A DNA stretch of 64,000 nt from Chiayiivirga flava. GTDB taxonomy: Bacteria > Pseudomonadota > Gammaproteobacteria > Xanthomonadales > Xanthomonadaceae. Below, piece by piece: positions 1 through 64,000 of this stretch. A model generated the notes under the pieces. That model worked only from the letters and a program-made list of their open reading frames with translations, was not told the origin of the DNA and ran no database searches. A program made the position numbers and the translations under genes. Within the stretch, counting starts at the first letter, position 1, and each line of letters opens with the position of its first letter. Location of the stretch: positions 186,001 to 250,000 of the forward strand of contig NZ_JACHHP010000004.1 in the NCBI RefSeq assembly GCF_014202825.1, in the 5' to 3' direction.

Positions 1-2315
1 TCTCCGGCACCACCACCTACAGCTACGAGGTCTGCGACCTGTCGACGCCGACGCCCGTGTGCGACACCGCCGTGGTGACGATCACCGTGGCGCCGAACGA
101 CATCGACGCGTTGAACGATGCCGACAACACGCCGCAGAACACCCCGGTCACCACGTCGGTGCTGAGCAACGACACCGTCACCGGTGCGCCGCTCGATCCT
201 GGGTCCGTGGTCGTCACCACGCCGTCGCCCGACGGCACCACCGTGGTCAACCCGGACGGCACGATCACGTTCACGCCGGCGCCGAACTTCTCCGGCGTCA
301 CCACGTACAGCTACCAGGTCTGCGACACCTCGACGCCGACCCCGCTGTGCGACATCGCCGTGGTCACGATCACCGTCGGCGCCAGCACCGTGGTCGCCAA
401 CAACGACTTCGACAGCAGCACGCAGAACACGCCGGTGACGACGCCGGTGCTCGGCAACGATTCGAGCTCCGGTGCGTCGCTCGATCCGGGCTCGGTCAGC
501 ATCGTCACGCCGTCGCCCGACGGCACTGCCGTGGCGAACCCCGACGGCAGCATCACGTTCACCCCGAATCCGGGCTTCTCCGGCACCACGACCTACGTGT
601 ACCAGGTCTGCGACGTGTCCACGCCGACGCCGGTGTGCGACACCGCGCTCGTCACGATCACGATTCCGCCGAACGTCGTCGCCGCACTCAACGACAACGA
701 CGAAACCCCGCAGAACACGCCGGTCACCGTGCCCGTGCTCGGCAACGACAGCAGCACGGATTTGCCGCTCGATCCGGGCTCGGTGGTGGTCACCGTGCCG
801 TCGCCGGACGGCAGCACCGTGGTCAACCCGGACGGCAGCATCACCTTCACGCCCACTCCCGGTTTCTCCGGCGTTACCACGTTCTCGTACCTGGTGTGCG
901 ACACGTCTGCGCCGGTGCCGGTGTGCGACGAGGCGGTGGTCACGATCACCGTCGGAACCAGCACCGTGACGGCGGTCGACGACAGCGGCGCGACGCCGCA
1001 GGACACCCCGATCACGCTCGGTGTGCTCGGCAACGACACCAGCACCGGTCCGGCGCTCGATCCGGGCTCGGTCGCCATCGTGGCGCAGTCGGCCGACGGC
1101 ACGGCCGTGGTCAATCCGGACGGCAGCATCACCTTCACGCCGAATCCCGGATTCGCGGGCACCACCACGTACAGCTACGTGGTGTGCGACCTCTCCACGC
1201 CGACGCCGCAGTGCGACACCGCGCTCGTCACCATCGTGGTCGGCGGCAGCACCGTGATCGCCAACGACGACACCGGCACCACGCCGCAGGACACGCCGGT
1301 CACCGTGCCGGTCATCGGCAACGACACCGGCTCGGGCCCGCCGCTCGATCCGGGATCGGTCACCATCGTGGTGCCGTCGCCGGACGGCAACCTCGTCGTC
1401 AATCCCGACGGCAGCATCACCTTCACGCCGAACGACGGTTTCTCGGGCGAAACCACCTACACCTACGAGGTGTGCGACACCACGATCCCGGTGCCGGTCT
1501 GCGACACCGCCGTCGTCACGATCGAGGTGGGCGAAGGCGCGATTGCCGCGGCGGACGACAGCGACACCACGCCGCAGGACACGCCGGTCACCACCGACGT
1601 GCTCGCCAACGACAGCGCCAGCCAGCCGCTCGATCCGGCCTCGGTGACGGTGACGGTGCCGTCGCCGGACGGCAGCACCGTGGTCAATCCGGACGGCAGC
1701 ATCACGTTCACGCCGGACGCGGACTTCTTCGGCGTGACCATGTACACCTACCGCGTTTGCGACACCTCGACGCCGACGCCGGTGTGCGACACCGCCGTGG
1801 TCACGATCACCGTACCGCAGGGCGCGACCTCGGCCGACCTCGCGGTGCTCAAGACCGGCCCGGCGAACGCGGACGCCGGCGAGCAGATCGTGTTCTCGAT
1901 CGTCGTCACCAACCTCGGCCCCGACGCGGCGGACAACGTGGTGCTGGTCGATCCGACCCCGGCGGGTCTGGTCTTCGTCGGCAACGGCGGCGACTGCGCG
2001 ACGGCGTTCCCGTGTGCGCTCGGCACCCTCGCCGTCGGCGACGCCCGCACCGTGCTCGCCACGTTCCTGGTGCCGGACGACTACACCGGCCCGTCGACCG
2101 TCGTGAACATCGCCTCGGTGTCGAGCGACACGCCGGACCCGACCCCGGGCGACACCTCGTCGTCGGCCAGCACCCTCGTGCAGGGCGGCGGCACGCCCGG
2201 CCCGACGCCGGTCCCGCAACCGCTCAACATCCCGGTCGACGGGCGCTGGGCGATGCTGTTGCTGGCGCTTTCGGTGATGCTGCTCGCGTGCCTGCGCGTG
2301 CGTCGCGGAGCCTGA
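1..2315 (+). CDS. Ig-like repeat surface protein, IPTL-CTERM-like tail (5' truncated)
   Basis: The reading frame is open from the first complete codon at base 3, so the true start lies before the window; at least 770 residues are visible. It holds the tail of one repeat and then six complete Ig/cadherin-like repeats of about 95 residues. Each has a TPQ(N/D)TPVT...NDS start, a conserved NPDGSITFTP core and a YxVCDTSTPTPxCD end with two cysteines that could pair. A DUF11-type domain follows (roughly bases 1830-2180). The C-terminus has a Pro-rich spacer, IPVDGRW, a hydrophobic helix and RVRR, which resembles the IPTL-CTERM sorting signal with a divergent first half. The likely role is a secreted, surface-anchored adhesin-like protein; this is inferred from architecture. 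The last gene-proximal hairpin is at 2332-2360. Confidence 0.85.
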   Translation, partial: SGTTTYSYEVCDLSTPTPVCDTAVVTITVAPNDIDALNDADNTPQNTPVTTSVLSNDTVTGAPLDPGSVVVTTPSPDGTTVVNPDGTITFTPAPNFSGVTTYSYQVCDTSTPTPLCDIAVVTITVGASTVVANNDFDSSTQNTPVTTPVLGNDSSSGASLDPGSVSIVTPSPDGTAVANPDGSITFTPNPGFSGTTTYVYQVCDVSTPTPVCDTALVTITIPPNVVAALNDNDETPQNTPVTVPVLGNDSSTDLPLDPGSVVVTVPSPDGSTVVNPDGSITFTPTPGFSGVTTFSYLVCDTSAPVPVCDEAVVTITVGTSTVTAVDDSGATPQDTPITLGVLGNDTSTGPALDPGSVAIVAQSADGTAVVNPDGSITFTPNPGFAGTTTYSYVVCDLSTPTPQCDTALVTIVVGGSTVIANDDTGTTPQDTPVTVPVIGNDTGSGPPLDPGSVTIVVPSPDGNLVVNPDGSITFTPNDGFSGETTYTYEVCDTTIPVPVCDTAVVTIEVGEGAIAAADDSDTTPQDTPVTTDVLANDSASQPLDPASVTVTVPSPDGSTVVNPDGSITFTPDADFFGVTMYTYRVCDTSTPTPVCDTAVVTITVPQGATSADLAVLKTGPANADAGEQIVFSIVVTNLGPDAADNVVLVDPTPAGLVFVGNGGDCATAFPCALGTLAVGDARTVLATFLVPDDYTGPSTVVNIASVSSDTPDPTPGDTSSSASTLVQGGGTPGPTPVPQPLNIPVDGRWAMLLLALSVMLLACLRVRRGA
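100..1820 (+). repeat. Six tandem ~285-bp coding repeats
   Basis: The Ig-like repeats of the truncated surface protein are visibly similar at the DNA level, not only in protein, with phrases such as gacggcagcatcac recurring about every 285-290 bases. High DNA identity between neighbours implies recent duplication or ongoing homogenisation. Repeat number is therefore likely to vary between strains, and short-read assembly could collapse it. Confidence 0.8.
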
Positions 2316-2331
2316 GCGACATTTCCCACAT

Positions 2332-2360
2332 GCGCCTGCCCCCCGCGCGGGGGCAGGCGC
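2332..2360 (+). terminator. GC-rich hairpin after the surface protein
   Basis: A perfect 12-bp inverted repeat (gcgcctgccccc / gggggcaggcgc) encloses a 5-base loop, 17 bases after the stop codon. There is no following T-tract, so it is either a weak intrinsic terminator or a 3'-end stabilising hairpin. Confidence 0.45.
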
Positions 2361-2376
2361 CACCGGCCCGTGCCGA

Positions 2377-2382
2377 TATACT
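2377..2382 (+). promoter_or_regulatory. Putative -10 box (TATACT)
   Basis: TATACT lies 54 bases before the start at 2437. No convincing -35 box is visible. It fits the spacing of the similar hexamers ahead of several other genes in this window. Confidence 0.35.
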
Positions 2383-2436
2383 TGCAGGACAGGGGGGTGC
2401 CGCAACGGCCGCGCCCGATACGATCGGGGATCGTCC

Positions 2437-5400
2437 ATGCAAGGCATCACATCCATGTTCCACGCGGCTGCGCGCGCGTGCGCACCCGTGCGCCGTGTCC
2501 TTTCCATGCTGCTGCTCGCCTTCGCGGCGACGGCAGCATCCGGCCCCGGGCAGGCGCAAAGCCAGCCGATCCCGGTGTGGTACGACCTGCAGACCCAGGG
2601 CGACATCGCCTACCTGCTGCGCAAGTCGCCGGCGCAGATCATGCGGTACGACCTCGCCACGCGGCAGTGGCTGGCGCCGATCCCGCTGGCCGAGATTCCG
2701 AGTGCGTTCGTTGTCACAGGCAGCCATCTTTTCGTCGCGTCCGGGCGCAAGGTCGAACGGATGACGCTCACCGGCGGCGGGCTCACGCACGTACAGAACA
2801 CCGCCAGCGACATCATCAGCCTGCATGTGGACGGCGCGCTGCTGTTCGTCAATGCCACGTCGGATTACTACGCGCGCGTGATGTCGGTGAACATCGGCAC
2901 GCTGCAGCGCATCGACGAGATCGAGAACTACATCGACAGCCTCCACGGCGCGTCCATTTCCACGAGCGCAAACCGGCTGTTCGGCCGTTCGCAGGGGGTC
3001 AGTCCCTCCGACATCACCTACGTGGAGTACGACAACACCGGTAATTTCGTCGCCGGTGGCGCGAGCCCGTATCACGGTGATTACCCCGGCGCATCGAAGA
3101 CCTGGACCTTCCCCGACGGCGACCGCGTGGTGGACGACTCCGGCACGGTCTACCACGCGAACGACCTGACCTACGCCAACTCGCTGGCGCGGTCGCTCGA
3201 CGATCTTGCGTTCCACGGCAGCGACATTCCCATCGGGTTGGACGACGACATGCTCGTCGCCTATTCGAACACCCTGCTCGAAACCGGTCGGCATACGCTG
3301 CAGCGCGCCGCGCGCGACATCGTGGTGCGCGGCGCCAACGTCTTTGCGTTTCACGAGGACGCGTCGCAGGCGACGAAGGTCGGCGTCGAGATCGTGCCGT
3401 TGGCGGCCCTCACGCCCAACGAACCGGGCCAGCCGATATCGCCGCTGGGCCTGGCCTATTCGGTCGACGACGCTGCCATCGACGGCGATGGCGTGATCTA
3501 TCTGCTGAGCAAGGCACACCACAGCGTGTTCCGCTGGGACATGACCACGCAGACCTACCTCGGCTCCATCGCATTGCCCGAAGCGGCCAGCATCATCGAG
3601 TACGCGCCGGCGCTCGATCGCCTGTACGTCGGTGCCGCCAGTCGCACCATCTACCGCGTCGATCTCGCGAACGCAGGGTCGACGGCCGTGCCGCACGTGG
3701 TCACGCCGCAGTCCGTCGACACGTTGATCGCGATGGACAACGACCTGCTTGCGTTGAACAACGGCAGCTGGGAGGACCAGTGGCTGTACGGTCCGTCCGG
3801 CGCGCTGCTGCTGACGCCGCTCGGGTGCTGCTACGACCGCTACCATTTCTACGACGATGCGCGGAACCTGCTCTACGTCGGTGGATCGCGCCGCAGCTAT
3901 CTGGGCAACGGTGTCCTTGGCGCGCCGGAAGACAACAACTATTACTTCAACGGCGAATTCATTGCCCTGTCGCACAACGGCCAGTTGCTCGTCGATGGCA
4001 ACGGGCTGATCTATTCGAGTGCCACGTTCGAGACCATCGACGCGCTGTCGAACGACATCGTGCGCGCCCACTGGAATGCGCAGGGCGTGCTGTTCACCGT
4101 GCGCGAGCCGGAGTATGTCGGCAGCGGCTGGGAGCCGGAGTATGCGTCTCCGACCACGATACAGAAGTGGTCGCCGTACTACGCCGTGGAGCGCAGCCTG
4201 GTCGTCGAAGGCGCGTACGAGGACATGTTCGTGCGCGGCAACCGGGCCGTGCTCATCACCTCAGTCGACGGCATGCCCAGCTTCAGCGTGCTGGATGCCG
4301 CCTTCGGCATCGTGGCGCCCGCGGTGCTGCAGCCGCCGGTGCTGCGCCTGGATCGCGCATCCCTCACGGCCGTCGCGCTGGCATGGTCCGACGTGTCGGG
4401 CGAGAACGGGTACGTGGTCGAGCGCCAGCGCGGCGGCGGCGCGTGGTCGCAGGTGGGGGTCGCCGGAGCGAACGAACTGGGCCACATGGATCGCGCGATC
4501 GACGACGTCGGCACCTTCCGCTATCGCGTGCGGGCGCGCAACGGCGCGCAGTCGTCGGCCTGGTCGAACGTGGTGGAGGTCGAACTCGAAGGCCTTGGCA
4601 ACGTCGGCGTCGCGCCCCTGACAGTGGACGTGCGTGCCGACGACGCGGTGCTTGCCGAGGATGGGCGCCTGTTCCTGCTCTCGCGCCAGCACGAGACGCT
4701 CTTCGTCTGGTCCACGCCGCACCAGCGCTGGGATGCGTCCATCGGCCTGCAGGGTGCGCCATCGTCGATGGCGTACTCGCCACGCAACGCAGCCGTCTAC
4801 CTGCAGTACGCGAATGGATCTGTAGGGGTGGTCAGTCTCGCGGCAGACGCGCCAGTGGAAGGCGCGTTCCCGTTCGAAACCGCCGAATCAGGCTGCGGCA
4901 TCGCCGTGGCCGGTGAGTACCTCGTGGTGTGCGCCGTGCACCCCGACGGCTACTACTCCCAGTTCATCAGCATCGACGCAGCCGGGCGGGCAATCGAGCG
5001 TGTCGACAGCGGCGACGCGCTGCACGCGCCGGCGTGGAGCGCATCGTCGGGCAGGCTGTACTACCTGGAGCGGGTGAGCAATCCCGCGTACATCGCGTGG
5101 CACGCCATCGCCGAGGACGGTAGCTTCGAGGCGCACGGCGGTGACTATGTCGGCGGCGTTCAGGCGCCGTTGCGCGTGTCGCCCGGCGGTGACGCCATGG
5201 TCACCGGCAACGGCGATGTCTATGCGACGTCAGGCTTCGAACGCGTTGGCACGCTGCCATCGGGCGTCGTCGATGCAACGTGGCGGGGTGCCGAACTGCT
5301 CACGCTTGCCGACGAGCGCGTGCTTTCGCACCCGGATTTCAGCAGTGAAGTCGAACGCGTGTGGCTGGACGATCTTGGCCAGCGCATTTTCGTGTCGCGC

Positions 5401-5514
5401 AGCGGCCAGTTGATCGTGCTGACCGAGATCGATGGCATTCGTACCTCGGTGCAGCGCTACGACGCGGCGCTGCAGCCCGTGCCCGAACCCGTGCTCTCGG
5501 ACGGATTCGAATAA
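2437..5514 (+). CDS. Secreted beta-propeller/FnIII-like protein, C-terminal DGFE
   Basis: The 1025-residue protein starts with a basic N-terminus and a hydrophobic stretch ending near AQSQ, consistent with Sec export. The body has many short repeated strands reporting values against locations (for example VIYLLSKAHHSVFRWDM and RLFLLSRQHETLFVWS), resembling WD40/YVTN-type propeller blades. Two such halves flank a fibronectin type III-like domain at about residues 625-715. The C-terminus ends PVLSDGFE. From memory, many large exported proteins of this bacterial order end in DGFE or NGFE, so this may be a sorting or maturation tag; that is inference. No catalytic motif is visible and the function is unknown. 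A -10-like TATACT lies upstream. Confidence 0.75.
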   Translation: MQGITSMFHAAARACAPVRRVLSMLLLAFAATAASGPGQAQSQPIPVWYDLQTQGDIAYLLRKSPAQIMRYDLATRQWLAPIPLAEIPSAFVVTGSHLFVASGRKVERMTLTGGGLTHVQNTASDIISLHVDGALLFVNATSDYYARVMSVNIGTLQRIDEIENYIDSLHGASISTSANRLFGRSQGVSPSDITYVEYDNTGNFVAGGASPYHGDYPGASKTWTFPDGDRVVDDSGTVYHANDLTYANSLARSLDDLAFHGSDIPIGLDDDMLVAYSNTLLETGRHTLQRAARDIVVRGANVFAFHEDASQATKVGVEIVPLAALTPNEPGQPISPLGLAYSVDDAAIDGDGVIYLLSKAHHSVFRWDMTTQTYLGSIALPEAASIIEYAPALDRLYVGAASRTIYRVDLANAGSTAVPHVVTPQSVDTLIAMDNDLLALNNGSWEDQWLYGPSGALLLTPLGCCYDRYHFYDDARNLLYVGGSRRSYLGNGVLGAPEDNNYYFNGEFIALSHNGQLLVDGNGLIYSSATFETIDALSNDIVRAHWNAQGVLFTVREPEYVGSGWEPEYASPTTIQKWSPYYAVERSLVVEGAYEDMFVRGNRAVLITSVDGMPSFSVLDAAFGIVAPAVLQPPVLRLDRASLTAVALAWSDVSGENGYVVERQRGGGAWSQVGVAGANELGHMDRAIDDVGTFRYRVRARNGAQSSAWSNVVEVELEGLGNVGVAPLTVDVRADDAVLAEDGRLFLLSRQHETLFVWSTPHQRWDASIGLQGAPSSMAYSPRNAAVYLQYANGSVGVVSLAADAPVEGAFPFETAESGCGIAVAGEYLVVCAVHPDGYYSQFISIDAAGRAIERVDSGDALHAPAWSASSGRLYYLERVSNPAYIAWHAIAEDGSFEAHGGDYVGGVQAPLRVSPGGDAMVTGNGDVYATSGFERVGTLPSGVVDATWRGAELLTLADERVLSHPDFSSEVERVWLDDLGQRIFVSRSGQLIVLTEIDGIRTSVQRYDAALQPVPEPVLSDGFE

Positions 5515-5770
5515 ACCCCGGGCCCGGTCCCGTGTGGCGTCAATTACGCCGCGCAGGCCGCGCCCTCATTGACGCCGGCAACAAACTGCAAGGTGGCAAC
5601 GCAAGTATCCAATCGTCGTGTCACCGTTGCGAACGTATCCCAGCGTTGTCCCGGGGCAAGAGCATCGAAGGTCTCATTCCGCTGCTCCCGAAGTCGCCCG
5701 ATCCCTGCTCGCATGCGATGAGACGGGTCAGGCTGTCGCGCATTTTTCTGCAGCGCAAAGCGACGCGATG

Positions 5771-7036
5771 TCAGCGCAGCACTTGCTGCAATACGCCGCG
5801 TCCGCGGTCTTCGCCACTCAGCGGAGGCGGCGGTGGCGGGGAGGGCGGGGCGCTCGGTGATGTCGGGGCCGGGGGCGCTGCGTGCGTGGGCGGCGCAGGC
5901 GGCGCGGGAGGCGCCGGCGGCGCCGGAAACGCGAAGCGCATCCTCTTCGGTGCGTCGACGCTGGCGCGCTGCGCCTTGCGGTCGCGCAGCAGGGTGATGC
6001 CGACCGCCGTGCCGGGCTCCTTGCCGCGCAGCGCGCGCATCGCTTCCTGCGGGGTGTCGACGCGTTCGCCGTCGACCTGCTGGATCACGTCGCCGGGTCG
6101 GAGCGCGGCCATCGATTCGTCCGGCGCCGCGAGCACCAGCACGCCGCGATCGGTGCCGAAGTAACGCCCGAGTTCCGGACCCACCTGCGCCAGCTGCAGT
6201 CCGTGCCAGCGCCAGGCTTCGGTAAACGCGGAAAATTCGCAGTGGCGGCCGTCGTCGCCGCAGCCTGCGAGCGGCGCGAGCCGACCGAGTGCCATGTCCA
6301 TGTCCAGCGGCAGTTCGATGTCGGCCAGGCGTTCGAGCTGCGCCCCGTTCCAGACGGTGATGCCCGACAGCGTTTTCGCCACGAGTTCGCTCTCCTGGCG
6401 CTTGCCGTCGCGCTGCCATTCCAGGCGCACGGTGTCGCCTTCGTCGAGGTCGGCGAGCCGATCCTGCGCGGCGGCGAGGCGCGCGTCGGCGCCGTCGGCG
6501 GCGATGGCCTCGCCGTCGATGCGCAGCAGGCGATCGCCGGCACGCAGGCCGGCCTTCGCTGCCGGGCTGTCGGGCGTGACGGCGAGCAGCTTCACGCCGC
6601 TGTCCTCGTCCCGGCCCATCACGATGCCCAGCGCCGGGCGCGCGAACACCGGGCGTCGCAGGGCGGTCTCGATCTGTTCGCGCGCCGCCACCGAGTGCAG
6701 TTCGGCCACGCGTGCCGACGCGATGCGCAATTCCTGCCGCGCCGCATCGAGTTCGGCCAGCGCGGCCTGCGCGGCGACGCGCGCTTCGGGTGTCGCCGCC
6801 GCGGCAGCCGCGGCGCGCGCCTCCGGCGACCGCGATGCAGCGCTGCGCGCCTGTGCAAGCGCCGCGGCGCGACGTTCGAGCGCGGCCTGCACCGCGGCGC
6901 GATCGTCGTGCGCGACCCGAGCGGCCGGTGCCGAGGGCGCGGCGGGTGCGGACGGCGCGGCGGGTGCGGTCTGCGCGAACGCGGGCGCCGCAGCGACCGC
7001 GGCGAACAGGGCGATGGCGAGGCGGGTGTGCAACAT
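5771..7036 (-). CDS. Periplasmic two-PDZ protein
   Basis: The start at 7036 was chosen because a GGAG ribosome site precedes it and a clean signal peptide follows (cleavage near AFAQ, residue 21). The 421-residue protein has an Ala/Arg-rich helical segment at 45-125, a first PDZ domain at about 133-225 (PALGIVMG, SPAAKAGLRAGD), a second at about 300-375 (ALRPGDVIQQVDGERV) and a Pro-rich tail. The trypsin-like protease domain of DegP/MucD is absent, so it is a binding rather than a cleaving PDZ protein. It is last in a minus-strand operon after an ECF sigma factor and an anti-sigma-like protein, 68 bases downstream of the latter. It may sense or present periplasmic ligands to the anti-sigma factor; that is inference. 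Confidence 0.8.
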   Translation of the reverse strand: MLHTRLAIALFAAVAAAPAFAQTAPAAPSAPAAPSAPAARVAHDDRAAVQAALERRAAALAQARSAASRSPEARAAAAAAATPEARVAAQAALAELDAARQELRIASARVAELHSVAAREQIETALRRPVFARPALGIVMGRDEDSGVKLLAVTPDSPAAKAGLRAGDRLLRIDGEAIAADGADARLAAAQDRLADLDEGDTVRLEWQRDGKRQESELVAKTLSGITVWNGAQLERLADIELPLDMDMALGRLAPLAGCGDDGRHCEFSAFTEAWRWHGLQLAQVGPELGRYFGTDRGVLVLAAPDESMAALRPGDVIQQVDGERVDTPQEAMRALRGKEPGTAVGITLLRDRKAQRASVDAPKRMRFAFPAPPAPPAPPAPPTHAAPPAPTSPSAPPSPPPPPPLSGEDRGRGVLQQVLR

Positions 7037-7104
7037 GGTCGATCTCCGGATGGCGACGTGCCGCGTGCGGCGGCGGATGCGATGGGAAGGAACGGCGGGA
7101 CGCG

Positions 7105-7677
7105 TCAGAACACGGCCACCGGCGCGGCCATCGCCTCGTCGCCGTTGGCAGCGAGCAACTGGCGCGTGTTGTGCAGGCCGGCAAGCTGACGCAGGCGCAC
7201 CAGGCGCTCCTGCAGCAGCGGCAGCTGCGCGGCGGGGTCGAGGTCGGGGCGCCCAAGCAGTGCGTCGATCGTCGCGATGCGGTCGCGAACGTCCAGTTCC
7301 ACCGACACGCTTGCGCCCGACTCGCTCGCGAGGTTGCCGCTCCACGCCAGCCATGCCTCCAGTTGTGCCGATTCGCGCAGCAGCGCGTCGAGCGGATCGG
7401 AGATGGGCCCGGTTCCGGCCTCGGTCAAAACGGGCGTGGTCGGGCGCACGGGGTCCGTGGGTGTGCCGTCGCGCCACAGCGGCAGCGCGCACAGCACGGC
7501 CAGCGCCGCGGCCAGCGCGGCCCATCGCATCATGCGCGGGCGCGGCGCCGCACGCGCGGCGGCGGGCAGCTGCGCGGCGATCGCCGGCCACGCCGAGCGC
7601 GGCGGCGTGGCCAGCGGCAGGGCGCGCAGGGCCTGTGCGGGCAGCGGGCCGCGCCCGGACTCGGGACGGTCAGACAT
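7105..7677 (-). CDS. Putative single-pass anti-sigma factor
   Basis: This 190-residue protein has a short cytoplasmic N-terminus with ALRALP and a WP pair at residues 30-31, a transmembrane helix at about 51-68, and a periplasmic helical region ending LLQERLVRLRQL. The start overlaps the end of the upstream sigma gene by 8 bases, which implies translational coupling. There is no zinc-finger (ZAS) motif. The assignment rests on position, topology and length, and on close resemblance to the protein encoded at 45317-45787, which is also paired with an ECF sigma factor. It probably holds the sigma factor at the membrane until a signal is received. Confidence 0.65.
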   Translation of the reverse strand: MSDRPESGRGPLPAQALRALPLATPPRSAWPAIAAQLPAAARAAPRPRMMRWAALAAALAVLCALPLWRDGTPTDPVRPTTPVLTEAGTGPISDPLDALLRESAQLEAWLAWSGNLASESGASVSVELDVRDRIATIDALLGRPDLDPAAQLPLLQERLVRLRQLAGLHNTRQLLAANGDEAMAAPVAVF

Positions 7678-8236
7678 GGGCCATCACCTCGACATCGACA
7701 TCGAGCAGCACGCGCAGGCGTCGAATGCCGCGCATCAGCTGCGATTTTGAAAAACTCACCGTGCGTCCCATCTGCGCCGCGATCTCCTCGTGGGTGAAGC
7801 CTTCGGCGTGGTACAGCCACAGCACGCTGCGCGTCACGTCGGGCAACTGCGCGAGGGCGCGTTCGAGCGCGGCGCCGTCGGCGGCGCGGGACGGCAGCGC
7901 GGCGTCGTCGTCGTGCTGCGGTTCGGGCACCTCGGCAACGAAATCCAGCGGCGCGCGACGGCGCAGCCGCATGAGCGCCTCATTCAGCGCGATCTGCCGC
8001 AGCCAGCCCCAGAACGGGGATTCGCCGCGGAACTCGCCGATGCGTCGGCACACCTTCAGCATTGCATCCTGCAGCATGTCCATGGCCTCCTCCGGATCGC
8101 CGAGCAGACGCAGCCCGAGCGTGTAGACCGGCCGCTCGAACCGGCGATACACCTGTTCGAACGCCGCCGCCTCGCCGCCGCGCGCGCGGCGCAGCAGGCT
8201 GTCGGGCACATCGATGGCGAAACTCGACCCTGTCAC
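7670..8236 (-). CDS. ECF-type RNA polymerase sigma factor
   Basis: With the GTG start at 8236 the protein is 188 residues, a usual ECF length. Region 2 is visible (AAAFEQVYRRFERPVYTLGL, then DMLQDAMLKVCRR and a W-rich segment), joined by an acidic linker to region 4 with a helix-turn-helix (HEEIAAQMGRTVSFSKSQL). A TTG start at 8317 would add 27 residues without improving the family match, so it was not chosen; an AGAGGA ribosome site lies somewhat far (12 bases) upstream of the GTG. It is the first gene of a sigma/anti-sigma/PDZ operon and probably autoregulates it. An envelope-stress role is plausible from the neighbours but is not shown. Confidence 0.85.
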   Translation of the reverse strand: MTGSSFAIDVPDSLLRRARGGEAAAFEQVYRRFERPVYTLGLRLLGDPEEAMDMLQDAMLKVCRRIGEFRGESPFWGWLRQIALNEALMRLRRRAPLDFVAEVPEPQHDDDAALPSRAADGAALERALAQLPDVTRSVLWLYHAEGFTHEEIAAQMGRTVSFSKSQLMRGIRRLRVLLDVDVEVMAHV

Positions 8237-8450
8237 TGGAACCCGTTGTCCTCTGCTGGGGCGACCGTCGCCGGCGCGGTGCGTGCCTGTGATCGATAAG
8301 GATGCGCGCGTGCGCAAAACGGTCGCAGACCCGAGTCGTCACGAATCCGCCGCGGACAGATGCTAGTCTCGCCCCATCTGGCCGGGGGTTCACGGGGGGT
8401 CAGGCCAACCGCTTCCGCCGCACTGCGGCCTTGCTGGAAAGGTTGGGGAC

Positions 8451-10463
<2,013 letters not shown>

Positions 10464-10533
10464 GTGGATGAACGTGCCGGGGGCGGCGATGGCGCCGCTC
10501 CCGGCAGCGAGGCAGGCGAGGTGCGGCGGGAGC

Positions 10534-10606
10534 GAGTGGAGAGGAGCGAGAAACGAGTGGGACCGGAGCGAGGCGTGGCGACTCGTTTCTCACTCCTCTC
10601 CACCCA
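10534..10606. repeat. Imperfect intergenic inverted repeat
   Basis: Two 22-base arms (10537-10558 and 10581-10602) are reverse complements with one mismatch and a 22-base spacer. They are made of GAGTGG/GAAACGAGT-type words. The element sits between the endonuclease and the kinase gene. It could form a long hairpin that ends or protects the upstream transcript. It resembles the GAGTGAGAAACGAG-type intergenic repeats common in this bacterial group (recalled, not searched). Confidence 0.7.
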
Positions 10607-10672
10607 TTTCCGCTCCGCTGCCGCGCCCTCCGCCATGACACGCGACGGCCCGATCCCGCGTCAACCCGATGC

Positions 10673-10678
10673 TATGAT
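10673..10678 (+). promoter_or_regulatory. Putative -10 box (TATGAT) of the kinase gene
   Basis: TATGAT lies 27 bases before the kinase start codon. The -35 region is not recognisable. No ribosome site is visible between it and the ATG. Confidence 0.4.
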
Positions 10679-10705
10679 CGAGCCGTCCCTCGCCCCCGCG
10701 CGCGC

Positions 10706-13697
<2,992 letters not shown>

Positions 13698-13708
<11 letters not shown>

Positions 13709-14654
13709 ACCGCCACGCCGCAAGCGCTCGCTTGCGTGCGGCATCGCGTTGTTGGGTCTTGCCTGCGCGCTGCCCGCGCACGCGGACTGGAAACGCGATT
13801 ACGACCGCGGCCTGCGTGCGTTCGAGAAAGAGAACTGGGCCGACGCCGAGGCCGCATTCCGCGCCGCGCTCGCCGAGGAACCGACACCGGATGCGCGCAA
13901 GCGGTTCCAGGGCGTGCGCACCGCAGTCTACGTTCCACACTACTACGCAGGCGTCGCGGCCTGGCGCCAGGGGGCGTGCGAGCGCGCGCTGCCGCTGTGG
14001 AGCAACGCCGCGAGCACGGCCGTCGTCGCAGGCATCACCAAGCTCGATGCCGAGCAGGAGCGCGGCATGCTCGACTGCCGGCGCAAGCTCGCGAGCGCGG
14101 CTGCGCCGAGCTCCGGCACCACCGCTGCGACATCCACACGACCTCCTTCGCCATCGACGTCGCCGCCAGCCGCGTCGACGCGTGCGAGCGAGCCAAACGC
14201 AACGGCCACCGCAGCAGCGGCCTCCGGCACGGCGAAACCCGCGGCGGCGACACCGACTCGTCCAGCACCCTCCTCGCCGCAGACCACGCAAACCGCGCCT
14301 GCCGCCCCGCCGCCGCCCACGGCTGCGGCTGCGGCTGCGGCGCCCGCGCAGGCCACCGCGTCCGCGGCACCGGCGGTCCTCGTCACCGCCGTCGAGCAGT
14401 ACCTGGGCGGCCAATACGCCGCGTTGCTGCAACTGGATCCGGCGCGGTTCGCCGATGGCCGTTCGCGCGCCCAGGCCCATCTGCTGCGCGCCGCGGCGCT
14501 TCACGCCAGCGGCGTGCTCGACGGTGACCTCGACGCACGACTCGATGCCGTCGGCCGCGACATCCGCGCCGCGCGCGCCGCCAACGCTTCGTTGCAGCCG
14601 GATGCCGCGCTGTTCTCGCCGCGATTCCGCGCCGTGTGGCAGCGCACGCGCTGA
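13698..14654 (+). CDS. Secreted TPR-like protein with Ala/Pro/Thr linker
   Basis: The 318-residue product has a signal peptide ending near AHA (residue 29) and then a TPR-like helical pair (YDRGLRAFEKENWADAEAAF). A low-complexity Ala/Pro/Thr/Ser linker spans about 140-230, and a C-terminal helical domain follows (VTAVEQYLGGQYAALLQL). The ATG lies inside the end of the kinase gene (11-base overlap), which suggests translational coupling. It probably acts in the periplasm as a partner, sensor or substrate of the kinase's outer domain; this is inferred from the overlap only. Confidence 0.7.
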
Positions 14655-14882
14655 GCGGATCGACTGCGCCAGCGCAGCGCACCTGATGCGGCGAGTGCAT
14701 CCGGGCCTGCGTCGACGCATCCGGGTTGACTGTCGTGCATTCGCTGGATACGGTTCGAGCGGGGGAGCACCTCGATCGATCGGTTCGTGTCAGGACGCAC
14801 GGATCCGCACATCGCACGCCACGCCGCGCGGATGCCGCGGTGCAGCGCAACCAGCAATGCAGCAGTGCAGAATGGGGACATC

Positions 14883-17800
14883 ATGAAGGGTATTGGTCGA
14901 GGCGCCGCGGGGCGCCTGCGGGCGTTGACGTATTTTCCGGTCGCGTCGCTGATGCTGGCCGCCGCCATCGTGGCGATGCCGGTACACGCCGTCGCACCCG
15001 AACGCGATACGGACGGTGCCCGCGTCGCCGCGCAGATGCAGCCGGCCACCGCGATCAAGGCCTCGGCATTGCAGCAGATGGCGGTACTGCGCTCGATCAA
15101 GGCCAACAAGAGCGCCACCCAGCGCAAGATCGATTCGCGGCTGTTCCTCGGCATCCTCAACGCCCGCGACGACCAGCGTGCACGCGCGCTGCCGGACTTC
15201 CGCTTCGTGCGGCCCGACTCCGACGGCCGCGTCGAGGTGGAGGTCATCCTGTCCGGCACCACCGGAATGAAGCGCCTGCTGACCGAACTGCAGAACGTCG
15301 ACGCACAGGTCAGCTGGCGCAGCAGCGCACGCACACATCTGCTCGCGCGCATGCCGTTGCAGGCGGTGGAACGGATCGCCGCGCTGACGGACGTGCGGCG
15401 CGTGCGTCTGCCCGTGCCGGCGATGACCAACGCGATCAACACCTCGGAAGGCGACCTGACCCACGGTGCGGAAGCCGCACGCAACGTCTATGGCGTCTCG
15501 GGTGCGGGCGTCAAGGTGTGCGTACTGTCCGACGGTGTCGATTCGCTCGCCACGCTGCAGGGCAGCGACGATCTGCCGGCCGTGGACGTGCTGCCCGGCC
15601 AGGCCGGCTCCGGCGACGAAGGCTCGGCCATGCTGGAGATCATCCACGATCTGGCGCCGAACGCGGAACTCGGCTTCGCCACCGCCCTGCCCAACGAAGC
15701 GCAGTTCGCGCAGAACATCCTCGATCTGGCCGCCGATGGCTGCAACATCATTGTCGACGACATCATCTATCTGGCCGAGTCGCCGTTCCAGGACGGCCCG
15801 ATCGCGCAGGCAGTCAACACGGTCACCGCCGGCGGCGTGCTGTACTTTTCCTCGGCCGGCAACGAAGGCAACAAGGACGACAACACCTCGGGCACCTGGG
15901 AAGGCGATTTCGTGCCGAACGGAACGCCGCCCGCGCTCGCCGGCGCGGGGCCGGTGCACAACTTCGGCGATGGCGGCCAATCGATTCTGATCGAGGCCGG
16001 GTCATCCGGAACGCCGGCAATCCTGATCTGGGCGGAGCACTACGACGCAACCACGGGCCTTGCTTCGACCGACTACGACCTGTACGACATGAATGCCGCG
16101 CTGACGACGGTGTTCGATGCCAGCACGGACACGCAGGACGGTGCCGGCGGGGACGATTTCCCGATCGAGTTCATCGGTGGCGGCGCGTTCGCCGGCGAGC
16201 GTCTGGTCGTGGCGCAGTTCGCCGCTGGCGCGACATCGAGCACGCCGATGTTCAACCTGATCCTGTTCCGCGGCGAACTCGACGACGCCCTGAGCACCGG
16301 CGGCACCACGCGCGGCCACAGCGCCGCAGCCGAGGCCTACAGCGTCGCCGCGACGCCTGCCGCGGCATCGCTGGACGGCGTGTCGGGGGATGGCCCGTTC
16401 CCCGGCCTGTTCACCACGGCAGACACAAGCGAAAGCTTCAGCGCCGACGGCCCGCGTCGCATCATCCTCGACCCGGCGGGTGTCGAACTCACGCCGGGCA
16501 ATCGCACCAGCACCGGCGGTGTCGTCCGGCAAAAACCGGACGTCACGGCGGCCGACGGTGTTGCCACGGCAGCCCCCGGCTTCAATCCGTTCTACGGAAC
16601 CTCGGCCGCCGCGCCGCATGCCGCCGCCATCGCCGCGCTGCTCAAGCAGGGCGATCCCGCGGCGACACCGGCACAGATCCGCGCGGCGCTGATCAGCACG
16701 GCACTGGACATCGAAGTGCCGGGTGTGGATCGCACCACCGGTGCCGGCATCGTCATGCCGGCACCTGCCTTGCAGACACTGGGTGTCGCGCCGGCAGCGT
16801 TCCTGGCCGAAGGTGCGGTCGTGTCCACGCAGATCGTCGGCGACGGCGATGCCTTCATCGAAGGCAACGAGGACTGGTCGCTGGTGATTCCGCTGGAAAA
16901 TGTCGGCGGCGCAACGGCGACCGACATTTCGGCAACGTTGTCCAGCGCCACGCCCGGCGTCACCGTCCTTTCCGGTGTGTCGACGTATCCGGATCTGGCG
17001 GCTGCGGCCTCTGCGCCGAACGCCACCGCCTACACGTTTTACGTGGATCCGTCGGTCACGTGCGGCGGGTCGATCGAGTTCACCCTCGATGTCACGTACA
17101 CCGGCGGTGGGGCACCGTCGCAGACGTTCGTGCACAGCTTCCAGGCCGGCGCTCCCGGCGCCCCCGTAACCCTGTCCTACGCCGGGGCTCCGGTGGTCAT
17201 CCCCGACGGCGCCGACCTGACGGGCACGGCGCCGGGCGCAGCCGTCGACGCGGCGATCGCCGTCGCCGACGCGGGATCGGTCTATCGCATCGCGATGAGC
17301 ATCGATGGCGACACCTGCAACGCCAACGTCGGCAGCACGACGGTCGGCCTCGACCATACGTTCGTCAATGACCTGCAGCTGACCCTGCTGTCGCCGGCCG
17401 GCACCGCCGTGCTCGCGATCAACAACACCGACGGCAGCGGCAACAACTTCTGCCAGACCGTCCTGGACGAAGACGGCGGCGGTGTGAATATCCAGACGGT
17501 GCTCACGGCGAACGCGCCGTTTACCGGCTCGTTCGTGCCGAATGCCTCGTTTGTCCCGTTCCGCGGCGAAGACATGACCGGCAACTGGACACTGCGTGCG
17601 CAGGATTTCTTCTCCGGGGACACCGGCAACATCCGCGCCTGGTCGGTCACCGTCACGCCCGCGATCTGCGATGCCCCCGCGCAGACCGTGCAACTGGCCG
17701 CCACCAAGACCGTTGCCGGCACCTTCGAGGAAGGCGGCGCCGTCACGTACACGGTGGAGATCACCAACACCGGCACCGGCCTGCAGCCGGACAACATCGG

Positions 17801-19838
17801 CGACGAGTTCACCGATACGCTGCCTGCGGGTCTGACGCTGGGCACGCCCACCGCGACGGACGGCACGGTCTCCGCGGCCGGAGTGAACCCGGTGACGTGG
17901 AACGGCAGCCTGCTGCCGGGCGCCACGGTGACCATCACCATCCCCGCGACCATCGATGCCGGCACGGCAGGCATGTCCATCGACAACCAGGCCACGGTGA
18001 ACTTCGACACCGATCGCGACGGCAGCAACGAAAGCAACGCGCTCAGCGACGACCCGGGCACCGGCGCGCCCAACGACGCGACCGCGTTCGTCGTGCTGCA
18101 GGGCGAGCTGTCGATCGCGCCTGCGGCCATCGCATTCGGCGATGTGGTGGTGGGCGACACCAGTGCCGCACAGGCGGTGACACTGGAGAACATCGGCGAT
18201 GCGCCGCTGAACGTCACCTCGATCGATGCTGCGGCAGCGCCGTTTGCGCCGGACGGCAGCGGCGATTGTCCTGTGGCGCCGTTCCCGTTGGCGGCCGGTG
18301 CCAGTTGCACGCTGGCGTATACCTTCTCGCCGGCGGTCACGGGTCCGGCTGCAGCGTCGATCGCTGTGGCGGCCGATGTGCCCGGCGGCGGCACGATCGA
18401 TCTGTCGGGCAACGGCACGCAGGGCAACCTCACGATCGCGCCCGCGCTGGTGGACTTCGGCAACGTTGCGGTGGGTGCGACCAGTGTCGCCTCGGTGGTC
18501 ACCTTGTTCAACGATGGCACCGCGTCGCTGGAGGTCACCGCGATCGACGCCGCCACGGCGCCGTTCGCACTCGATGCAGGCAGCACCTGCGCCGCGGTGC
18601 CGTTCACGCTGGCGCCGGGAACCGGCTGCGATCTGGCCTACACCTTCGGACCGGTCGCGGCTGGTGCGGCGGCGGACACGATCGCGGTCACCGCAGACGC
18701 ACCGGGGGCCGGCAGTTTCGATCTCTCGGGTGTCGGCACGCTGGGCGAGCTGACGGTGGCGCCTGCCGTGCTCGATTTCGGCGACATCCCCGTGGGCAAC
18801 AGCTCGGCATCGGAAATGGTCACGCTGACCAACACCGGTGACGCCGCGCTGCAGGTCGTCAGTTTCGCCACGGCGTCCGCGCCGTTCGAGCAACTGGCCT
18901 TCGGTAGCTGTCCGGGCAGTCTGCCGTTCGCGCTCGCGCCGGGCGAGTCGTGCACCGTGTTCTACCGGTTCCAGCCGACCGCGGCGGGCCTTGCCAGCGA
19001 AGCGATCGCCATCGGCGACGACAACGGAGGTTCCGCTGGCTTCACCCTGCGCGGCACCGGTCTGCTCGGTCAGCTCGCGGTGGCCCCGCTTGCGCTCGAC
19101 TTCGGTGATATCGAAGTCGGCGATACCAGCGCGCCGCAGGAAATCACCCTCAGCAACCCCGGCAATGCCGCGACCTCCATCAACGGCATCTCCGGCCCGA
19201 CCCCGCCGTTTGCGCGCACGGGCGGCGGCACCTGCCCGGCCGGCGCCTTCTCGCTTGCCGCCGGCGACAGTTGCACGGCGCAGTTCACCTTCAGCCCGAC
19301 GGCGTCGGGCGCGGCCAACCAGAGCGTCACCGTGATCGCGGCGGACGTCGACATTCCGAGCATCGACGTGTCGCTGAGCGGCACGGGCTTCACCGTCGGC
19401 GCGGTGCTCAGTGGCGCCATCGATTTCGGCGAAGTCGGCGTCGGTGAAGGCGGCGCCGTCACGGAGCAGGGCGTGTCCATCACCAACACCGGCGGCGTGC
19501 CGGTGGAAGTGACCGCATTCGGCGAAGCGACCGCGCCGTTCTATTACGCCGGCACCACCTGCGCAGCGCTGCCGTTCACGCTGCAACCGGGCGAGTTCTG
19601 CATCGTCGGCTACGGCTTCTCGCCGACGGACGCGGGCGAGTTCTCGCAGACGCTGACCTTCGTGACCGAATTCGGCGATCTGGACGTGACGTTGAACGGC
19701 GTCGGCACCGGCGGCGGAACCGTCACGCCGCCGACTCCGCAGCCGCTGCACATCCCGACGCTGTCTGCCCTCGGTCTGCTGCTGACCGCGTCCCTGCTGG
19801 CGCTGCTGGGCTTGCTGGGCATCCGACGCCAGTTCTGA
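14883..19838 (+). CDS. Sedolisin-like (S8/S53) secreted protease, P domain, IPTL-CTERM
   Basis: The start at 14883 gives an immediate signal sequence (MKGIGRGAAGRLRALTYF, cleavage near VHA) and a 1651-residue protein. After a propeptide-like region comes a subtilase fold with Asp217 (CVLSDGVDS) and Ser574 (YGTSAAAPHAAA). The expected His motif is replaced by DEGSAMLEIIHD, putting Glu246 where subtilisins have His; this is the Ser-Glu-Asp pattern of sedolisin-like enzymes. Asn327 (SSAGNEGN) fits the oxyanion position. Between it and the Ser lies an insertion of about 240 residues. A P/Homo-B domain (about 764-930), a DUF11 domain (about 936-1070) and five choice-of-anchor/ASH-type repeats (about 1073-1602) follow. 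The end (PLHIPTLSALG, hydrophobic helix, GIRRQF) is an IPTL-CTERM signal. A large surface-exported protease is likely. Confidence 0.87.
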   Translation: MKGIGRGAAGRLRALTYFPVASLMLAAAIVAMPVHAVAPERDTDGARVAAQMQPATAIKASALQQMAVLRSIKANKSATQRKIDSRLFLGILNARDDQRARALPDFRFVRPDSDGRVEVEVILSGTTGMKRLLTELQNVDAQVSWRSSARTHLLARMPLQAVERIAALTDVRRVRLPVPAMTNAINTSEGDLTHGAEAARNVYGVSGAGVKVCVLSDGVDSLATLQGSDDLPAVDVLPGQAGSGDEGSAMLEIIHDLAPNAELGFATALPNEAQFAQNILDLAADGCNIIVDDIIYLAESPFQDGPIAQAVNTVTAGGVLYFSSAGNEGNKDDNTSGTWEGDFVPNGTPPALAGAGPVHNFGDGGQSILIEAGSSGTPAILIWAEHYDATTGLASTDYDLYDMNAALTTVFDASTDTQDGAGGDDFPIEFIGGGAFAGERLVVAQFAAGATSSTPMFNLILFRGELDDALSTGGTTRGHSAAAEAYSVAATPAAASLDGVSGDGPFPGLFTTADTSESFSADGPRRIILDPAGVELTPGNRTSTGGVVRQKPDVTAADGVATAAPGFNPFYGTSAAAPHAAAIAALLKQGDPAATPAQIRAALISTALDIEVPGVDRTTGAGIVMPAPALQTLGVAPAAFLAEGAVVSTQIVGDGDAFIEGNEDWSLVIPLENVGGATATDISATLSSATPGVTVLSGVSTYPDLAAAASAPNATAYTFYVDPSVTCGGSIEFTLDVTYTGGGAPSQTFVHSFQAGAPGAPVTLSYAGAPVVIPDGADLTGTAPGAAVDAAIAVADAGSVYRIAMSIDGDTCNANVGSTTVGLDHTFVNDLQLTLLSPAGTAVLAINNTDGSGNNFCQTVLDEDGGGVNIQTVLTANAPFTGSFVPNASFVPFRGEDMTGNWTLRAQDFFSGDTGNIRAWSVTVTPAICDAPAQTVQLAATKTVAGTFEEGGAVTYTVEITNTGTGLQPDNIGDEFTDTLPAGLTLGTPTATDGTVSAAGVNPVTWNGSLLPGATVTITIPATIDAGTAGMSIDNQATVNFDTDRDGSNESNALSDDPGTGAPNDATAFVVLQGELSIAPAAIAFGDVVVGDTSAAQAVTLENIGDAPLNVTSIDAAAAPFAPDGSGDCPVAPFPLAAGASCTLAYTFSPAVTGPAAASIAVAADVPGGGTIDLSGNGTQGNLTIAPALVDFGNVAVGATSVASVVTLFNDGTASLEVTAIDAATAPFALDAGSTCAAVPFTLAPGTGCDLAYTFGPVAAGAAADTIAVTADAPGAGSFDLSGVGTLGELTVAPAVLDFGDIPVGNSSASEMVTLTNTGDAALQVVSFATASAPFEQLAFGSCPGSLPFALAPGESCTVFYRFQPTAAGLASEAIAIGDDNGGSAGFTLRGTGLLGQLAVAPLALDFGDIEVGDTSAPQEITLSNPGNAATSINGISGPTPPFARTGGGTCPAGAFSLAAGDSCTAQFTFSPTASGAANQSVTVIAADVDIPSIDVSLSGTGFTVGAVLSGAIDFGEVGVGEGGAVTEQGVSITNTGGVPVEVTAFGEATAPFYYAGTTCAALPFTLQPGEFCIVGYGFSPTDAGEFSQTLTFVTEFGDLDVTLNGVGTGGGTVTPPTPQPLHIPTLSALGLLLTASLLALLGLLGIRRQF

Positions 19839-19910
19839 TGCCAGGCACGGCGGCGCGCACGCCGCGCCGCCGTGCGGCATCGAAGGTGCGATCGACGGAT
19901 CGAACAAGCA

Positions 19911-19940
19911 CGGACACCGCGAGGTGTCCGTTGCTTTTTG
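19911..19940 (+). terminator. Rho-independent terminator after the protease gene
   Basis: The inverted repeat cggacacc-gcga-ggtgtccg (19911-19930) is followed by ttgcttttt, a normal intrinsic terminator 72 bases after the stop codon. Confidence 0.85.
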
Positions 19941-19961
19941 TGGAGCGCTCTTTGTCGCGAG

Positions 19962-19983
19962 GAGGGCGCGAATCCGCGCCCTC
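19962..19983. other. Perfect 9-bp hairpin between convergent genes
   Basis: GAGGGCGCG and CGCGCCCTC flank the tetraloop aatc. There is no T-tract on either side. It lies 31 bases beyond the end of the minus-strand porin gene and may act as its 3' hairpin. Confidence 0.5.
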
Positions 19984-20014
19984 ATGACCGCCGTTTGAGG
20001 TTGCTAAATGTACT

Positions 20015-21478
20015 TCAGAACCGCCACACCGCCGAGACGCTGTAGATGTCCTGCATGTCGGACTGGTCGGTGGCGAAGTCGAGCTGGAAGCTCGGGAACG
20101 CGATGCCGAATCCGGCCGAGTAGTGCACTTCGTCGTGGCCGGTGGAGAACAGGATCGCGTTGGCGCGCACTTCGCCGCTGGCGTCGTTGGCGTCCAGGCC
20201 CGGGTCGAGTTTCGAGCGCAGCGTGTGGCGGGTTTCGTTCCAGATGCCGGCGCGCAGCGACACCGGATATTTCATCTCGGAGAAGAAGTACTCCACGCCC
20301 AGGCGCGGCTCGAACACGTCGTCCGCCTTCACCGTGCGCGCCACGGCGGACTGGAATTGCGAGGCGACGAAGTCCGGCAGTTCGGTGCCGGCGGGGATCA
20401 CCGTCGTGGTGCCGTCGCCGTTGTCGAATTCGATGTCGATCTGGGTCGTGAGCGTCAGCGGGTCGCCGGGGTTGTTGAGGAACGCGGTGTCCACCGAGTT
20501 CGTCAGGTTGGAATAGTTGATGCGATTGAGGTCGAGGTTGATCGAGAGGTTGTCGTTCGGACGCCAGTTGAAACCGAGCCCGAACATGTCCGGCGCCTCG
20601 AATCGAGAGCGTTTGTCGGCGAGCGTCTGGCCGGTGAACACGCCGGCGCCGAGCAGGTCGCGCTGGAAGGCCGCGCCGGCGACATTGGTGGCGCGGTAGT
20701 CGAACTCCGGCGCGCTGCGGTAGGCCAGGCCAATGTTGAACTGCGGCGACACGCGGAACATCACGCCGAGGTTGAAGCCGATGTCGTTGTCCTGGCCGTT
20801 CTGGCGCTGGGTCGAGACCAGATCGTCGGGATTGCCCGCGGTGGCGGCGGCAAAACGCGCGGTGCTCGAGGCGATGTCGAAGTCGTAGTACGACAGGCCG
20901 GCGCCCAGCGCGATCACGTCGTTGACGTCGACGCCGACGCTGACGCCGTAGTTGACGATCTCAAGATCCGTGCGCGCATCGTACGGAAACAGGAAGAATT
21001 CCAGATCGTCGACGAGGAATCCGGTCGGATTGGTGCGGTAGCTCGATTCGTAGTTCACCAGTTCGTGCCGGTACAGCGCGATCGACCAGCCTTCGCGCGG
21101 CAGCACCCAGGAGAGGAACGAGACGCCGTTGACCGAATCGGACGCGCTGCCGTAGTCGACGCCGGAAATGCCGCCGCGCGGACCGAACTCGGCGAAGCCG
21201 CCGTTGGCGAATGGCGTATCGACCTCCTGGCGCCGTCCTTCGATCGAGACCTGCTGTTCGAGTCCCAGGCCGGTGAGCCCGGCCGGATTGGTGTAGGCCG
21301 CGGTGGCGTCGTCGGCGAGGCCGAGGAACGCGCCTCCCATGCCCAGGCTGCGCGCGCCCGGGTTGGAGAAACTGAAAGGAATGCCGGCGTTGTTCTCGAC
21401 ATTGGTGATCGCCGCGGCGGAGCCGCAGCCGGCCAGCAGGACGAGGGCAACGGCGCGGGGGAGGGCACGGGGGCTCAT
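20015..21478 (-). CDS. FadL/OmpP1-type outer-membrane transport protein
   Basis: The 487-residue protein has a signal peptide (PRAVALVLLAGCGSAAA). The FadL hallmark follows: N-terminal SNPGARSLGMGGAFLGLADDATAAYTNPAGL, here named only by its core GARSLGMGGAF and NPAGL. It has a barrel rich in alternating aromatic and polar residues and a terminal Phe (SVSAVWRF). Family members form 14-strand barrels with an N-terminal hatch that let long-chain fatty acids or other hydrophobic compounds diffuse across the outer membrane. A fadE-type dehydrogenase is encoded at 38287-40758, so fatty-acid uptake and breakdown genes share the window but not an operon. A weak promoter (TTCAAA-18-TAAACT on the minus strand, 21535-21506) lies upstream of the GGAGAG ribosome site. 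Confidence 0.88.
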   Translation of the reverse strand: MSPRALPRAVALVLLAGCGSAAAITNVENNAGIPFSFSNPGARSLGMGGAFLGLADDATAAYTNPAGLTGLGLEQQVSIEGRRQEVDTPFANGGFAEFGPRGGISGVDYGSASDSVNGVSFLSWVLPREGWSIALYRHELVNYESSYRTNPTGFLVDDLEFFLFPYDARTDLEIVNYGVSVGVDVNDVIALGAGLSYYDFDIASSTARFAAATAGNPDDLVSTQRQNGQDNDIGFNLGVMFRVSPQFNIGLAYRSAPEFDYRATNVAGAAFQRDLLGAGVFTGQTLADKRSRFEAPDMFGLGFNWRPNDNLSINLDLNRINYSNLTNSVDTAFLNNPGDPLTLTTQIDIEFDNGDGTTTVIPAGTELPDFVASQFQSAVARTVKADDVFEPRLGVEYFFSEMKYPVSLRAGIWNETRHTLRSKLDPGLDANDASGEVRANAILFSTGHDEVHYSAGFGIAFPSFQLDFATDQSDMQDIYSVSAVWRF

Positions 21479-21816
21479 GGAACTCTCCAGGCAGGTTGTA
21501 GGGCGAGTTTACGCCCGGAATTAACGGAATTTGAATGGTGCGGGCGGACCTGGCGGGTTGTGCCGGCCGCGGCGGACGGCGCGCCGGGTGCCCGCCGTCC
21601 CGGTGCATATGCGCAAAACGGAGCGATTTCGTGTCACCGCCGGGCCGACTGCGCCGCCTCGCACAGAGGAACGCCGCAAGGCGTCCGGATGCGTCAGCGC
21701 CGTCGGCCGTCACATCGCGCCCGCCGCATGGTCATGAGGGGGCGGCGGCAGCGCGCGGGCCGCTCGGGGCATCGGCTAAGATCCGCGTTCGAAACCACCT
21801 TCGGGACACCACTGAA
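21479..21816. other. 338-bp divergent intergenic region
   Basis: It separates the FadL-type gene (minus) from the stomatin-like gene (plus). The first 60 bases carry the ribosome site and possible promoter of the former. The last 40 carry a TAAGAT -10-like box (21777-21782) for the latter. Nothing else recognisable is present; short open frames here have no supporting features. Confidence 0.5.
21777..21782 (+). promoter_or_regulatory. Putative -10 box (TAAGAT)
   Basis: TAAGAT followed by CCGCG lies 34 bases before the stomatin-like start. The same TANNAT-CCGC arrangement precedes gcvT and gcvH in this window. Confidence 0.45.
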
Positions 21817-22812
21817 ATGACCATCTTCATCTGGGTGCTGCTCGCCTTCGTGGTGATCACGATCATCAAGGGCGTGCGCTCGGTGCCGCAGGGCTACGAA
21901 TACACGGTCGAACGTTTCGGCCGCTACACCCACACGCTGACGCCGGGCCTGGGGTTCATCATCCCGTGGATCGACGCCATCGGCCGCAAGATGAACATGA
22001 TGGAGCAGGTGCTGGACGTGCCGAGCCAGGACGTCATCACCAAGGACAACGCCGTGGTGAAGGTGGACGGCGTGGTGTTCTTCCAGGTGCTCGACGCCGC
22101 CAAGGCCGCGTACGAAGTGGCGCAGCTGGAAATCGCGATCCTCAACCTCGTGATGACCAACATCCGCACCGTGCTCGGTTCGATGGACCTCGACGAATCG
22201 CTGTCCAAGCGCGACGAGATCAACTCGCGCCTGCTCTCGGTGGTGGACCACGCGACGAATCCGTGGGGACTCAAGGTCAACCGCATCGAGATCAAGGACA
22301 TCCAGCCGCCGCGCGACCTCATCGATTCGATGGCGCGCCAGATGAAGGCCGAGCGCGAGAAGCGCGCCAACATCCTCGAAGCCGAGGGCTTCCGTGCCGC
22401 CGCCATCCTCAAGGCCGAGGGCGAGAAGCAGGCCGCCGTGCTCGACGCCGAAGGCCGCCGCGAAGCCGCGTTCCGCGACGCGGAAGCGCGCGAACGCCTG
22501 GCCGAGGCCGAGGCGCGCGCCACCACGATGGTCTCCACCGCCATCGCCGAGGGCGACGTGCAGGCGGTGAACTATTTCGTCGCGCAGAAATATGTCGAGG
22601 CACTGCGCGAGTTCGCCACCTCGCCGAACCAGAAGACGCTGCTGCTGCCGATGGAAACCACCGGCATCCTCGGCTCGCTCGCCGGCATCGCCGAACTGGT
22701 GCGCGGCGATGCGCCCAGGCCGGTGCCGCCGCCGAAGGCAGCGGCGCCGCGTGCGCCGGACATGTCGCGTGTCACCACGCAGCCGGTTCCGCCGCGGGTG
22801 CCGCAGGGCTGA
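21817..22812 (+). CDS. SPFH/stomatin-like membrane protein (QmcA-type)
   Basis: The ATG at 21817 gives a 331-residue protein with one N-terminal membrane helix (residues 2-18). The SPFH domain follows at about 20-190 (RSVPQGYEYTVERFGRY, then MEQVLDVPSQDVITKDN). A long Glu/Ala/Lys-rich coiled coil is at about 185-265 (AILKAEGEKQAAVLDAEG), and the tail is Pro-rich. Members form ring or cage assemblies in membrane microdomains and are often linked to membrane protease regulation. An NfeD-family gene begins 57 bases downstream, the standard partner arrangement. A -10-like TAAGAT lies upstream. Confidence 0.93.
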   Translation: MTIFIWVLLAFVVITIIKGVRSVPQGYEYTVERFGRYTHTLTPGLGFIIPWIDAIGRKMNMMEQVLDVPSQDVITKDNAVVKVDGVVFFQVLDAAKAAYEVAQLEIAILNLVMTNIRTVLGSMDLDESLSKRDEINSRLLSVVDHATNPWGLKVNRIEIKDIQPPRDLIDSMARQMKAEREKRANILEAEGFRAAAILKAEGEKQAAVLDAEGRREAAFRDAEARERLAEAEARATTMVSTAIAEGDVQAVNYFVAQKYVEALREFATSPNQKTLLLPMETTGILGSLAGIAELVRGDAPRPVPPPKAAAPRAPDMSRVTTQPVPPRVPQG

Positions 22813-22869
22813 CGGCAGCGCGCGCCGCGGCCGGCGTGCCGCCACACGTTTCGCCACAGGGAGATCGTC

Positions 22870-23313
22870 ATGCACTGGCTGGATTCGCAATGGTTCTGGT
22901 GGGCCACCGCGCTGGCCCTGTTCGCGCTGGAGGCGATCGCGCCGGGCACGTTTTTCCTCTGGCTGGGGTTCGCCGCGCTCGGCACGGGACTCGTGCACGT
23001 GCTGGTGCCCTCGCTCGGCGTCGCGGGCCTGTGGATCGTGTTCGCCATCCTGTCGCTGGCATCGGTGTGGGCGGGATGGGAAGTGCGCAAGCGCCGCGCG
23101 CCGCGCAGCTCCGACCAGCCGCTGCTCAATCGCCGCGCCGCGCAATTGATCGGTCGCGTGTTCCCGCTCGACACGCCGATCGAGAACGGCCGCGGCCGGC
23201 TCAAGATCGACGACGCGTTCTGGATCGCCGAAGGTCCGGAGTTGCCGTCGGGCACGCGCGTGCGCGTGGACGCGGTCGACGCGATGACCTTGCGCGTGAG
23301 CGCGGTGGACTGA
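22870..23313 (+). CDS. NfeD-family membrane protein
   Basis: The 147-residue protein has two or three hydrophobic helices (about 8-72; ALFALEAIAPGTFFLWLGFA) and a small C-terminal OB-fold-like domain (LNRRAAQLIGRVFPLDTPI, ending LPSGTRVRVDAVDAMTLRV). This is the short NfeD type without the ClpP-class protease domain. It follows the stomatin-like gene, its usual partner, and likely helps assemble or regulate that protein in the inner membrane. GGGAG serves as the ribosome site. Confidence 0.9.
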   Translation: MHWLDSQWFWWATALALFALEAIAPGTFFLWLGFAALGTGLVHVLVPSLGVAGLWIVFAILSLASVWAGWEVRKRRAPRSSDQPLLNRRAAQLIGRVFPLDTPIENGRGRLKIDDAFWIAEGPELPSGTRVRVDAVDAMTLRVSAVD

Positions 23314-23360
23314 GCGGGCAACGCGCCGAGCGGGCGGTGCCGCGGCATTGCCCTGGCAAA

Positions 23361-23375
23361 TGAGAATGACTATCA
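23361..23375. promoter_or_regulatory. Fur box
   Basis: TGAGAATGACTATCA matches the 7-1-7 Fur operator core TGATAAT-N-ATTATCA at 12 of 14 defined positions. It ends 31 bases before the iron-binding protein gene, inside the region expected for its promoter. Repression by iron-loaded Fur is the natural reading. Confidence 0.8.
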
Positions 23376-23406
23376 TCTTTCGGTCATTCGATCGAAAGGA
23401 TGCGCC

Positions 23407-24399
23407 ATGCGCCTGCTTGTCACCGCCGCCCTGCTGCTCGCGGCCTCCGGCATCGTCCGCGGCGCGGACGAACTCATCGTGTATTCGGAGCGGCAGGAAC
23501 CGCTGATCAAGCCGATGTTCGATACCTACACCGCCGAAACCGGCGTGAAGATCCGCTACCTCACCGATTCGGCGCCGGTGCTGATCGAGCGACTGGCGGC
23601 CGAAGGCGAGGCCACGCGCGCCGATCTCTTCATGTCGGTGGACGCCGGCAACCTGTGGCAGGCGGCCGAGCGTGGACTGCTGGCGAAGACCTCGTCGCCT
23701 GTGATCGATGCGGCGATTCCCTCGAACCTGCGCGATCCGGACGGGCAGTGGGTGTCGCTGTCGCTGCGTGCGCGCACCATCGTGTATTCGACCGAGCGCG
23801 TGAAGGCGACGGATCTGTCGACCTACGAGCAGTTGGCCGAGCCGGTGTGGAAGGGGCGTCTGTGCCTGCGTTCGTCGAAGAAGGTCTACAACCAGTCGCT
23901 GACCGCGACGATGATCGCGCGCCTCGGCGCGGAGAAGACCGAAGACGTGCTGCGCGGCTGGGTGGCCAATCTCGCCGCGCCGCCCTTCGCCGACGACACC
24001 CAGCTGATCAACGCCATCGCCGCCGGGCAGTGCGACGTGGGCCTGGTCAACACCTACTACCTCGGTCGCCTGATCAAGAACGACGCCGACCTGCCGGTGA
24101 CCGTGTTCTGGCCGAACCAGAACGATGCCGGCGTGCACGTGAACGTGTCCGGCGCCGGAATCACGAAACATTCGAAGCACAAGGAACAGGCGCAGAAGCT
24201 GTTGGAATGGCTGGCGTCGGACGAAGCGCAGGACGAATTCGCGCGCCTGAATTTCGAATTCCCGGCCAAGCCCGGCATCGGCGTCGACCCGATCGTCGCG
24301 GCGTGGAGCACCTTCAAGGCCGATCCGGTGAACGTGGTCGAGGCCGGGCGGCGGCAGGCGGATGCGGTGAAGTTGATGGATCGGGCGGGGTGGAAGTGA
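23407..24399 (+). CDS. Fe(3+) ABC transporter periplasmic binding protein (FbpA/AfuA-like)
   Basis: The 330-residue protein has a signal peptide (cleavage near GIVRGA, residue 20) and mature start DELIVYSERQE, typical of the family. The adjacent tyrosines Y217-Y218 (VNTYYLGRL) are the conserved ferric-ion ligands. SRYLTDSAP-like and GAGITKHSKHKEQAQ segments also fit. It would capture ferric ion in the periplasm for a permease encoded 350 bases downstream. A Fur box sits just upstream. No ATP-binding subunit is encoded in this neighbourhood. Confidence 0.92.
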   Translation: MRLLVTAALLLAASGIVRGADELIVYSERQEPLIKPMFDTYTAETGVKIRYLTDSAPVLIERLAAEGEATRADLFMSVDAGNLWQAAERGLLAKTSSPVIDAAIPSNLRDPDGQWVSLSLRARTIVYSTERVKATDLSTYEQLAEPVWKGRLCLRSSKKVYNQSLTATMIARLGAEKTEDVLRGWVANLAAPPFADDTQLINAIAAGQCDVGLVNTYYLGRLIKNDADLPVTVFWPNQNDAGVHVNVSGAGITKHSKHKEQAQKLLEWLASDEAQDEFARLNFEFPAKPGIGVDPIVAAWSTFKADPVNVVEAGRRQADAVKLMDRAGWK

Positions 24400-24749
24400 G
24401 TCGATTCGGATTGTCGTAGCGCGGACGCGTGGCGCAGGGCGCCGGGCAGCTGTTTGCCGAGTAGAACGTCGTAGCGCTCTGCGGATGTCGACGGAGTCCG
24501 GCAAGGTCTATCCGCTTCAATCCGTCATTCCCGCGAATGCGGGAATCCAGTGCCCCTTCTTGGTTTTCCCGCTTAAAGAAGCTCAAACCGAGCAGAGGCA
24601 CTGGATTCCCGCATTCGCGGGAATGACGATGTTAGGTTGATGTGGTAACTGGGTAGCGTGCTTCGTTGAGATACGGCCACACCCAACCCAAGCATGAAAC
24701 AGCCATCACGGCGACAATGCGCTCACATGGCACTCGACGCTTCCTCTCG
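24400..24749. other. 350-bp gap with palindromic repeat element
   Basis: This gap between the iron-binding protein and permease genes holds a 106-bp inverted-repeat element (24523-24628) and otherwise no recognisable gene. The element may uncouple expression of the two transporter genes or set their ratio by ending part of the transcripts. Confidence 0.6.
24523..24628. repeat. Interspersed palindromic repeat, perfect 32-bp arms
   Basis: Arms at 24523-24554 and 24597-24628 are exact reverse complements of 32 bases with a 42-base loop. Each arm also contains its own smaller palindrome (ATTCCCGC-GAAT-GCGGGAAT). The arm consensus CGTCATTCCCGCGAATGC resembles the other element at 37720-37813, so both belong to one GTCRTYCC-type family. 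It looks like a REP/MITE-like mobile or structural repeat. Confidence 0.85.
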
Positions 24750-26336
24750 ATGAGCACCACCGCCGGCCCCACACGCCTCGCCGCGTGGCTGCTCGCCCTG
24801 CCGATGATCGCGCCGCTGTTGCTGCTCGCTGCCAGCTGGCGCGATCCGCAACCCGCCGTCTGGGCGCACCTGCGCGACGTCGTGCTCACCGACGTGCTGC
24901 TCAACACCGCAGCGCTCGCCGTCCTCGTCGTCCTTCTCGTCTCCGTCCTCGGCGTCTCGCTCGCCTGGTTGTCCGCGCGCTGCGACTACCCCGGCCGCCG
25001 CTGGCTCGACTGGGCCCTCGTGCTGCCGCTCGCCATGCCCGGTTACGTCGCCGCCTTCGCCTACGTCGGCCTGTTCGACTACGCGGGTCCGGTGCAATCG
25101 ACATGGCGCGCACTGAGCGGATCCCGCGCCGCTCTCGTCGACATCCGCAGCCTCGGCGGCGCCGCCGTCGTGCTGTCGCTGGTGCTGTATCCCTACGTCT
25201 ATCTCGTCGTCCGCGCCGCCTTCCTGAAACAGGGCGCCGCCGCCTTCGACGCCGCGCGTTCGCTCGGTCATTCGCCGTGGCGTGCCTTCGTCCGCGTCGC
25301 GCTGCCGTTGGCACGCCCCGCATGGATCGCCGGCGTCTCGCTCGCGCTGCTCGAAACGCTCGCGGACTTCGGCGCCGTTTCCATCCTGGGCGTCGACACC
25401 TTTACCACCGCCATCTACAAGGTGTGGTTCGGCCTGTATTCGCTGCCCGGCGCCGCGCAGCTGGCGTGCGTGTTGCTGTTGCTGGTCTCCGGCGTGCTGC
25501 TGCTCGAACGGTTCACGCGCGGCCGCGGGCGCGTGGCCGAGCGCAGCCTGCGCGCGATGCCGCGCCTGCGCCTGCGTGGCGCGCGCGCGTGGGGCGCCAC
25601 CACGTTTGCCGTGCTCGTCTTCGGTTTCGGCTTCGTGTTGCCGGTCGCTCGTCTGGTGCAATGGGCGATCGCCGCCGGCGCATGGCCCGACGGTCTCGGC
25701 GAAGTCGCCACCAACACCGCACTCATCGGTGCCACCGTCGCCGGCGTGGTGCTGGTGATCGGCCTCGCGTTCGCGCTGCTCGAACACCGCCGCCCGCACG
25801 ACCGCTGGCTGCGCGCCCCCGTCTTCATCGCCAACCTCGGCTACGCCGTCCCCGGCACCGTGCTGGCGGTGGCGAGCATGCTGTTGCTGCTGCGCGCCGA
25901 ACACGCACTCGCCGCCTCGCTGGGGTGGACCGTGGCGCTCTCGTCCAGCGTCGCCGCCATGGTGGTGGCACTGACGCTGCGCTTCCTGCGGGTCGGCCAC
26001 GACACCGTCGAATCGGGCCTGCACGCGCTGCGCCCGGACCTGCTCGAATCCGCCCGCCTGCTCGGCGCCGGTCCGTGGCGTCGCCTGCACCGCATCGTGC
26101 TGCCGCTGCTGCGTCCGAGCCTGCTCGCCGCGCTGCTCCTGGTGCTGGTGGAAACGATGAAGGAAATGCCCGCCACCCTGATGCTGCGCCCGTTCGGCTG
26201 GGACACGCTCGCGGTGAAGATCCACGGCTACACCGCCGAAGGCCTGTGGGAGCAGGCCGCGTGGCCGGCGCTGCTGCTGATCGGCATCGGCCTGCTGCCG
26301 GTGTGGCTGCTGGTGCGTCGGAGCGGGGATTTGTGA
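24750..26336 (+). CDS. Iron(III) ABC transporter permease (FbpB-like)
   Basis: With ATG at 24750 the protein is 528 residues; an in-frame ATG at 24717 would add 11 residues, and neither has a clear ribosome site. It contains about 12 membrane helices as two fused permease halves. Each half carries the EAA-type loop that contacts the ATPase: AARSLGHSPWRAFVRVALPL at about 165-190 and SARLLGAGPWRRLHRIVLPL at about 431-456. It should move ferric ion delivered by the upstream binding protein through the inner membrane. The ATPase must be supplied from elsewhere, since gcvT follows directly. Confidence 0.9.
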   Translation: MSTTAGPTRLAAWLLALPMIAPLLLLAASWRDPQPAVWAHLRDVVLTDVLLNTAALAVLVVLLVSVLGVSLAWLSARCDYPGRRWLDWALVLPLAMPGYVAAFAYVGLFDYAGPVQSTWRALSGSRAALVDIRSLGGAAVVLSLVLYPYVYLVVRAAFLKQGAAAFDAARSLGHSPWRAFVRVALPLARPAWIAGVSLALLETLADFGAVSILGVDTFTTAIYKVWFGLYSLPGAAQLACVLLLLVSGVLLLERFTRGRGRVAERSLRAMPRLRLRGARAWGATTFAVLVFGFGFVLPVARLVQWAIAAGAWPDGLGEVATNTALIGATVAGVVLVIGLAFALLEHRRPHDRWLRAPVFIANLGYAVPGTVLAVASMLLLLRAEHALAASLGWTVALSSSVAAMVVALTLRFLRVGHDTVESGLHALRPDLLESARLLGAGPWRRLHRIVLPLLRPSLLAALLLVLVETMKEMPATLMLRPFGWDTLAVKIHGYTAEGLWEQAAWPALLLIGIGLLPVWLLVRRSGDL

Positions 26337-26442
26337 TTCGGGATTGGTGATTCGGGATTGGTGATTCGTGATTCGCTCCGGGATTCCGCACGCGTGCACG
26401 TAGCGGCTCTTGCGAATCTCGAATCTCGAATCTCGAATCTCG
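26334..26442. repeat. Short tandem repeats GATTCGGGATTGGT and CGAATCT
   Basis: Starting in the last codons of the permease gene, a 14-base unit (gattcgggattggt) occurs about two and a half times and then degenerates to gattcgtgattcg. At 26413-26442 the 7-base word cgaatct is repeated four times. The second block is close to the reverse complement of the first, so a long stem could form. This is a common kind of intergenic filler in this bacterial group. Confidence 0.75.
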
Positions 26443-26471
26443 CCCCCGACTCCCGACTCCCCGGCCTCTCC

Positions 26472-26477
26472 TATAAT
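26472..26477 (+). promoter_or_regulatory. -10 box (TATAAT) of gcvT
   Basis: A consensus TATAAT followed by CCGCG lies 28 bases before the gcvT start. The -35 region is not well conserved. Confidence 0.6.
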
Positions 26478-26504
26478 CCGCGTTTCCCCGCACCGGACCG
26501 GACC

Positions 26505-27611
<1,107 letters not shown>

Positions 27612-27653
27612 GCGCGACGCGTCGACCCCGTGCCGCGGTTCGCAGGGCCAAGG

Positions 27654-27659
27654 TACAAT
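27654..27659 (+). promoter_or_regulatory. Putative -10 box (TACAAT) of gcvH
   Basis: TACAAT followed by CCGCC lies 42 bases before gcvH, so gcvH may have its own promoter besides read-through from gcvT. Confidence 0.45.
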
Positions 27660-27700
27660 CCGCCGCGCCTGCGATCCGACCCCTTCCTGGAGCTTGAGCG

Positions 27701-28096
27701 ATGAACGAAATTCCCGGCGATCTGAAGTTCCTGCGCTCGCACGAGTGGGCGCGCATCGACGACAACGGCCGCGTTACCGTGGGCATCTCCGAGCACGCCC
27801 AGGCCCAGCTCGGCGACCTGGTGTATGTGGAGCTGCCGGACCTCGGCGACCACGTCGACCAGGGCGCGGCGTGCGCGGTGGTGGAATCGGTGAAGGCCGC
27901 CTCGGACATCTACAGCCCGATCGCCGGCAAGGTGGTGGCGGTCAACGAGTCGCTGTCGGACAAGCCCGAAACCATCAACGAGGACGCCTTCGGCGACGGC
28001 TGGATCTTCACGATCGAGCCCGACGACGTGGGTCAGATGGAGGAGCTGCTGACCCCGGACGAGTACGCCGCGCTGCTGGAGGAAGAGGAACATTGA
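27701..28096 (+). CDS. gcvH: Glycine cleavage system H protein
   Basis: The 131-residue lipoyl carrier has the family's beta-sandwich sequence ([31 protein letters not shown]). The lipoylated lysine is K65 in [12 protein letters not shown]. It shuttles the aminomethyl intermediate between the P, T and L proteins. It starts with ATG after TGGAGC. It probably shares a transcript with gcvT, with a possible extra promoter at 27654. Confidence 0.96.
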
Positions 28097-28689
28097 TCGC
28101 GCCCCGGCGCATCGTCCGCATCGATTTTCCGGCCGCCTTGTGCGGCCGGAGTCGTTTCCGGCGACCGGAATCGGTGGCATCCGGCCGCGGGTAGGTCTGT
28201 GCGGAGGCGTCGTGGTCGGGGCGTCGTGGGCGGCAACCCGGCGAGCGCGTCGCCGGCATGTGCGATCGATCGTCGACCGATGCCTCCGCTGCATCTGCAT
28301 CCGCGCACCGCGTACGCAGAGCGCGTGCATCGTCACGCCGGCGCGCGCCGCACGTCGATTTTTTTCGCGCACTTTTGCGCATTTGCGCTTGTGCGGCGCA
28401 GGAAATCCGCGCGCGCGCGACGCCGTGCGGAAAAAAAAGCGGGAACGATTCAGTCGCCGCGCGCGCACCGCGGCGGCATGCGAAGCGACCCTGCGGCAAC
28501 GTCGCCGCTGCGCACCGCGCGTGTGCCCGACGCGGTGCGAGCCCTGTTTTTCCGTGCTCTTTTCGCAACGCGCGTGCGACACACGCGGCGGCGCACGCAT
28601 GCATCGCGACGCGGCGCACGCGCCGTGGTGCACGTGCCGGCACCGGTCGCTTGCGTCGCGCTGCGCGCACGCGAAAAAAAGTTTGTGAA
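28097..28689. other. ~590-bp gene-free region with A/T homopolymer runs
   Basis: No credible gene was found. After a small hairpin near 28132-28146 (ggccgccttgtgcggcc), the sequence is rich in alternating GCGC/CGCA words broken by runs of seven or eight A or T (near 28358, 28433 and 28675). Open frames here are Arg/Cys/His-rich and look like noise. It could be a regulatory or structural region upstream of the histone-like gene. Confidence 0.5.
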
Positions 28690-28695
28690 AGGTTG

Positions 28696-28724
28696 TTGAC
28701 AGTCGCACAACGCATGTTTAGGTT
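28696..28724 (+). promoter_or_regulatory. Sigma-70-type promoter upstream of histone-like gene
   Basis: A perfect -35 TTGACA (28696-28701), a 17-base spacer and TAGGTT (28719-28724, 4 of 6 to TATAAT) form the best promoter in the window. It is preceded by an A-rich stretch (gaaaaaaagtttgtgaaa) that could act as an UP element. Confidence 0.7.
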
Positions 28725-28730
28725 TCGCGC

Positions 28731-28923
28731 AACTGAAGCTTCCAAGAGAAGCGGTGATTCGAGTCGACAACAAAGCGAGCGACGCACGCGACATCCATGT
28801 CGCGACGAACTCCACCCCGGTGGTTCGGGGCTCCGTCTCCTCCGAATTCCGCGCCGCGACCTTCGCGAAAGCCTCCCTTTTCTCCGAATACGACGCCCGG
28901 GTTCGAACGAGCCCGGGCGTTTT
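28731..28923 (+). ncRNA. Candidate small RNA or leader with attenuator
   Basis: Between the promoter at 28696 and the terminator-like hairpin ending at 28923 lie about 190 bases with no convincing protein. A 69-codon frame here runs on through the terminator and lacks a ribosome site. The arrangement predicts a short stand-alone transcript. Alternatively it is a leader that ends early unless RNA polymerase reads on into the histone-like gene 89 bases further. No known RNA family was recognised. Confidence 0.45.
28894..28923 (+). terminator. Intrinsic terminator/attenuator hairpin
   Basis: The 8-bp stem cgcccggg / cccgggcg (28894-28901, 28912-28919) encloses a 10-base loop and is followed by TTTTCGT. 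It lies upstream of the histone-like coding region, so it would control read-through rather than end that gene. Confidence 0.6.
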
Positions 28924-29011
28924 CGTATGCGGCGTGACGAGCGCCGTGCAGCAAGGGCGATAGCCCGCTGGGCAACTGTTCCACCAAAGCCAACTGACGA
29001 GGAGTTTCACC

Positions 29012-29413
29012 ATGGCAATGAAGAAAGCGATGAAGAAGCCGGCCGCGAAGAAATCGCCGGCCAAGAAGGCCGCCAAGAAAACCGCCGCCAAGAAGGTCGC
29101 GAAGAAGAGCGCGGCGAAGAAGGCCGTGAAGAAGTCGCCGGCCAAGAAGGCCGCGAAGAAGGCGGTGAAGAAGAGCGCGGCAAAGAAGGCCGTGAAGAAG
29201 TCGCCGGCCAAGAAGGCTGCGAAGAAATCCGCCAAGAAGGCCGTGAAGAAGTCGCCGGCCAAGAAGGCTGCCAAGAAAGCCGCGAAAAAGCCCGCCGCCA
29301 AGAAGGCTGCGAAGAAACCCGCTGCGAAAAAGGCCGCGAAAAAGCCTGCCCGCAAGCCTGCCAAGAAGCCTGCCCCGATGATGCCGGCGGCTCCGGTGGC
29401 ACCGGCCCTCTGA
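29012..29413 (+). CDS. Histone H1-like lysine-rich DNA-binding protein
   Basis: The 133-residue protein is almost wholly Lys, Ala, Pro and Ser in tandem SPAKKAAKKAVKK/AAKKPAAKK units, ending in a short neutral tail (MMPAAPVAPAL). This composition matches the C-terminal domain of eukaryotic histone H1 and bacterial AlgP/Hc1-type proteins, which bind and compact DNA without sequence specificity. GAGGAG is a strong ribosome site. The repeats are also near-identical in DNA, so length variation by slippage or recombination is likely. A strong promoter and an internal terminator lie upstream, suggesting regulated expression. Confidence 0.85.
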   Translation: MAMKKAMKKPAAKKSPAKKAAKKTAAKKVAKKSAAKKAVKKSPAKKAAKKAVKKSAAKKAVKKSPAKKAAKKSAKKAVKKSPAKKAAKKAAKKPAAKKAAKKPAAKKAAKKPARKPAKKPAPMMPAAPVAPAL

Positions 29414-29441
29414 GGCCGGACGGCGCGAAACGCGCCCTGGA

Positions 29442-29480
29442 CTCTCTCCCCGTTTGCCCAGGCGGGGAGAGAGGCCTTTC
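29442..29480 (+). terminator. Terminator hairpin after histone-like gene
   Basis: An 11-bp perfect stem (ctctctccccg / cggggagagag, 29442-29452 and 29463-29473) with a 10-base loop is followed by gcctttcc, a weak T-tract. It lies 28 bases after the stop codon. Confidence 0.7.
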
Positions 29481-29878
29481 CGGAATCGATCGAACGCGCA
29501 CTCGCGCCGCAAGCATTCCGACGGAGCCGACCCGTCCGCCGGCGCAGCCAGGCCGGACGTCACCCGAGCGATCTCATCTGACTCGACGTCAACCGATTCG
29601 ACGTCCGCCGATTCGACCCCGCATCGACCTCATGTCCGCGTGCCGCCCTGCGTGGCTGTGATCGACACGGCGCGCGCCGCCGTCGATTCGAGCCGCCCGC
29701 AGGATCGGCGCGCCGCCCGCCACCGACCGGACGCCTGCGACTGCCGCGACATCCGACATCCGAAGCATCGAAGGGGTTCCCATGATGCGATGTCCGGGAT
29801 CCGTCCTGCGGATCGGCATCGCGTGCCGCACGCACAGCCTGGCCGACCGATATGGCTCTTGCCTCGCGTCGTGCAGCC
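29481..29878. other. ~400-bp region without a recognisable gene
   Basis: This gap between the histone-like gene and the convergent serine hydrolase gene contains a short degenerate tandem of gattcgacgtc-like words (about 29583-29625). Nothing else is recognisable. Open frames here are shadows with Arg/Ala-rich composition. Confidence 0.4.
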
Positions 29879-31156
29879 TCAGCCGCGCTTGCGCGTGCGC
29901 GTCTTGAAGCGGTCGAGCTCCAGCCAGTCCTGCTGCGGCAGGCCGAGGTAACGATCGAGCGCGGTCGGCAGCAGGCCGCTCGGCACCGCGCTTTCGCAGT
30001 TCCAGACCACGGCCATGCCGAAGCCGTTGTCCGGCAGGAACGCGATCATCGCGCGATACCCCTGCACCGCCCCGGCGTGATAGACGACGGTGTGACCGGC
30101 GTAGTCGTACACGCGCCAGCCCAGCGCATAGTGGGCGCCGCGCAGGCGTTCGCGGCGCCACGGCGAGGCCGTGGTTTCGCCCGGCGTCTCCACGAGCGGC
30201 GCCTGCACGCTCGCGAGCACGTCGTCGGACAAGACGTCCGGATACTCGCCCAGTTGCGCGCGCAACCACACCGACAGGTCGCGAATGCTGGCGTTGACGC
30301 CGGCCGCCGGCGGGATGCGGTAGTAGTTTTCCTTCGGCCGCACCGGCATCCAGCCGCCGCCGCGCGCCTTGACGTGCGGCCGTGCCCAGCTCGGACTTGC
30401 CTCCAGCGCTTCGCGACCGAAGGTGGCGCCGTACATGCCGAGCGGGTGGAAGATGCGCTTCTCGACCTGGTGCGAATAGAAGTCGCCGGTGGCCGCGAAG
30501 GTCATGTCGCCGATCAGGCTGAAGGCGATGTTCTGGTAGCTGTAGCACTGGCCCGCATCGCAGATCGGCTTGGCTTCGGCCAGGCGTGCGGCCAGCAGCG
30601 GATAGGGTTCGTCGTCCTCGAGCAGGCGGTCGTGCGTATTGTGCGGCAGGCCGACGCGGTGGCTGAGGATGTCCTTCACCGTCAGTGTCTGCGCCTGCTG
30701 CATGTTGCGCAGCTTGAAGGCGGGCAGGTGGTCGGCGATGCGCGTGTCCCAGCGCAGCGCGCCGTCCCGCACCAGCAGCGCGGTCAGCGTGCCGGCGAAG
30801 GCCTTCGACAGCGACGCGAGGCGAAACGCGGTGTCCGCGTCCACCGGGTCGCGCCGACCGACCTGCACCACGCCGAAGCCGCGTTCGAGCAGCACCTGGT
30901 CGTCCTGCACGATGGCGATCGCCATGCCGCTGACCTTGGCATCGTCGATGATGCGTTGCCCGAGCGCTTCGATGCGGGTGGCCAGCGCGCCCTGGTCGCG
31001 TTCGGACAGCAGCGCGCGGTGCGAGGCGGCGAGCGGGCGGGGTTGGCCCGCGTTGTCCGCCTGCGCCGTCGGCAGCAGCAGGGCCAGCAGCGTGGCGGCG
31101 AGCACGCCGCGCGTCACACGCGGCAGCGTCGGGAGTCTGACTATCGTACGCGGCAT
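29879..31156 (-). CDS. Serine hydrolase, class C beta-lactamase/PBP fold
   Basis: The 425-residue protein has a signal peptide (cleavage near AQA, residue 33). The SxxK motif is S115-L-S-K118, the second motif is Y207-Q-N209, and HAGAVQGY replaces the KTG triad. These define the large family containing AmpC, DD-peptidases, esterases and peptide hydrolases. The specific substrate cannot be read from the sequence; HxG in place of KTG is more usual in esterase or peptidase members than in true AmpC. It ends in a basic tail (FKTRTRKRG). It is monocistronic, divergent from the lemA-like gene. Confidence 0.88.
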   Translation of the reverse strand: MPRTIVRLPTLPRVTRGVLAATLLALLLPTAQADNAGQPRPLAASHRALLSERDQGALATRIEALGQRIIDDAKVSGMAIAIVQDDQVLLERGFGVVQVGRRDPVDADTAFRLASLSKAFAGTLTALLVRDGALRWDTRIADHLPAFKLRNMQQAQTLTVKDILSHRVGLPHNTHDRLLEDDEPYPLLAARLAEAKPICDAGQCYSYQNIAFSLIGDMTFAATGDFYSHQVEKRIFHPLGMYGATFGREALEASPSWARPHVKARGGGWMPVRPKENYYRIPPAAGVNASIRDLSVWLRAQLGEYPDVLSDDVLASVQAPLVETPGETTASPWRRERLRGAHYALGWRVYDYAGHTVVYHAGAVQGYRAMIAFLPDNGFGMAVVWNCESAVPSGLLPTALDRYLGLPQQDWLELDRFKTRTRKRG

Positions 31157-31254
31157 GTCCTGCGTATGCTTGGGTGCGTGATCGCATTCTAGCGCGGTTT
31201 TCGGCGGTGTTTTCCGCGCCCGCGCGCCGCTGCATTCATCACAGGAGACTCCCC

Positions 31255-31866
31255 ATGACCTCGCTCTTGCTCTCGTTCGTCCTGCTGATCGTGGTGGCCG
31301 TGGTGCTCGGCGCCTGGGCGATCGGCATCTACAACGGCCTGATCCAGTCGCGCAACGGCTACAAGAACGCGTTCGCGCAGATCGACGTGCAGCTCAGCCG
31401 CCGCTACGACCTGATCCCGAACCTCGTCGAAACGGCCAAGGGCTACATGAGCCACGAGCGCGATACGCTCGAAGCGGTGATCCGCGCACGCGCCGCGGCG
31501 ATGACGGGCCTGGGCGCCGCGAAGGCCAACCCGGGCGATCCGGCCGCGATGCAGCAGCTGGCCGGCGCCGAAGGCGGGCTCGGTGCCGCGCTCGGCCGGC
31601 TGATGGTGGTCAGCGAGGCCTATCCGGACCTCAAGGCCAACCAGAACATGATGCAGCTCACCGAAGAGCTGACCTCGACCGAGAACAAGGTCGCGTTCGC
31701 GCGCCAGGCCTACAACGACGCGGTGATGACCTACAACAACAAGCGCGAGGTGTTTCCGAACACCATCCTCGCCGGGATGTTCAACTTCCAGCCCGCTGCG
31801 CTGCTGGAAATCGCCGCCGACGAGGCGCACAAGCGCGAAGCGCCGAAGGTTTCGTTCGGCGGTTGA
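31255..31866 (+). CDS. LemA-family protein
   Basis: The ATG at 31255 follows CAGGAG and gives 203 residues. An N-terminal membrane helix (3-25) is followed by the LemA helical domain with YNGLIQSRNGYKNAFAQIDV, RRYDLIPNLVETAKGYM, ELTSTENKVAFARQAYNDAV and FPNTILAGMFNF. Family members sit in the inner membrane facing the periplasm and are frequently paired with M48 metalloproteases or TPM proteins. Here an M48-type gene starts 92 bases downstream, so one transcript is likely. Confidence 0.92.
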   Translation: MTSLLLSFVLLIVVAVVLGAWAIGIYNGLIQSRNGYKNAFAQIDVQLSRRYDLIPNLVETAKGYMSHERDTLEAVIRARAAAMTGLGAAKANPGDPAAMQQLAGAEGGLGAALGRLMVVSEAYPDLKANQNMMQLTEELTSTENKVAFARQAYNDAVMTYNNKREVFPNTILAGMFNFQPAALLEIAADEAHKREAPKVSFGG

Positions 31867-31958
31867 ACGCGGTTTTCCACGCCGCGCCGGCATTGCCGGG
31901 CGGCGTGGCCGGTCCGGCGGCGGCGCCCGGCGTCGTCCCGCAGCGCAACGGAGCAGCG

Positions 31959-33908
31959 ATGAATTTCTTCGAAGCCCAGGCCCGGGCGCGCAAGGCCTCC
32001 CGGCGGCTGGTCCTGCTGTTTGCGATCGCGGTGCTCGCGATCGTGGCGGTGATCGACGCGATCGTGCTGGCGGCGCTCGGTGTCGCCCGGCGCGGCGACG
32101 ACGTGGAGCGCGCGGTCGGCGCGATGTCGATGGACGCCGTCGTCGGCGTCGTCGTTGTGACCTCGCTGATCACGCTCGCGGTCATCGGCATCGCCAGCCT
32201 CGTGCGCATCGGCAGCCTGCGTGCGGGCGGCAGCGCCGTGGCGCGCTCGATGGGCGGCACGCTGGTCAACGCCGACACCACCGACCTCAAGCTGCGCCGC
32301 CTGCGCAACGTGGTGGAGGAAATCGCGATCGCGTCCGGCACGCCGATGCCCGAGGTGTACGTGCTGGACCAGGAAGCGGGCATCAACGCCTTCGCCGCCG
32401 GCTACAGCGCCAACGACGCGGTGATCGCGGTCACCCGCGGCGCGCTGGAGCGGCTCAATCGGGACGAGCTGCAGGGCGTGATCGCGCACGAGTTCAGCCA
32501 CGTCCTCAACGGCGACATGCGCCTCAACATCCGTCTGATGGGGCTGCTGTTCGGCATCCTCGTGCTCGGCATCGTGGGGCGCAAGGTGCTGGAGCATTCG
32601 CGCGGCGGGCGCGACTCCAGGAACATGGGTGTCATCCTGCTGGTGGCGCTGGGCATCATGCTGGTCGGCTACATCGGCGTGTTCTTCGGCCGCATGATCA
32701 AGGCTGGCGTGTCGCGCTCGCGCGAGTACCTGGCCGACGCGTCGGCGGTGCAGTTCACGCGGCAGACCGCCGGCATCGCAGGGGCGCTGAAGAAGATCGG
32801 CGGCCTGCCGGCGGGTTCCAGACTCGTCGCGGCCGACACCGAAGAGGTGAGCCACATGCTGTTCGGCGACGGCATCGGGTTCTCGTCGATGTTCGCCACG
32901 CACCCGCCGCTGCTCGATCGGATCCGCGCGCTGGACCGCAGCTTCCGCCCCGAGCAGCTCGGAGCGCTGGCAAAACGCTGGGCGCAGCACGTGCCGTCCG
33001 CAGCCGAGGAAGACCTCGCGCTCGGGTTTGCGCCGGACGGCAGCCGGCTCGCGTCCGACCCCTTGTTGCCGGACGGACGGGCCTCGGTCGTCGTGGATCC
33101 GCAACGCGTTGCCGCGCAGGTGGGCACGCCGGCTGCAGACGACTACCGCCGCGCCAGCGCCATCGGCGCGGCCATGCCGCAGGCCCTGCACGACGCCGCG
33201 CAACGCCAGGACCAGGCCATGGCGGTCGTGCTGGCCTTGCTGATCGACGGCGACGCCGCCATCGCCGCGCGCCAGCTGGCCGAGGTGGCCACGCGCATCG
33301 ACGAGGACACCGCCGACACCGTGTCGCGCTGGCGACCGGCCACGCAGGCGCTGCACCCGATGCTGCGCCTGCCGCTGGCATCGCTCGCGTTTCCCGCGCT
33401 GCGGCGACGCCCGCGTCCGGAGCTCGAACGCTTTCTTGCGTGCGTCGACGTGCTGATCCATCTCGACGGCACGATCGGCCTGTTCGAGTACTGTCTTGCG
33501 AGCCTGCTGCGTCGGCAGACCGTCGAAGCGCTCGACCCCTCGCGCCATGCGCCGACCGGGCGGCGCAAGCTGGTCGAACTGCAGACCGAGCTGTCGGCGC
33601 TGTTCTCGATCGTCGCAAAACACGGGCACGACGATGCGGTTGCCGCGCAGCGCGCGTTCATCGTCGGCCTCGCGCAGGTGCTGCCGCACGACACGCTGCG
33701 GTATGCGCCGCCGGCCGACTGGGCGGCGGCGCTCGGTGCCGCGTTGCCGCGCCTGGACGCACTGGAGCCGCGTGGCAAGGAACTGCTGGTCGCGGGCCTG
33801 GTGGCGGCGATCTCGCAGGACGGCCGTGTCTCGCTCGCCGAAGCCGAGCTGCTGCGCATGATCTGCGCCGCCCTGCATTGCCCGCTGCCGCCGATGCTCG
33901 AGCGCTAG
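31959..33908 (+). CDS. M48-family membrane metalloprotease with C-terminal extension
   Basis: The ATG at 31959 gives 649 residues. Two N-terminal membrane helices (about 20-45 and 65-88) precede the catalytic domain. HEFSH at 177-181 supplies zinc ligands H177 and H181 with catalytic E178, and E256 (SREYLADA) is the third ligand. Two more hydrophobic segments lie near 190-240. This part resembles HtpX/Ste24, which degrades membrane proteins. The additional region from about 330 onward is helical and ends with a TerB-like pattern (AISQDGRVSLAEAELLRMICAAL), roughly doubling the usual HtpX length. It pairs with the LemA-family gene upstream. A palindromic repeat lies just past the stop. Confidence 0.88.
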   Translation: MNFFEAQARARKASRRLVLLFAIAVLAIVAVIDAIVLAALGVARRGDDVERAVGAMSMDAVVGVVVVTSLITLAVIGIASLVRIGSLRAGGSAVARSMGGTLVNADTTDLKLRRLRNVVEEIAIASGTPMPEVYVLDQEAGINAFAAGYSANDAVIAVTRGALERLNRDELQGVIAHEFSHVLNGDMRLNIRLMGLLFGILVLGIVGRKVLEHSRGGRDSRNMGVILLVALGIMLVGYIGVFFGRMIKAGVSRSREYLADASAVQFTRQTAGIAGALKKIGGLPAGSRLVAADTEEVSHMLFGDGIGFSSMFATHPPLLDRIRALDRSFRPEQLGALAKRWAQHVPSAAEEDLALGFAPDGSRLASDPLLPDGRASVVVDPQRVAAQVGTPAADDYRRASAIGAAMPQALHDAAQRQDQAMAVVLALLIDGDAAIAARQLAEVATRIDEDTADTVSRWRPATQALHPMLRLPLASLAFPALRRRPRPELERFLACVDVLIHLDGTIGLFEYCLASLLRRQTVEALDPSRHAPTGRRKLVELQTELSALFSIVAKHGHDDAVAAQRAFIVGLAQVLPHDTLRYAPPADWAAALGAALPRLDALEPRGKELLVAGLVAAISQDGRVSLAEAELLRMICAALHCPLPPMLER

Positions 33909-33912
33909 CTTT

Positions 33913-34086
33913 TTCCTTCTCCCCGCGGGAGAAGGTGCCGAAGGCGGATGAGGGCGCCACGTGGTGACGCGCCTCGACATTCCGCCACGCACGTGCGGCA
34001 GTGCTGCCTGGTGAGAGATCGCTGCACGCTGCGAGGTGGCGCCCTCATCCGCCCTGCCGGGCACCTTCTCCCGCCGGGAGAAGGGA
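33913..34086. repeat. Palindromic repeat family, copy 1
   Basis: Outer arms (33913-33960 and 34036-34086) pair as TTCCTTCTCCC...GGGAGAAGG and ...GGCGGATGAGGGCGCCAC with its complement. Each arm holds its own small palindrome. The loop contains CCTCGACAT. Copies 2 and 3 are at 41821-41948 and 56966-57134. This copy lies between two convergent genes, where it may also end transcription. Confidence 0.85.
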
Positions 34087-34113
34087 AGTTCCGCGGCGAG
34101 CTTCGGCGAGGCG

Positions 34114-35742
34114 TCAGGCCGCAGCCGCGCCGACCGCGGATTCGCCCAGGATCAGATCCGCCACGCGCTCGGCGATCATCATCGTCGGCGCATTCGTGTT
34201 GCCGCCGATGAGGGTCGGCATCACCGATGCGTCCACCACGCGCAGGCCGTCCACGCCGCGCACGCGCAGCTGCGGGTCCACCACGGCGCCTGCATCGTCG
34301 CCCATCCGGCAGGTGCCGACCGGGTGGTAGATGGTCTCGGCCTTGTGCCGGATATAGTCGATCAGGTCCGCCTCGCTCGTGGTGTCCGCACCGGGGTAGA
34401 TCTCCTCCCCGCGGTAGGGCGCGAACGCCGGCTGGGCGAGGAACTCGCGCGAGAGGCGCAAGGCTTCGAGCATCATCTTGAGGTCGAAGCCTTCGGGATC
34501 GCCGAGATAATTCGCATGGATGCGCACCTTGTCGCCCGCGCTCGGCGATGCCAGCCGCAGGCGACCGCGGCTGCGTGGCCGCAGCGCGCACGCGTGCAGC
34601 GTGTAGCCGTCGCCGGGCATGCGATGGCGGCCGTGGTCGTCGAGGAGGGCGGGTACGAAATGGAACTGCACGTCCGGACGCGCATCGGGGGCGAGGCGGC
34701 TGCGTACGAAGGCGCCGGCTTCGGCGATGTTGCTCGTGCCCGGGCCGCTGCGGTGCAAGTAGTAGCTCCAGGCGATCCGGAAGTCGCTGACGCGGTCGTA
34801 GGTGATCGGCTGCAGGCAGCGCTGCAGGGTGCAGATGTCGAGATGGTCCTGCAGGTTCTCGCCCACGTTCGGGCTGTCCACCTGCACCTTGATGTCGTGT
34901 TCGCGCAGGTGGTCGGCCGGGCCGATGCCCGACACCATCAGCAGCTGCGGCGAGTTCAGCGCGCCGCCGCACAGCAGCACTTCGCGCGCGGCGACGTGAC
35001 AGTACGCCGCGCCGCCGGCCGAGTAGATCACGCCACGGGCGCTGCCGCGTTCGACCAGCAACTTGCTGACGCGCGCGCCGGTGACGACGGTGAGGTTGCG
35101 CCGACCGCGCACCGGCGCGAGGTAGGCGGCCGCGGCCGAACAGCGTGCGCCGTTGCGCTGCGTGACCTGGTAGAAGCCCGCGCCGTCCTGCGTGCTGCCG
35201 TTGAAGTCGTCGTTGCGTGGCAGGCCGGCCTGCTGCGCCGCTTCGATGAACGCGCTCGACAGCGGATTGGTGTAACGCAGGTCGCTGACGCCAAGCGGCC
35301 CGCTGCCGCCGTGCAGCGCGCTGTCGCCACGCGTGTTGCCCTCGGCGCGCTTGAACCACGGCAGCACGCCGTTCCAGTCCCAGCCGGTGGCGCCGCCCGC
35401 GGCCCAGTCGTCGTAGTCGGCCGGGTTCCCGCGCACGTAGCACATCGCGTTGATCGAGCTCGATCCACCCAACACCATCCCGCGCGGCCACCACAGACGA
35501 CGGTTGTGCAGCTGTGCTTCGGGCTCGGTGCTGTAGTCCCAGTTGACGCCCTTCTTGCCGACGAGTTTTGCGATGCCGGCCGGCATGTGGATGAAGGGGT
35601 GCCAGTCGCGCGGGCCGGCTTCGAGCAGCAGCACGCGGATCTCCGGGCGCGCGCTCAGGCGATTGGCCAGCACGCAGCCGGCCGAGCCCGCGCCGACGAT
35701 GATGTAGTCGTAGTCCTTGCGTTGCGGCGCGGCTGCGGTCAC
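34114..35742 (-). CDS. GMC-family FAD-dependent alcohol/choline-type dehydrogenase
   Basis: The GTG start at 35742 places the FAD Rossmann motif (GAGSAG, residues 17-22) right at the N-terminus, as is usual; total 542 residues. The second GMC signature (GGSSSINAMCYVRG), AREVLLCGGALNSPQLLMVSG and the C-terminal catalytic-region YHPVGTCRMG and NTNAPTMMIAERVADLIL are all present. The protein oxidises an alcohol, with electrons passed to an acceptor; choline or a long-chain alcohol is possible, but the substrate cannot be told. Longer upstream starts would overlap the divergent gene and lack conserved sequence. No betaine aldehyde dehydrogenase gene is adjacent. Confidence 0.9.
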   Translation of the reverse strand: MTAAAPQRKDYDYIIVGAGSAGCVLANRLSARPEIRVLLLEAGPRDWHPFIHMPAGIAKLVGKKGVNWDYSTEPEAQLHNRRLWWPRGMVLGGSSSINAMCYVRGNPADYDDWAAGGATGWDWNGVLPWFKRAEGNTRGDSALHGGSGPLGVSDLRYTNPLSSAFIEAAQQAGLPRNDDFNGSTQDGAGFYQVTQRNGARCSAAAAYLAPVRGRRNLTVVTGARVSKLLVERGSARGVIYSAGGAAYCHVAAREVLLCGGALNSPQLLMVSGIGPADHLREHDIKVQVDSPNVGENLQDHLDICTLQRCLQPITYDRVSDFRIAWSYYLHRSGPGTSNIAEAGAFVRSRLAPDARPDVQFHFVPALLDDHGRHRMPGDGYTLHACALRPRSRGRLRLASPSAGDKVRIHANYLGDPEGFDLKMMLEALRLSREFLAQPAFAPYRGEEIYPGADTTSEADLIDYIRHKAETIYHPVGTCRMGDDAGAVVDPQLRVRGVDGLRVVDASVMPTLIGGNTNAPTMMIAERVADLILGESAVGAAAA

Positions 35743-35896
35743 GGCGTGCGGTCGGTTGCGAGCGGATTGCCGATCGTGGTTGCGTGCGCTAGAGCTTTTG
35801 CTCTGCGGTCGCGCGACCGGTGTTGCTGCAACGCAGCGCTGGCATGCGGCGCGGGCGTCGGTTAACGTCCGCGCACGTCGTCCGCAGTGCCGATCC

Positions 35897-37258
35897 ATGA
35901 CCGAGCGTGCCGTCCACCGAATCCAGCACGTGCGCGACACGCTGCGCGAGTCGCCGCCGCTGCTGTGGGCGTTCCTGTATTTCTTTTTCCTGTTGACCGC
36001 GTACTACATCCTGCGTCCGGTGCGCGAGGCGATGGGTGCATCGCGCGATCTGGGCGCACTGTTCCCGCAGGCGATGATCGACTGGTTCGCCACGCGCGGC
36101 GTCGCGCTCGAGGAATTCGTGCTGCAGGTGCTGTTCACCTGCACGTTTTTCATCATGATCGCGCTGCAGCCGGTGTACGGCGCGCTGGTGAGCCGCTATC
36201 CGCGCCGGGTCTTCCTGCCGATCGTCTACGGCGTCTTCATCGCGTGCCTGCTGCTGTTCCATCTGGCCTTCGAGATGGAGCTGCCGGGTCGCGGCATGGC
36301 GTTTTTCCTGTGGTTGACGGTATTCAACCTGTTTGCGGTCACGGTGTTCTGGAGTTTCATGGCGGACGTGTTCGCCGATGTGGATGCGCGTCGCGTGTAC
36401 GGCTACATCGGCGCCGGCGGCACGCTGGGTGCGATGCTCGGCCCCACGTTGACCAGCCTGCTGGTCGAGCGCGTGGGCATCGCGAACCTGCTGCTGGTCT
36501 CGGCCGTGTTTCTTGCGCTGTGCATCGTCTTCATCATGCAGTTGCGGCCGTATGCGGTGGCGCGCGAGCGGCGCCTGGGCCTTGCCAGCGGCGAGGTGCC
36601 GATGGGTGGCGAGATCATGGCCGGTCTCAAGCTGGTCGCGCGCGAGCCGCTGCTGCGTGCGCTCGCCGTGCTGATGATTTTCGGCGTGGGTGTGGGGACG
36701 CTGCTCTACAACGAGCAGAACGCGATCGCGCGCGCGGCCTACGCCACGAACGATGCGGCCACGGCGTTCTTCAGCCGCATCGATCTTGCGATCAATACCC
36801 TCACGCTCGTCATCCAGCTCGGGCTGACGCGCTGGCTGCTGTCGCGCTACGGCGTGGCACCCGCGCTGCTGATTCCGGCGTTCGCGATCCTGCTCGGCTT
36901 CTCGCTGCTGGCGGCGTCGCCGCTGCCGATCCTTGTATGGATGGTGCAGGTGGCCACGCGCGCCGGCGAGTTTTCGCTGGCAAAACCGGCGCGCGAGACG
37001 ATCTACACGCGGGTGCCGCGCGAATGGCGCTACAAAGCAGGTGCAGCGATCGACACCGTGATCTACCGTGCCGGCGACGTGACGTTTGCGTGGGTCTACA
37101 AGGGTCTGGCGGTGTTCGGGTCCGCCGCGGTGTTCGGCGTCGGGGCGCTGGTGGCGCTGGGCATGACCGTCGGTGCGTGGCGCGTGATCCGCGCACAGGC
37201 GCGGCTGCCCGCCACGCCGCGCGATGCGCCCGCTAGCGACGCGGCGACACCCACATGA
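35897..37258 (+). CDS. MFS-like transporter related to Npt1/Npt2 nucleotide carriers
   Basis: The 453-residue protein has about 11-12 membrane helices. The N-terminal FFFLLTAYYILRPVREAMG segment and the later RVYGYIGAGGTLGAMLGP are, in my recollection, typical of bacterial proteins grouped with NTP/NDP exchange carriers (TLC/Npt) rather than sugar or drug MFS pumps. In intracellular bacteria that family imports host ATP; the role in free-living bacteria is poorly known. It is divergent from the GMC oxidoreductase gene. Its last 26 bases overlap the 3' end of the convergent DUF4442 gene. Confidence 0.7.
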   Translation: MTERAVHRIQHVRDTLRESPPLLWAFLYFFFLLTAYYILRPVREAMGASRDLGALFPQAMIDWFATRGVALEEFVLQVLFTCTFFIMIALQPVYGALVSRYPRRVFLPIVYGVFIACLLLFHLAFEMELPGRGMAFFLWLTVFNLFAVTVFWSFMADVFADVDARRVYGYIGAGGTLGAMLGPTLTSLLVERVGIANLLLVSAVFLALCIVFIMQLRPYAVARERRLGLASGEVPMGGEIMAGLKLVAREPLLRALAVLMIFGVGVGTLLYNEQNAIARAAYATNDAATAFFSRIDLAINTLTLVIQLGLTRWLLSRYGVAPALLIPAFAILLGFSLLAASPLPILVWMVQVATRAGEFSLAKPARETIYTRVPREWRYKAGAAIDTVIYRAGDVTFAWVYKGLAVFGSAAVFGVGALVALGMTVGAWRVIRAQARLPATPRDAPASDAATPT

Positions 37259-37697
37259 GGATGCGGGCGCGGAACACGATCTCGTCGGCAGCATCGCGCA
37301 CCTGCACGTTCACGGGCAGGTCGTAGCCGGCCACGGCGTCGGTCGGGGCGAACTCCGGCGTCGCCATGCCGCGCAGGCGGCCGACCGCCTTCTTCACGTA
37401 CTCGACCTGCATGCCTTTCGGAATCCAGCGCATGCTGCCGGGAATCGAAGCGTCGGTCATCAGCCCGGCGGTGAGCTCGGCGAGATTGCACAGTGCGATC
37501 GCGTGCACGGTGCCGATGTGGTTGTGCACCGCGCGGCGGTCGGGAATCGTGGCCTCGCAGCGGCCAGGTTCGAGCACGTCGATGTGCGGGCGGATCGTGC
37601 CGAAGTAGGGTGCCTTGAAGCAGACCAGGCGACTGAACAGCCAGATGCCGAGCGGCAAACGGGCGAGGCGGCGGTGCAGGGCGAGGACGGAGGGCAT
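37233..37697 (-). CDS. DUF4442 hotdog-fold thioesterase-like protein
   Basis: The start MPSVLALHRR at 37697 gives 154 residues. The hot-dog core is visible (IRPHIDVLEPGRCEATIPD, HNHIGTVHAIALCNLAELTAGLM, VEYVKKAVGRLRG, then VFRARILMWVSPRR). HNHxGxxHAxAxxNLAE is the acyl-CoA-binding segment of DUF4442/PaaI-like proteins. It probably hydrolyses acyl thioesters in the cytoplasm. The gene runs convergently into the transporter gene with a 26-base 3' overlap. Confidence 0.85.
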   Translation of the reverse strand: MPSVLALHRRLARLPLGIWLFSRLVCFKAPYFGTIRPHIDVLEPGRCEATIPDRRAVHNHIGTVHAIALCNLAELTAGLMTDASIPGSMRWIPKGMQVEYVKKAVGRLRGMATPEFAPTDAVAGYDLPVNVQVRDAADEIVFRARILMWVSPRR

Positions 37698-37719
37698 GGT
37701 TGGACTCGATTCTTTTGCT

Positions 37720-37813
37720 CGTCGTCCCGGCGAAGGCCGGGATCCAGCGGCGTTGCTTGGTGTTGATGTTGGCAGAACCACGTCGCCGGATCCCGGCCTT
37801 CGCCGCGATGACG
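37720..37813. repeat. Interspersed palindromic repeat, second copy of GTCRTYCC family
   Basis: Arms at 37720-37752 and 37781-37813 pair as CGTCGTCCCGGCGAAGGC... with its near complement, around a 28-base loop. The arm shares the GTC-CCGCGAA-GC-GGG-ATCCAG framework with the element at 24523-24628, so the two are divergent copies of one family. It lies in the 183-bp gap upstream of the DUF4442 gene. Confidence 0.8.
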
Positions 37814-37880
37814 ATGGGGGACAGAAGGCAGTGAGGTGCTGCGTGACGGTGACGTGGAGGCGACTCGTCGCAGGCGTCCG

Positions 37881-38261
37881 CTAGGCGGCCAGCAACGGCC
37901 ACGCGAACAGCACCGCGCCGAGCGCGAACAACACCGACAGGACATGCAGTCCCCAGTGGTTGAAACGCAAAAAGAGGGCCTGTTCGATCAACCGCCCGAG
38001 CCAGAACAGCGACATCGCGCCCAGCAAGCAGTGCCCGAGGCGCGTTCCGAGCAGATCGTCGGCGAGGAAAAAGCACGCCGCGGCGACCGCGAGGAACACA
38101 TAGGTCAGGCGCAGGTTGAGGATCTGCGTCACCGCGCGTGTTGCCACCGAACAGCTCCGCAGGTCGCGCGGCCAGTCGAACAATCGCCAGAACGCGAGGT
38201 GGAACAGGGCAAACCCGAGGCTGTGCACGCCGCAAAGCCAGATCGGCAGACGTTCGTCCAC
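37881..38261 (-). CDS. Small four-helix membrane protein (unknown)
   Basis: A GTG at 38261 preceded by GGAG gives 126 residues with four hydrophobic helices (about 8-28, 42-62, 68-92 and 102-124). Short polar loops include RRDL-like WPRDLRSC and RFNHW. I do not recognise the family. It begins 26 bases after the fadE-type gene on the same strand, so it belongs to the hydrolase-fadE operon and may be a membrane accessory of that pathway; this is inference from position. Confidence 0.65.
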   Translation of the reverse strand: MDERLPIWLCGVHSLGFALFHLAFWRLFDWPRDLRSCSVATRAVTQILNLRLTYVFLAVAAACFFLADDLLGTRLGHCLLGAMSLFWLGRLIEQALFLRFNHWGLHVLSVLFALGAVLFAWPLLAA

Positions 38262-38286
38262 GACCTGGCTCCGCCTGTGTCCGGCC

Positions 38287-40758
38287 TCAGGCCGCGGCGC
38301 GGCCGCGTCGCGCGGCTTCGGCCTCGGCGTGGGTGGCGGCGATGAGCTCGTGGTGTTCGAAATCGTCCACCGAGATCGCATCGAGCGTGATCGCCTGCAG
38401 CTCGCGCAGAAGCTCCGCCTCGTCCGCGCCGATGACGCCCTTGAGCTGCGCCTCGTGCAGCTGCGATTCGAACTCGCGTGCGGTGATGTCGCCGGCCTTC
38501 ACCGCCTTGAGGAACTTGCGTTCCACCGGTTCGGCCGCAACCACCTTCGGCAGCGCCGCGTTGATGCGCCCGGCCGGGTTCAACGCGCCCGGCGTCAGGA
38601 AGGCACCGTTGCCGAGGCGATCGCGCGTGTCGCTGGGCGTGAGCAGCAGCGCGGCAATGCGGTGACCGAGGCGGTCGCTCGGCGCGGTGGCGCGGCGGCC
38701 CCACGGAAACACCAGCATCCACAGCAGGTAACCGACCGGACGGATCGGGAAGTTGCGCAGCGCGCCGGAGAGCGCGAGTTCGATCTTGTGGTTGACGTCG
38801 TGCAGCGCCCACGCCAGCAGCGGCTGGTCGCCGGCCGGGCGGCCCGCATCCTCGTAGCGCTTGAGCATCGAGCTTGCGATGTAGAGCTGGCTCAGCACGT
38901 CGCCCAGGCGCGCCGACAGCGACTCCTTGAACTTGAGCTTGCCGCCGAGCGTGAGCATCGAGGTATCCGCCACCAGGGCGAGGTTGGCCGAGTAGCGGTT
39001 GAGCTTGCGGTAGAAGCGGCGCGTGTATGCATCGCCCGGCACCTTGCCGAACGCCGCGCCGGTGAGCCCGAGCACCAGGCTGCGCACTGCGTTGGAGATC
39101 GCGAAGCCGATGTGGCCGAACAGGTTGCGGTCGAATTCCTTCAGGCGGGTGGCCGAGTCCGGATGCTGGGCGGCCTCCATTTCCTTCAGCACCCACGGAT
39201 GGCAGCGGATCGCGCCCTGGCCGAAGATCATCAGGCTGCGCGTCATGATGTTGGCGCCTTCCACCGTGATGGAAATCGGCGCCGCCTGCCAGCCGCGGCC
39301 GGCGTAGTTCTTCGGTCCGAGGATCACGCCCTTGCCGCCGAGCACGTCCATCACGTCCTTGCCCACTTCACGGCCGAGTTCGGTGCAGTGGTACTTGGCG
39401 ATGGCCGACGGCACCGCCGGCTTTTCGCCACGGTCCACCGCAGCGGCCGTGGCGCCCGACAGCGCGCTCGCCGCATACGTGTGGCCCGCGATGCGCGCGA
39501 GCGCCTCCTCCACGCCTTCGAAGCGGCCGATCGACAGGCCGAACTGCTTGCGGATGCGCGCATACGCACCGGTGGCCAGCGCACCGATCTTCATCGCGCC
39601 GCTGGCGGTGGACGGCAGCGTGATCGCGCGGCCCACCGAGAGGCACTCCACCAGCATGCGCCAGCCGTGGCCGATGTAATCCTCGCCGCCGATCAGCGCC
39701 GACAGCGGCAGGAACACGTCGCGGCCGCGCACCGGACCGTTCTGGAAGGTGCAGTTGAGCGGGAAGTGGCGACGGCCGACCTGCAGCCCCGGCGTTTCGC
39801 GCGGCATCAGTGCGAGCGTGATGCCGCGATCGCTCTGGTCGCCGAGCAGCTTGTCCGGGTCGTACAGGCGGAACGCGAGACCGATGACGGTCGCCACCGG
39901 CGCCAACGTGATGTAGCGCTTGTCGAAGGTGAGCTTGACGCCGAGCACGCGCGCGCCGTTCCACTCGCCTTCGCAGACGATGCCGTAGTCCGGAATCGAG
40001 GTCGCGTCGGAGCCCGCGCTCGGTCCGGTGAGCGCGAAGCACGGAATCTCGCGCCCGTCGGCGAGGCGCGGCAGGTAGTGGTTCTTCTGCTCGTCGGTGC
40101 CGTAGTGCAGCAGCAGCTCGGCCGGGCCGAGCGAGTTCGGCACGCCGACGGTGGACGAGAGCACGCTCGAGATCGACGCCAGCTTCTGGATCACGCGCGA
40201 GTGGCCGGTGGCGCTGAAGCCCAGGCCGCCGTATTCCTTCGGGATGATCATGCCGAAGAACTTGTTCTTGCCCAGGTACTCCCACAGCTCCGGCGGCAGG
40301 TCGGCGCGGACGTGGGTGATGTCCCAGTCGTTGGTCATCTTGCAGGCCTCTTCCACCGGCCCGTCGAGGAAGGCCTGCTCGGCCGCGGTGAGTTCGGGCT
40401 TCGGCTGCGCCAGCAGGTCGCGCCACTTCGGCATGCCGGAGAACAGCTCGCCCTCGAAGCCGACGGTGCCGGCCTCGAGCGCGGTTTTTTCGGTGTCGGA
40501 GAGCTGCGGCAGCATCCGGGTGTAGATCTTCAGCAGCGGCGCGGTGATCTTCGCGCGGCGGATGCCGGTGTGCAGCAGCGGGACGGCGACCGCGGCGTAT
40601 AGCACGGCGGCCACGGTGGTGGCGATCCAGTGCGAGAAGAACGCCGCGATGACGAGGCCCGCGACGCTGAGTGCGGCCCACGTCTTGAGCGAGACGCGGT
40701 AGTACGCCGCGATCAGCCCGGCGAGCAGCAGGGCGAGGAAGGGCAGCACGAGACTCAT
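38287..40758 (-). CDS. fadE: Acyl-CoA dehydrogenase, FadE type
   Basis: The 823-residue length and layout match FadE rather than the 380-residue soluble dehydrogenases. Two or three N-terminal membrane helices (about 2-70) anchor it. The dehydrogenase domain at about 100-540 shows FFGMIIPKEYGGLGFSATGHS, TGPSAGSDATSIPDYG, GRAITLPSTASGAMKI and VEGANIMTRSLMIFGQGAIR, and a long helical C-terminal domain follows. It catalyses the first step of fatty-acid beta-oxidation using FAD. Its ATG overlaps the hydrolase stop in ATGA, so the two are translationally coupled. Confidence 0.93.
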   Translation of the reverse strand: MSLVLPFLALLLAGLIAAYYRVSLKTWAALSVAGLVIAAFFSHWIATTVAAVLYAAVAVPLLHTGIRRAKITAPLLKIYTRMLPQLSDTEKTALEAGTVGFEGELFSGMPKWRDLLAQPKPELTAAEQAFLDGPVEEACKMTNDWDITHVRADLPPELWEYLGKNKFFGMIIPKEYGGLGFSATGHSRVIQKLASISSVLSSTVGVPNSLGPAELLLHYGTDEQKNHYLPRLADGREIPCFALTGPSAGSDATSIPDYGIVCEGEWNGARVLGVKLTFDKRYITLAPVATVIGLAFRLYDPDKLLGDQSDRGITLALMPRETPGLQVGRRHFPLNCTFQNGPVRGRDVFLPLSALIGGEDYIGHGWRMLVECLSVGRAITLPSTASGAMKIGALATGAYARIRKQFGLSIGRFEGVEEALARIAGHTYAASALSGATAAAVDRGEKPAVPSAIAKYHCTELGREVGKDVMDVLGGKGVILGPKNYAGRGWQAAPISITVEGANIMTRSLMIFGQGAIRCHPWVLKEMEAAQHPDSATRLKEFDRNLFGHIGFAISNAVRSLVLGLTGAAFGKVPGDAYTRRFYRKLNRYSANLALVADTSMLTLGGKLKFKESLSARLGDVLSQLYIASSMLKRYEDAGRPAGDQPLLAWALHDVNHKIELALSGALRNFPIRPVGYLLWMLVFPWGRRATAPSDRLGHRIAALLLTPSDTRDRLGNGAFLTPGALNPAGRINAALPKVVAAEPVERKFLKAVKAGDITAREFESQLHEAQLKGVIGADEAELLRELQAITLDAISVDDFEHHELIAATHAEAEAARRGRAAA

Positions 40759-41693
40759 GGCGAAACTCCCTGGGAGGGTGCGGTGCGTGCGCCGCCCGGG
40801 GCCGAGGCACCGGGCAGCGCGGTGAGGAAATCGAGGATGGCCTGGGTGAACGCGTCGTTGCTGTCGCCCACTACCATGTGGGTCGCGTCTTCGATGCGCA
40901 CATGCCGGGCATGCGGCACCAGGTCCATGAAATGCGCGACGGTGGCGTCGGAGACCAGATCGCTGCGTCCGCCGCTGACCAGCAGCACGGGGATGCCGAT
41001 GCGGCGCGCGGCCTCGGCCAGCATGGGCTGGTAGCGGTCTGCGTGGCGGGCGACTTCGTCCACCAGGCGCGGATCCCAGTGCCAGCGCCAGCGGCCGTCG
41101 GGGCGCCGTACCAGCAGCCGTGCGAGTTCGTCGGGCGTCTTGCGGCGGGGGCGATGCGGCAGGTACCGCGCGATTTCGTCCGCGGCGTGATCGAGGCTGC
41201 CGAAGCCGTCCGGGTGCGCGCTCATGAAACCGAGGATGCGCTCGACGCCCTGCGGTTCCCAGCGGGGCGTCACGTCGACCAGCACCAGGGCCGAAAACAG
41301 TGGGGCGGTCGCGTGGCCTTCGGCGAACAGGCCGAGCAGTCCGCCCATCGACGCACCGACCAGCACCGGGCGTGGCGGCAGGGTGAGTGCCAGATCGACC
41401 GCATCGTCGATGAACTGCTCCATCGAATAAGCCGCGTCGGCCGCGTTCCACGGACTGTCGCCGTGGCCGCGCGCGTCGAACGCCAGGCCGGCGAAACCCG
41501 CCGCCGCCAGCCGCGCAGCGCTCGCGCTCCAGGCCTGGCGAGTCTGGCCGAAGCCGTGGGCGTAGAGGATCGACGGCTGCGCGGGATTGCCGGGGAAGCG
41601 GTCGCTCGCGAGCGCGGTCGGCAACGGCGCGGGGACGTGCGTCCCGTGGGCGGTTGCGGCGGCGGACACGCGATGGCGGGCGGCAGATACCAT
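40755..41693 (-). CDS. Alpha/beta hydrolase
   Basis: The 312-residue protein has the fold's markers: YAHGFGQTRQAW (oxyanion region), FDARGHGDS, the nucleophile elbow GASMGG with Ser115, and the C-terminal EDATHMVVGD carrying the catalytic His. It is a cytoplasmic esterase, lipase or thioesterase of unknown substrate. It is first in a minus-strand operon with fadE, with an ATGA overlap, and divergent from a TetR gene; an acyl-ester or thioester substrate is a reasonable inference. A promoter (TTGACA at 41729-41724, 17-base spacer, AATACT at 41706-41701) would begin transcription within a base or two of the ATG. Confidence 0.85.
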   Translation of the reverse strand: MVSAARHRVSAAATAHGTHVPAPLPTALASDRFPGNPAQPSILYAHGFGQTRQAWSASAARLAAAGFAGLAFDARGHGDSPWNAADAAYSMEQFIDDAVDLALTLPPRPVLVGASMGGLLGLFAEGHATAPLFSALVLVDVTPRWEPQGVERILGFMSAHPDGFGSLDHAADEIARYLPHRPRRKTPDELARLLVRRPDGRWRWHWDPRLVDEVARHADRYQPMLAEAARRIGIPVLLVSGGRSDLVSDATVAHFMDLVPHARHVRIEDATHMVVGDSNDAFTQAILDFLTALPGASAPGGARTAPSQGVSP

Positions 41694-41700
41694 ACGGGGC

Positions 41701-41729
41701 AGTATTGTATTGTCTGGCGCCGCTGTCAA
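41701..41729 (-). promoter_or_regulatory. Promoter of the hydrolase-fadE operon
   Basis: On the minus strand, TTGACA (41729-41724) and AATACT (41706-41701) are separated by 17 bases. Transcription would start about 41694, leaving almost no 5' leader before the ATG at 41693. Confidence 0.55.
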
Positions 41730-41820
41730 TACGCATGCGTATGGTTGCTTGTGTCCTGCGGCAATGGCCGGAGCATGTGGTTGGCCTGGGCCAAACCGGC
41801 CGCCCCGTCGGCACGATTTT

Positions 41821-41948
41821 TTCCTTCTCCCGGCGGGAGAAGGTGCCGAAGGCGGATGAGGGACGAGCGCGGCAGCCACCTCGACATCAAGCGTGCGACG
41901 CCCGTCCCTCATCCGGCTGCCGCCACCTTCTCCCGGCGGGAGAAGGAA
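41821..41948. repeat. Palindromic repeat family, copy 2
   Basis: Arms TTCCTTCTCCCGGCGGGAG... (41821-41865) and its near complement (41903-41948) flank a loop with CCTCGACATC. It is the shortest and most symmetric of the three copies and lies in the control region between the hydrolase and TetR genes. Confidence 0.87.
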
Positions 41949-42023
41949 TTCTCCGCTGGAGGGGTGCGCTGGCGTGCGGCACCGCTCGGCGCCGCCGCCC
42001 GTTGCAAACCCCCGGCACCCGTT

Positions 42024-42029
42024 TAGACT
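42024..42029 (+). promoter_or_regulatory. Putative -10 box (TAGACT) of the TetR gene
   Basis: TAGACT ends only 6 bases before the ATG at 42036, so the transcript would be leaderless or nearly so. There is no room for a ribosome site. Confidence 0.4.
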
Positions 42030-42035
42030 CCCCCG

Positions 42036-42623
42036 ATGCCTGCCGCCGACAAGAAACTCGAACGCGCCCCGCGCCTGTCCGCCGACGATTGGGCGCGCGG
42101 CGCGCTCGATCTCATCGCCGAAGACGGCGTGGCCGCGGTCGCGGTGGAGCCGCTGGCGCGCCGGCTGGGTGTCACCAAGGGCAGCTTCTACTGGCATTTC
42201 CCGTCGCGCGACGCCCTGCTCGGCGCGGCGCTGGCGCGCTGGGAAACGGTGGAACTCGACGAGATCTTCAACCGCGTCGAAGCCGTCGAGGACCCGCGCG
42301 ACCGCCTGCGCGAGCTGTTCCGCCGCGTCGCGCACGAGGTGCGTTCGCACACCATCTATTCCGAACTGCTCAAGGCGCTCGACCATCCGGTGGTGCAGCC
42401 GGTGATGCAGCGCGTCTCCAAGCGCCGCCTCGACTATCTGATGCTGGCCTTCCGCCAGGTCGGCATGGCGCGCGCCGATGCCCAGCACCGTGCCCGCCTG
42501 GCCTATGCCGCCTACGTCGGCTTCCTGCAGCTCTCGTTGCAGCTCGGGCAACCGCGTCTGCATCACGACGAGTTCGATGCCTATGTCGAGCACGTGATGG
42601 CGACGCTGATTCCGCAGGGCTGA
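42036..42623 (+). CDS. TetR-family transcriptional regulator
   Basis: The 195-residue protein has an N-terminal helix-turn-helix (WARGALDLIAEDGVAAVAVEPLARRLGVTKGSFYWHFPSRDALL, quoted only by its core LARRLGVTKGSFYWHF at about 40-55) and an all-helical ligand domain. It is divergent from the alpha/beta hydrolase-fadE operon, so it probably represses that operon and responds to an acyl compound. This is the usual logic for TetR proteins beside fatty-acid genes, not shown here. Confidence 0.9.
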   Translation: MPAADKKLERAPRLSADDWARGALDLIAEDGVAAVAVEPLARRLGVTKGSFYWHFPSRDALLGAALARWETVELDEIFNRVEAVEDPRDRLRELFRRVAHEVRSHTIYSELLKALDHPVVQPVMQRVSKRRLDYLMLAFRQVGMARADAQHRARLAYAAYVGFLQLSLQLGQPRLHHDEFDAYVEHVMATLIPQG

Positions 42624-42942
42624 CCTGCTTCGGCGGCGGATTTTTCGATTCGCCGCCGGCGCAGCGCGGCGTGCACGGCCAGACGCTGGTGCAGCGGTGT
42701 CATCCGCCGCGCCGCCGCGCCGCGTTCCGCGCAGTTCGGTCGCGCCCCGCCCGCGGGCTGCGTAACGCGCGCTCCGGATGTGTCGGACCGCAACCCCGGC
42801 ACCATCGGGCTGTAAACGATTACAGCTCCCGGCCACCGCCGCGCGCGCCTTGCGTGCCCACGGACGCGCCGTTACCGTCCCGCGCCTTCGCTGCCGCCGG
42901 TCGCTCTGCGCCGCCGCGGCACCCACGACACGAGACAGACCG
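42624..42942. other. 319-bp leader region of pckG
   Basis: A hairpin (CGGCGGCG...CGCCGCCG, 42631-42658) lies 8 bases after the TetR stop, with the T run in its loop, so it is not a standard intrinsic terminator. A LacI/Cra-like operator is at 42809-42826. No gene is seen. Confidence 0.55.
42809..42826. promoter_or_regulatory. LacI/Cra-like operator upstream of pckG
   Basis: GCTGTAAACGATTACAGC is a perfect inverted repeat (GCTGTAA-ACGA-TTACAGC) with the central CG typical of LacI-family operators. It fits the pattern TGWAANCGNTNWCA and resembles Cra sites. It ends 117 bases before pckG, a gluconeogenesis gene that Cra controls in enteric bacteria. The regulator here is unknown. Confidence 0.6.
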
Positions 42943-44706
42943 ATGACGACCACCCTCGCCACGCTGGCCCGCTGGGTCGACGACGTCGCCCGCCTGACCC
43001 GGCCCGATGCCATCCACTGGTGCGACGGCTCCGACGCCGAGGCGCGTTCGCTCGAAGCCGCGATGCGTGAGAGCGGCGATCTGATCGCGCTCAATCCCGA
43101 CAGCCATCCGGGCTGCCACCTGCACCGCTCGCATCCGTCGGACGTGGCGCGCGTCGAACATCTCACCTTCGTCTGCACCACCGACGCGGACGATGCCGGC
43201 CCGAACAACCACTGGATGGCGCCGGCCGACGCGCACGCGAAGATCGATGCGCTGTTCGACGGCTGCATGCAGGGCCGCACGCTGTACGTGGTGCCGTACT
43301 GCATGGGCCCGATCGACTCGCCGCTGTCGCGCTGCGGCGTGGAGATCAGCGACAGCCCGTACGTGGTCGCCAACATGCGCCTGATGACGCGCATGGGCGC
43401 GGCGGCGCTCGCGCGCATCGAGCGCGAGGGGACGTTCGTGCGTGGGCTGCACTCGACCGGCGAGCTCGATCCGGCGCGCCGTTTCATCATGCATTTCCCG
43501 GAGGAGCTGACGATCAAGTCGTTCGGCTCCGGCTACGGCGGCAACGCGCTGCTCGGCAAGAAGTGCCACGCGCTGCGCATCGCCAGCCACCAGGCGCGGC
43601 AGGAAGGCTGGCTGGCCGAGCACATGCTCATCGTCGGCATCCGCAATCCGGCGGGCGTGACGCGCTACATCGCCGCGGCGTTTCCGAGCGCCTGCGGCAA
43701 GACCAACCTCGCGATGCTGATTCCGCCCAAGGCCTACCGCGATGCCGGCTGGGAGGTGTTCACCATCGGCGACGACATCTGCTGGATGCAGCCGGGTGCG
43801 GACGGCCGCCTCTACGCGATCAATCCCGAAGCCGGCTACTTCGGCGTGGCGCCGGGCACCAGCGCGAAGACCAATCCGAACGCACTGGCGATGCTCGACC
43901 GCAACGCGATCTTCACCAACGTCGGGCTCACCGCCGACGGCCAGCCGTGGTGGGACGGTCTGCCCGGCGTGCCGGCGTTCGACTGGCAGGGCCGCCCGTA
44001 CGATCCGGCGAACGGTCCGGCCGCGCATGCCAACGCACGGTTCACGGTCAGCGCCAGGCAATGCCCGAGCTGGTCGCCGGAGGCCGAGAATCCGCACGGC
44101 GTGCCGATCGACGCCATCGTGTTCGGCGGGCGGCGCGAATCGCTGGTGCCGCTGGTGTTCGAGGCGCGCGACTGGACGCACGGCGTGCTGGTCGGTGCCG
44201 GCATGGCGTCCGAAACCACGGCCGCGGCCACCGGCGCCGTCGGCGTGGTGCGGCGCGATCCGATGGCGATGAAGCCCTTCTGCGGCTACAACTTCGCCGA
44301 GTACTTCGCGCACTGGCTGTCGTTCGACAGGCCCGGTGCGAAGTTGCCGAAGATCTTCCACGTGAACTGGTTCCGCAAGGGCGACGACGGCGCGTTCCTG
44401 TGGCCCGGGTTCGGCGACAACATGCGCGTGCTCGAGTGGATCCTCGCGCGCTGCGCGGGCACGGCGGGCGCGGACCGAACGCCGATCGGCGCCGTGCCGC
44501 GCGCGCAGGACCTCAATCTCGACGGGCTCGCGCTGCCGCCCGCCGCCCTGGACGTGCTGCTGGAGGTGGACGCAGACGGCTGGCGCGAGGAGATGCACGC
44601 GGTCGGCGCGTATCTGGCGAGCTTCGGCGCACGCGTCCCGCAACGCCTGCTCGACGAGGCCGCGCGTGTGGCAGGCGCGCTCGGCACGGCGGCCGCCCCG
44701 GCTTAA
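42943..44706 (+). CDS. pckG: Phosphoenolpyruvate carboxykinase (GTP)
   Basis: The 587-residue protein has the GTP-type kinase-1a motif FPSACGKTNLAML at 247-259 with the reactive Cys251. Also present are the PEPCK signatures YCMGPIDSPLSRCGVEISDS, GSGYGGNALLGKKCHALRIAS (core GGNALLGKK), GDDICWMQPG and the guanine-binding FCGYNFAEYF and NWFRKGDDG region. It converts oxaloacetate and GTP to PEP, the first committed step of gluconeogenesis. The start follows the conserved beginning of the family; only GAGAC precedes it as a ribosome site. A LacI-family-like operator lies in its leader. Confidence 0.96.
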   Translation: MTTTLATLARWVDDVARLTRPDAIHWCDGSDAEARSLEAAMRESGDLIALNPDSHPGCHLHRSHPSDVARVEHLTFVCTTDADDAGPNNHWMAPADAHAKIDALFDGCMQGRTLYVVPYCMGPIDSPLSRCGVEISDSPYVVANMRLMTRMGAAALARIEREGTFVRGLHSTGELDPARRFIMHFPEELTIKSFGSGYGGNALLGKKCHALRIASHQARQEGWLAEHMLIVGIRNPAGVTRYIAAAFPSACGKTNLAMLIPPKAYRDAGWEVFTIGDDICWMQPGADGRLYAINPEAGYFGVAPGTSAKTNPNALAMLDRNAIFTNVGLTADGQPWWDGLPGVPAFDWQGRPYDPANGPAAHANARFTVSARQCPSWSPEAENPHGVPIDAIVFGGRRESLVPLVFEARDWTHGVLVGAGMASETTAAATGAVGVVRRDPMAMKPFCGYNFAEYFAHWLSFDRPGAKLPKIFHVNWFRKGDDGAFLWPGFGDNMRVLEWILARCAGTAGADRTPIGAVPRAQDLNLDGLALPPAALDVLLEVDADGWREEMHAVGAYLASFGARVPQRLLDEAARVAGALGTAAAPA

Positions 44707-44738
44707 ACCCTCCGGCGGTGCGAGGCATCGAAGGGACT

Positions 44739-45320
44739 ATGCTGCTCGCCACGTCCCTTCCCGATCTTGCACCGCCGATGTCCGCAGTCGCCGTCGACGA
44801 CGACCTCGCCCTGGTGCAACGCGCCGCCGGCGGCGAGGTGTCCGCGTTCGAAATCCTGTATCGCCGCCACGTGCGGCGCATCCACGGCGTGGTCTGGCGG
44901 CTGGTGGGCGGGGTCGAGGCGCGCGCCGAGGAACTCACGCAGGATGCCTTCGTCAAAGCCTGGCAGGCCCTGCCCGGGTTCCGCGGCGACAGCGCCTTCT
45001 CGACTTGGTTGCACCGGCTGGCGGTGAACACCGCGCTGATGGACCTGCGCAGCCGTGTCGGCGCCGAGGCGCTGGAAACCGATGACAGCGCGCTCGAACA
45101 CATGCGCGCCCCCGGCGGCTCGCAGGCGCTCGGCATCGATCTGGAGCGCGCCGTGGCGACACTGCCGCCGCGCGCCCGCGCGGTGCTGGTGCTGTACGAC
45201 GTGGAAGGCTGGAAGCACGAGGAGATCGCCGCCGAGCTCGGCATGGCGGTCGGAAGTTCCAAGGCACAGTTGCATCGCGCGCGCGGCCTGTTGCGGCGCG
45301 TGCTGGGAGACACGCCATGA
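44739..45320 (+). CDS. ECF-type RNA polymerase sigma factor (second)
   Basis: The ATG at 44739 (193 residues) follows AAGGG closely; an ATG at 44778 would give 180 residues and starts nearer the conserved region, so the start is uncertain. Region 2 (AGGEVSAFEILYRRHVRRIHG, cores SAFEILYRRH and AEELTQDAFVKAWQALPGF) and region 4 (LPPRARAVLVLYDVEGWKHEEIAAELGMAVGSSKAQLHRAR, core HEEIAAELGMAVGSSK) are clear. It overlaps the next gene by four bases (ATGA), coupling it to an anti-sigma-like protein and then a DUF4097 protein, an arrangement parallel to the operon at 5771-8236. Confidence 0.9.
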   Translation: MLLATSLPDLAPPMSAVAVDDDLALVQRAAGGEVSAFEILYRRHVRRIHGVVWRLVGGVEARAEELTQDAFVKAWQALPGFRGDSAFSTWLHRLAVNTALMDLRSRVGAEALETDDSALEHMRAPGGSQALGIDLERAVATLPPRARAVLVLYDVEGWKHEEIAAELGMAVGSSKAQLHRARGLLRRVLGDTP

Positions 45321-45787
45321 GCAAGACACCGTTCGACGACGATCTGTCGCTGCGCCGCGCGCTGCGCGCGTTGCCGCCCGAGCGCGACCCGGCGCACGAC
45401 CTGTGGCCCGGCATCGCCGGACGGTTGCCGCCGCGCGCCGCACGCACGCGGCGCCGCTGGCGCATGCCGCTGGCGTTCGCCGCCGCTGCCGCGCTTGCGC
45501 TGGTGGCCGTGCTCGCGCTGCGGGTCGCGCCGCTGCCGAGCCCGGCGCCGCGCAACGATCTGGTCCAGCGCGAGGCCGACGCGATCTCGCGCGAATACAC
45601 CGCCGCATTCGCGCAGTTCGGCCCGCTGCCGCCGCCGCTGCAGCCGGCCGCCGACGAGCTCGATCGCAGCGCGTGGGCGATCCAGCAGGCGCTGCGCGAA
45701 CAGCCCGACGCGACCTTCCTGCTGACCCGCCTGCGCAGCACCTACGACCAGCGCCTGCGCCTGTCGCAGCGGCATGCGCTGAGCTGA
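45317..45787 (+). CDS. Putative single-pass anti-sigma factor (second)
   Basis: This 156-residue protein repeats the plan of the protein encoded at 7105-7677: ALRALP at 15-20, WP at 30-31, a basic stretch, one membrane helix at about 51-69, and a C-terminal helix (LLTRLRSTYDQRLRLSQRHA). The start overlaps the sigma gene stop (ATGA). The likely role is sequestration of the sigma factor at the membrane. The family is not one of the named zinc-binding anti-sigma types. Confidence 0.65.
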   Translation: MSKTPFDDDLSLRRALRALPPERDPAHDLWPGIAGRLPPRAARTRRRWRMPLAFAAAAALALVAVLALRVAPLPSPAPRNDLVQREADAISREYTAAFAQFGPLPPPLQPAADELDRSAWAIQQALREQPDATFLLTRLRSTYDQRLRLSQRHALS

Positions 45788-45826
45788 TCCTTCGATTTCA
45801 CCGCACGACGCATTCCCGGAGCCGCC

Positions 45827-46726
45827 ATGAAAACCTCCTTCGCCCTTGCCCTGACCGGACTGTGTTTCGCAACGGCCGCGCTCGCCTCCACGCCGATCGA
45901 CGAAACGCGCAAGCTCGACGCCGGAGCCTCGGTCTGGCTCGACAACGTCAAGGGCCGCATCCAGGTCGATGTGTGGGACCGCGACGAGATCCACATCGGC
46001 GGCTTCCTCGGCGAGGGTGTCGAGAAGCTCTCGCTCGACGGCAGCGCGTCGGCGCTGCGGGTGAAAGTGGTCTATCCGAAGGGCGGCGGCTGGTTCGGCG
46101 GCGGCGACGGCGGCGAGCCGAGCGAGCTGCTCGTGAAGCTGCCGGCCAATGTCGAACTGTCGATCGATGCGGTCAGCGCCGAGGTCGGCGTGCGCGGCGT
46201 GGCCGGTCGCACGCTCAACATCGACAGCGTCAGCGGCGACATCGAGGTGGACACCGGCGCCGGCGACGTGGAGATCGATGTGGTCAGCGGCGATGTCACC
46301 GTGCAGGCGCAGTCGGACAAAGTGAGCATCGAGTCGGTCAGCGGCGACATCGAGTTGTCCGGCGCGATCGGGCGCACCGTGTCGGTGGAGTCGGTGTCGG
46401 GCGACATCAGCGTCGACACCGGCGAGCGCCTGCGTTCGATCGATGCGGGCGTGGTGTCGGGCGACATCGAGATCCGCGCCGCGCTCGCGTCCAATGCGCA
46501 GGTGAATGCGGAGAGCCTCAGCGGCGATCTTGAGCTGGTGCTCCCGACGGGCACCTCGGCGCGGCTCAAGGCGTCCAGCTTCACCGGCACGCTCAGTTCC
46601 GACGCGGGCCGCGTGATCAAGCCCGAACACGGGCCGGGGTCCAACCTCGATACCGTGCTGGGCGATGGCGACGGCGACATCGTGCTCGAAACCTTCTCCG
46701 GCGATCTGACCATCCGCCTGCGCTGA
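45827..46726 (+). CDS. Secreted DUF4097 beta-helix-like protein
   Basis: The 299-residue protein has a signal peptide (cleavage near ALA, residue 20), then an NVKGRIQVDVWDRDEI segment and at least six copies of a VSGDI(E/S)(V/L) unit spaced about 17-20 residues apart. The repeats probably stack as a beta-solenoid, the DUF4097/DUF2807 pattern found in envelope-stress proteins. It starts 39 bases after the anti-sigma-like gene, so it is probably the effector or sensor of that sigma system. Confidence 0.85.
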   Translation: MKTSFALALTGLCFATAALASTPIDETRKLDAGASVWLDNVKGRIQVDVWDRDEIHIGGFLGEGVEKLSLDGSASALRVKVVYPKGGGWFGGGDGGEPSELLVKLPANVELSIDAVSAEVGVRGVAGRTLNIDSVSGDIEVDTGAGDVEIDVVSGDVTVQAQSDKVSIESVSGDIELSGAIGRTVSVESVSGDISVDTGERLRSIDAGVVSGDIEIRAALASNAQVNAESLSGDLELVLPTGTSARLKASSFTGTLSSDAGRVIKPEHGPGSNLDTVLGDGDGDIVLETFSGDLTIRLR

Positions 46727-46765
46727 CGCGCCGCGCCGAGCGGTCCGGAAAACGCCCGCAGGCCC

Positions 46766-46771
46766 TAGACT
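46766..46771 (+). promoter_or_regulatory. Putative -10 box (TAGACT) of the methyltransferase operon
   Basis: TAGACT followed by AGCGCCCC lies 32 bases before the chosen start at 46804. It marks the likely beginning of the methyltransferase/O-GlcNAc-transferase transcript. Confidence 0.4.
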
Positions 46772-46803
46772 AGCGCCCCGATGTGCAGCAGCGAGGCGGC
46801 GGC

Positions 46804-47790
46804 GTGGACCCAGCGACAACCGATCCGGGCGTGTGGACGCGCTACTGGCGCGGCGGCAGCCTGCATTCGTGCGGACATGCCTTTGCCGGCAACTACGCCG
46901 GCGCCGTCGCGGCGTTCTGGCAGGGCCGCTTCGCCGCGTGCGACGACGGTGCGCTGATCCTCGACGTCGGTACCGGCAACGGCGCGATTCCGCGCCTCGC
47001 GCTCGATCACGCACGCCGCCTGGGCCGCCAGTGGCGCATCCACGGCGCCGACATCGCGGCCATCGACCCGGCCCAGGTCGGCACCGACGCGGCGAACTAC
47101 GCGCCGCTGCAGTTCCACCCCGGCGTGTCGATGGCGCGGCTGCCGTTCGACGACGGCAGCGTGGATCTGATCACCGGCCAGTACGCGCTCGAATACACCG
47201 ACATCGACGCCAGCGTGCGCGAGTTCGCACGCGTGCTGCGGCGCGGCGGAGGCTGCGCATTCGTCCTGCACCGCACCGGCTCGGTGGTGCTGCGTGCGAC
47301 CGACCCGCAACTGGACGACTGCCGCTTCCTGTTCGTCGAGGCGCGGCTCTACCAGCGCGCGCGCGAACTGGCCACGTATCTTGCCCGCGCCAACACCGCC
47401 GCCCTGCGCGAACAGCTCGCAGGCGACGTCGGGGCGCAGCGCGCGCGCGCGAAGCTCAACGAGTCGGCCGACGCGGTGCTCGAGCGCATCGAGCGCAGTG
47501 CCGTGCCGGGCCTGCTGCAGACCGCGATGGCGCACATCGGCGAGGCCTTCGGCCAGGCACACGTGTGGGGCGAGGCGAAGACGCGCGAATTTCTCGCGTG
47601 GAGCGAGCAGGCGCTGCGCGACGAGGAGGCGCGACTGCGCCACCTGCGCGCGGCGGCACTCGACGACGCCGGTGTGCAGGCGCTGGGCGGACGGTTCGCG
47701 GCGCACGGTTTCGTCGATGTCGCGATCGGCGAACTGGTGCACGCGGCGGACGTGGCGATGGGCTGGACTCTCGCCGCGCGCCGCGCATGA
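46804..47790 (+). CDS. Class I SAM-dependent methyltransferase
   Basis: The GTG at 46804 was chosen because GAGG stands seven bases upstream; GTG 46783 is an alternative. The 328-residue protein has SAM motif I (ILDVGTGNGAIPRLAL, about 52-67), an acidic turn (GADIAAIDPAQ) and a motif like LPFDDGSVDLITGQYALEY. A long helical C-terminal extension follows. Its stop overlaps the start of the O-GlcNAc transferase gene (ATGA), so the two proteins are made together and may act on the same product. The substrate is unknown. Confidence 0.85.
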   Translation: MDPATTDPGVWTRYWRGGSLHSCGHAFAGNYAGAVAAFWQGRFAACDDGALILDVGTGNGAIPRLALDHARRLGRQWRIHGADIAAIDPAQVGTDAANYAPLQFHPGVSMARLPFDDGSVDLITGQYALEYTDIDASVREFARVLRRGGGCAFVLHRTGSVVLRATDPQLDDCRFLFVEARLYQRARELATYLARANTAALREQLAGDVGAQRARAKLNESADAVLERIERSAVPGLLQTAMAHIGEAFGQAHVWGEAKTREFLAWSEQALRDEEARLRHLRAAALDDAGVQALGGRFAAHGFVDVAIGELVHAADVAMGWTLAARRA

Positions 47791-49727
47791 CGGCCGCCGC
47801 GGCGTTCGAGGCCGCGCGCCGCGCCCACCTGCAGCAACGGCTGGACGAAGCGCAGACGCTCTACCGGCAGGTGCTGGAGACCACGCCCGACCATGCCGCG
47901 GCCTGGCACTACCTCGGCCTCGTGCTACACCAGCGCGGTGAGCCGGGCGCGGCGCTCGATGCCTATGCACGCGCCACCGCGCTCGCCCCCGGTCGCATCG
48001 ACACGCGCATCCTCGCCACCATGCTGCTGCGCGACCTTGGGCGCATCCGCGAGGCGCTCGACACCATCGCCGCCGTGCTCGCGGTGCAGCCGCGCAACGC
48101 GCTGGCGCTGAACCTGCGCGGTGCCCTGCTGCTGCTGTCGGGCGATGTCTCGCAGGCCGAGACGGCGCTGCGTGCGGCACTCGCCATCGACCCGCAGCTC
48201 GCCGAGGCCTGGCACCACCTGGGCATCGCACTGCATCGCCAACGGCGCTGGCGCGACGCGCTGGGCTGCTATCGCACCGCCGCCGCGCGCGGCGCCACGG
48301 GTTACCAACTGCAGCACAACATCGCGCTCGCGGCCGAAGCGGTGGGCGAGTTCGACGCGGCGGTGACCGCGCTGCACGCCGCCCTGCGCGCGGTGCCCGG
48401 CAACGCCTCGGGCTGGGCGCACCTGGCCAACATCCATGCGCTGCGCTGCGATTTTGTCGCGGCCGATGCCGCCTTCGCCCGGCTCGATGCCCTGCTGCAG
48501 CAGCCCGCCGACGGCGCCGATGCGCTGGTCGAGCCGTTCCTGCTGCTGTTCGCGCCGCTGTCGGCGCCGGCGCGTGCCGAGGCACTGCGCCGTTACGTGG
48601 CGCAGGTCGAACGCCAGACCGCGCACCTCGCGCGTCCGCAGCGCTCGCCGCACGCCGGCTCGCGCCTGCGAATCGGCTACCTGTCGCCGGATTTCGGCGA
48701 GCACGCGGTCGGGGGCCTCGTGCGCGACCTGTTCGCGGCGCACGACCGGAGCGGCTTCGACATCGCCGGCTATTCGCTGCGTCGCCACGAGGGCGACACC
48801 GCCGCACGCATCCGCGCGGGGTGCGACCTCTTTCGCGATGTCGAGGCGCAGTCGACCGAGGCGATCGCCGCACAGATCGCCGCCGACGGCATCGACATCC
48901 TCGTCGATCTCGGCGGCTACACCCTCGGCGCGCGCCCGGGCGTGCTCGCGCTGCGGCCGGCGCCGGTGCAGATCGGCTGGCTCGGCTTCCTGCACACGCA
49001 TGCGGCGCCGTTCATCGACGCGATCGTGCTCGACGAGTTCGTCGCGCCGCCCGCGCAGCATCACCTGTACGCCGAACGCGTGCTGACCCTGTCGGGAAGC
49101 CTGTTTCCCGGCAGCGGCTACCCCGCGCCGCGTGCCGCAACGCGCGCCCGTTTCGGCCTGCCGCACGACCGCTTCGTCTTCGCGAGCTTCAACAACAGCT
49201 ACAAGCTCGACGCGCCGCTGCTCGATGCCTGGGCGCGCATCGCGCGCGGCGCACCGGACGCGGTCTTCGCGCTGTACCTGCCGGACGCGGCGCGTGCGGG
49301 CGTTTCGCGCGCGTGGACCGAACGCGGACTCGCGGCCGAGCGCCTGCTGCTGCTGCCCAAGCTCGGCCTGGCCGAGCACATCGATCGCGCCGCCTGTTGC
49401 GACCTGTTCCTCGACGCGTTCCGCTACCAGGCCGGCGCCACGGCGATGGCCTCGGCCGCCGCCGGCCTGCCGACCCTGTGCGTGGCGGGGCAGGGCGCCG
49501 CGGCGCGGCTGAGCGTCAGCATCAACGGCGCGCTGGGGCTGCACGAACTGGTGGTCGATTCGGCCGATGCCTATGTCGACGCCGCCATCGCTCTGGCGCA
49601 AACGCCCGCTCGGCTCGCCGCGCTGCGGGAGCGTCTGGCCGCCGCGCGCACCGCCTCGGGGCTGTTCGATCCGCGCAGAGCCGCGACCGCGCTCGAGGCC
49701 GTCTACCGCCGGATCGCGGCCCGCTGA
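47787..49727 (+). CDS. TPR-containing O-GlcNAc transferase, SPINDLY/GT41 type
   Basis: The 646-residue protein has about six TPR units at 1-240, then a GT41 catalytic region. RIGYLSPDFGEHAVGGLVRD gives His306, matching the catalytic-site His of human OGT. Further on come DILVDLGGYTLGARPG, PVQIGWLGF, the uridine-diphosphate-binding lysine in FASFNNSYKLDAP, and AGATAMASAAAGLPTL near the C-terminus. Enzymes of this family transfer GlcNAc (or fucose) to Ser/Thr of proteins held by the TPR spiral in the cytoplasm. It is coupled to the methyltransferase upstream; the TonB receptor gene follows after 259 bases. Confidence 0.93.
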   Translation: MTAAAAFEAARRAHLQQRLDEAQTLYRQVLETTPDHAAAWHYLGLVLHQRGEPGAALDAYARATALAPGRIDTRILATMLLRDLGRIREALDTIAAVLAVQPRNALALNLRGALLLLSGDVSQAETALRAALAIDPQLAEAWHHLGIALHRQRRWRDALGCYRTAAARGATGYQLQHNIALAAEAVGEFDAAVTALHAALRAVPGNASGWAHLANIHALRCDFVAADAAFARLDALLQQPADGADALVEPFLLLFAPLSAPARAEALRRYVAQVERQTAHLARPQRSPHAGSRLRIGYLSPDFGEHAVGGLVRDLFAAHDRSGFDIAGYSLRRHEGDTAARIRAGCDLFRDVEAQSTEAIAAQIAADGIDILVDLGGYTLGARPGVLALRPAPVQIGWLGFLHTHAAPFIDAIVLDEFVAPPAQHHLYAERVLTLSGSLFPGSGYPAPRAATRARFGLPHDRFVFASFNNSYKLDAPLLDAWARIARGAPDAVFALYLPDAARAGVSRAWTERGLAAERLLLLPKLGLAEHIDRAACCDLFLDAFRYQAGATAMASAAAGLPTLCVAGQGAAARLSVSINGALGLHELVVDSADAYVDAAIALAQTPARLAALRERLAAARTASGLFDPRRAATALEAVYRRIAAR

Positions 49728-49838
49728 CGCCTGAACGAGCGCCGTCGGGCAATCAAATTCGCGATTTGCGTCACCGCAATCCATCGCTCCGGTCCGATCC
49801 AGTCGCGCCTTGTTCAGGTTGGACGCGATCCAGACCTA

Positions 49839-49868
49839 TTGCCGGTGTTAAATATTTGTTGCTACCAT
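49839..49868 (+). promoter_or_regulatory. Possible promoter of the TonB receptor gene
   Basis: TTGCCG and TACCAT are 18 bases apart, with an AT-rich spacer (gttaaatatttgtt) that stands out in this GC-rich region. The predicted leader is about 110 bases. Confidence 0.4.
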
Positions 49869-49986
49869 CCGGCACTGCTGGATCAGGGGTGGCCAGGAAA
49901 GTCGGCCTGTCTGACGGCAGATCCATGGATGTGGATCCAACTTTTGTCCCGAATTGTGCAAGACACTCTGACGTTGGAGAGAGCGA

Positions 49987-52641
49987 ATGAATTTCAACCG
50001 TAACCTGCTTAGCGAAGCGGTACGATACGGACTCGCGGCGGGTGCCGTCGGTCTGCTCGGCTTCGCCGCCGCCCCTGCGTATGCGCAGGACGAAGACGAT
50101 GCCGCCACCCTCGACCGCATCGAAGTCACCGGCTCGCGCATCAAGCGTGTCGACATCGAAGGCCCGAACCCGGTCACCGTGATCGATCGCGCCGATCTTG
50201 AAATCTCCGGCGACGTGTCGGTGGCGGACGTGCTGCGTTCGTCGACCTTCAACACCTTGGGTTCGTTCGTGCAGTCCTCGGGCAACACCGCCCAGTCGCA
50301 GGCGACCATCTCGCTGCGCGGCATCGGCTCGCAGTACACCCTGCTCCTGCTCGACGGCCGTCGCATCGCGTCGTCGCCGGTGCTCGGCGCGGCTGCGCAG
50401 AACCTCAACGCGATTCCGTTCGCGGCGGTGGAGCGCATCGAAATCCTGCGTGACGGCGCCTCGGCGCTGTACGGCTCCGACGCGGTCGGCGGCGTGGTCA
50501 ACGTGATCCTGCGCAAGGACTACGAAGGCCTGACCATCGCCGGCCAGATCGAGCGTCCGACCCGTGGCGAGCCCGATGCGAACTCGGCCTCGATCACCGG
50601 CGGCATCTCGTCGGACCGCGGCAACCTGACCTTCGTCATCGACCATCAGGAACGCGACATCTTCTTCAACCGCGACCGCGACACCGGCATCCCGGGCCTC
50701 AACCCGGCGGTGGGCCTGTCGTCGTTCGGTTTCCCGGGCTCGGCGTACGTGTACTCGTCGACCGACGGTTCGTTCTCCGGCGACTTCGTCGGCGCGTTCC
50801 CGGACCCGCAGTGCCCGACGGCGCTCGGTTCGGACCCGCTGTTCCCGAACTCGGTCGTGGTCGAGAACGCCTACGGCGCGCTGTGCCGCTTCAACTACGC
50901 CGCGGTGTCGGCGAACGAAGCGTCGCTGCGTCGTGAATCGGCGATGGTCAACGGCAACTTCCAGCTCACCGACAACGTCAGCGCGTTCACCCGCGTGATG
51001 GCGAACTCGGGCGAGTCGTTCGGCCGTTACGCCGCGACCCCGGTCACCGGTCCGTTCCCGACCATGCGCGGCGACAACCCGAACAACCCGTTCGGCGGCG
51101 ACGCCACGCTGCTGTACCGCTTCGTGGCGGGCGGCAACCGCGACAGCACCGTGCGCGACCACATGCTCGACGTGCTGTTCGGCCTCGAAGGCCAGATGGA
51201 TCTGTTCGGCGGCGCCGAGTGGGAAATCGCGGCGCGCCACAACCGCTACGAGATCGACTCGATCGGCACCGGCTACCTGCTGCGTCCGCCGCTCCAGTCG
51301 GCGATCGACGCGGGCACGTTCAACCCGTTCGGCAACCCGAACGACCCGGCGTTCCAGGCCGCGGTCGGCGCACTCAGCCACACGATCCTGCAGAACTCGG
51401 TCACGCGTGACGTCGGCATCGACGGCCTGCTGTCGTTCGACCTGTTCGAGATGGCGAACGGCCCGGCCGGCATGGCGGTGGGCTTCGACTACCGCGACAC
51501 GTACTTCGCCGACCTCGTCGACGCGCAGTCCGCCGCGCTGAACGTGTCGGGCACCGCGGGCGGCAACGCCCAGGGCGAACGTGCCCAGTACGCGGTGTTC
51601 GCCGAAATGGCGCTGCCGCTGCTGTCGAACCTGAACCTGTCGATCGCGGCGCGTTACGACCACTACAACGACTTCGGCAACAGCACCAACCCGAAGGTCT
51701 CGCTCGACTTCCGTCCGATCGAATCGCTGCTGCTGCGTGCCTCGTACGGCACCGGCTTCCGCGCGCCGGACCTGGCGAGCCTGTACCAGTCGGGCGTGCA
51801 GTCGTTCAACGGTGCACGCGACGTTCGCGCCTGCAACGGCGACGTCCCGGGCTTCTCGGCTCCGTTCAATCCGTGTAATGCGCGTCAGTACGAGAACCGT
51901 ACCGGCAGCAACCCGAACCTCGAAGCGGAAGATTCGACGAACTGGGGCGCGGGCGTGGTGTGGAGCGCGCTGGACAACCTGACCTTCAGCCTGGACTACT
52001 ACAACATCCAGCTCGAGAATCAGGCCGCCGTGCTGTCGCTGCAGCGCATCCTCGACCTCGAAGCCGAGGGCGACCCGCTGGTCGACGGTCTCGTGACCCG
52101 CAGCCCGGCCACCGGTGCGATCCTGCTCGTCAACCGCGCGCCGCTGAACCTGGGCGGCTTCAAGACCGCCGGCTACGACTTCGAAGTCGACTACCGTCTG
52201 GAAACCGACCTCGGCGTGTTCTCGCCGAAGTTCGTCGTGACCTACCTCGACAAGTACGAGACCGAGTCCTTCCCGGGCACGGGCTTCAGCGACGCGATCA
52301 CCGGCTCGGGTTTCACCCCGGACACGCGCGCGCAGCTGCAGCTGGACTGGGCGCTGGGTGACTTCGGCGTGGGCATCGTCGGCGACTACATCGGCGACAG
52401 CTACCAGGACGTGACGATCGCGAACGAAGACGTGCGTGTGAACATCCCGTCGTGGACCACGTGGGATCTGCAGGCCACCTGGTCGGCGCCGTGGAACGGC
52501 AAGGTCTCGGTCGGTGTCCGCAACGTGGCCGACAAGGCCCCGCCGCTCGACAACATCGTGATCTCCTCGCCGTTCTACCTGAACAGCCAGTACGACTTCT
52601 ACGGCCGCGTCCCGTACGTGCGCTACGAGCAGAAGTTCTGA
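49987..52641 (+). CDS. TonB-dependent outer-membrane receptor
   Basis: The 884-residue protein has a signal peptide (cleavage near AYAQ, residue 34), a TonB-box-like ATLDRIEVTGSRI, a plug domain at about 50-160 (ATISLRGIGSQYTLLLLDGRR, core RGIGSQYTLLLLDG, then VERIEILRDGASALYGSDAVGGVVN) and a 22-strand-type barrel ending in Phe (RVPYVRYEQKF). Such receptors import iron chelates, vitamins, sugars or peptides using TonB energy. The ligand is not evident. It lies between the O-GlcNAc transferase and the sulfotransferases; its C-terminus closely matches that of the small barrel gene at 62030-63061. GGAGAG is the ribosome site. Confidence 0.95.
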   Translation: MNFNRNLLSEAVRYGLAAGAVGLLGFAAAPAYAQDEDDAATLDRIEVTGSRIKRVDIEGPNPVTVIDRADLEISGDVSVADVLRSSTFNTLGSFVQSSGNTAQSQATISLRGIGSQYTLLLLDGRRIASSPVLGAAAQNLNAIPFAAVERIEILRDGASALYGSDAVGGVVNVILRKDYEGLTIAGQIERPTRGEPDANSASITGGISSDRGNLTFVIDHQERDIFFNRDRDTGIPGLNPAVGLSSFGFPGSAYVYSSTDGSFSGDFVGAFPDPQCPTALGSDPLFPNSVVVENAYGALCRFNYAAVSANEASLRRESAMVNGNFQLTDNVSAFTRVMANSGESFGRYAATPVTGPFPTMRGDNPNNPFGGDATLLYRFVAGGNRDSTVRDHMLDVLFGLEGQMDLFGGAEWEIAARHNRYEIDSIGTGYLLRPPLQSAIDAGTFNPFGNPNDPAFQAAVGALSHTILQNSVTRDVGIDGLLSFDLFEMANGPAGMAVGFDYRDTYFADLVDAQSAALNVSGTAGGNAQGERAQYAVFAEMALPLLSNLNLSIAARYDHYNDFGNSTNPKVSLDFRPIESLLLRASYGTGFRAPDLASLYQSGVQSFNGARDVRACNGDVPGFSAPFNPCNARQYENRTGSNPNLEAEDSTNWGAGVVWSALDNLTFSLDYYNIQLENQAAVLSLQRILDLEAEGDPLVDGLVTRSPATGAILLVNRAPLNLGGFKTAGYDFEVDYRLETDLGVFSPKFVVTYLDKYETESFPGTGFSDAITGSGFTPDTRAQLQLDWALGDFGVGIVGDYIGDSYQDVTIANEDVRVNIPSWTTWDLQATWSAPWNGKVSVGVRNVADKAPPLDNIVISSPFYLNSQYDFYGRVPYVRYEQKF

Positions 52642-52689
52642 TCTAGTTGTCACACAAGCGGGTCATCGAACCCGCCTGCTGCACCCCTC

Positions 52690-52720
52690 AGCGGCTCGCT
52701 TCGGCGAGCCGCTTTTTTTT
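52690..52720 (+). terminator. Strong Rho-independent terminator
   Basis: A 10-bp perfect stem AGCGGCTCGC-TTCG-GCGAGCCGCT is followed by eight T. It ends the TonB receptor transcript 49 bases after the stop codon. Confidence 0.95.
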
Positions 52721-52818
52721 GCGTGGGGTTTGCGCGCGGTGGCCGGCGATGTGTCGGCTTGCGACGGTTGTCTGCGGCCGTGCGTCCGGTTTGCGAGCAA
52801 AGGCGCGGAGGGCGGGCA

Positions 52819-53538
52819 ATGAGGACCAGGCACTGGTTCGCGGGTGCGCTGCTGGTGTTGCCGATGGCAGCTGCGGCGCCGCAGGTGCATGCACAGGACG
52901 GGCCGCCGGTGTTGCCCGAGATCGTCGGCAGCAGCGTGTTCCTGCATTACCACCCGGACCTTCGTCACCGCCGCGACGGCATGCTCGCGATGGAGCGTGG
53001 CGCAAACGACATGGCGCTGCGGCACTTCGTCCGCGCGGCGGAGTTCTCGGACAAGCCGTCGCAGGCGTTTCTCGCCGACATGCATTGGCATGGCACGGGC
53101 GTTCCGCGCGATCGTGCGCTGGCCTATGCGTGGATGGATCTGGCGGCCGAGCGCGGCTATCCGCTCTTCGTCGCGTATCGGGAGCGGTACTGGCACGCGC
53201 TCGATGCCGACGAGCGGGCGCGCGTGCAGGACGTCGGCGCACCGCTGTACGCGCGCTACGGCGACGCCGTCGCCAGGCCCCGGATGGAGCACATGTTGCG
53301 CAAGGGGCGGATGGACTTCACCGGCAGCCGCGTCGGCGTTGTTCCGTTCGGGCTGGAGGTGCTGGTGCCGTCGCCCACGGGCGGCTGGATGCGCATTCCC
53401 GAGGACTGGGCGTACCAGGAGCGGTTCTGGCACGCGGACGAATACTTCGAATGGCAGGACGAGATCCACGACAGGATGCCGCAGGGCGTGGTCGAGATCG
53501 GCCCGATCGCGCCCGGCGACGACGGCGGGCCGCGCTGA
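52819..53538 (+). CDS. Secreted Sel1-repeat-like protein
   Basis: The ATG at 52819 follows GGAGGGCGG and opens with a signal peptide (cleavage near VHAQ, residue 26); total 239 residues. The central part shows Sel1-type helical repeats (QAFLADMHWHGTGVPRDRALAYAWMDLAAERGY, cores DMHWHGTGVPRD and AYAWMDLAAERG). The C-terminal third has many Trp, Phe and acidic residues. Sel1 proteins act as scaffolds in the periplasm. It runs convergently to the sulfotransferase genes, with only three bases between them. Confidence 0.75.
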   Translation: MRTRHWFAGALLVLPMAAAAPQVHAQDGPPVLPEIVGSSVFLHYHPDLRHRRDGMLAMERGANDMALRHFVRAAEFSDKPSQAFLADMHWHGTGVPRDRALAYAWMDLAAERGYPLFVAYRERYWHALDADERARVQDVGAPLYARYGDAVARPRMEHMLRKGRMDFTGSRVGVVPFGLEVLVPSPTGGWMRIPEDWAYQERFWHADEYFEWQDEIHDRMPQGVVEIGPIAPGDDGGPR

Positions 53539-53541
53539 CCG

Positions 53542-54903
53542 TCACCCGGCGGCGATGCGCGTCAGCAATCCGTCGGCGGCGGGAACATAGCGCCGCCAGC
53601 GCTCGACGCTGTTGCGGTTGATCGGCGCGCGCAACTGCGCCTCGCTGTGGGTGGCCACAGGCTGCGTGGCGCGCCAGAACTGCGTCATGTCGTCGCGCCA
53701 GCGGAGGCCGAGCGCATGCAGCGGCGCGGCGAGCGCGGCCTCCGCGTCGTCGACGACGGCTTCGTAGTCGATGTGCACCACGCGCGCCGGTTCCCGTGCG
53801 TGCCAGTGCTCGACGTGCGCCCGCAGCGCGTGCGCGTAGCGTGCGAGGTCGTCGATGTGGTTGCCGTAGGCGCAGCCGAATTCGAAGTCGTGCTGCCAGA
53901 TGGAAATCGCGGTGTCGGCGAGGCTGCGGCGGCAGTGCAGCACGAGAGCGTCCGGGAACAGCGCAAGGATCAGGCCGATGTGCGCGGCATTGGCGGGCAG
54001 CTTGTCGACCACGATGCCGGCGCCGTGCGCCATATCGCCGACCGCGGCGCGATACCAGCGTGCGCAGAAGTGCAGGCGCTCGGCATCGGCCTGCGCGGGC
54101 GAGCGGCACGGGCCGTTGGCGAGTGTGGGAATCAGGTTCTGTTCGCCGGCCTGCGCCACGTCCGGATGCGCGCCGAGCAGGGCACTGAGCAGCGTGGTCC
54201 CGCTGCGTGGCAGTCCGACGATGAACACCGGGCGCGGCGATGCGCCGTCGCCTGCGGTTGCGGGCGACCAGCGACGGTCGATGGCGAGGTCGGCCTCGAA
54301 TGCGTCGCCGTTCCACGTGCCGATGCGCTGCCGTTTCAGCGCGTGGGCGGTGCTGGCCCATGCGAATGCCTCGTTCGGGGCGTCGGCGTCGAGCAGCGTG
54401 GCGAGGGCGAACGCGGTCTTCTCGCGTTCGTAGGCCGATGTCGTGCGCCGATGCCATGCCTGCAGGTGCGTCGCGACATCCGGGCCCGCCGCCGCGCGCG
54501 CCTCGACCGCCTTCTGCCACGCGTCGACACTGTCCGGAAACCGCCTGATTGCCGCAGCAAACCGCGCCTGCGCCTGCGCGCGTTCGCCGACCGCCTGCGC
54601 GACCTGCGCCGACAGCAGCAGACGTCCGATATCGAGGTTTTCGGCATCCGGCCACGCCGCCATGCCGTGCCACGCGCGTTGCGGCCGGTTGCCGAGCAGC
54701 AGGTGCTGCAGCCACGCAAGCTCGATCGACGCATCGTGCGCAAACGCGGCATGCAGGCGATCGAGCGCACGCAGCCGCGCGTACGGGTCGGCCTGCACGG
54801 ACGGGTGTGCGAGCACGCCGCGCAGGCCCGCCGGTGGCGTGTCGCGCAGCGCGGCTTCGAGCGCCGCGTCCGGATGCGGCGTCCACGGCGGGTGCGCGGC
54901 CAC
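53542..54903 (-). CDS. Sulfotransferase-family protein with helical N-terminus
   Basis: A GTG at 54903, two bases after the stop of the preceding gene, gives 453 residues. The N-terminal half is helical and TPR-like (about 45-195). The PAPS 5'-phosphosulfate loop GLPRSGTTLL is at 230-239, and the 3'-phosphate-binding element CRRSLADTAISIW follows about 100 residues later, as expected for sulfotransferases. It transfers sulfate from PAPS to a hydroxyl, possibly a protein tyrosine. It is translationally linked to the longer TPR-sulfotransferase. Confidence 0.88.
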   Translation of the reverse strand: MAAHPPWTPHPDAALEAALRDTPPAGLRGVLAHPSVQADPYARLRALDRLHAAFAHDASIELAWLQHLLLGNRPQRAWHGMAAWPDAENLDIGRLLLSAQVAQAVGERAQAQARFAAAIRRFPDSVDAWQKAVEARAAAGPDVATHLQAWHRRTTSAYEREKTAFALATLLDADAPNEAFAWASTAHALKRQRIGTWNGDAFEADLAIDRRWSPATAGDGASPRPVFIVGLPRSGTTLLSALLGAHPDVAQAGEQNLIPTLANGPCRSPAQADAERLHFCARWYRAAVGDMAHGAGIVVDKLPANAAHIGLILALFPDALVLHCRRSLADTAISIWQHDFEFGCAYGNHIDDLARYAHALRAHVEHWHAREPARVVHIDYEAVVDDAEAALAAPLHALGLRWRDDMTQFWRATQPVATHSEAQLRAPINRNSVERWRRYVPAADGLLTRIAAG

Positions 54904-54905
54904 GC

Positions 54906-56912
54906 TCAGAGACTGTAGCCGAAGCGTTCGATCAGCGGCGCGAGTGCCGGCAGGTGCGGATCGAGCACGTCGCGGTAGCGGCGCCAGCGGTCCATCGCGC
55001 TGCGGTACACCGGCTGCGCGACCTGGTGGTAGCTGCTGGTGGTGACGCGTTCGCCGCCGTCGCGCACGCGCTGGTCGTGGCGCAGCAGGGCGTCGTACCA
55101 CGGCAGGTCGACGGCATCGCACAACGCACGCAGCCGCGGTTCCGGCGCATCGACGAGATCTTCGTAGCGCAGCACCGTGTGCGCGATCGGCAGACGTGCC
55201 TGCGCGGCGTCCCAGCAACGCATCGAGCGCAGGTAGAAGTCGACCGTGTCGGCGAGCGTGTGGAAATGCCAGTTGGCGGCGTTGGCGGTGAACGGCTGCA
55301 TCCAGTTGCTGAGCACCACGTCGGACGGATGCCGCAGCACGAACACGTGGCGCGCGTGCGGCAGCAGGCGCCAGATCAGCGCGGCGTGGTGCGAGCGGAT
55401 CGGCATCACGTCGACCACGCGACGCTCGGCGGCCGACGGCGCAGACGCAAGCACACGCTCGCGATACAGCAGACGCAGCCGTTCGGCGGCCTCCGGCGAC
55501 AGCGTGGCGATGGCCTCGGGATAGCTGCGCGTCTGTTCGAGCGCGGCGGCGCAGGCTTCGATCGTCGATTTCTCTTCCAGCGTGGCCACGCCCGGGTGGC
55601 CCGCGAGCATCGTGCGCAGCAGCGTGGTGCCCGAGCGCGAGAAGCCGTAGACGAAGATCGGCGTGTCCGGCACGGGCGGCAGTTCGCGCCACGCGGCGGG
55701 GTCGGTCTGGGCGAGCCAGGACGCGATGCGGTCCAGCCGGTCGGCGAGGCCACGGGCGTCGGGTTCGAGCGAACGTGCGCCGTGCCGGGCGAGCGTGTTC
55801 GCGCGTTCGAAGGCCTGGGTGGCGGCGGCGGCATCGTCGGCCTGGTCGTGGATCTGGCCGGCCTCGTAGTGGTAGCGCAGCGCGAAGCGGGTGGGCAGGT
55901 GCGCGGGGTCGATCGCGCGCAGTCGCTGCAGCGCGGCGTCGTTGCGCTTGCGGCGGCGTTCGAGGATGGCGGCCTCCAGCAGCAGGCGCGGGTCGTGCGG
56001 CGCGATGGACAGGCCGCGCTGCAGCGCCGCGGCCATGTCGTCGATGCGGTTTTCGATTTCGTGCAGGTCGGCCAGTTCCGCCCACACTTCGGGATCGCCC
56101 GGCGCCAGCTGCGCGGCGCGTTCGAGAGCGTGGCGCGCGCCGGCGCCGTCGAGCTGCTGGCTCAGCAGCACGCCCAGGTACAGCCATGCCAGCGCGTGGT
56201 CCGGCTGCTGCGCCAGCACGTGCTCGTAGCGGGTGCGGGCGGCATCGAGCCGGTTGTCGTGGTGTTCGCACAGACCGGCGTGGATCAGTGCGTCGGCGTC
56301 GTCGGGCGCGCGCTTGAGCCAGGTGTCGAAGGCCAGTTGCGCACGTGCGACGTGGTCGAGCGCAAGTTCGGTCTTGCCGAGGTTGAGCCAGGCATTGCGG
56401 TAGGCGGGCCGCAGCTGGCTGGCGTGGCGGAATGCGTCGATGGCCTCGTGCATGCGGCCGCGCGCGCGTTCGGCCACGCCGAGGTTGTGCCAGCCGGGCG
56501 AAAACGCCGGGTCGAGCTGCACCGCGCGACGGAAGGCGGCGAGCGCGGCGTCCGGATGCCCGAGATTGTGCAGCGCCCGCGCGAGGTGGTTCTGCGCGAC
56601 GGCGAGACCGGGGTCGCGCCGGATCGCCTCCTGCGCGCACGCGGCGGCCTGGGCGAAGTCCTCCGCGGCGTGCGCGTGCAGCGCGGCGGCGATCCAGTCC
56701 TCGGTCCGGTGCCGCTCGCTCATCGGCTTGAGCACGCTCAGGCGCAACGCGTCGTCCATGCGGCCGTCGGCCAGCATCAGCTCGCGCAGGGTCTGCAGTT
56801 GCTCGATCGTCAGGTCGACGGGCAGGGCGGCGAGCACGCCGTCCCAGTCGGCCGCGGCCGCGGCCGTGAGCACGGGTGCGGCGGGGGCGCCTGCGGAACG
56901 TGAAATATCCAT
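54906..56912 (-). CDS. TPR-sulfotransferase fusion protein
   Basis: The start MDISRSAGAP at 56912 gives 668 residues. About eight TPR units span 65-400 (for example NHLARALHNLGHPDAALAAF). The sulfotransferase domain from about 415 has the PAPS loop GFSRSGTTLL at 423-432, the 3'-phosphate motif FVLRHPSDVVLSNW and a C-terminal region with YRSAMDRWRRY. TPR arrays usually hold protein partners, so a protein substrate is likely. It is the first gene of a two-gene minus-strand operon; a palindromic repeat (copy 3) lies in its upstream region. Confidence 0.92.
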   Translation of the reverse strand: MDISRSAGAPAAPVLTAAAAADWDGVLAALPVDLTIEQLQTLRELMLADGRMDDALRLSVLKPMSERHRTEDWIAAALHAHAAEDFAQAAACAQEAIRRDPGLAVAQNHLARALHNLGHPDAALAAFRRAVQLDPAFSPGWHNLGVAERARGRMHEAIDAFRHASQLRPAYRNAWLNLGKTELALDHVARAQLAFDTWLKRAPDDADALIHAGLCEHHDNRLDAARTRYEHVLAQQPDHALAWLYLGVLLSQQLDGAGARHALERAAQLAPGDPEVWAELADLHEIENRIDDMAAALQRGLSIAPHDPRLLLEAAILERRRKRNDAALQRLRAIDPAHLPTRFALRYHYEAGQIHDQADDAAAATQAFERANTLARHGARSLEPDARGLADRLDRIASWLAQTDPAAWRELPPVPDTPIFVYGFSRSGTTLLRTMLAGHPGVATLEEKSTIEACAAALEQTRSYPEAIATLSPEAAERLRLLYRERVLASAPSAAERRVVDVMPIRSHHAALIWRLLPHARHVFVLRHPSDVVLSNWMQPFTANAANWHFHTLADTVDFYLRSMRCWDAAQARLPIAHTVLRYEDLVDAPEPRLRALCDAVDLPWYDALLRHDQRVRDGGERVTTSSYHQVAQPVYRSAMDRWRRYRDVLDPHLPALAPLIERFGYSL

Positions 56913-56965
56913 GCATGGGATTCTAGCGGCGTGGCTCCCTGTGCGCGTCCGGTTCCGGCGATTCG

Positions 56966-57134
56966 CTTCCTTCTCTCCGCGGGAGAAGGTGCCGAAGGCG
57001 GATGAGGGAGCCACGTGCAGGTTACCTCGACGTCAGGCCGCAGCGAATTTCGAATGCGGAGAAGATCTCGGCAGCCTGCCAGGTGGCTCCCTCATCCGCG
57101 CTGCCGCGCACCTTCTCCCGCGGGGAGAAGGAAG
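56966..57134. repeat. Palindromic repeat family, copy 3
   Basis: Arms starting TTCCTTCTCTCCGCGGG (56967) and ending in its near complement (57134) flank a loop of about 60 bases containing CCTCGACGTC. It lies between the divergent TPR-sulfotransferase and TIGR03032-like genes, in the space where both promoters must be. Confidence 0.85.
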
Positions 57135-57200
57135 GGCCGACGACCGGAGCGTCTTTTTGCCTGCATTGCGCCGCGCGTCGCGACGGTGCGGCGCGGCAGG

Positions 57201-57206
57201 TAGAAT
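57201..57206 (+). promoter_or_regulatory. Putative -10 box (TAGAAT)
   Basis: TAGAAT followed by GCGCC lies 53 bases before the TIGR03032-like start. No clear -35 is seen. Confidence 0.45.
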
Positions 57207-57259
57207 GCGCCTCTTTGCCTCGCGCCCGGCCGCGCCCGGCGCGTACGGAGACCGTCCCG

Positions 57260-58318
57260 ATGTCCAGCCAGCCCCCCGTCCAGAAACTGGAACTCAACGC
57301 CACGCGCAATTTCGCGCCGTGGCTCGCCGAGCAGAACGCGAGCGTGCTCGTGTCGACGTACCAGTCCGGCATGCTCTTCATGATCGGCGTGAAGCCCGAC
57401 GGCACGCTGTCGTACTTCAACCGCATGGTGGCGCGCGCGATGGGCATCGCGGCGAATCCGCAGACCATCTGGGTCGGCACCATGTACCAGGTCTGGCGTT
57501 TCGAGAACACGCTCGATCCGGGCAAGGACCACCAGGGCTTCGACGGCTACTACATGCCGCGCGTGGCCTACAGCACCGGCGACATCGATTGCCACGACAT
57601 CGGCATGCGCAACGACGGCACGCCGATCTTCGTCAACACGATGTACAGCTGCCTTGCCACCGTCGACGAGCGCTACAGCTTCCGCAGCGTGTGGGTGCCG
57701 CCGTTCATCACCAAGCTCGCGCCGGAGGACCGCTGCCATCTCAACGGTCTTGCGATGGTCGACGGCGAGGCGAAGTACGTCACGTGCATCAGCCGCAGCG
57801 ACGCGCCGGGCGGCTGGCGCGATTTCCGCAACGACGGCGGCCTGGTGCTGGAAGTGCCGAGCGGCGAGGTGGTGTGTTCGGGCCTGTCGATGCCGCATTC
57901 GCCGCGCTGGTATCGCGACCGGTTGTGGGTGCACAACTCGGGCACCGGGCATTTCGGCTACGTCGATTTCGCAAGCGGCAAGTTCGAGCCGATCGCGTTC
58001 TGTCCCGGCTACCTGCGCGGTCTGAGCTTCGTCAACAACTACGCGGTGGTGGGACTGTCGGCCGGGCGCGACAAGAGCCAGTCGGGCCTCAAGCTCGAGG
58101 ACAACCTGCGCGAGAAGGGCGCCATCGGGCGCTGCGCGGTGCAGGTGATCGATCTGGAACGCGGCGACGTGCACCACGAGATCCGCATCCTCGGCGACGT
58201 GAAGGAGCTGTACGACACCGCCGTGCTGCCGGGCATCCGTGTGCCGGGCACGGTGGGGTTCATGTCCGAGGAAATCTGGAACCGGATCAACTTCGTCGAT
58301 CCGCTGTCGGCGAAATGA
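57260..58318 (+). CDS. TIGR03032/DUF4915-like protein of unknown function
   Basis: The 352-residue protein starts FAPWLAEQNASVLVSTYQSG after a short tail and continues with segments such as RMVARAMGIA, TIWVGTMYQVWRFEN, DCHDIGMRNDGTPIFVNT, RCHLNGLAMVDGEAKYVT and GLSMPHSPRWYRDRLWV. These match, from memory, a conserved family (TIGR03032/DUF4915) seen beside TPR and oxygenase genes. The strand pattern suggests a beta-propeller; no signal peptide is present, so it is cytoplasmic. It is coupled (ATGA) to the TPR-oxygenase gene. The biochemical function is unknown. Confidence 0.85.
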   Translation: MSSQPPVQKLELNATRNFAPWLAEQNASVLVSTYQSGMLFMIGVKPDGTLSYFNRMVARAMGIAANPQTIWVGTMYQVWRFENTLDPGKDHQGFDGYYMPRVAYSTGDIDCHDIGMRNDGTPIFVNTMYSCLATVDERYSFRSVWVPPFITKLAPEDRCHLNGLAMVDGEAKYVTCISRSDAPGGWRDFRNDGGLVLEVPSGEVVCSGLSMPHSPRWYRDRLWVHNSGTGHFGYVDFASGKFEPIAFCPGYLRGLSFVNNYAVVGLSAGRDKSQSGLKLEDNLREKGAIGRCAVQVIDLERGDVHHEIRILGDVKELYDTAVLPGIRVPGTVGFMSEEIWNRINFVDPLSAK

Positions 58319-59727
58319 GCGCGACGACACCCCATCCGCGACTGGCCGAAGCCTTCGAACGGCATCGTGCCGGCGATCTCGCCGCCGCCGAGCAGGCCTA
58401 CCGCGCGGTGCTGGCCGAGCGCGGGGAGGACGCCGACGCCCTCAACGGGCTCGCCGGCCTGAGCCTGGTGCAGCGCCGTCCCAATCAGGCGTTGGCGTTG
58501 CTGCGCCGTGCGCTGGCGCAGCGTCCGGAGTCCGCGGTGATCTGGTCCAATCTCGCGCGCGCCGCGCTCGGCAGCGGCCGCAGCGAGGACGCCGCACGCG
58601 CTGCGCAGCGCGCCTGCGAACTCGGCGGCGACACCGTCGACGATCTGCTGCTGCTCGGCAACGCGTTGCGCGACCTGGATCGCACCGACGAATCCGAAGC
58701 CGCGTTCGAGCGCGCCGCGCAAAAGGCGCCCGGCCAGCTCGCGCCGGCCTACAACCTCGCCATCTCCCACCTCACCGCGGGGCAGCACGAGCGCGCGCTG
58801 CGCGAACTGAAGGCATTGACGGCACGCTTCCCGGCCCAGCCTGCCGTGCGCCACAGTCTTGCGAATGCGCTCGCGGCGGTCGGCCGGCATGCCGAGGCGC
58901 TGGTCGAGTACCGCGCCACCACCGAGCAATCGCCCGGCTTTGTCGCGGCGTGGACCAACTATGCGCTGACCTGCCTTGAGGTCGGCGAGCTGGACGAAGC
59001 CGCCGCGGCGCTCGACCACGCGCTGGACCTGCGGCCGGGCGAGCCGGTGGCCGTCGCCGCGGCCGGCGTGCTGGCGCAGCGCGAGGGCGATGCGGCGCGT
59101 ATCGCGCAATTGTTCGATGTCGACCGCGTGATCGTCGCGGGCGAGCTGCCGCTGCCGGCGCAGGTGCCCGACCGGCAGGCGTGGCACGACGCGATCGAAG
59201 CGGAAATCCTCGCCTTGCCGCATCTGCGCCGCGACCTGGCCAGCAAGACCACGCGCGACGGCCGCCAGAGCGGGAACCTCGCCGCGATCGGTCACGGCGC
59301 ACTCGGCGCATTCGTCGCCGCGCTGCGCGAGACGCTCGCTGCGCGCATCGACGCGCACGCATCGCGCCAGCACGGTGTCGATCCGGTGCTGGTGGCTCCG
59401 CCGCCCGCGCGCTGGCATCTGAACCTGTGGGCCACCGTGCTCGATCCCGCCGGTCACCAGGATCCGCATCTGCATCCGTCCGGCTGGCTCAGCGGCGTGT
59501 ATTACCTGCGTGCCGCCGCGTCGCCGGACGATCGCGCCGGCTGGATCGAATTCGGCGCGCCGCCGACGGTACTGCAGGGCGACACGCCGCCGACCGTGCA
59601 CGCACTGCAGCCACGCGAGGGCGAACTCGTCACGTTCCCGTCGTACCTGTACCACCGTACCGTTCCGCACCGCGGCGACGGCTTGCGCATCAGCCTCGCC
59701 TTCGACGTGGTGCCGCTGCCGGCCTGA
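58315..59727 (+). CDS. TPR protein fused to a 2OG-Fe(II) oxygenase domain
   Basis: The 470-residue protein has six or seven TPR units at about 5-265 and a C-terminal oxygenase domain of the putative 2OG-Fe(II) type (PF13759-like). Its iron motif is HLHPSGWLSGVYYL with His385 and His387, the distal ligand His447 is in LYHRTVPH, and an Arg follows in GLRISLAFDV for 2-oxoglutarate. Such enzymes hydroxylate proteins or small molecules using O2 and 2-oxoglutarate. The start codon overlaps the upstream gene's stop, so the product is made together with the TIGR03032-like protein. Confidence 0.88.
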   Translation: MSATTPHPRLAEAFERHRAGDLAAAEQAYRAVLAERGEDADALNGLAGLSLVQRRPNQALALLRRALAQRPESAVIWSNLARAALGSGRSEDAARAAQRACELGGDTVDDLLLLGNALRDLDRTDESEAAFERAAQKAPGQLAPAYNLAISHLTAGQHERALRELKALTARFPAQPAVRHSLANALAAVGRHAEALVEYRATTEQSPGFVAAWTNYALTCLEVGELDEAAAALDHALDLRPGEPVAVAAAGVLAQREGDAARIAQLFDVDRVIVAGELPLPAQVPDRQAWHDAIEAEILALPHLRRDLASKTTRDGRQSGNLAAIGHGALGAFVAALRETLAARIDAHASRQHGVDPVLVAPPPARWHLNLWATVLDPAGHQDPHLHPSGWLSGVYYLRAAASPDDRAGWIEFGAPPTVLQGDTPPTVHALQPREGELVTFPSYLYHRTVPHRGDGLRISLAFDVVPLPA

Positions 59728-59757
59728 GCCGGCGCCCGGGACGTGGCGCGGCGGCCG

Positions 59758-60426
59758 TCACGCGCCGAGCACCTGCGGCGCGCCGCGAATCCACGCGTTG
59801 AATGCGATGACGATGCGCGGCCGCGTGCCCCAGTACGGAAACACCTCGTGATACACGTACGAGGGAAACAGCAGCAACCTGCCCGTTTCGTGCCGCACCT
59901 TCCAGCCGCCGTGGTGGAACTGGCCGCGCAGATGCTCGTTGCCCGAGTCCACGTACATGTCCCCGCCCAGGCGTGTGTCGAGGAACCGCACCGTGCCGCT
60001 GTCGGGCCGGTCGGCCGGCGAATCGCCGGGGTCCACGCAGAAAATGCCCGACCACGACGCCATCGGATGGTTGTGCACGCCCTGGTGCCCGCCAGTGCGC
60101 GTGACGTGGAACCACGAGTGGTAATCGAACGTCAGCTGCGCGTAGACCTCGGGCGGGAAGCCGGACAGTTGCTGCACCAGCGCCGCGAGGCTGTGATGGA
60201 TGAATCCGAACGCGTGCTGCACCGGCGCATCGGGCCAGGTGTGCAGATCGAAGCTGCTTTCGAACAGCCCGTGCTGCGTGTCGCGGCGGATGGCGTTGCG
60301 GTAACGCGCGCCTTCGGCTTCGCGCTGCAGGAACAGGTCGCGCAGTTGCGCGCAGGCCGGTTCCGCGTCGGGCAAGCGGGCTTCGCCGAACGGCACGGAA
60401 AACAGCGGATGGACGTTGACGGTCAT
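59758..60426 (-). CDS. Stand-alone putative 2OG-Fe(II) oxygenase
   Basis: The ATG at 60426 gives 222 residues beginning MTVNVHPLFSVPFG, which fits TIGR02466-type oxygenases. The iron ligands are likely His118 or His120 (HQGVHNHPMASWSGIF) and His193 (VYHEVFPYWG), with Arg204 for 2-oxoglutarate. It lacks TPRs. It faces the TPR-oxygenase gene tail to tail with 30 bases between them, and is divergent from the TPR-AspH gene. It shares the W-SG-(I/V) iron-site pattern with the upstream oxygenase and is probably a relative with its own substrate. Confidence 0.87.
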   Translation of the reverse strand: MTVNVHPLFSVPFGEARLPDAEPACAQLRDLFLQREAEGARYRNAIRRDTQHGLFESSFDLHTWPDAPVQHAFGFIHHSLAALVQQLSGFPPEVYAQLTFDYHSWFHVTRTGGHQGVHNHPMASWSGIFCVDPGDSPADRPDSGTVRFLDTRLGGDMYVDSGNEHLRGQFHHGGWKVRHETGRLLLFPSYVYHEVFPYWGTRPRIVIAFNAWIRGAPQVLGA

Positions 60427-60495
60427 GCGGACGGGCGGTGGCAAAGGCTGCGCCGACGATGCGGGCAATGCCCGGTGCCGTCAACCGGCGCGCGA

Positions 60496-60501
60496 TAGAA
60501 T
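60496..60501 (+). promoter_or_regulatory. Putative -10 box (TAGAAT)
   Basis: TAGAAT followed by CGCG lies 28 bases before the TPR-AspH start codon. Confidence 0.45.
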
Positions 60502-60529
60502 CGCGTTTTCCAGCCGATCCGCGCGTGCC

Positions 60530-61864
60530 ATGCCGACCCCGCCCTCCCTCGTCTCGCTCGACATCGATGCACAGCTGCGCCAGGCCAACCTGTTGCTGCA
60601 GCGTGGCGACAGCGCGGGCGCCACGCGACTGCTGCGCGGGGTGCTCGACCACGACGCCGCGAACGTACCGGCGCTCAATCTGCTGGCCCGGCTTGCGCTC
60701 GGCAGCGGCCGCGCCTGGGATGCGGTGCAGATCCTGCGCCGCGGCGTGCAGGCCAATCCACGCCACCCGGTGCTGCAGCACAACCTCGCGCTGGCGCTGG
60801 CGCAGAACAACAAGATGGATCACGCGATCGAGGCCTTGCGCACCGCGGTGGCGCTGAAACCGGACTACCTCTCGGCGTGGCTGTACCTGGGCGGCTATCT
60901 GCAGAAGCAGCGCCAGGAGGCGGCCGCCTGCGGCGCATTCATGCGCGCGCTGTCCGTCGGCGCGGCGCTGAGTCGGCACGGCGCGCCGGAGTTGCAGCAG
61001 CCGGAGATCCGCCAGATGGTGCAGCACGCGCAGGCGGCCGTGCAGCAGATCCGCAGCGACGTCTTCGAGCGCGCACTCGCGCCGGTCCGCGCCCGTGTCG
61101 GGCGCGAGGCGTTGGCGCGCATCCAGGGTGCGGTCGACATCTACCTGCAGCGCCGTCCCGCCAACTATCCGCCGAAACAGCGCCCGGCCGGCATGTTCAT
61201 CCCGGATCTGCCGCCACGGCCGTTCTTCGAGCGCGAGGACCTGCCGTGGGTCGAAACGCTCGAAGCGGGCATTCCGGTGATCCGCGAAGAACTGCTGGCA
61301 CTGATGCAGACCGACAACCCGTTCACCCCGTACGTGCAGCTGCCGCCGGACTCGCCGCAGGCGCGCGACTGGGCCATCGTCAACCATTCGGACACGTGGG
61401 CCTCGCGCCACGTGTATCGCCACGGCGAGCTGATCGAAAGCACCGCCGCGCTCTGTCCGCGGACGGTCGCGCTGCTCGACACGGTGCCGGTGATGCGCAT
61501 CCCGGGGCATGCGCCGGAGGTGCTGTTTTCCGTGCTGAAGGCGCGCTCGCGCATCCCGGCGCACCACGGCACCGTCAACGGCCGGCTCATCATCCACGTG
61601 CCGCTGATCGTGCCGTTCAACTGCGGCGCGCTGAAGGCCGCCGACGAACAGCGCACGTGGGAAGAGGGCAAATGCATCATCTTCGACGATTCGTTCGCGC
61701 ACGAGGCCTGGAACGACAGCGATCACACCCGCGTGGTGTTGCTCGTCGACACCTGGAACCCCTATCTGAGCGAGGCCGAGCGCGAGGCGTTCTCGGCCGC
61801 GCTGGTGGCGATCGACGATTTCACGATGCAGGCGCTCGGCGAACACGCGAACGCGTTCGTCTGA
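60530..61864 (+). CDS. TPR protein with aspartyl/asparaginyl beta-hydroxylase domain
   Basis: The 444-residue protein has three TPR-like units at about 15-145, a helical linker, and an AspH/LpxO-type domain at about 235-430. Its Fe ligands are His346 (RIPAHHGTVNGRL) and His391 (FDDSFAHEAWN), and Arg401 (HTRVVLLVD) binds 2-oxoglutarate. The domain hydroxylates Asp/Asn of proteins in animals and lipid A in some bacteria; TPR fusion favours a protein substrate. No membrane segment is seen. It is the third 2OG-dependent enzyme in a row here and belongs functionally with the sulfotransferase/O-GlcNAc cluster, by inference. Confidence 0.9.
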   Translation: MPTPPSLVSLDIDAQLRQANLLLQRGDSAGATRLLRGVLDHDAANVPALNLLARLALGSGRAWDAVQILRRGVQANPRHPVLQHNLALALAQNNKMDHAIEALRTAVALKPDYLSAWLYLGGYLQKQRQEAAACGAFMRALSVGAALSRHGAPELQQPEIRQMVQHAQAAVQQIRSDVFERALAPVRARVGREALARIQGAVDIYLQRRPANYPPKQRPAGMFIPDLPPRPFFEREDLPWVETLEAGIPVIREELLALMQTDNPFTPYVQLPPDSPQARDWAIVNHSDTWASRHVYRHGELIESTAALCPRTVALLDTVPVMRIPGHAPEVLFSVLKARSRIPAHHGTVNGRLIIHVPLIVPFNCGALKAADEQRTWEEGKCIIFDDSFAHEAWNDSDHTRVVLLVDTWNPYLSEAEREAFSAALVAIDDFTMQALGEHANAFV

Positions 61865-62029
61865 CCTCGCGGAACGCTGACGACCTCACGGCGAGCGATC
61901 TGCGGGACGATGCGCGCGGCAGGGCGGAGCGTTGTCGTGCGAGGTAGAAGGGGACCGCGCAGCGAGCGGTTCGACGTGCCGCGTGGCGGTGCAGTGGCCG
62001 GTTCGGGACGGCATCGTGCCCCGTCGGAA
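61865..62029. other. Short convergent intergenic stretch
   Basis: No hairpin followed by a T run, and no gene, is seen between the convergent TPR-AspH and small barrel genes. Confidence 0.4.
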
Positions 62030-63061
62030 TCAGAGATCCTGGCGGTAGCGCACGTACGGCACGCGTGCCGTCGGATCCTCGAGCGCGGGCAATTCGGCCA
62101 GCGGCCACTTGGACGGATCGTTCGTGCCCGAACCGATGAGGTTGCGCGCGCCGACCGACAGTTCCGCGCGCCACGGCGTGCGCCACGAGATGCCCAGATC
62201 CAGGCCGGTCCAGCTCGCGTTCTGGTCCGGCAGCTCCAGCAGACGCCCGGTCAGCTGGCCGGTAATGCCGCGGTAGCCGACCCCGAACGAGACCGTGGCC
62301 GCGTCCCAGCGCAGCGGCAGTCCGGTCGCGGCCGGAGTGAAGCGCTGCGTGGCGAGGCTGCCGCCGAGCGACATCCAGCGCTCCGGCCCGAAATTCAGCG
62401 TGACCCCGCTGTAGGCCTGCTGCGCATCGAGCTGCGACCCGGCGAGGCGCGAGAACGGCGAGGCGCCGAGCCGTCCGGGACCGACCCACAGCCCGCCGAC
62501 ATCGTCGGGCAGCGCTTCGGCAAACGAGGTGTCCAGCCAGGACAGGCCGAAGCTAAGATCCACCGCCCCGCCGGCGGAACGCCAGCCGCCGCCGAAACGC
62601 AGTCCCGGGGTCGTGCCGCGCAGCAGCACGTCGCCGTCGCCGAGCGAGGCGAGCAGACAATCCTGGCCGAGGGTGCCGAGGGCGGCGGCGAGGCCGACAC
62701 TGCCGTTGCACAGCAGGGCCATGCCGGCATCGGGATCGAACTGCAGCGCGGCCGTCGCATTGCTGCCGTCGCCGAGGTCGATCCGGGCGCCGAATCCGGG
62801 GGCGGGCGCGGCATCGGCACGCAGCAGGCGATCGAGCGGGGTCAGGGCGCGTGCGGGGGTGTCGAGCAGCAGCAGCGCCTCCACCCGTCCGCTTTCGTTG
62901 TTCCACACCGGCAGCACGCGCGCATCGGCATCGGCGCGGTCCGGACCACGCGGCGCGACGAGTTGCGGCAGATCGGCCGCGCCGGCCGCGCATGCCGCGC
63001 ACGACATCGCGAGCAACGCGACGGTACGCAGGCTGGCACGCAGGACGGGGCGGCGGAACAT
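62030..63061 (-). CDS. Small outer-membrane barrel protein related to TonB receptor C-terminus
   Basis: The ATG at 63061, after GGAG, gives 343 residues with a signal peptide (cleavage near AGA, residue 28). The body alternates polar and hydrophobic residues like outer-membrane strands and has two cysteines. The end shows PW, SVGARN and RVPYVRYRQDL, matching position for position the end of the TonB receptor at 49987-52641 (PW, SVGVRN, RVPYVRYEQKF). There is no plug domain and no TonB box. It may be a reduced barrel derived from such a receptor, or a barrel-like accessory. The final residue is Leu, not the usual Phe. Confidence 0.75.
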   Translation of the reverse strand: MFRRPVLRASLRTVALLAMSCAACAAGAADLPQLVAPRGPDRADADARVLPVWNNESGRVEALLLLDTPARALTPLDRLLRADAAPAPGFGARIDLGDGSNATAALQFDPDAGMALLCNGSVGLAAALGTLGQDCLLASLGDGDVLLRGTTPGLRFGGGWRSAGGAVDLSFGLSWLDTSFAEALPDDVGGLWVGPGRLGASPFSRLAGSQLDAQQAYSGVTLNFGPERWMSLGGSLATQRFTPAATGLPLRWDAATVSFGVGYRGITGQLTGRLLELPDQNASWTGLDLGISWRTPWRAELSVGARNLIGSGTNDPSKWPLAELPALEDPTARVPYVRYRQDL

Positions 63062-63438
63062 CGCGCTCTGACTCCGGGTTGGAAGGGAAGTTCCGGGGCA
63101 CGGAACCACGCCTGCATTGTGCCAGATTTTATGTTTGCTTAACAATTGTTTTTTGCCCGGAAATGGCGTGTTTTCGCCGCTTTTGTCCATGCAGATCGCA
63201 GCCTTCCGCAGCGGCCGGGCGCACCCTCGCGCCGTCCGGTCCGGGACGCGCGGGCGGGCACAAGCGTCGCAGCGGCGTGGACATCGCCCCCCGGCGCCAC
63301 CCAGACTAGCGCCCGCACCGGCATGGCGTCGGCGCATGGGGTGTACGCGCGGCCCGGGGAGGGGCAGCGCGGCGTCATGACAGGGTCCGCGCCGAGCCCG
63401 CGATACGCGCTCGGCCGAGGAGAAGCGAAGCGATCGCC
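63062..63438. other. 377-bp divergent region with AT-rich island
   Basis: A strikingly AT-rich patch (about 63117-63160, with the palindrome AACAATTGTT at 63140) lies upstream of the small barrel gene. It probably carries its promoter (minus-strand TTGTTA, 18-base spacer, CACAAT). The rest up to the next gene is GC-rich and shows only a CCCAGACTAGCGCCC motif near 63300. No gene is seen. Confidence 0.5.
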
Positions 63439-64000
63439 GTGATCGAAGCCGTTCCATCCGACAGTGCGCGTTCGCCGCTCGGCGATGTCAGCCGTGCCGA
63501 GCTGCTGCTGTCCGGCAACACCGCGCAGGCACTGCTGGACTCGCTGGCGAGCTGGGCGCGCCTGCGCTTTGCCCTGGACGACCATGCCATCTATGCGGTC
63601 GACGGCGAGCGGGTTCGTCTCCTGGCATCGTGCGGGAGCGTCGCCGCAGCGGACACCGAAGCGCTTGCGTCGCGCGTCCGTGCCACGGCCACGCCGCAGA
63701 CCGACGGCATCCGCCACGCCTGGCCGCTGCGCGACCAGAACACGCTTCTCGGCGTGTATTGCGCCGTCGTGCCCCGCGGCAGCATCGCGGATGCGGACAC
63801 CGAGTCCGACGCCCGGATCGGCCTTGCGCATGCTGCCCGCCTGCTTGCGCAGCGCCTGCCTGCCGCGCTGGAGCTCGAGCGCCTGCATCGTGCGGTGGCA
63901 CAGCTGGCGGAAGCCGAACGCCTGCAGCGCGCGCTGTACGCCATTGCCGAACTCGCCAGCGGCGAGCGCGACATGGGCGAGGTGCTGTCGGCGATCCACG
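63439..64000 (+). CDS. N-terminal part of a GAF/GGDEF-type signalling protein (3' truncated)
   Basis: From GTG 63439 the frame is open to the window end (187 codons). It begins IEAVPSDSARSPLGDVSRAE. A domain of about 140 residues resembles a degenerate GAF (IYAVDGERVRLLASCG, HAWPLRDQNTLLGVYCAVVP). A helical connector follows, with LAEAERLQRALYAIAELASG and MGEVLSAIH. That last segment matches, from memory, the lead-in to GAF domains of diguanylate cyclases and sensor kinases in this bacterial order. The effector domain lies beyond the window. The start codon is uncertain because the GAGGAG upstream is about 17 bases away. Confidence 0.7.
   Translation, partial: MIEAVPSDSARSPLGDVSRAELLLSGNTAQALLDSLASWARLRFALDDHAIYAVDGERVRLLASCGSVAAADTEALASRVRATATPQTDGIRHAWPLRDQNTLLGVYCAVVPRGSIADADTESDARIGLAHAARLLAQRLPAALELERLHRAVAQLAEAERLQRALYAIAELASGERDMGEVLSAIH

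Follow-up and report, generated by a model that had tools for sequence, protein, structure and literature searches.

Why would a bacterium encode an outer-membrane nutrient receptor together with relatives of the enzymes that attach sulfate, hydroxyl groups and sugars to proteins in animals? This question is raised by a gene cluster in a 64,000-nucleotide stretch of the Chiayiivirga flava genome, here called the window. The pairing suggests, without proving it, that a surface receptor is decorated before it is exported. With belief and doubt evenly balanced, we read the locus as one form of a protein-modification locus that is linked to a TonB receptor and conserved in Lysobacteraceae and other Gammaproteobacteria, and whose enzymes would modify the receptor prior to export.

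Ten genes lie within positions 46804 to 61864. Families were assigned by Pfam and NCBIfam profile matches over the window genes; each family named in an earlier note on this DNA is confirmed by curated profiles, and its eight enzyme and TIGR03032 genes lie where it had placed them. A class I SAM methyltransferase (MT; 46804..47790, plus strand; Methyltransf_25, 42.5 bits) is followed by a TPR-containing GT41 glycosyltransferase of a distinct OGT-like subfamily (47787..49727, plus; PF13844, 207 bits, many TPR matches). Next come a TonB-dependent receptor (49987..52641, plus; PF00593/PF07715) with the C-terminus GRVPYVRYEQKF and a Sel1-repeat protein (52819..53538, plus; PF08238), both with a signal-peptide-like N-terminus. 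Two sulfotransferases occupy the minus strand with a gap of 2 bases: the TPST-like ST1 (53542..54903; PF13469, 113 bits) and the TPR-bearing ST2 (54906..56912; PF13469, 110.7 bits, many TPR matches). The TIGR03032/DUF4915 protein (57260..58318, plus) scores 436 bits with TIGR03032, above the curated cut-off of 251.5, and 425 bits with DUF4915. The remaining enzymes are a TPR-2OG protein, which combines TPR repeats with a PF13759 2OG-Fe(II) oxygenase (58315..59727, plus; 75 bits), a free PF13759 2OG-Fe(II) oxygenase (free 2OG; 59758..60426, minus; 60.5 bits, against a curated cut-off of 27 for both), and TPR-AspH, a TPR-containing aspartyl/asparaginyl beta-hydroxylase-like enzyme (60530..61864, plus; PF05118, 136 bits). 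The ATGA overlaps that had been noticed are present, at 47787-47790 between MT and GT41 and at 58315-58318 between DUF4915 and TPR-2OG. The claim of shared TPR fusions holds for GT41, ST2, TPR-2OG and AspH, but not for the smaller sulfotransferase (53542-54903), which has no TPR match. In the 4.07 Mb host genome, PF13469 and PF13759 have two matches each, all four of them within this stretch.

The closest solved relatives of these enzymes (OGT/XcOGT, TPST, AspH and the prolyl hydroxylase fold) bear out the view that such classes can act on proteins. For ST1 they are protein-tyrosine sulfotransferases, with a weak similarity (E about 1e-5). Its 5' PAPS loop, PRSGTT, is present, GLPRSGTTLL being aligned with TPST2; by this loop and the PF13469 fold ST1 is tyrosylprotein sulfotransferase-like, with tyrosine as the putative acceptor. 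The free 2OG has a confident AlphaFold model (pLDDT 91), whose two top fold matches are uncharacterised proteins; next come the prolyl-4-hydroxylase of Pseudomonas putida, the structure of which was solved in complex with EF-Tu, and PHD2; fungal and antibiotic-pathway oxygenases are also among the matches. TPR-AspH has human AspH as its best solved relative (8e-23), and the two metal-binding His residues (H...H) and the motif WEEGK..FDDSF.HE are aligned between them. Both human AspH and the tyrosylprotein sulfotransferases are eukaryotic enzymes of the secretory pathway.

The glycosyltransferase is less easily labelled. Its best solved relatives are human OGT and XcOGT. Like XcOGT (XCC0866, PDB 2JLB/2VSN) and the Thermobaculum OGT (PMC4683255), it combines TPR repeats with a GT41 domain and retains the catalytic-region His (FGxH) and Lys (YK), FGEHAVG and FNNSYKLD being aligned. 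It is unlike them in its operon linkage to a methyltransferase and a receptor, and in having a conserved RYxxGAT, without the Asp, in place of the UDP-contact motif HTT..D. The GAT form is common to its close relatives. Because of this replacement the protein is not filed as an O-GlcNAc transferase, and neither GlcNAc nor another sugar donor can be assigned to it; the O-GlcNAc label of the earlier note is therefore weak. The NGT model gives only 26 bits (cut-off 1000). Among 17 scored GT41 ORFs, which include two loci duplicating others, 15 are directly preceded by MT on the same strand. A lone close paralogue with the GAT motif, without receptor or methyltransferase, exists in the host genome (G000 C2:56-58 kb; L129:8888-10810), and in Alkalisalibacterium limincola (L164 / L075) the receptor locus is intact except for an apparent frameshift in the GT41 gene.

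Do these families belong together? It had been proposed that a lack of co-occurrence in other genomes would speak against a common system. PF13759 matches were taken from 119 genomes of the host's family, most of them were retrieved and the surrounding DNA was annotated, a design that avoids the selection of favourable cases. At least one partner is found at 33 of the 39 unselected free-2OG loci, so that the proposal of a common system is not refuted. ST1 is a partner at 25 and the methyltransferase at 9; the six partnerless loci include one on a 5.5 kb contig. The TonB receptor, which had been regarded as a mere interruption, turns out to be the most constant partner, lying within 6 kb of the free 2OG in 30/39. 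PF13469 itself is rare in the family (about 80 matches in 30 genomes). Hence, the linkage of enzymes and receptor across genomes is strong, far beyond chance. A TPR-2OG gene alone is no marker, since 10 of 16 such loci are without partners, while five have enzyme partners and a receptor and one has only a Sel1 gene. Apart from the window, L114 is the only enzyme locus with relatives of the Sel1 protein, and this gene is not part of the conserved set.

A compact form of the locus was found by scanning named genomes with the free-2OG alignment. In Luteimonas terricola (L159), L160 and L174, the genes for XOO1806, receptor, ST1, 2OG, MT, GT41 and TPR-2OG follow one another on one strand. Luteimonas arsenica and Pseudoxanthomonas taiwanensis have the Luteimonas terricola order. 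The same order without ST1, again on one strand, is seen at L169, L170, L184, L205 and L176, and is present in other Pseudoxanthomonas and Luteimonas, one Stenotrophomonas (without TPR-2OG) and one Xanthomonas isolate. A MAG labelled Rubrivivax (L221) has the compact order as well, which may reflect transfer or misbinning. Genes overlap by 4-8 bases at most 2OG/MT and MT/GT41 junctions; in L159, ST1/2OG and 2OG/MT each share 4 bases and MT/GT41 about 8. Because it lies within the same-strand operon of these relatives, the TonB receptor is a core part of the locus, and the window is a rearranged, enlarged version of the compact gene set. Gaps from receptor through TPR-2OG are about 60 bases or less in L159 and L160, and by these gaps neither operon holds a short precursor-peptide gene of the RaxX type. 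Since pckA directly follows TPR-2OG in L159, starting 55 bases past this last operon gene, there is no room for a separate one. Of the products of the compact operons, only the receptor and XOO1806 are exported. In two gammaproteobacterial MAGs (L156, L177), a single receptor is surrounded by eight or nine ORFs for ST1-type sulfotransferases.

Modification of the receptor before export appears to be the simplest reading of this arrangement, because the enzymes lack signals, the receptor and XOO1806 are the sole exported products and no gap could hold a precursor peptide. In the window, none of the enzymes has an N-terminal signal-like sequence, while the receptor, the XOO1806-like protein and the Sel1 protein do, and the usual co-substrates of these enzyme classes are cytoplasmic. 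The receptor is most likely the substrate of the co-encoded enzymes. Its precursor would be unfolded in the cytoplasm after synthesis, where the operon-encoded sulfotransferase, the PF13759 and AspH-type hydroxylases, GT41 and the methyltransferase could act on it, perhaps in sequence as the earlier note proposed, each with its putative modification. The TPR arrays of several of the enzymes could hold the extended chain, and the modified receptor would then pass through Sec and be inserted by BAM. A receptor loop is a possible modified part; a conservation analysis of the receptor for a target site gave no clear candidate residue. Receptor clade and enzyme set correspond: receptors of the window-like PYxRYEQ clade are accompanied by MT and GT41, those of another clade by 2OG and ST1 only.

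Several findings count against modification of the receptor. These are the lack of a clear target site in the conservation analysis, paralogues without enzymes, the scores of the AspH-like protein with lipid hydroxylase models, a methyltransferase resembling small-molecule enzymes, the weakness of the TPST similarity and the altered UDP motif of GT41. Some of them would fit enzymes whose product is a ligand of the receptor, be it a small molecule, a lipid or a glycan, made or tailored in the style of siderophores or Nod factors and then recognised or imported. TonB receptors mostly serve to import small ligands, and their genes often adjoin those for the enzymes of the ligand's pathway; such a ligand could account equally well for the linkage. 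The AspH-like protein matches OlsC with 101 bits, far under the cut-off of 450, and LpxO with 64 bits; ST1 also has a weak match to NoeE, and the best solved relatives of the methyltransferase are, with weak scores, small-molecule methyltransferases. However, the compact operons have no synthetase, scaffold-building enzyme or exporter, TPR arrays are carried by GT41, ST2, TPR-2OG and AspH, and the solved enzymes closest to OGT, ST1 and AspH have protein substrates. We consider a role in ligand synthesis unlikely.

It is likewise unlikely, and slightly more so, that the targets of the enzymes are other exported proteins and not the receptor, which would then be tied to the enzymes only via shared regulation or function. 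What speaks for such targets comes largely from domain fusions. Single proteins of about 1000 residues combine AspH, sulfotransferase and DUF4915 domains (L040:9322-12333, L047:7279-10455), proteins of L043 and L048 score like them, and a PF13759 gene overlaps the fusion gene in L040 and L043. At L268-L272, AspH and sulfotransferase are joined in shorter proteins of about 620-690 residues. That AspH, sulfotransferase and DUF4915 belong together is supported independently by these fusions, which also count in favour of modification of the receptor. Large exported beta-helix/PMP-repeat proteins adjoin the fusion enzymes (L040:2877-8318, L043:11858-17593, L048:5166-7322); the one of L048 has many acid-flanked tyrosines (such as IYHDDDGY) and is alone among these neighbours in matching an IPTL-CTERM tail. 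The window itself offers two exported neighbours, XOO1806 and the Sel1 protein. On the other hand, the compact Luteimonas operons export only the receptor and XOO1806, and Sel1 is not conserved. Adjacency to DUF4915 was rejected as a conserved link, enzyme genes being almost absent, fusions aside, from the neighbourhoods of 40 DUF4915 loci. DUF4915 is also found fused to TPR repeats in a second copy at L033 (G000 C2:913 kb), and to TPR repeats and a GT9-like domain at L066.

The position of the cluster has to be taken into account as well. It sits between a conserved XOO1806 gene and DUF4097/pckA. In the window, the variable cargo is bordered on the left by a DUF4097-type exported protein (45827..46726, plus; assigned by homology, its L188 homologue at the same border being PF13349) and followed by the small XOO1806-like exported protein, the eleventh gene of the locus (62030..63061, minus). 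The latter has a full-length NF052276 match of 223 bits, under the curated cut-off of 280, and is called XOO1806-like because its position and C-terminal motif are the same. A gene named pckA (phosphoenolpyruvate carboxykinase) from its sequence (42778..44706, plus) is a landmark near the site. XOO1806 is found in 117/119 family genomes, whatever the cargo. Even where the genome lacks PF13759, 17 of 20 XOO1806 flanks contain a receptor or some of the enzymes; L260 and L264 belong to the three with none. Across L248-L267, the content of the XOO1806-pckA interval varies: at L260 and L264 it includes none of these families, at the other extreme several receptors and enzymes, and at L257 and L259 two ST1 genes accompany an Oar-like receptor. 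A hunt for extra conserved genes near the enzymes gave mainly the recurring flank genes, namely pckA (54 loci), TetR, a sigma factor, DUF4097 and Hsp33, together with further 2OG oxygenases. Part of the linkage can therefore be ascribed to the common site, since cluster and flanks recur at the same position; fixed order and overlapping genes argue that the cargo functions together as well. That the site is simply an insertion hotspot gathering unrelated cargo is very improbable and largely refuted by operon order and fusions: the cargo does vary from genome to genome beside a near-constant XOO1806, but the same few families recur, and they stand together as similar gene sets at L270, L197 and L209, where no XOO1806 is detected.

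XOO1806 is probably an outer-membrane beta structure. Its model is of low confidence (pLDDT 69.5) with only weak porin-like fold matches, and it is not claimed from structure to be a fragment of a TonB barrel. In the alignment, the XOO1806-like protein and the receptor have in common the C-terminal motif WRTPW..VGARN..PYVRYRQDL, an element that ends PYxRYxQ. Under the reading that the receptor is modified before export, XOO1806 and three receptor paralogues of the host genome would be possible further substrates. One may go further and propose, tentatively and with more doubt than belief, that sulfation, hydroxylation, glycosylation and methylation all take place on the receptor before export, that XOO1806 is a companion with the same C-terminal recognition element, and that lineages exchange enzyme sets and so alter the receptor surface, which might for instance counter phages or bacteriocins.

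In its logic, modification of the receptor before export would be analogous to two known systems. In the HMW1C/NGT system, the HMW1 adhesin, an exported surface protein, is the target of an OGT-like GT41-type enzyme encoded with it (PMC3012730); there, a single chemistry acts on a two-partner-secreted adhesin, whereas the window locus has several chemistries and a TonB receptor. In Xanthomonas oryzae, of the same bacterial family, the tyrosine sulfotransferase RaxST is encoded with its exported target RaxX (PMC6637879), a likeness drawn from the description of the system rather than from the RaxST sequence. RaxX is a precursor peptide of 60 residues with its own secretion genes, and neither such a peptide nor such an exporter is seen at this locus. 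Glycosylation by HMW1C/NGT takes place in the cytoplasm. The earlier note knew of no described system with this set, and none was found in a literature search pairing TonB receptors with sulfotransferases, nor was any paper mentioning DUF4915, TIGR03032 or XOO1806, although most subscription papers lay outside both searches.

Should the receptor prove to be the target, this would place outer-membrane receptors among the proteins bearing the kinds of groups which animal cells put on secreted and regulatory proteins. TPR-sulfotransferases, PF13759 oxygenases, TPR-AspH, the GT41 subfamily and DUF4915 would gain a testable bacterial substrate. Furthermore, there would be a relevance to the entry of phages and bacteriocins, because TonB receptors are common entry points. 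The three close paralogues of the window receptor (G000 C3:76 kb, C1:471 kb and 475 kb; L234, L235) are 92, 84 and 76% identical to it and have the same C-terminus without adjoining enzymes; they might be served in trans by the enzymes of the window. An extra regulator-like gene lies between the two paralogues of the C1 pair.
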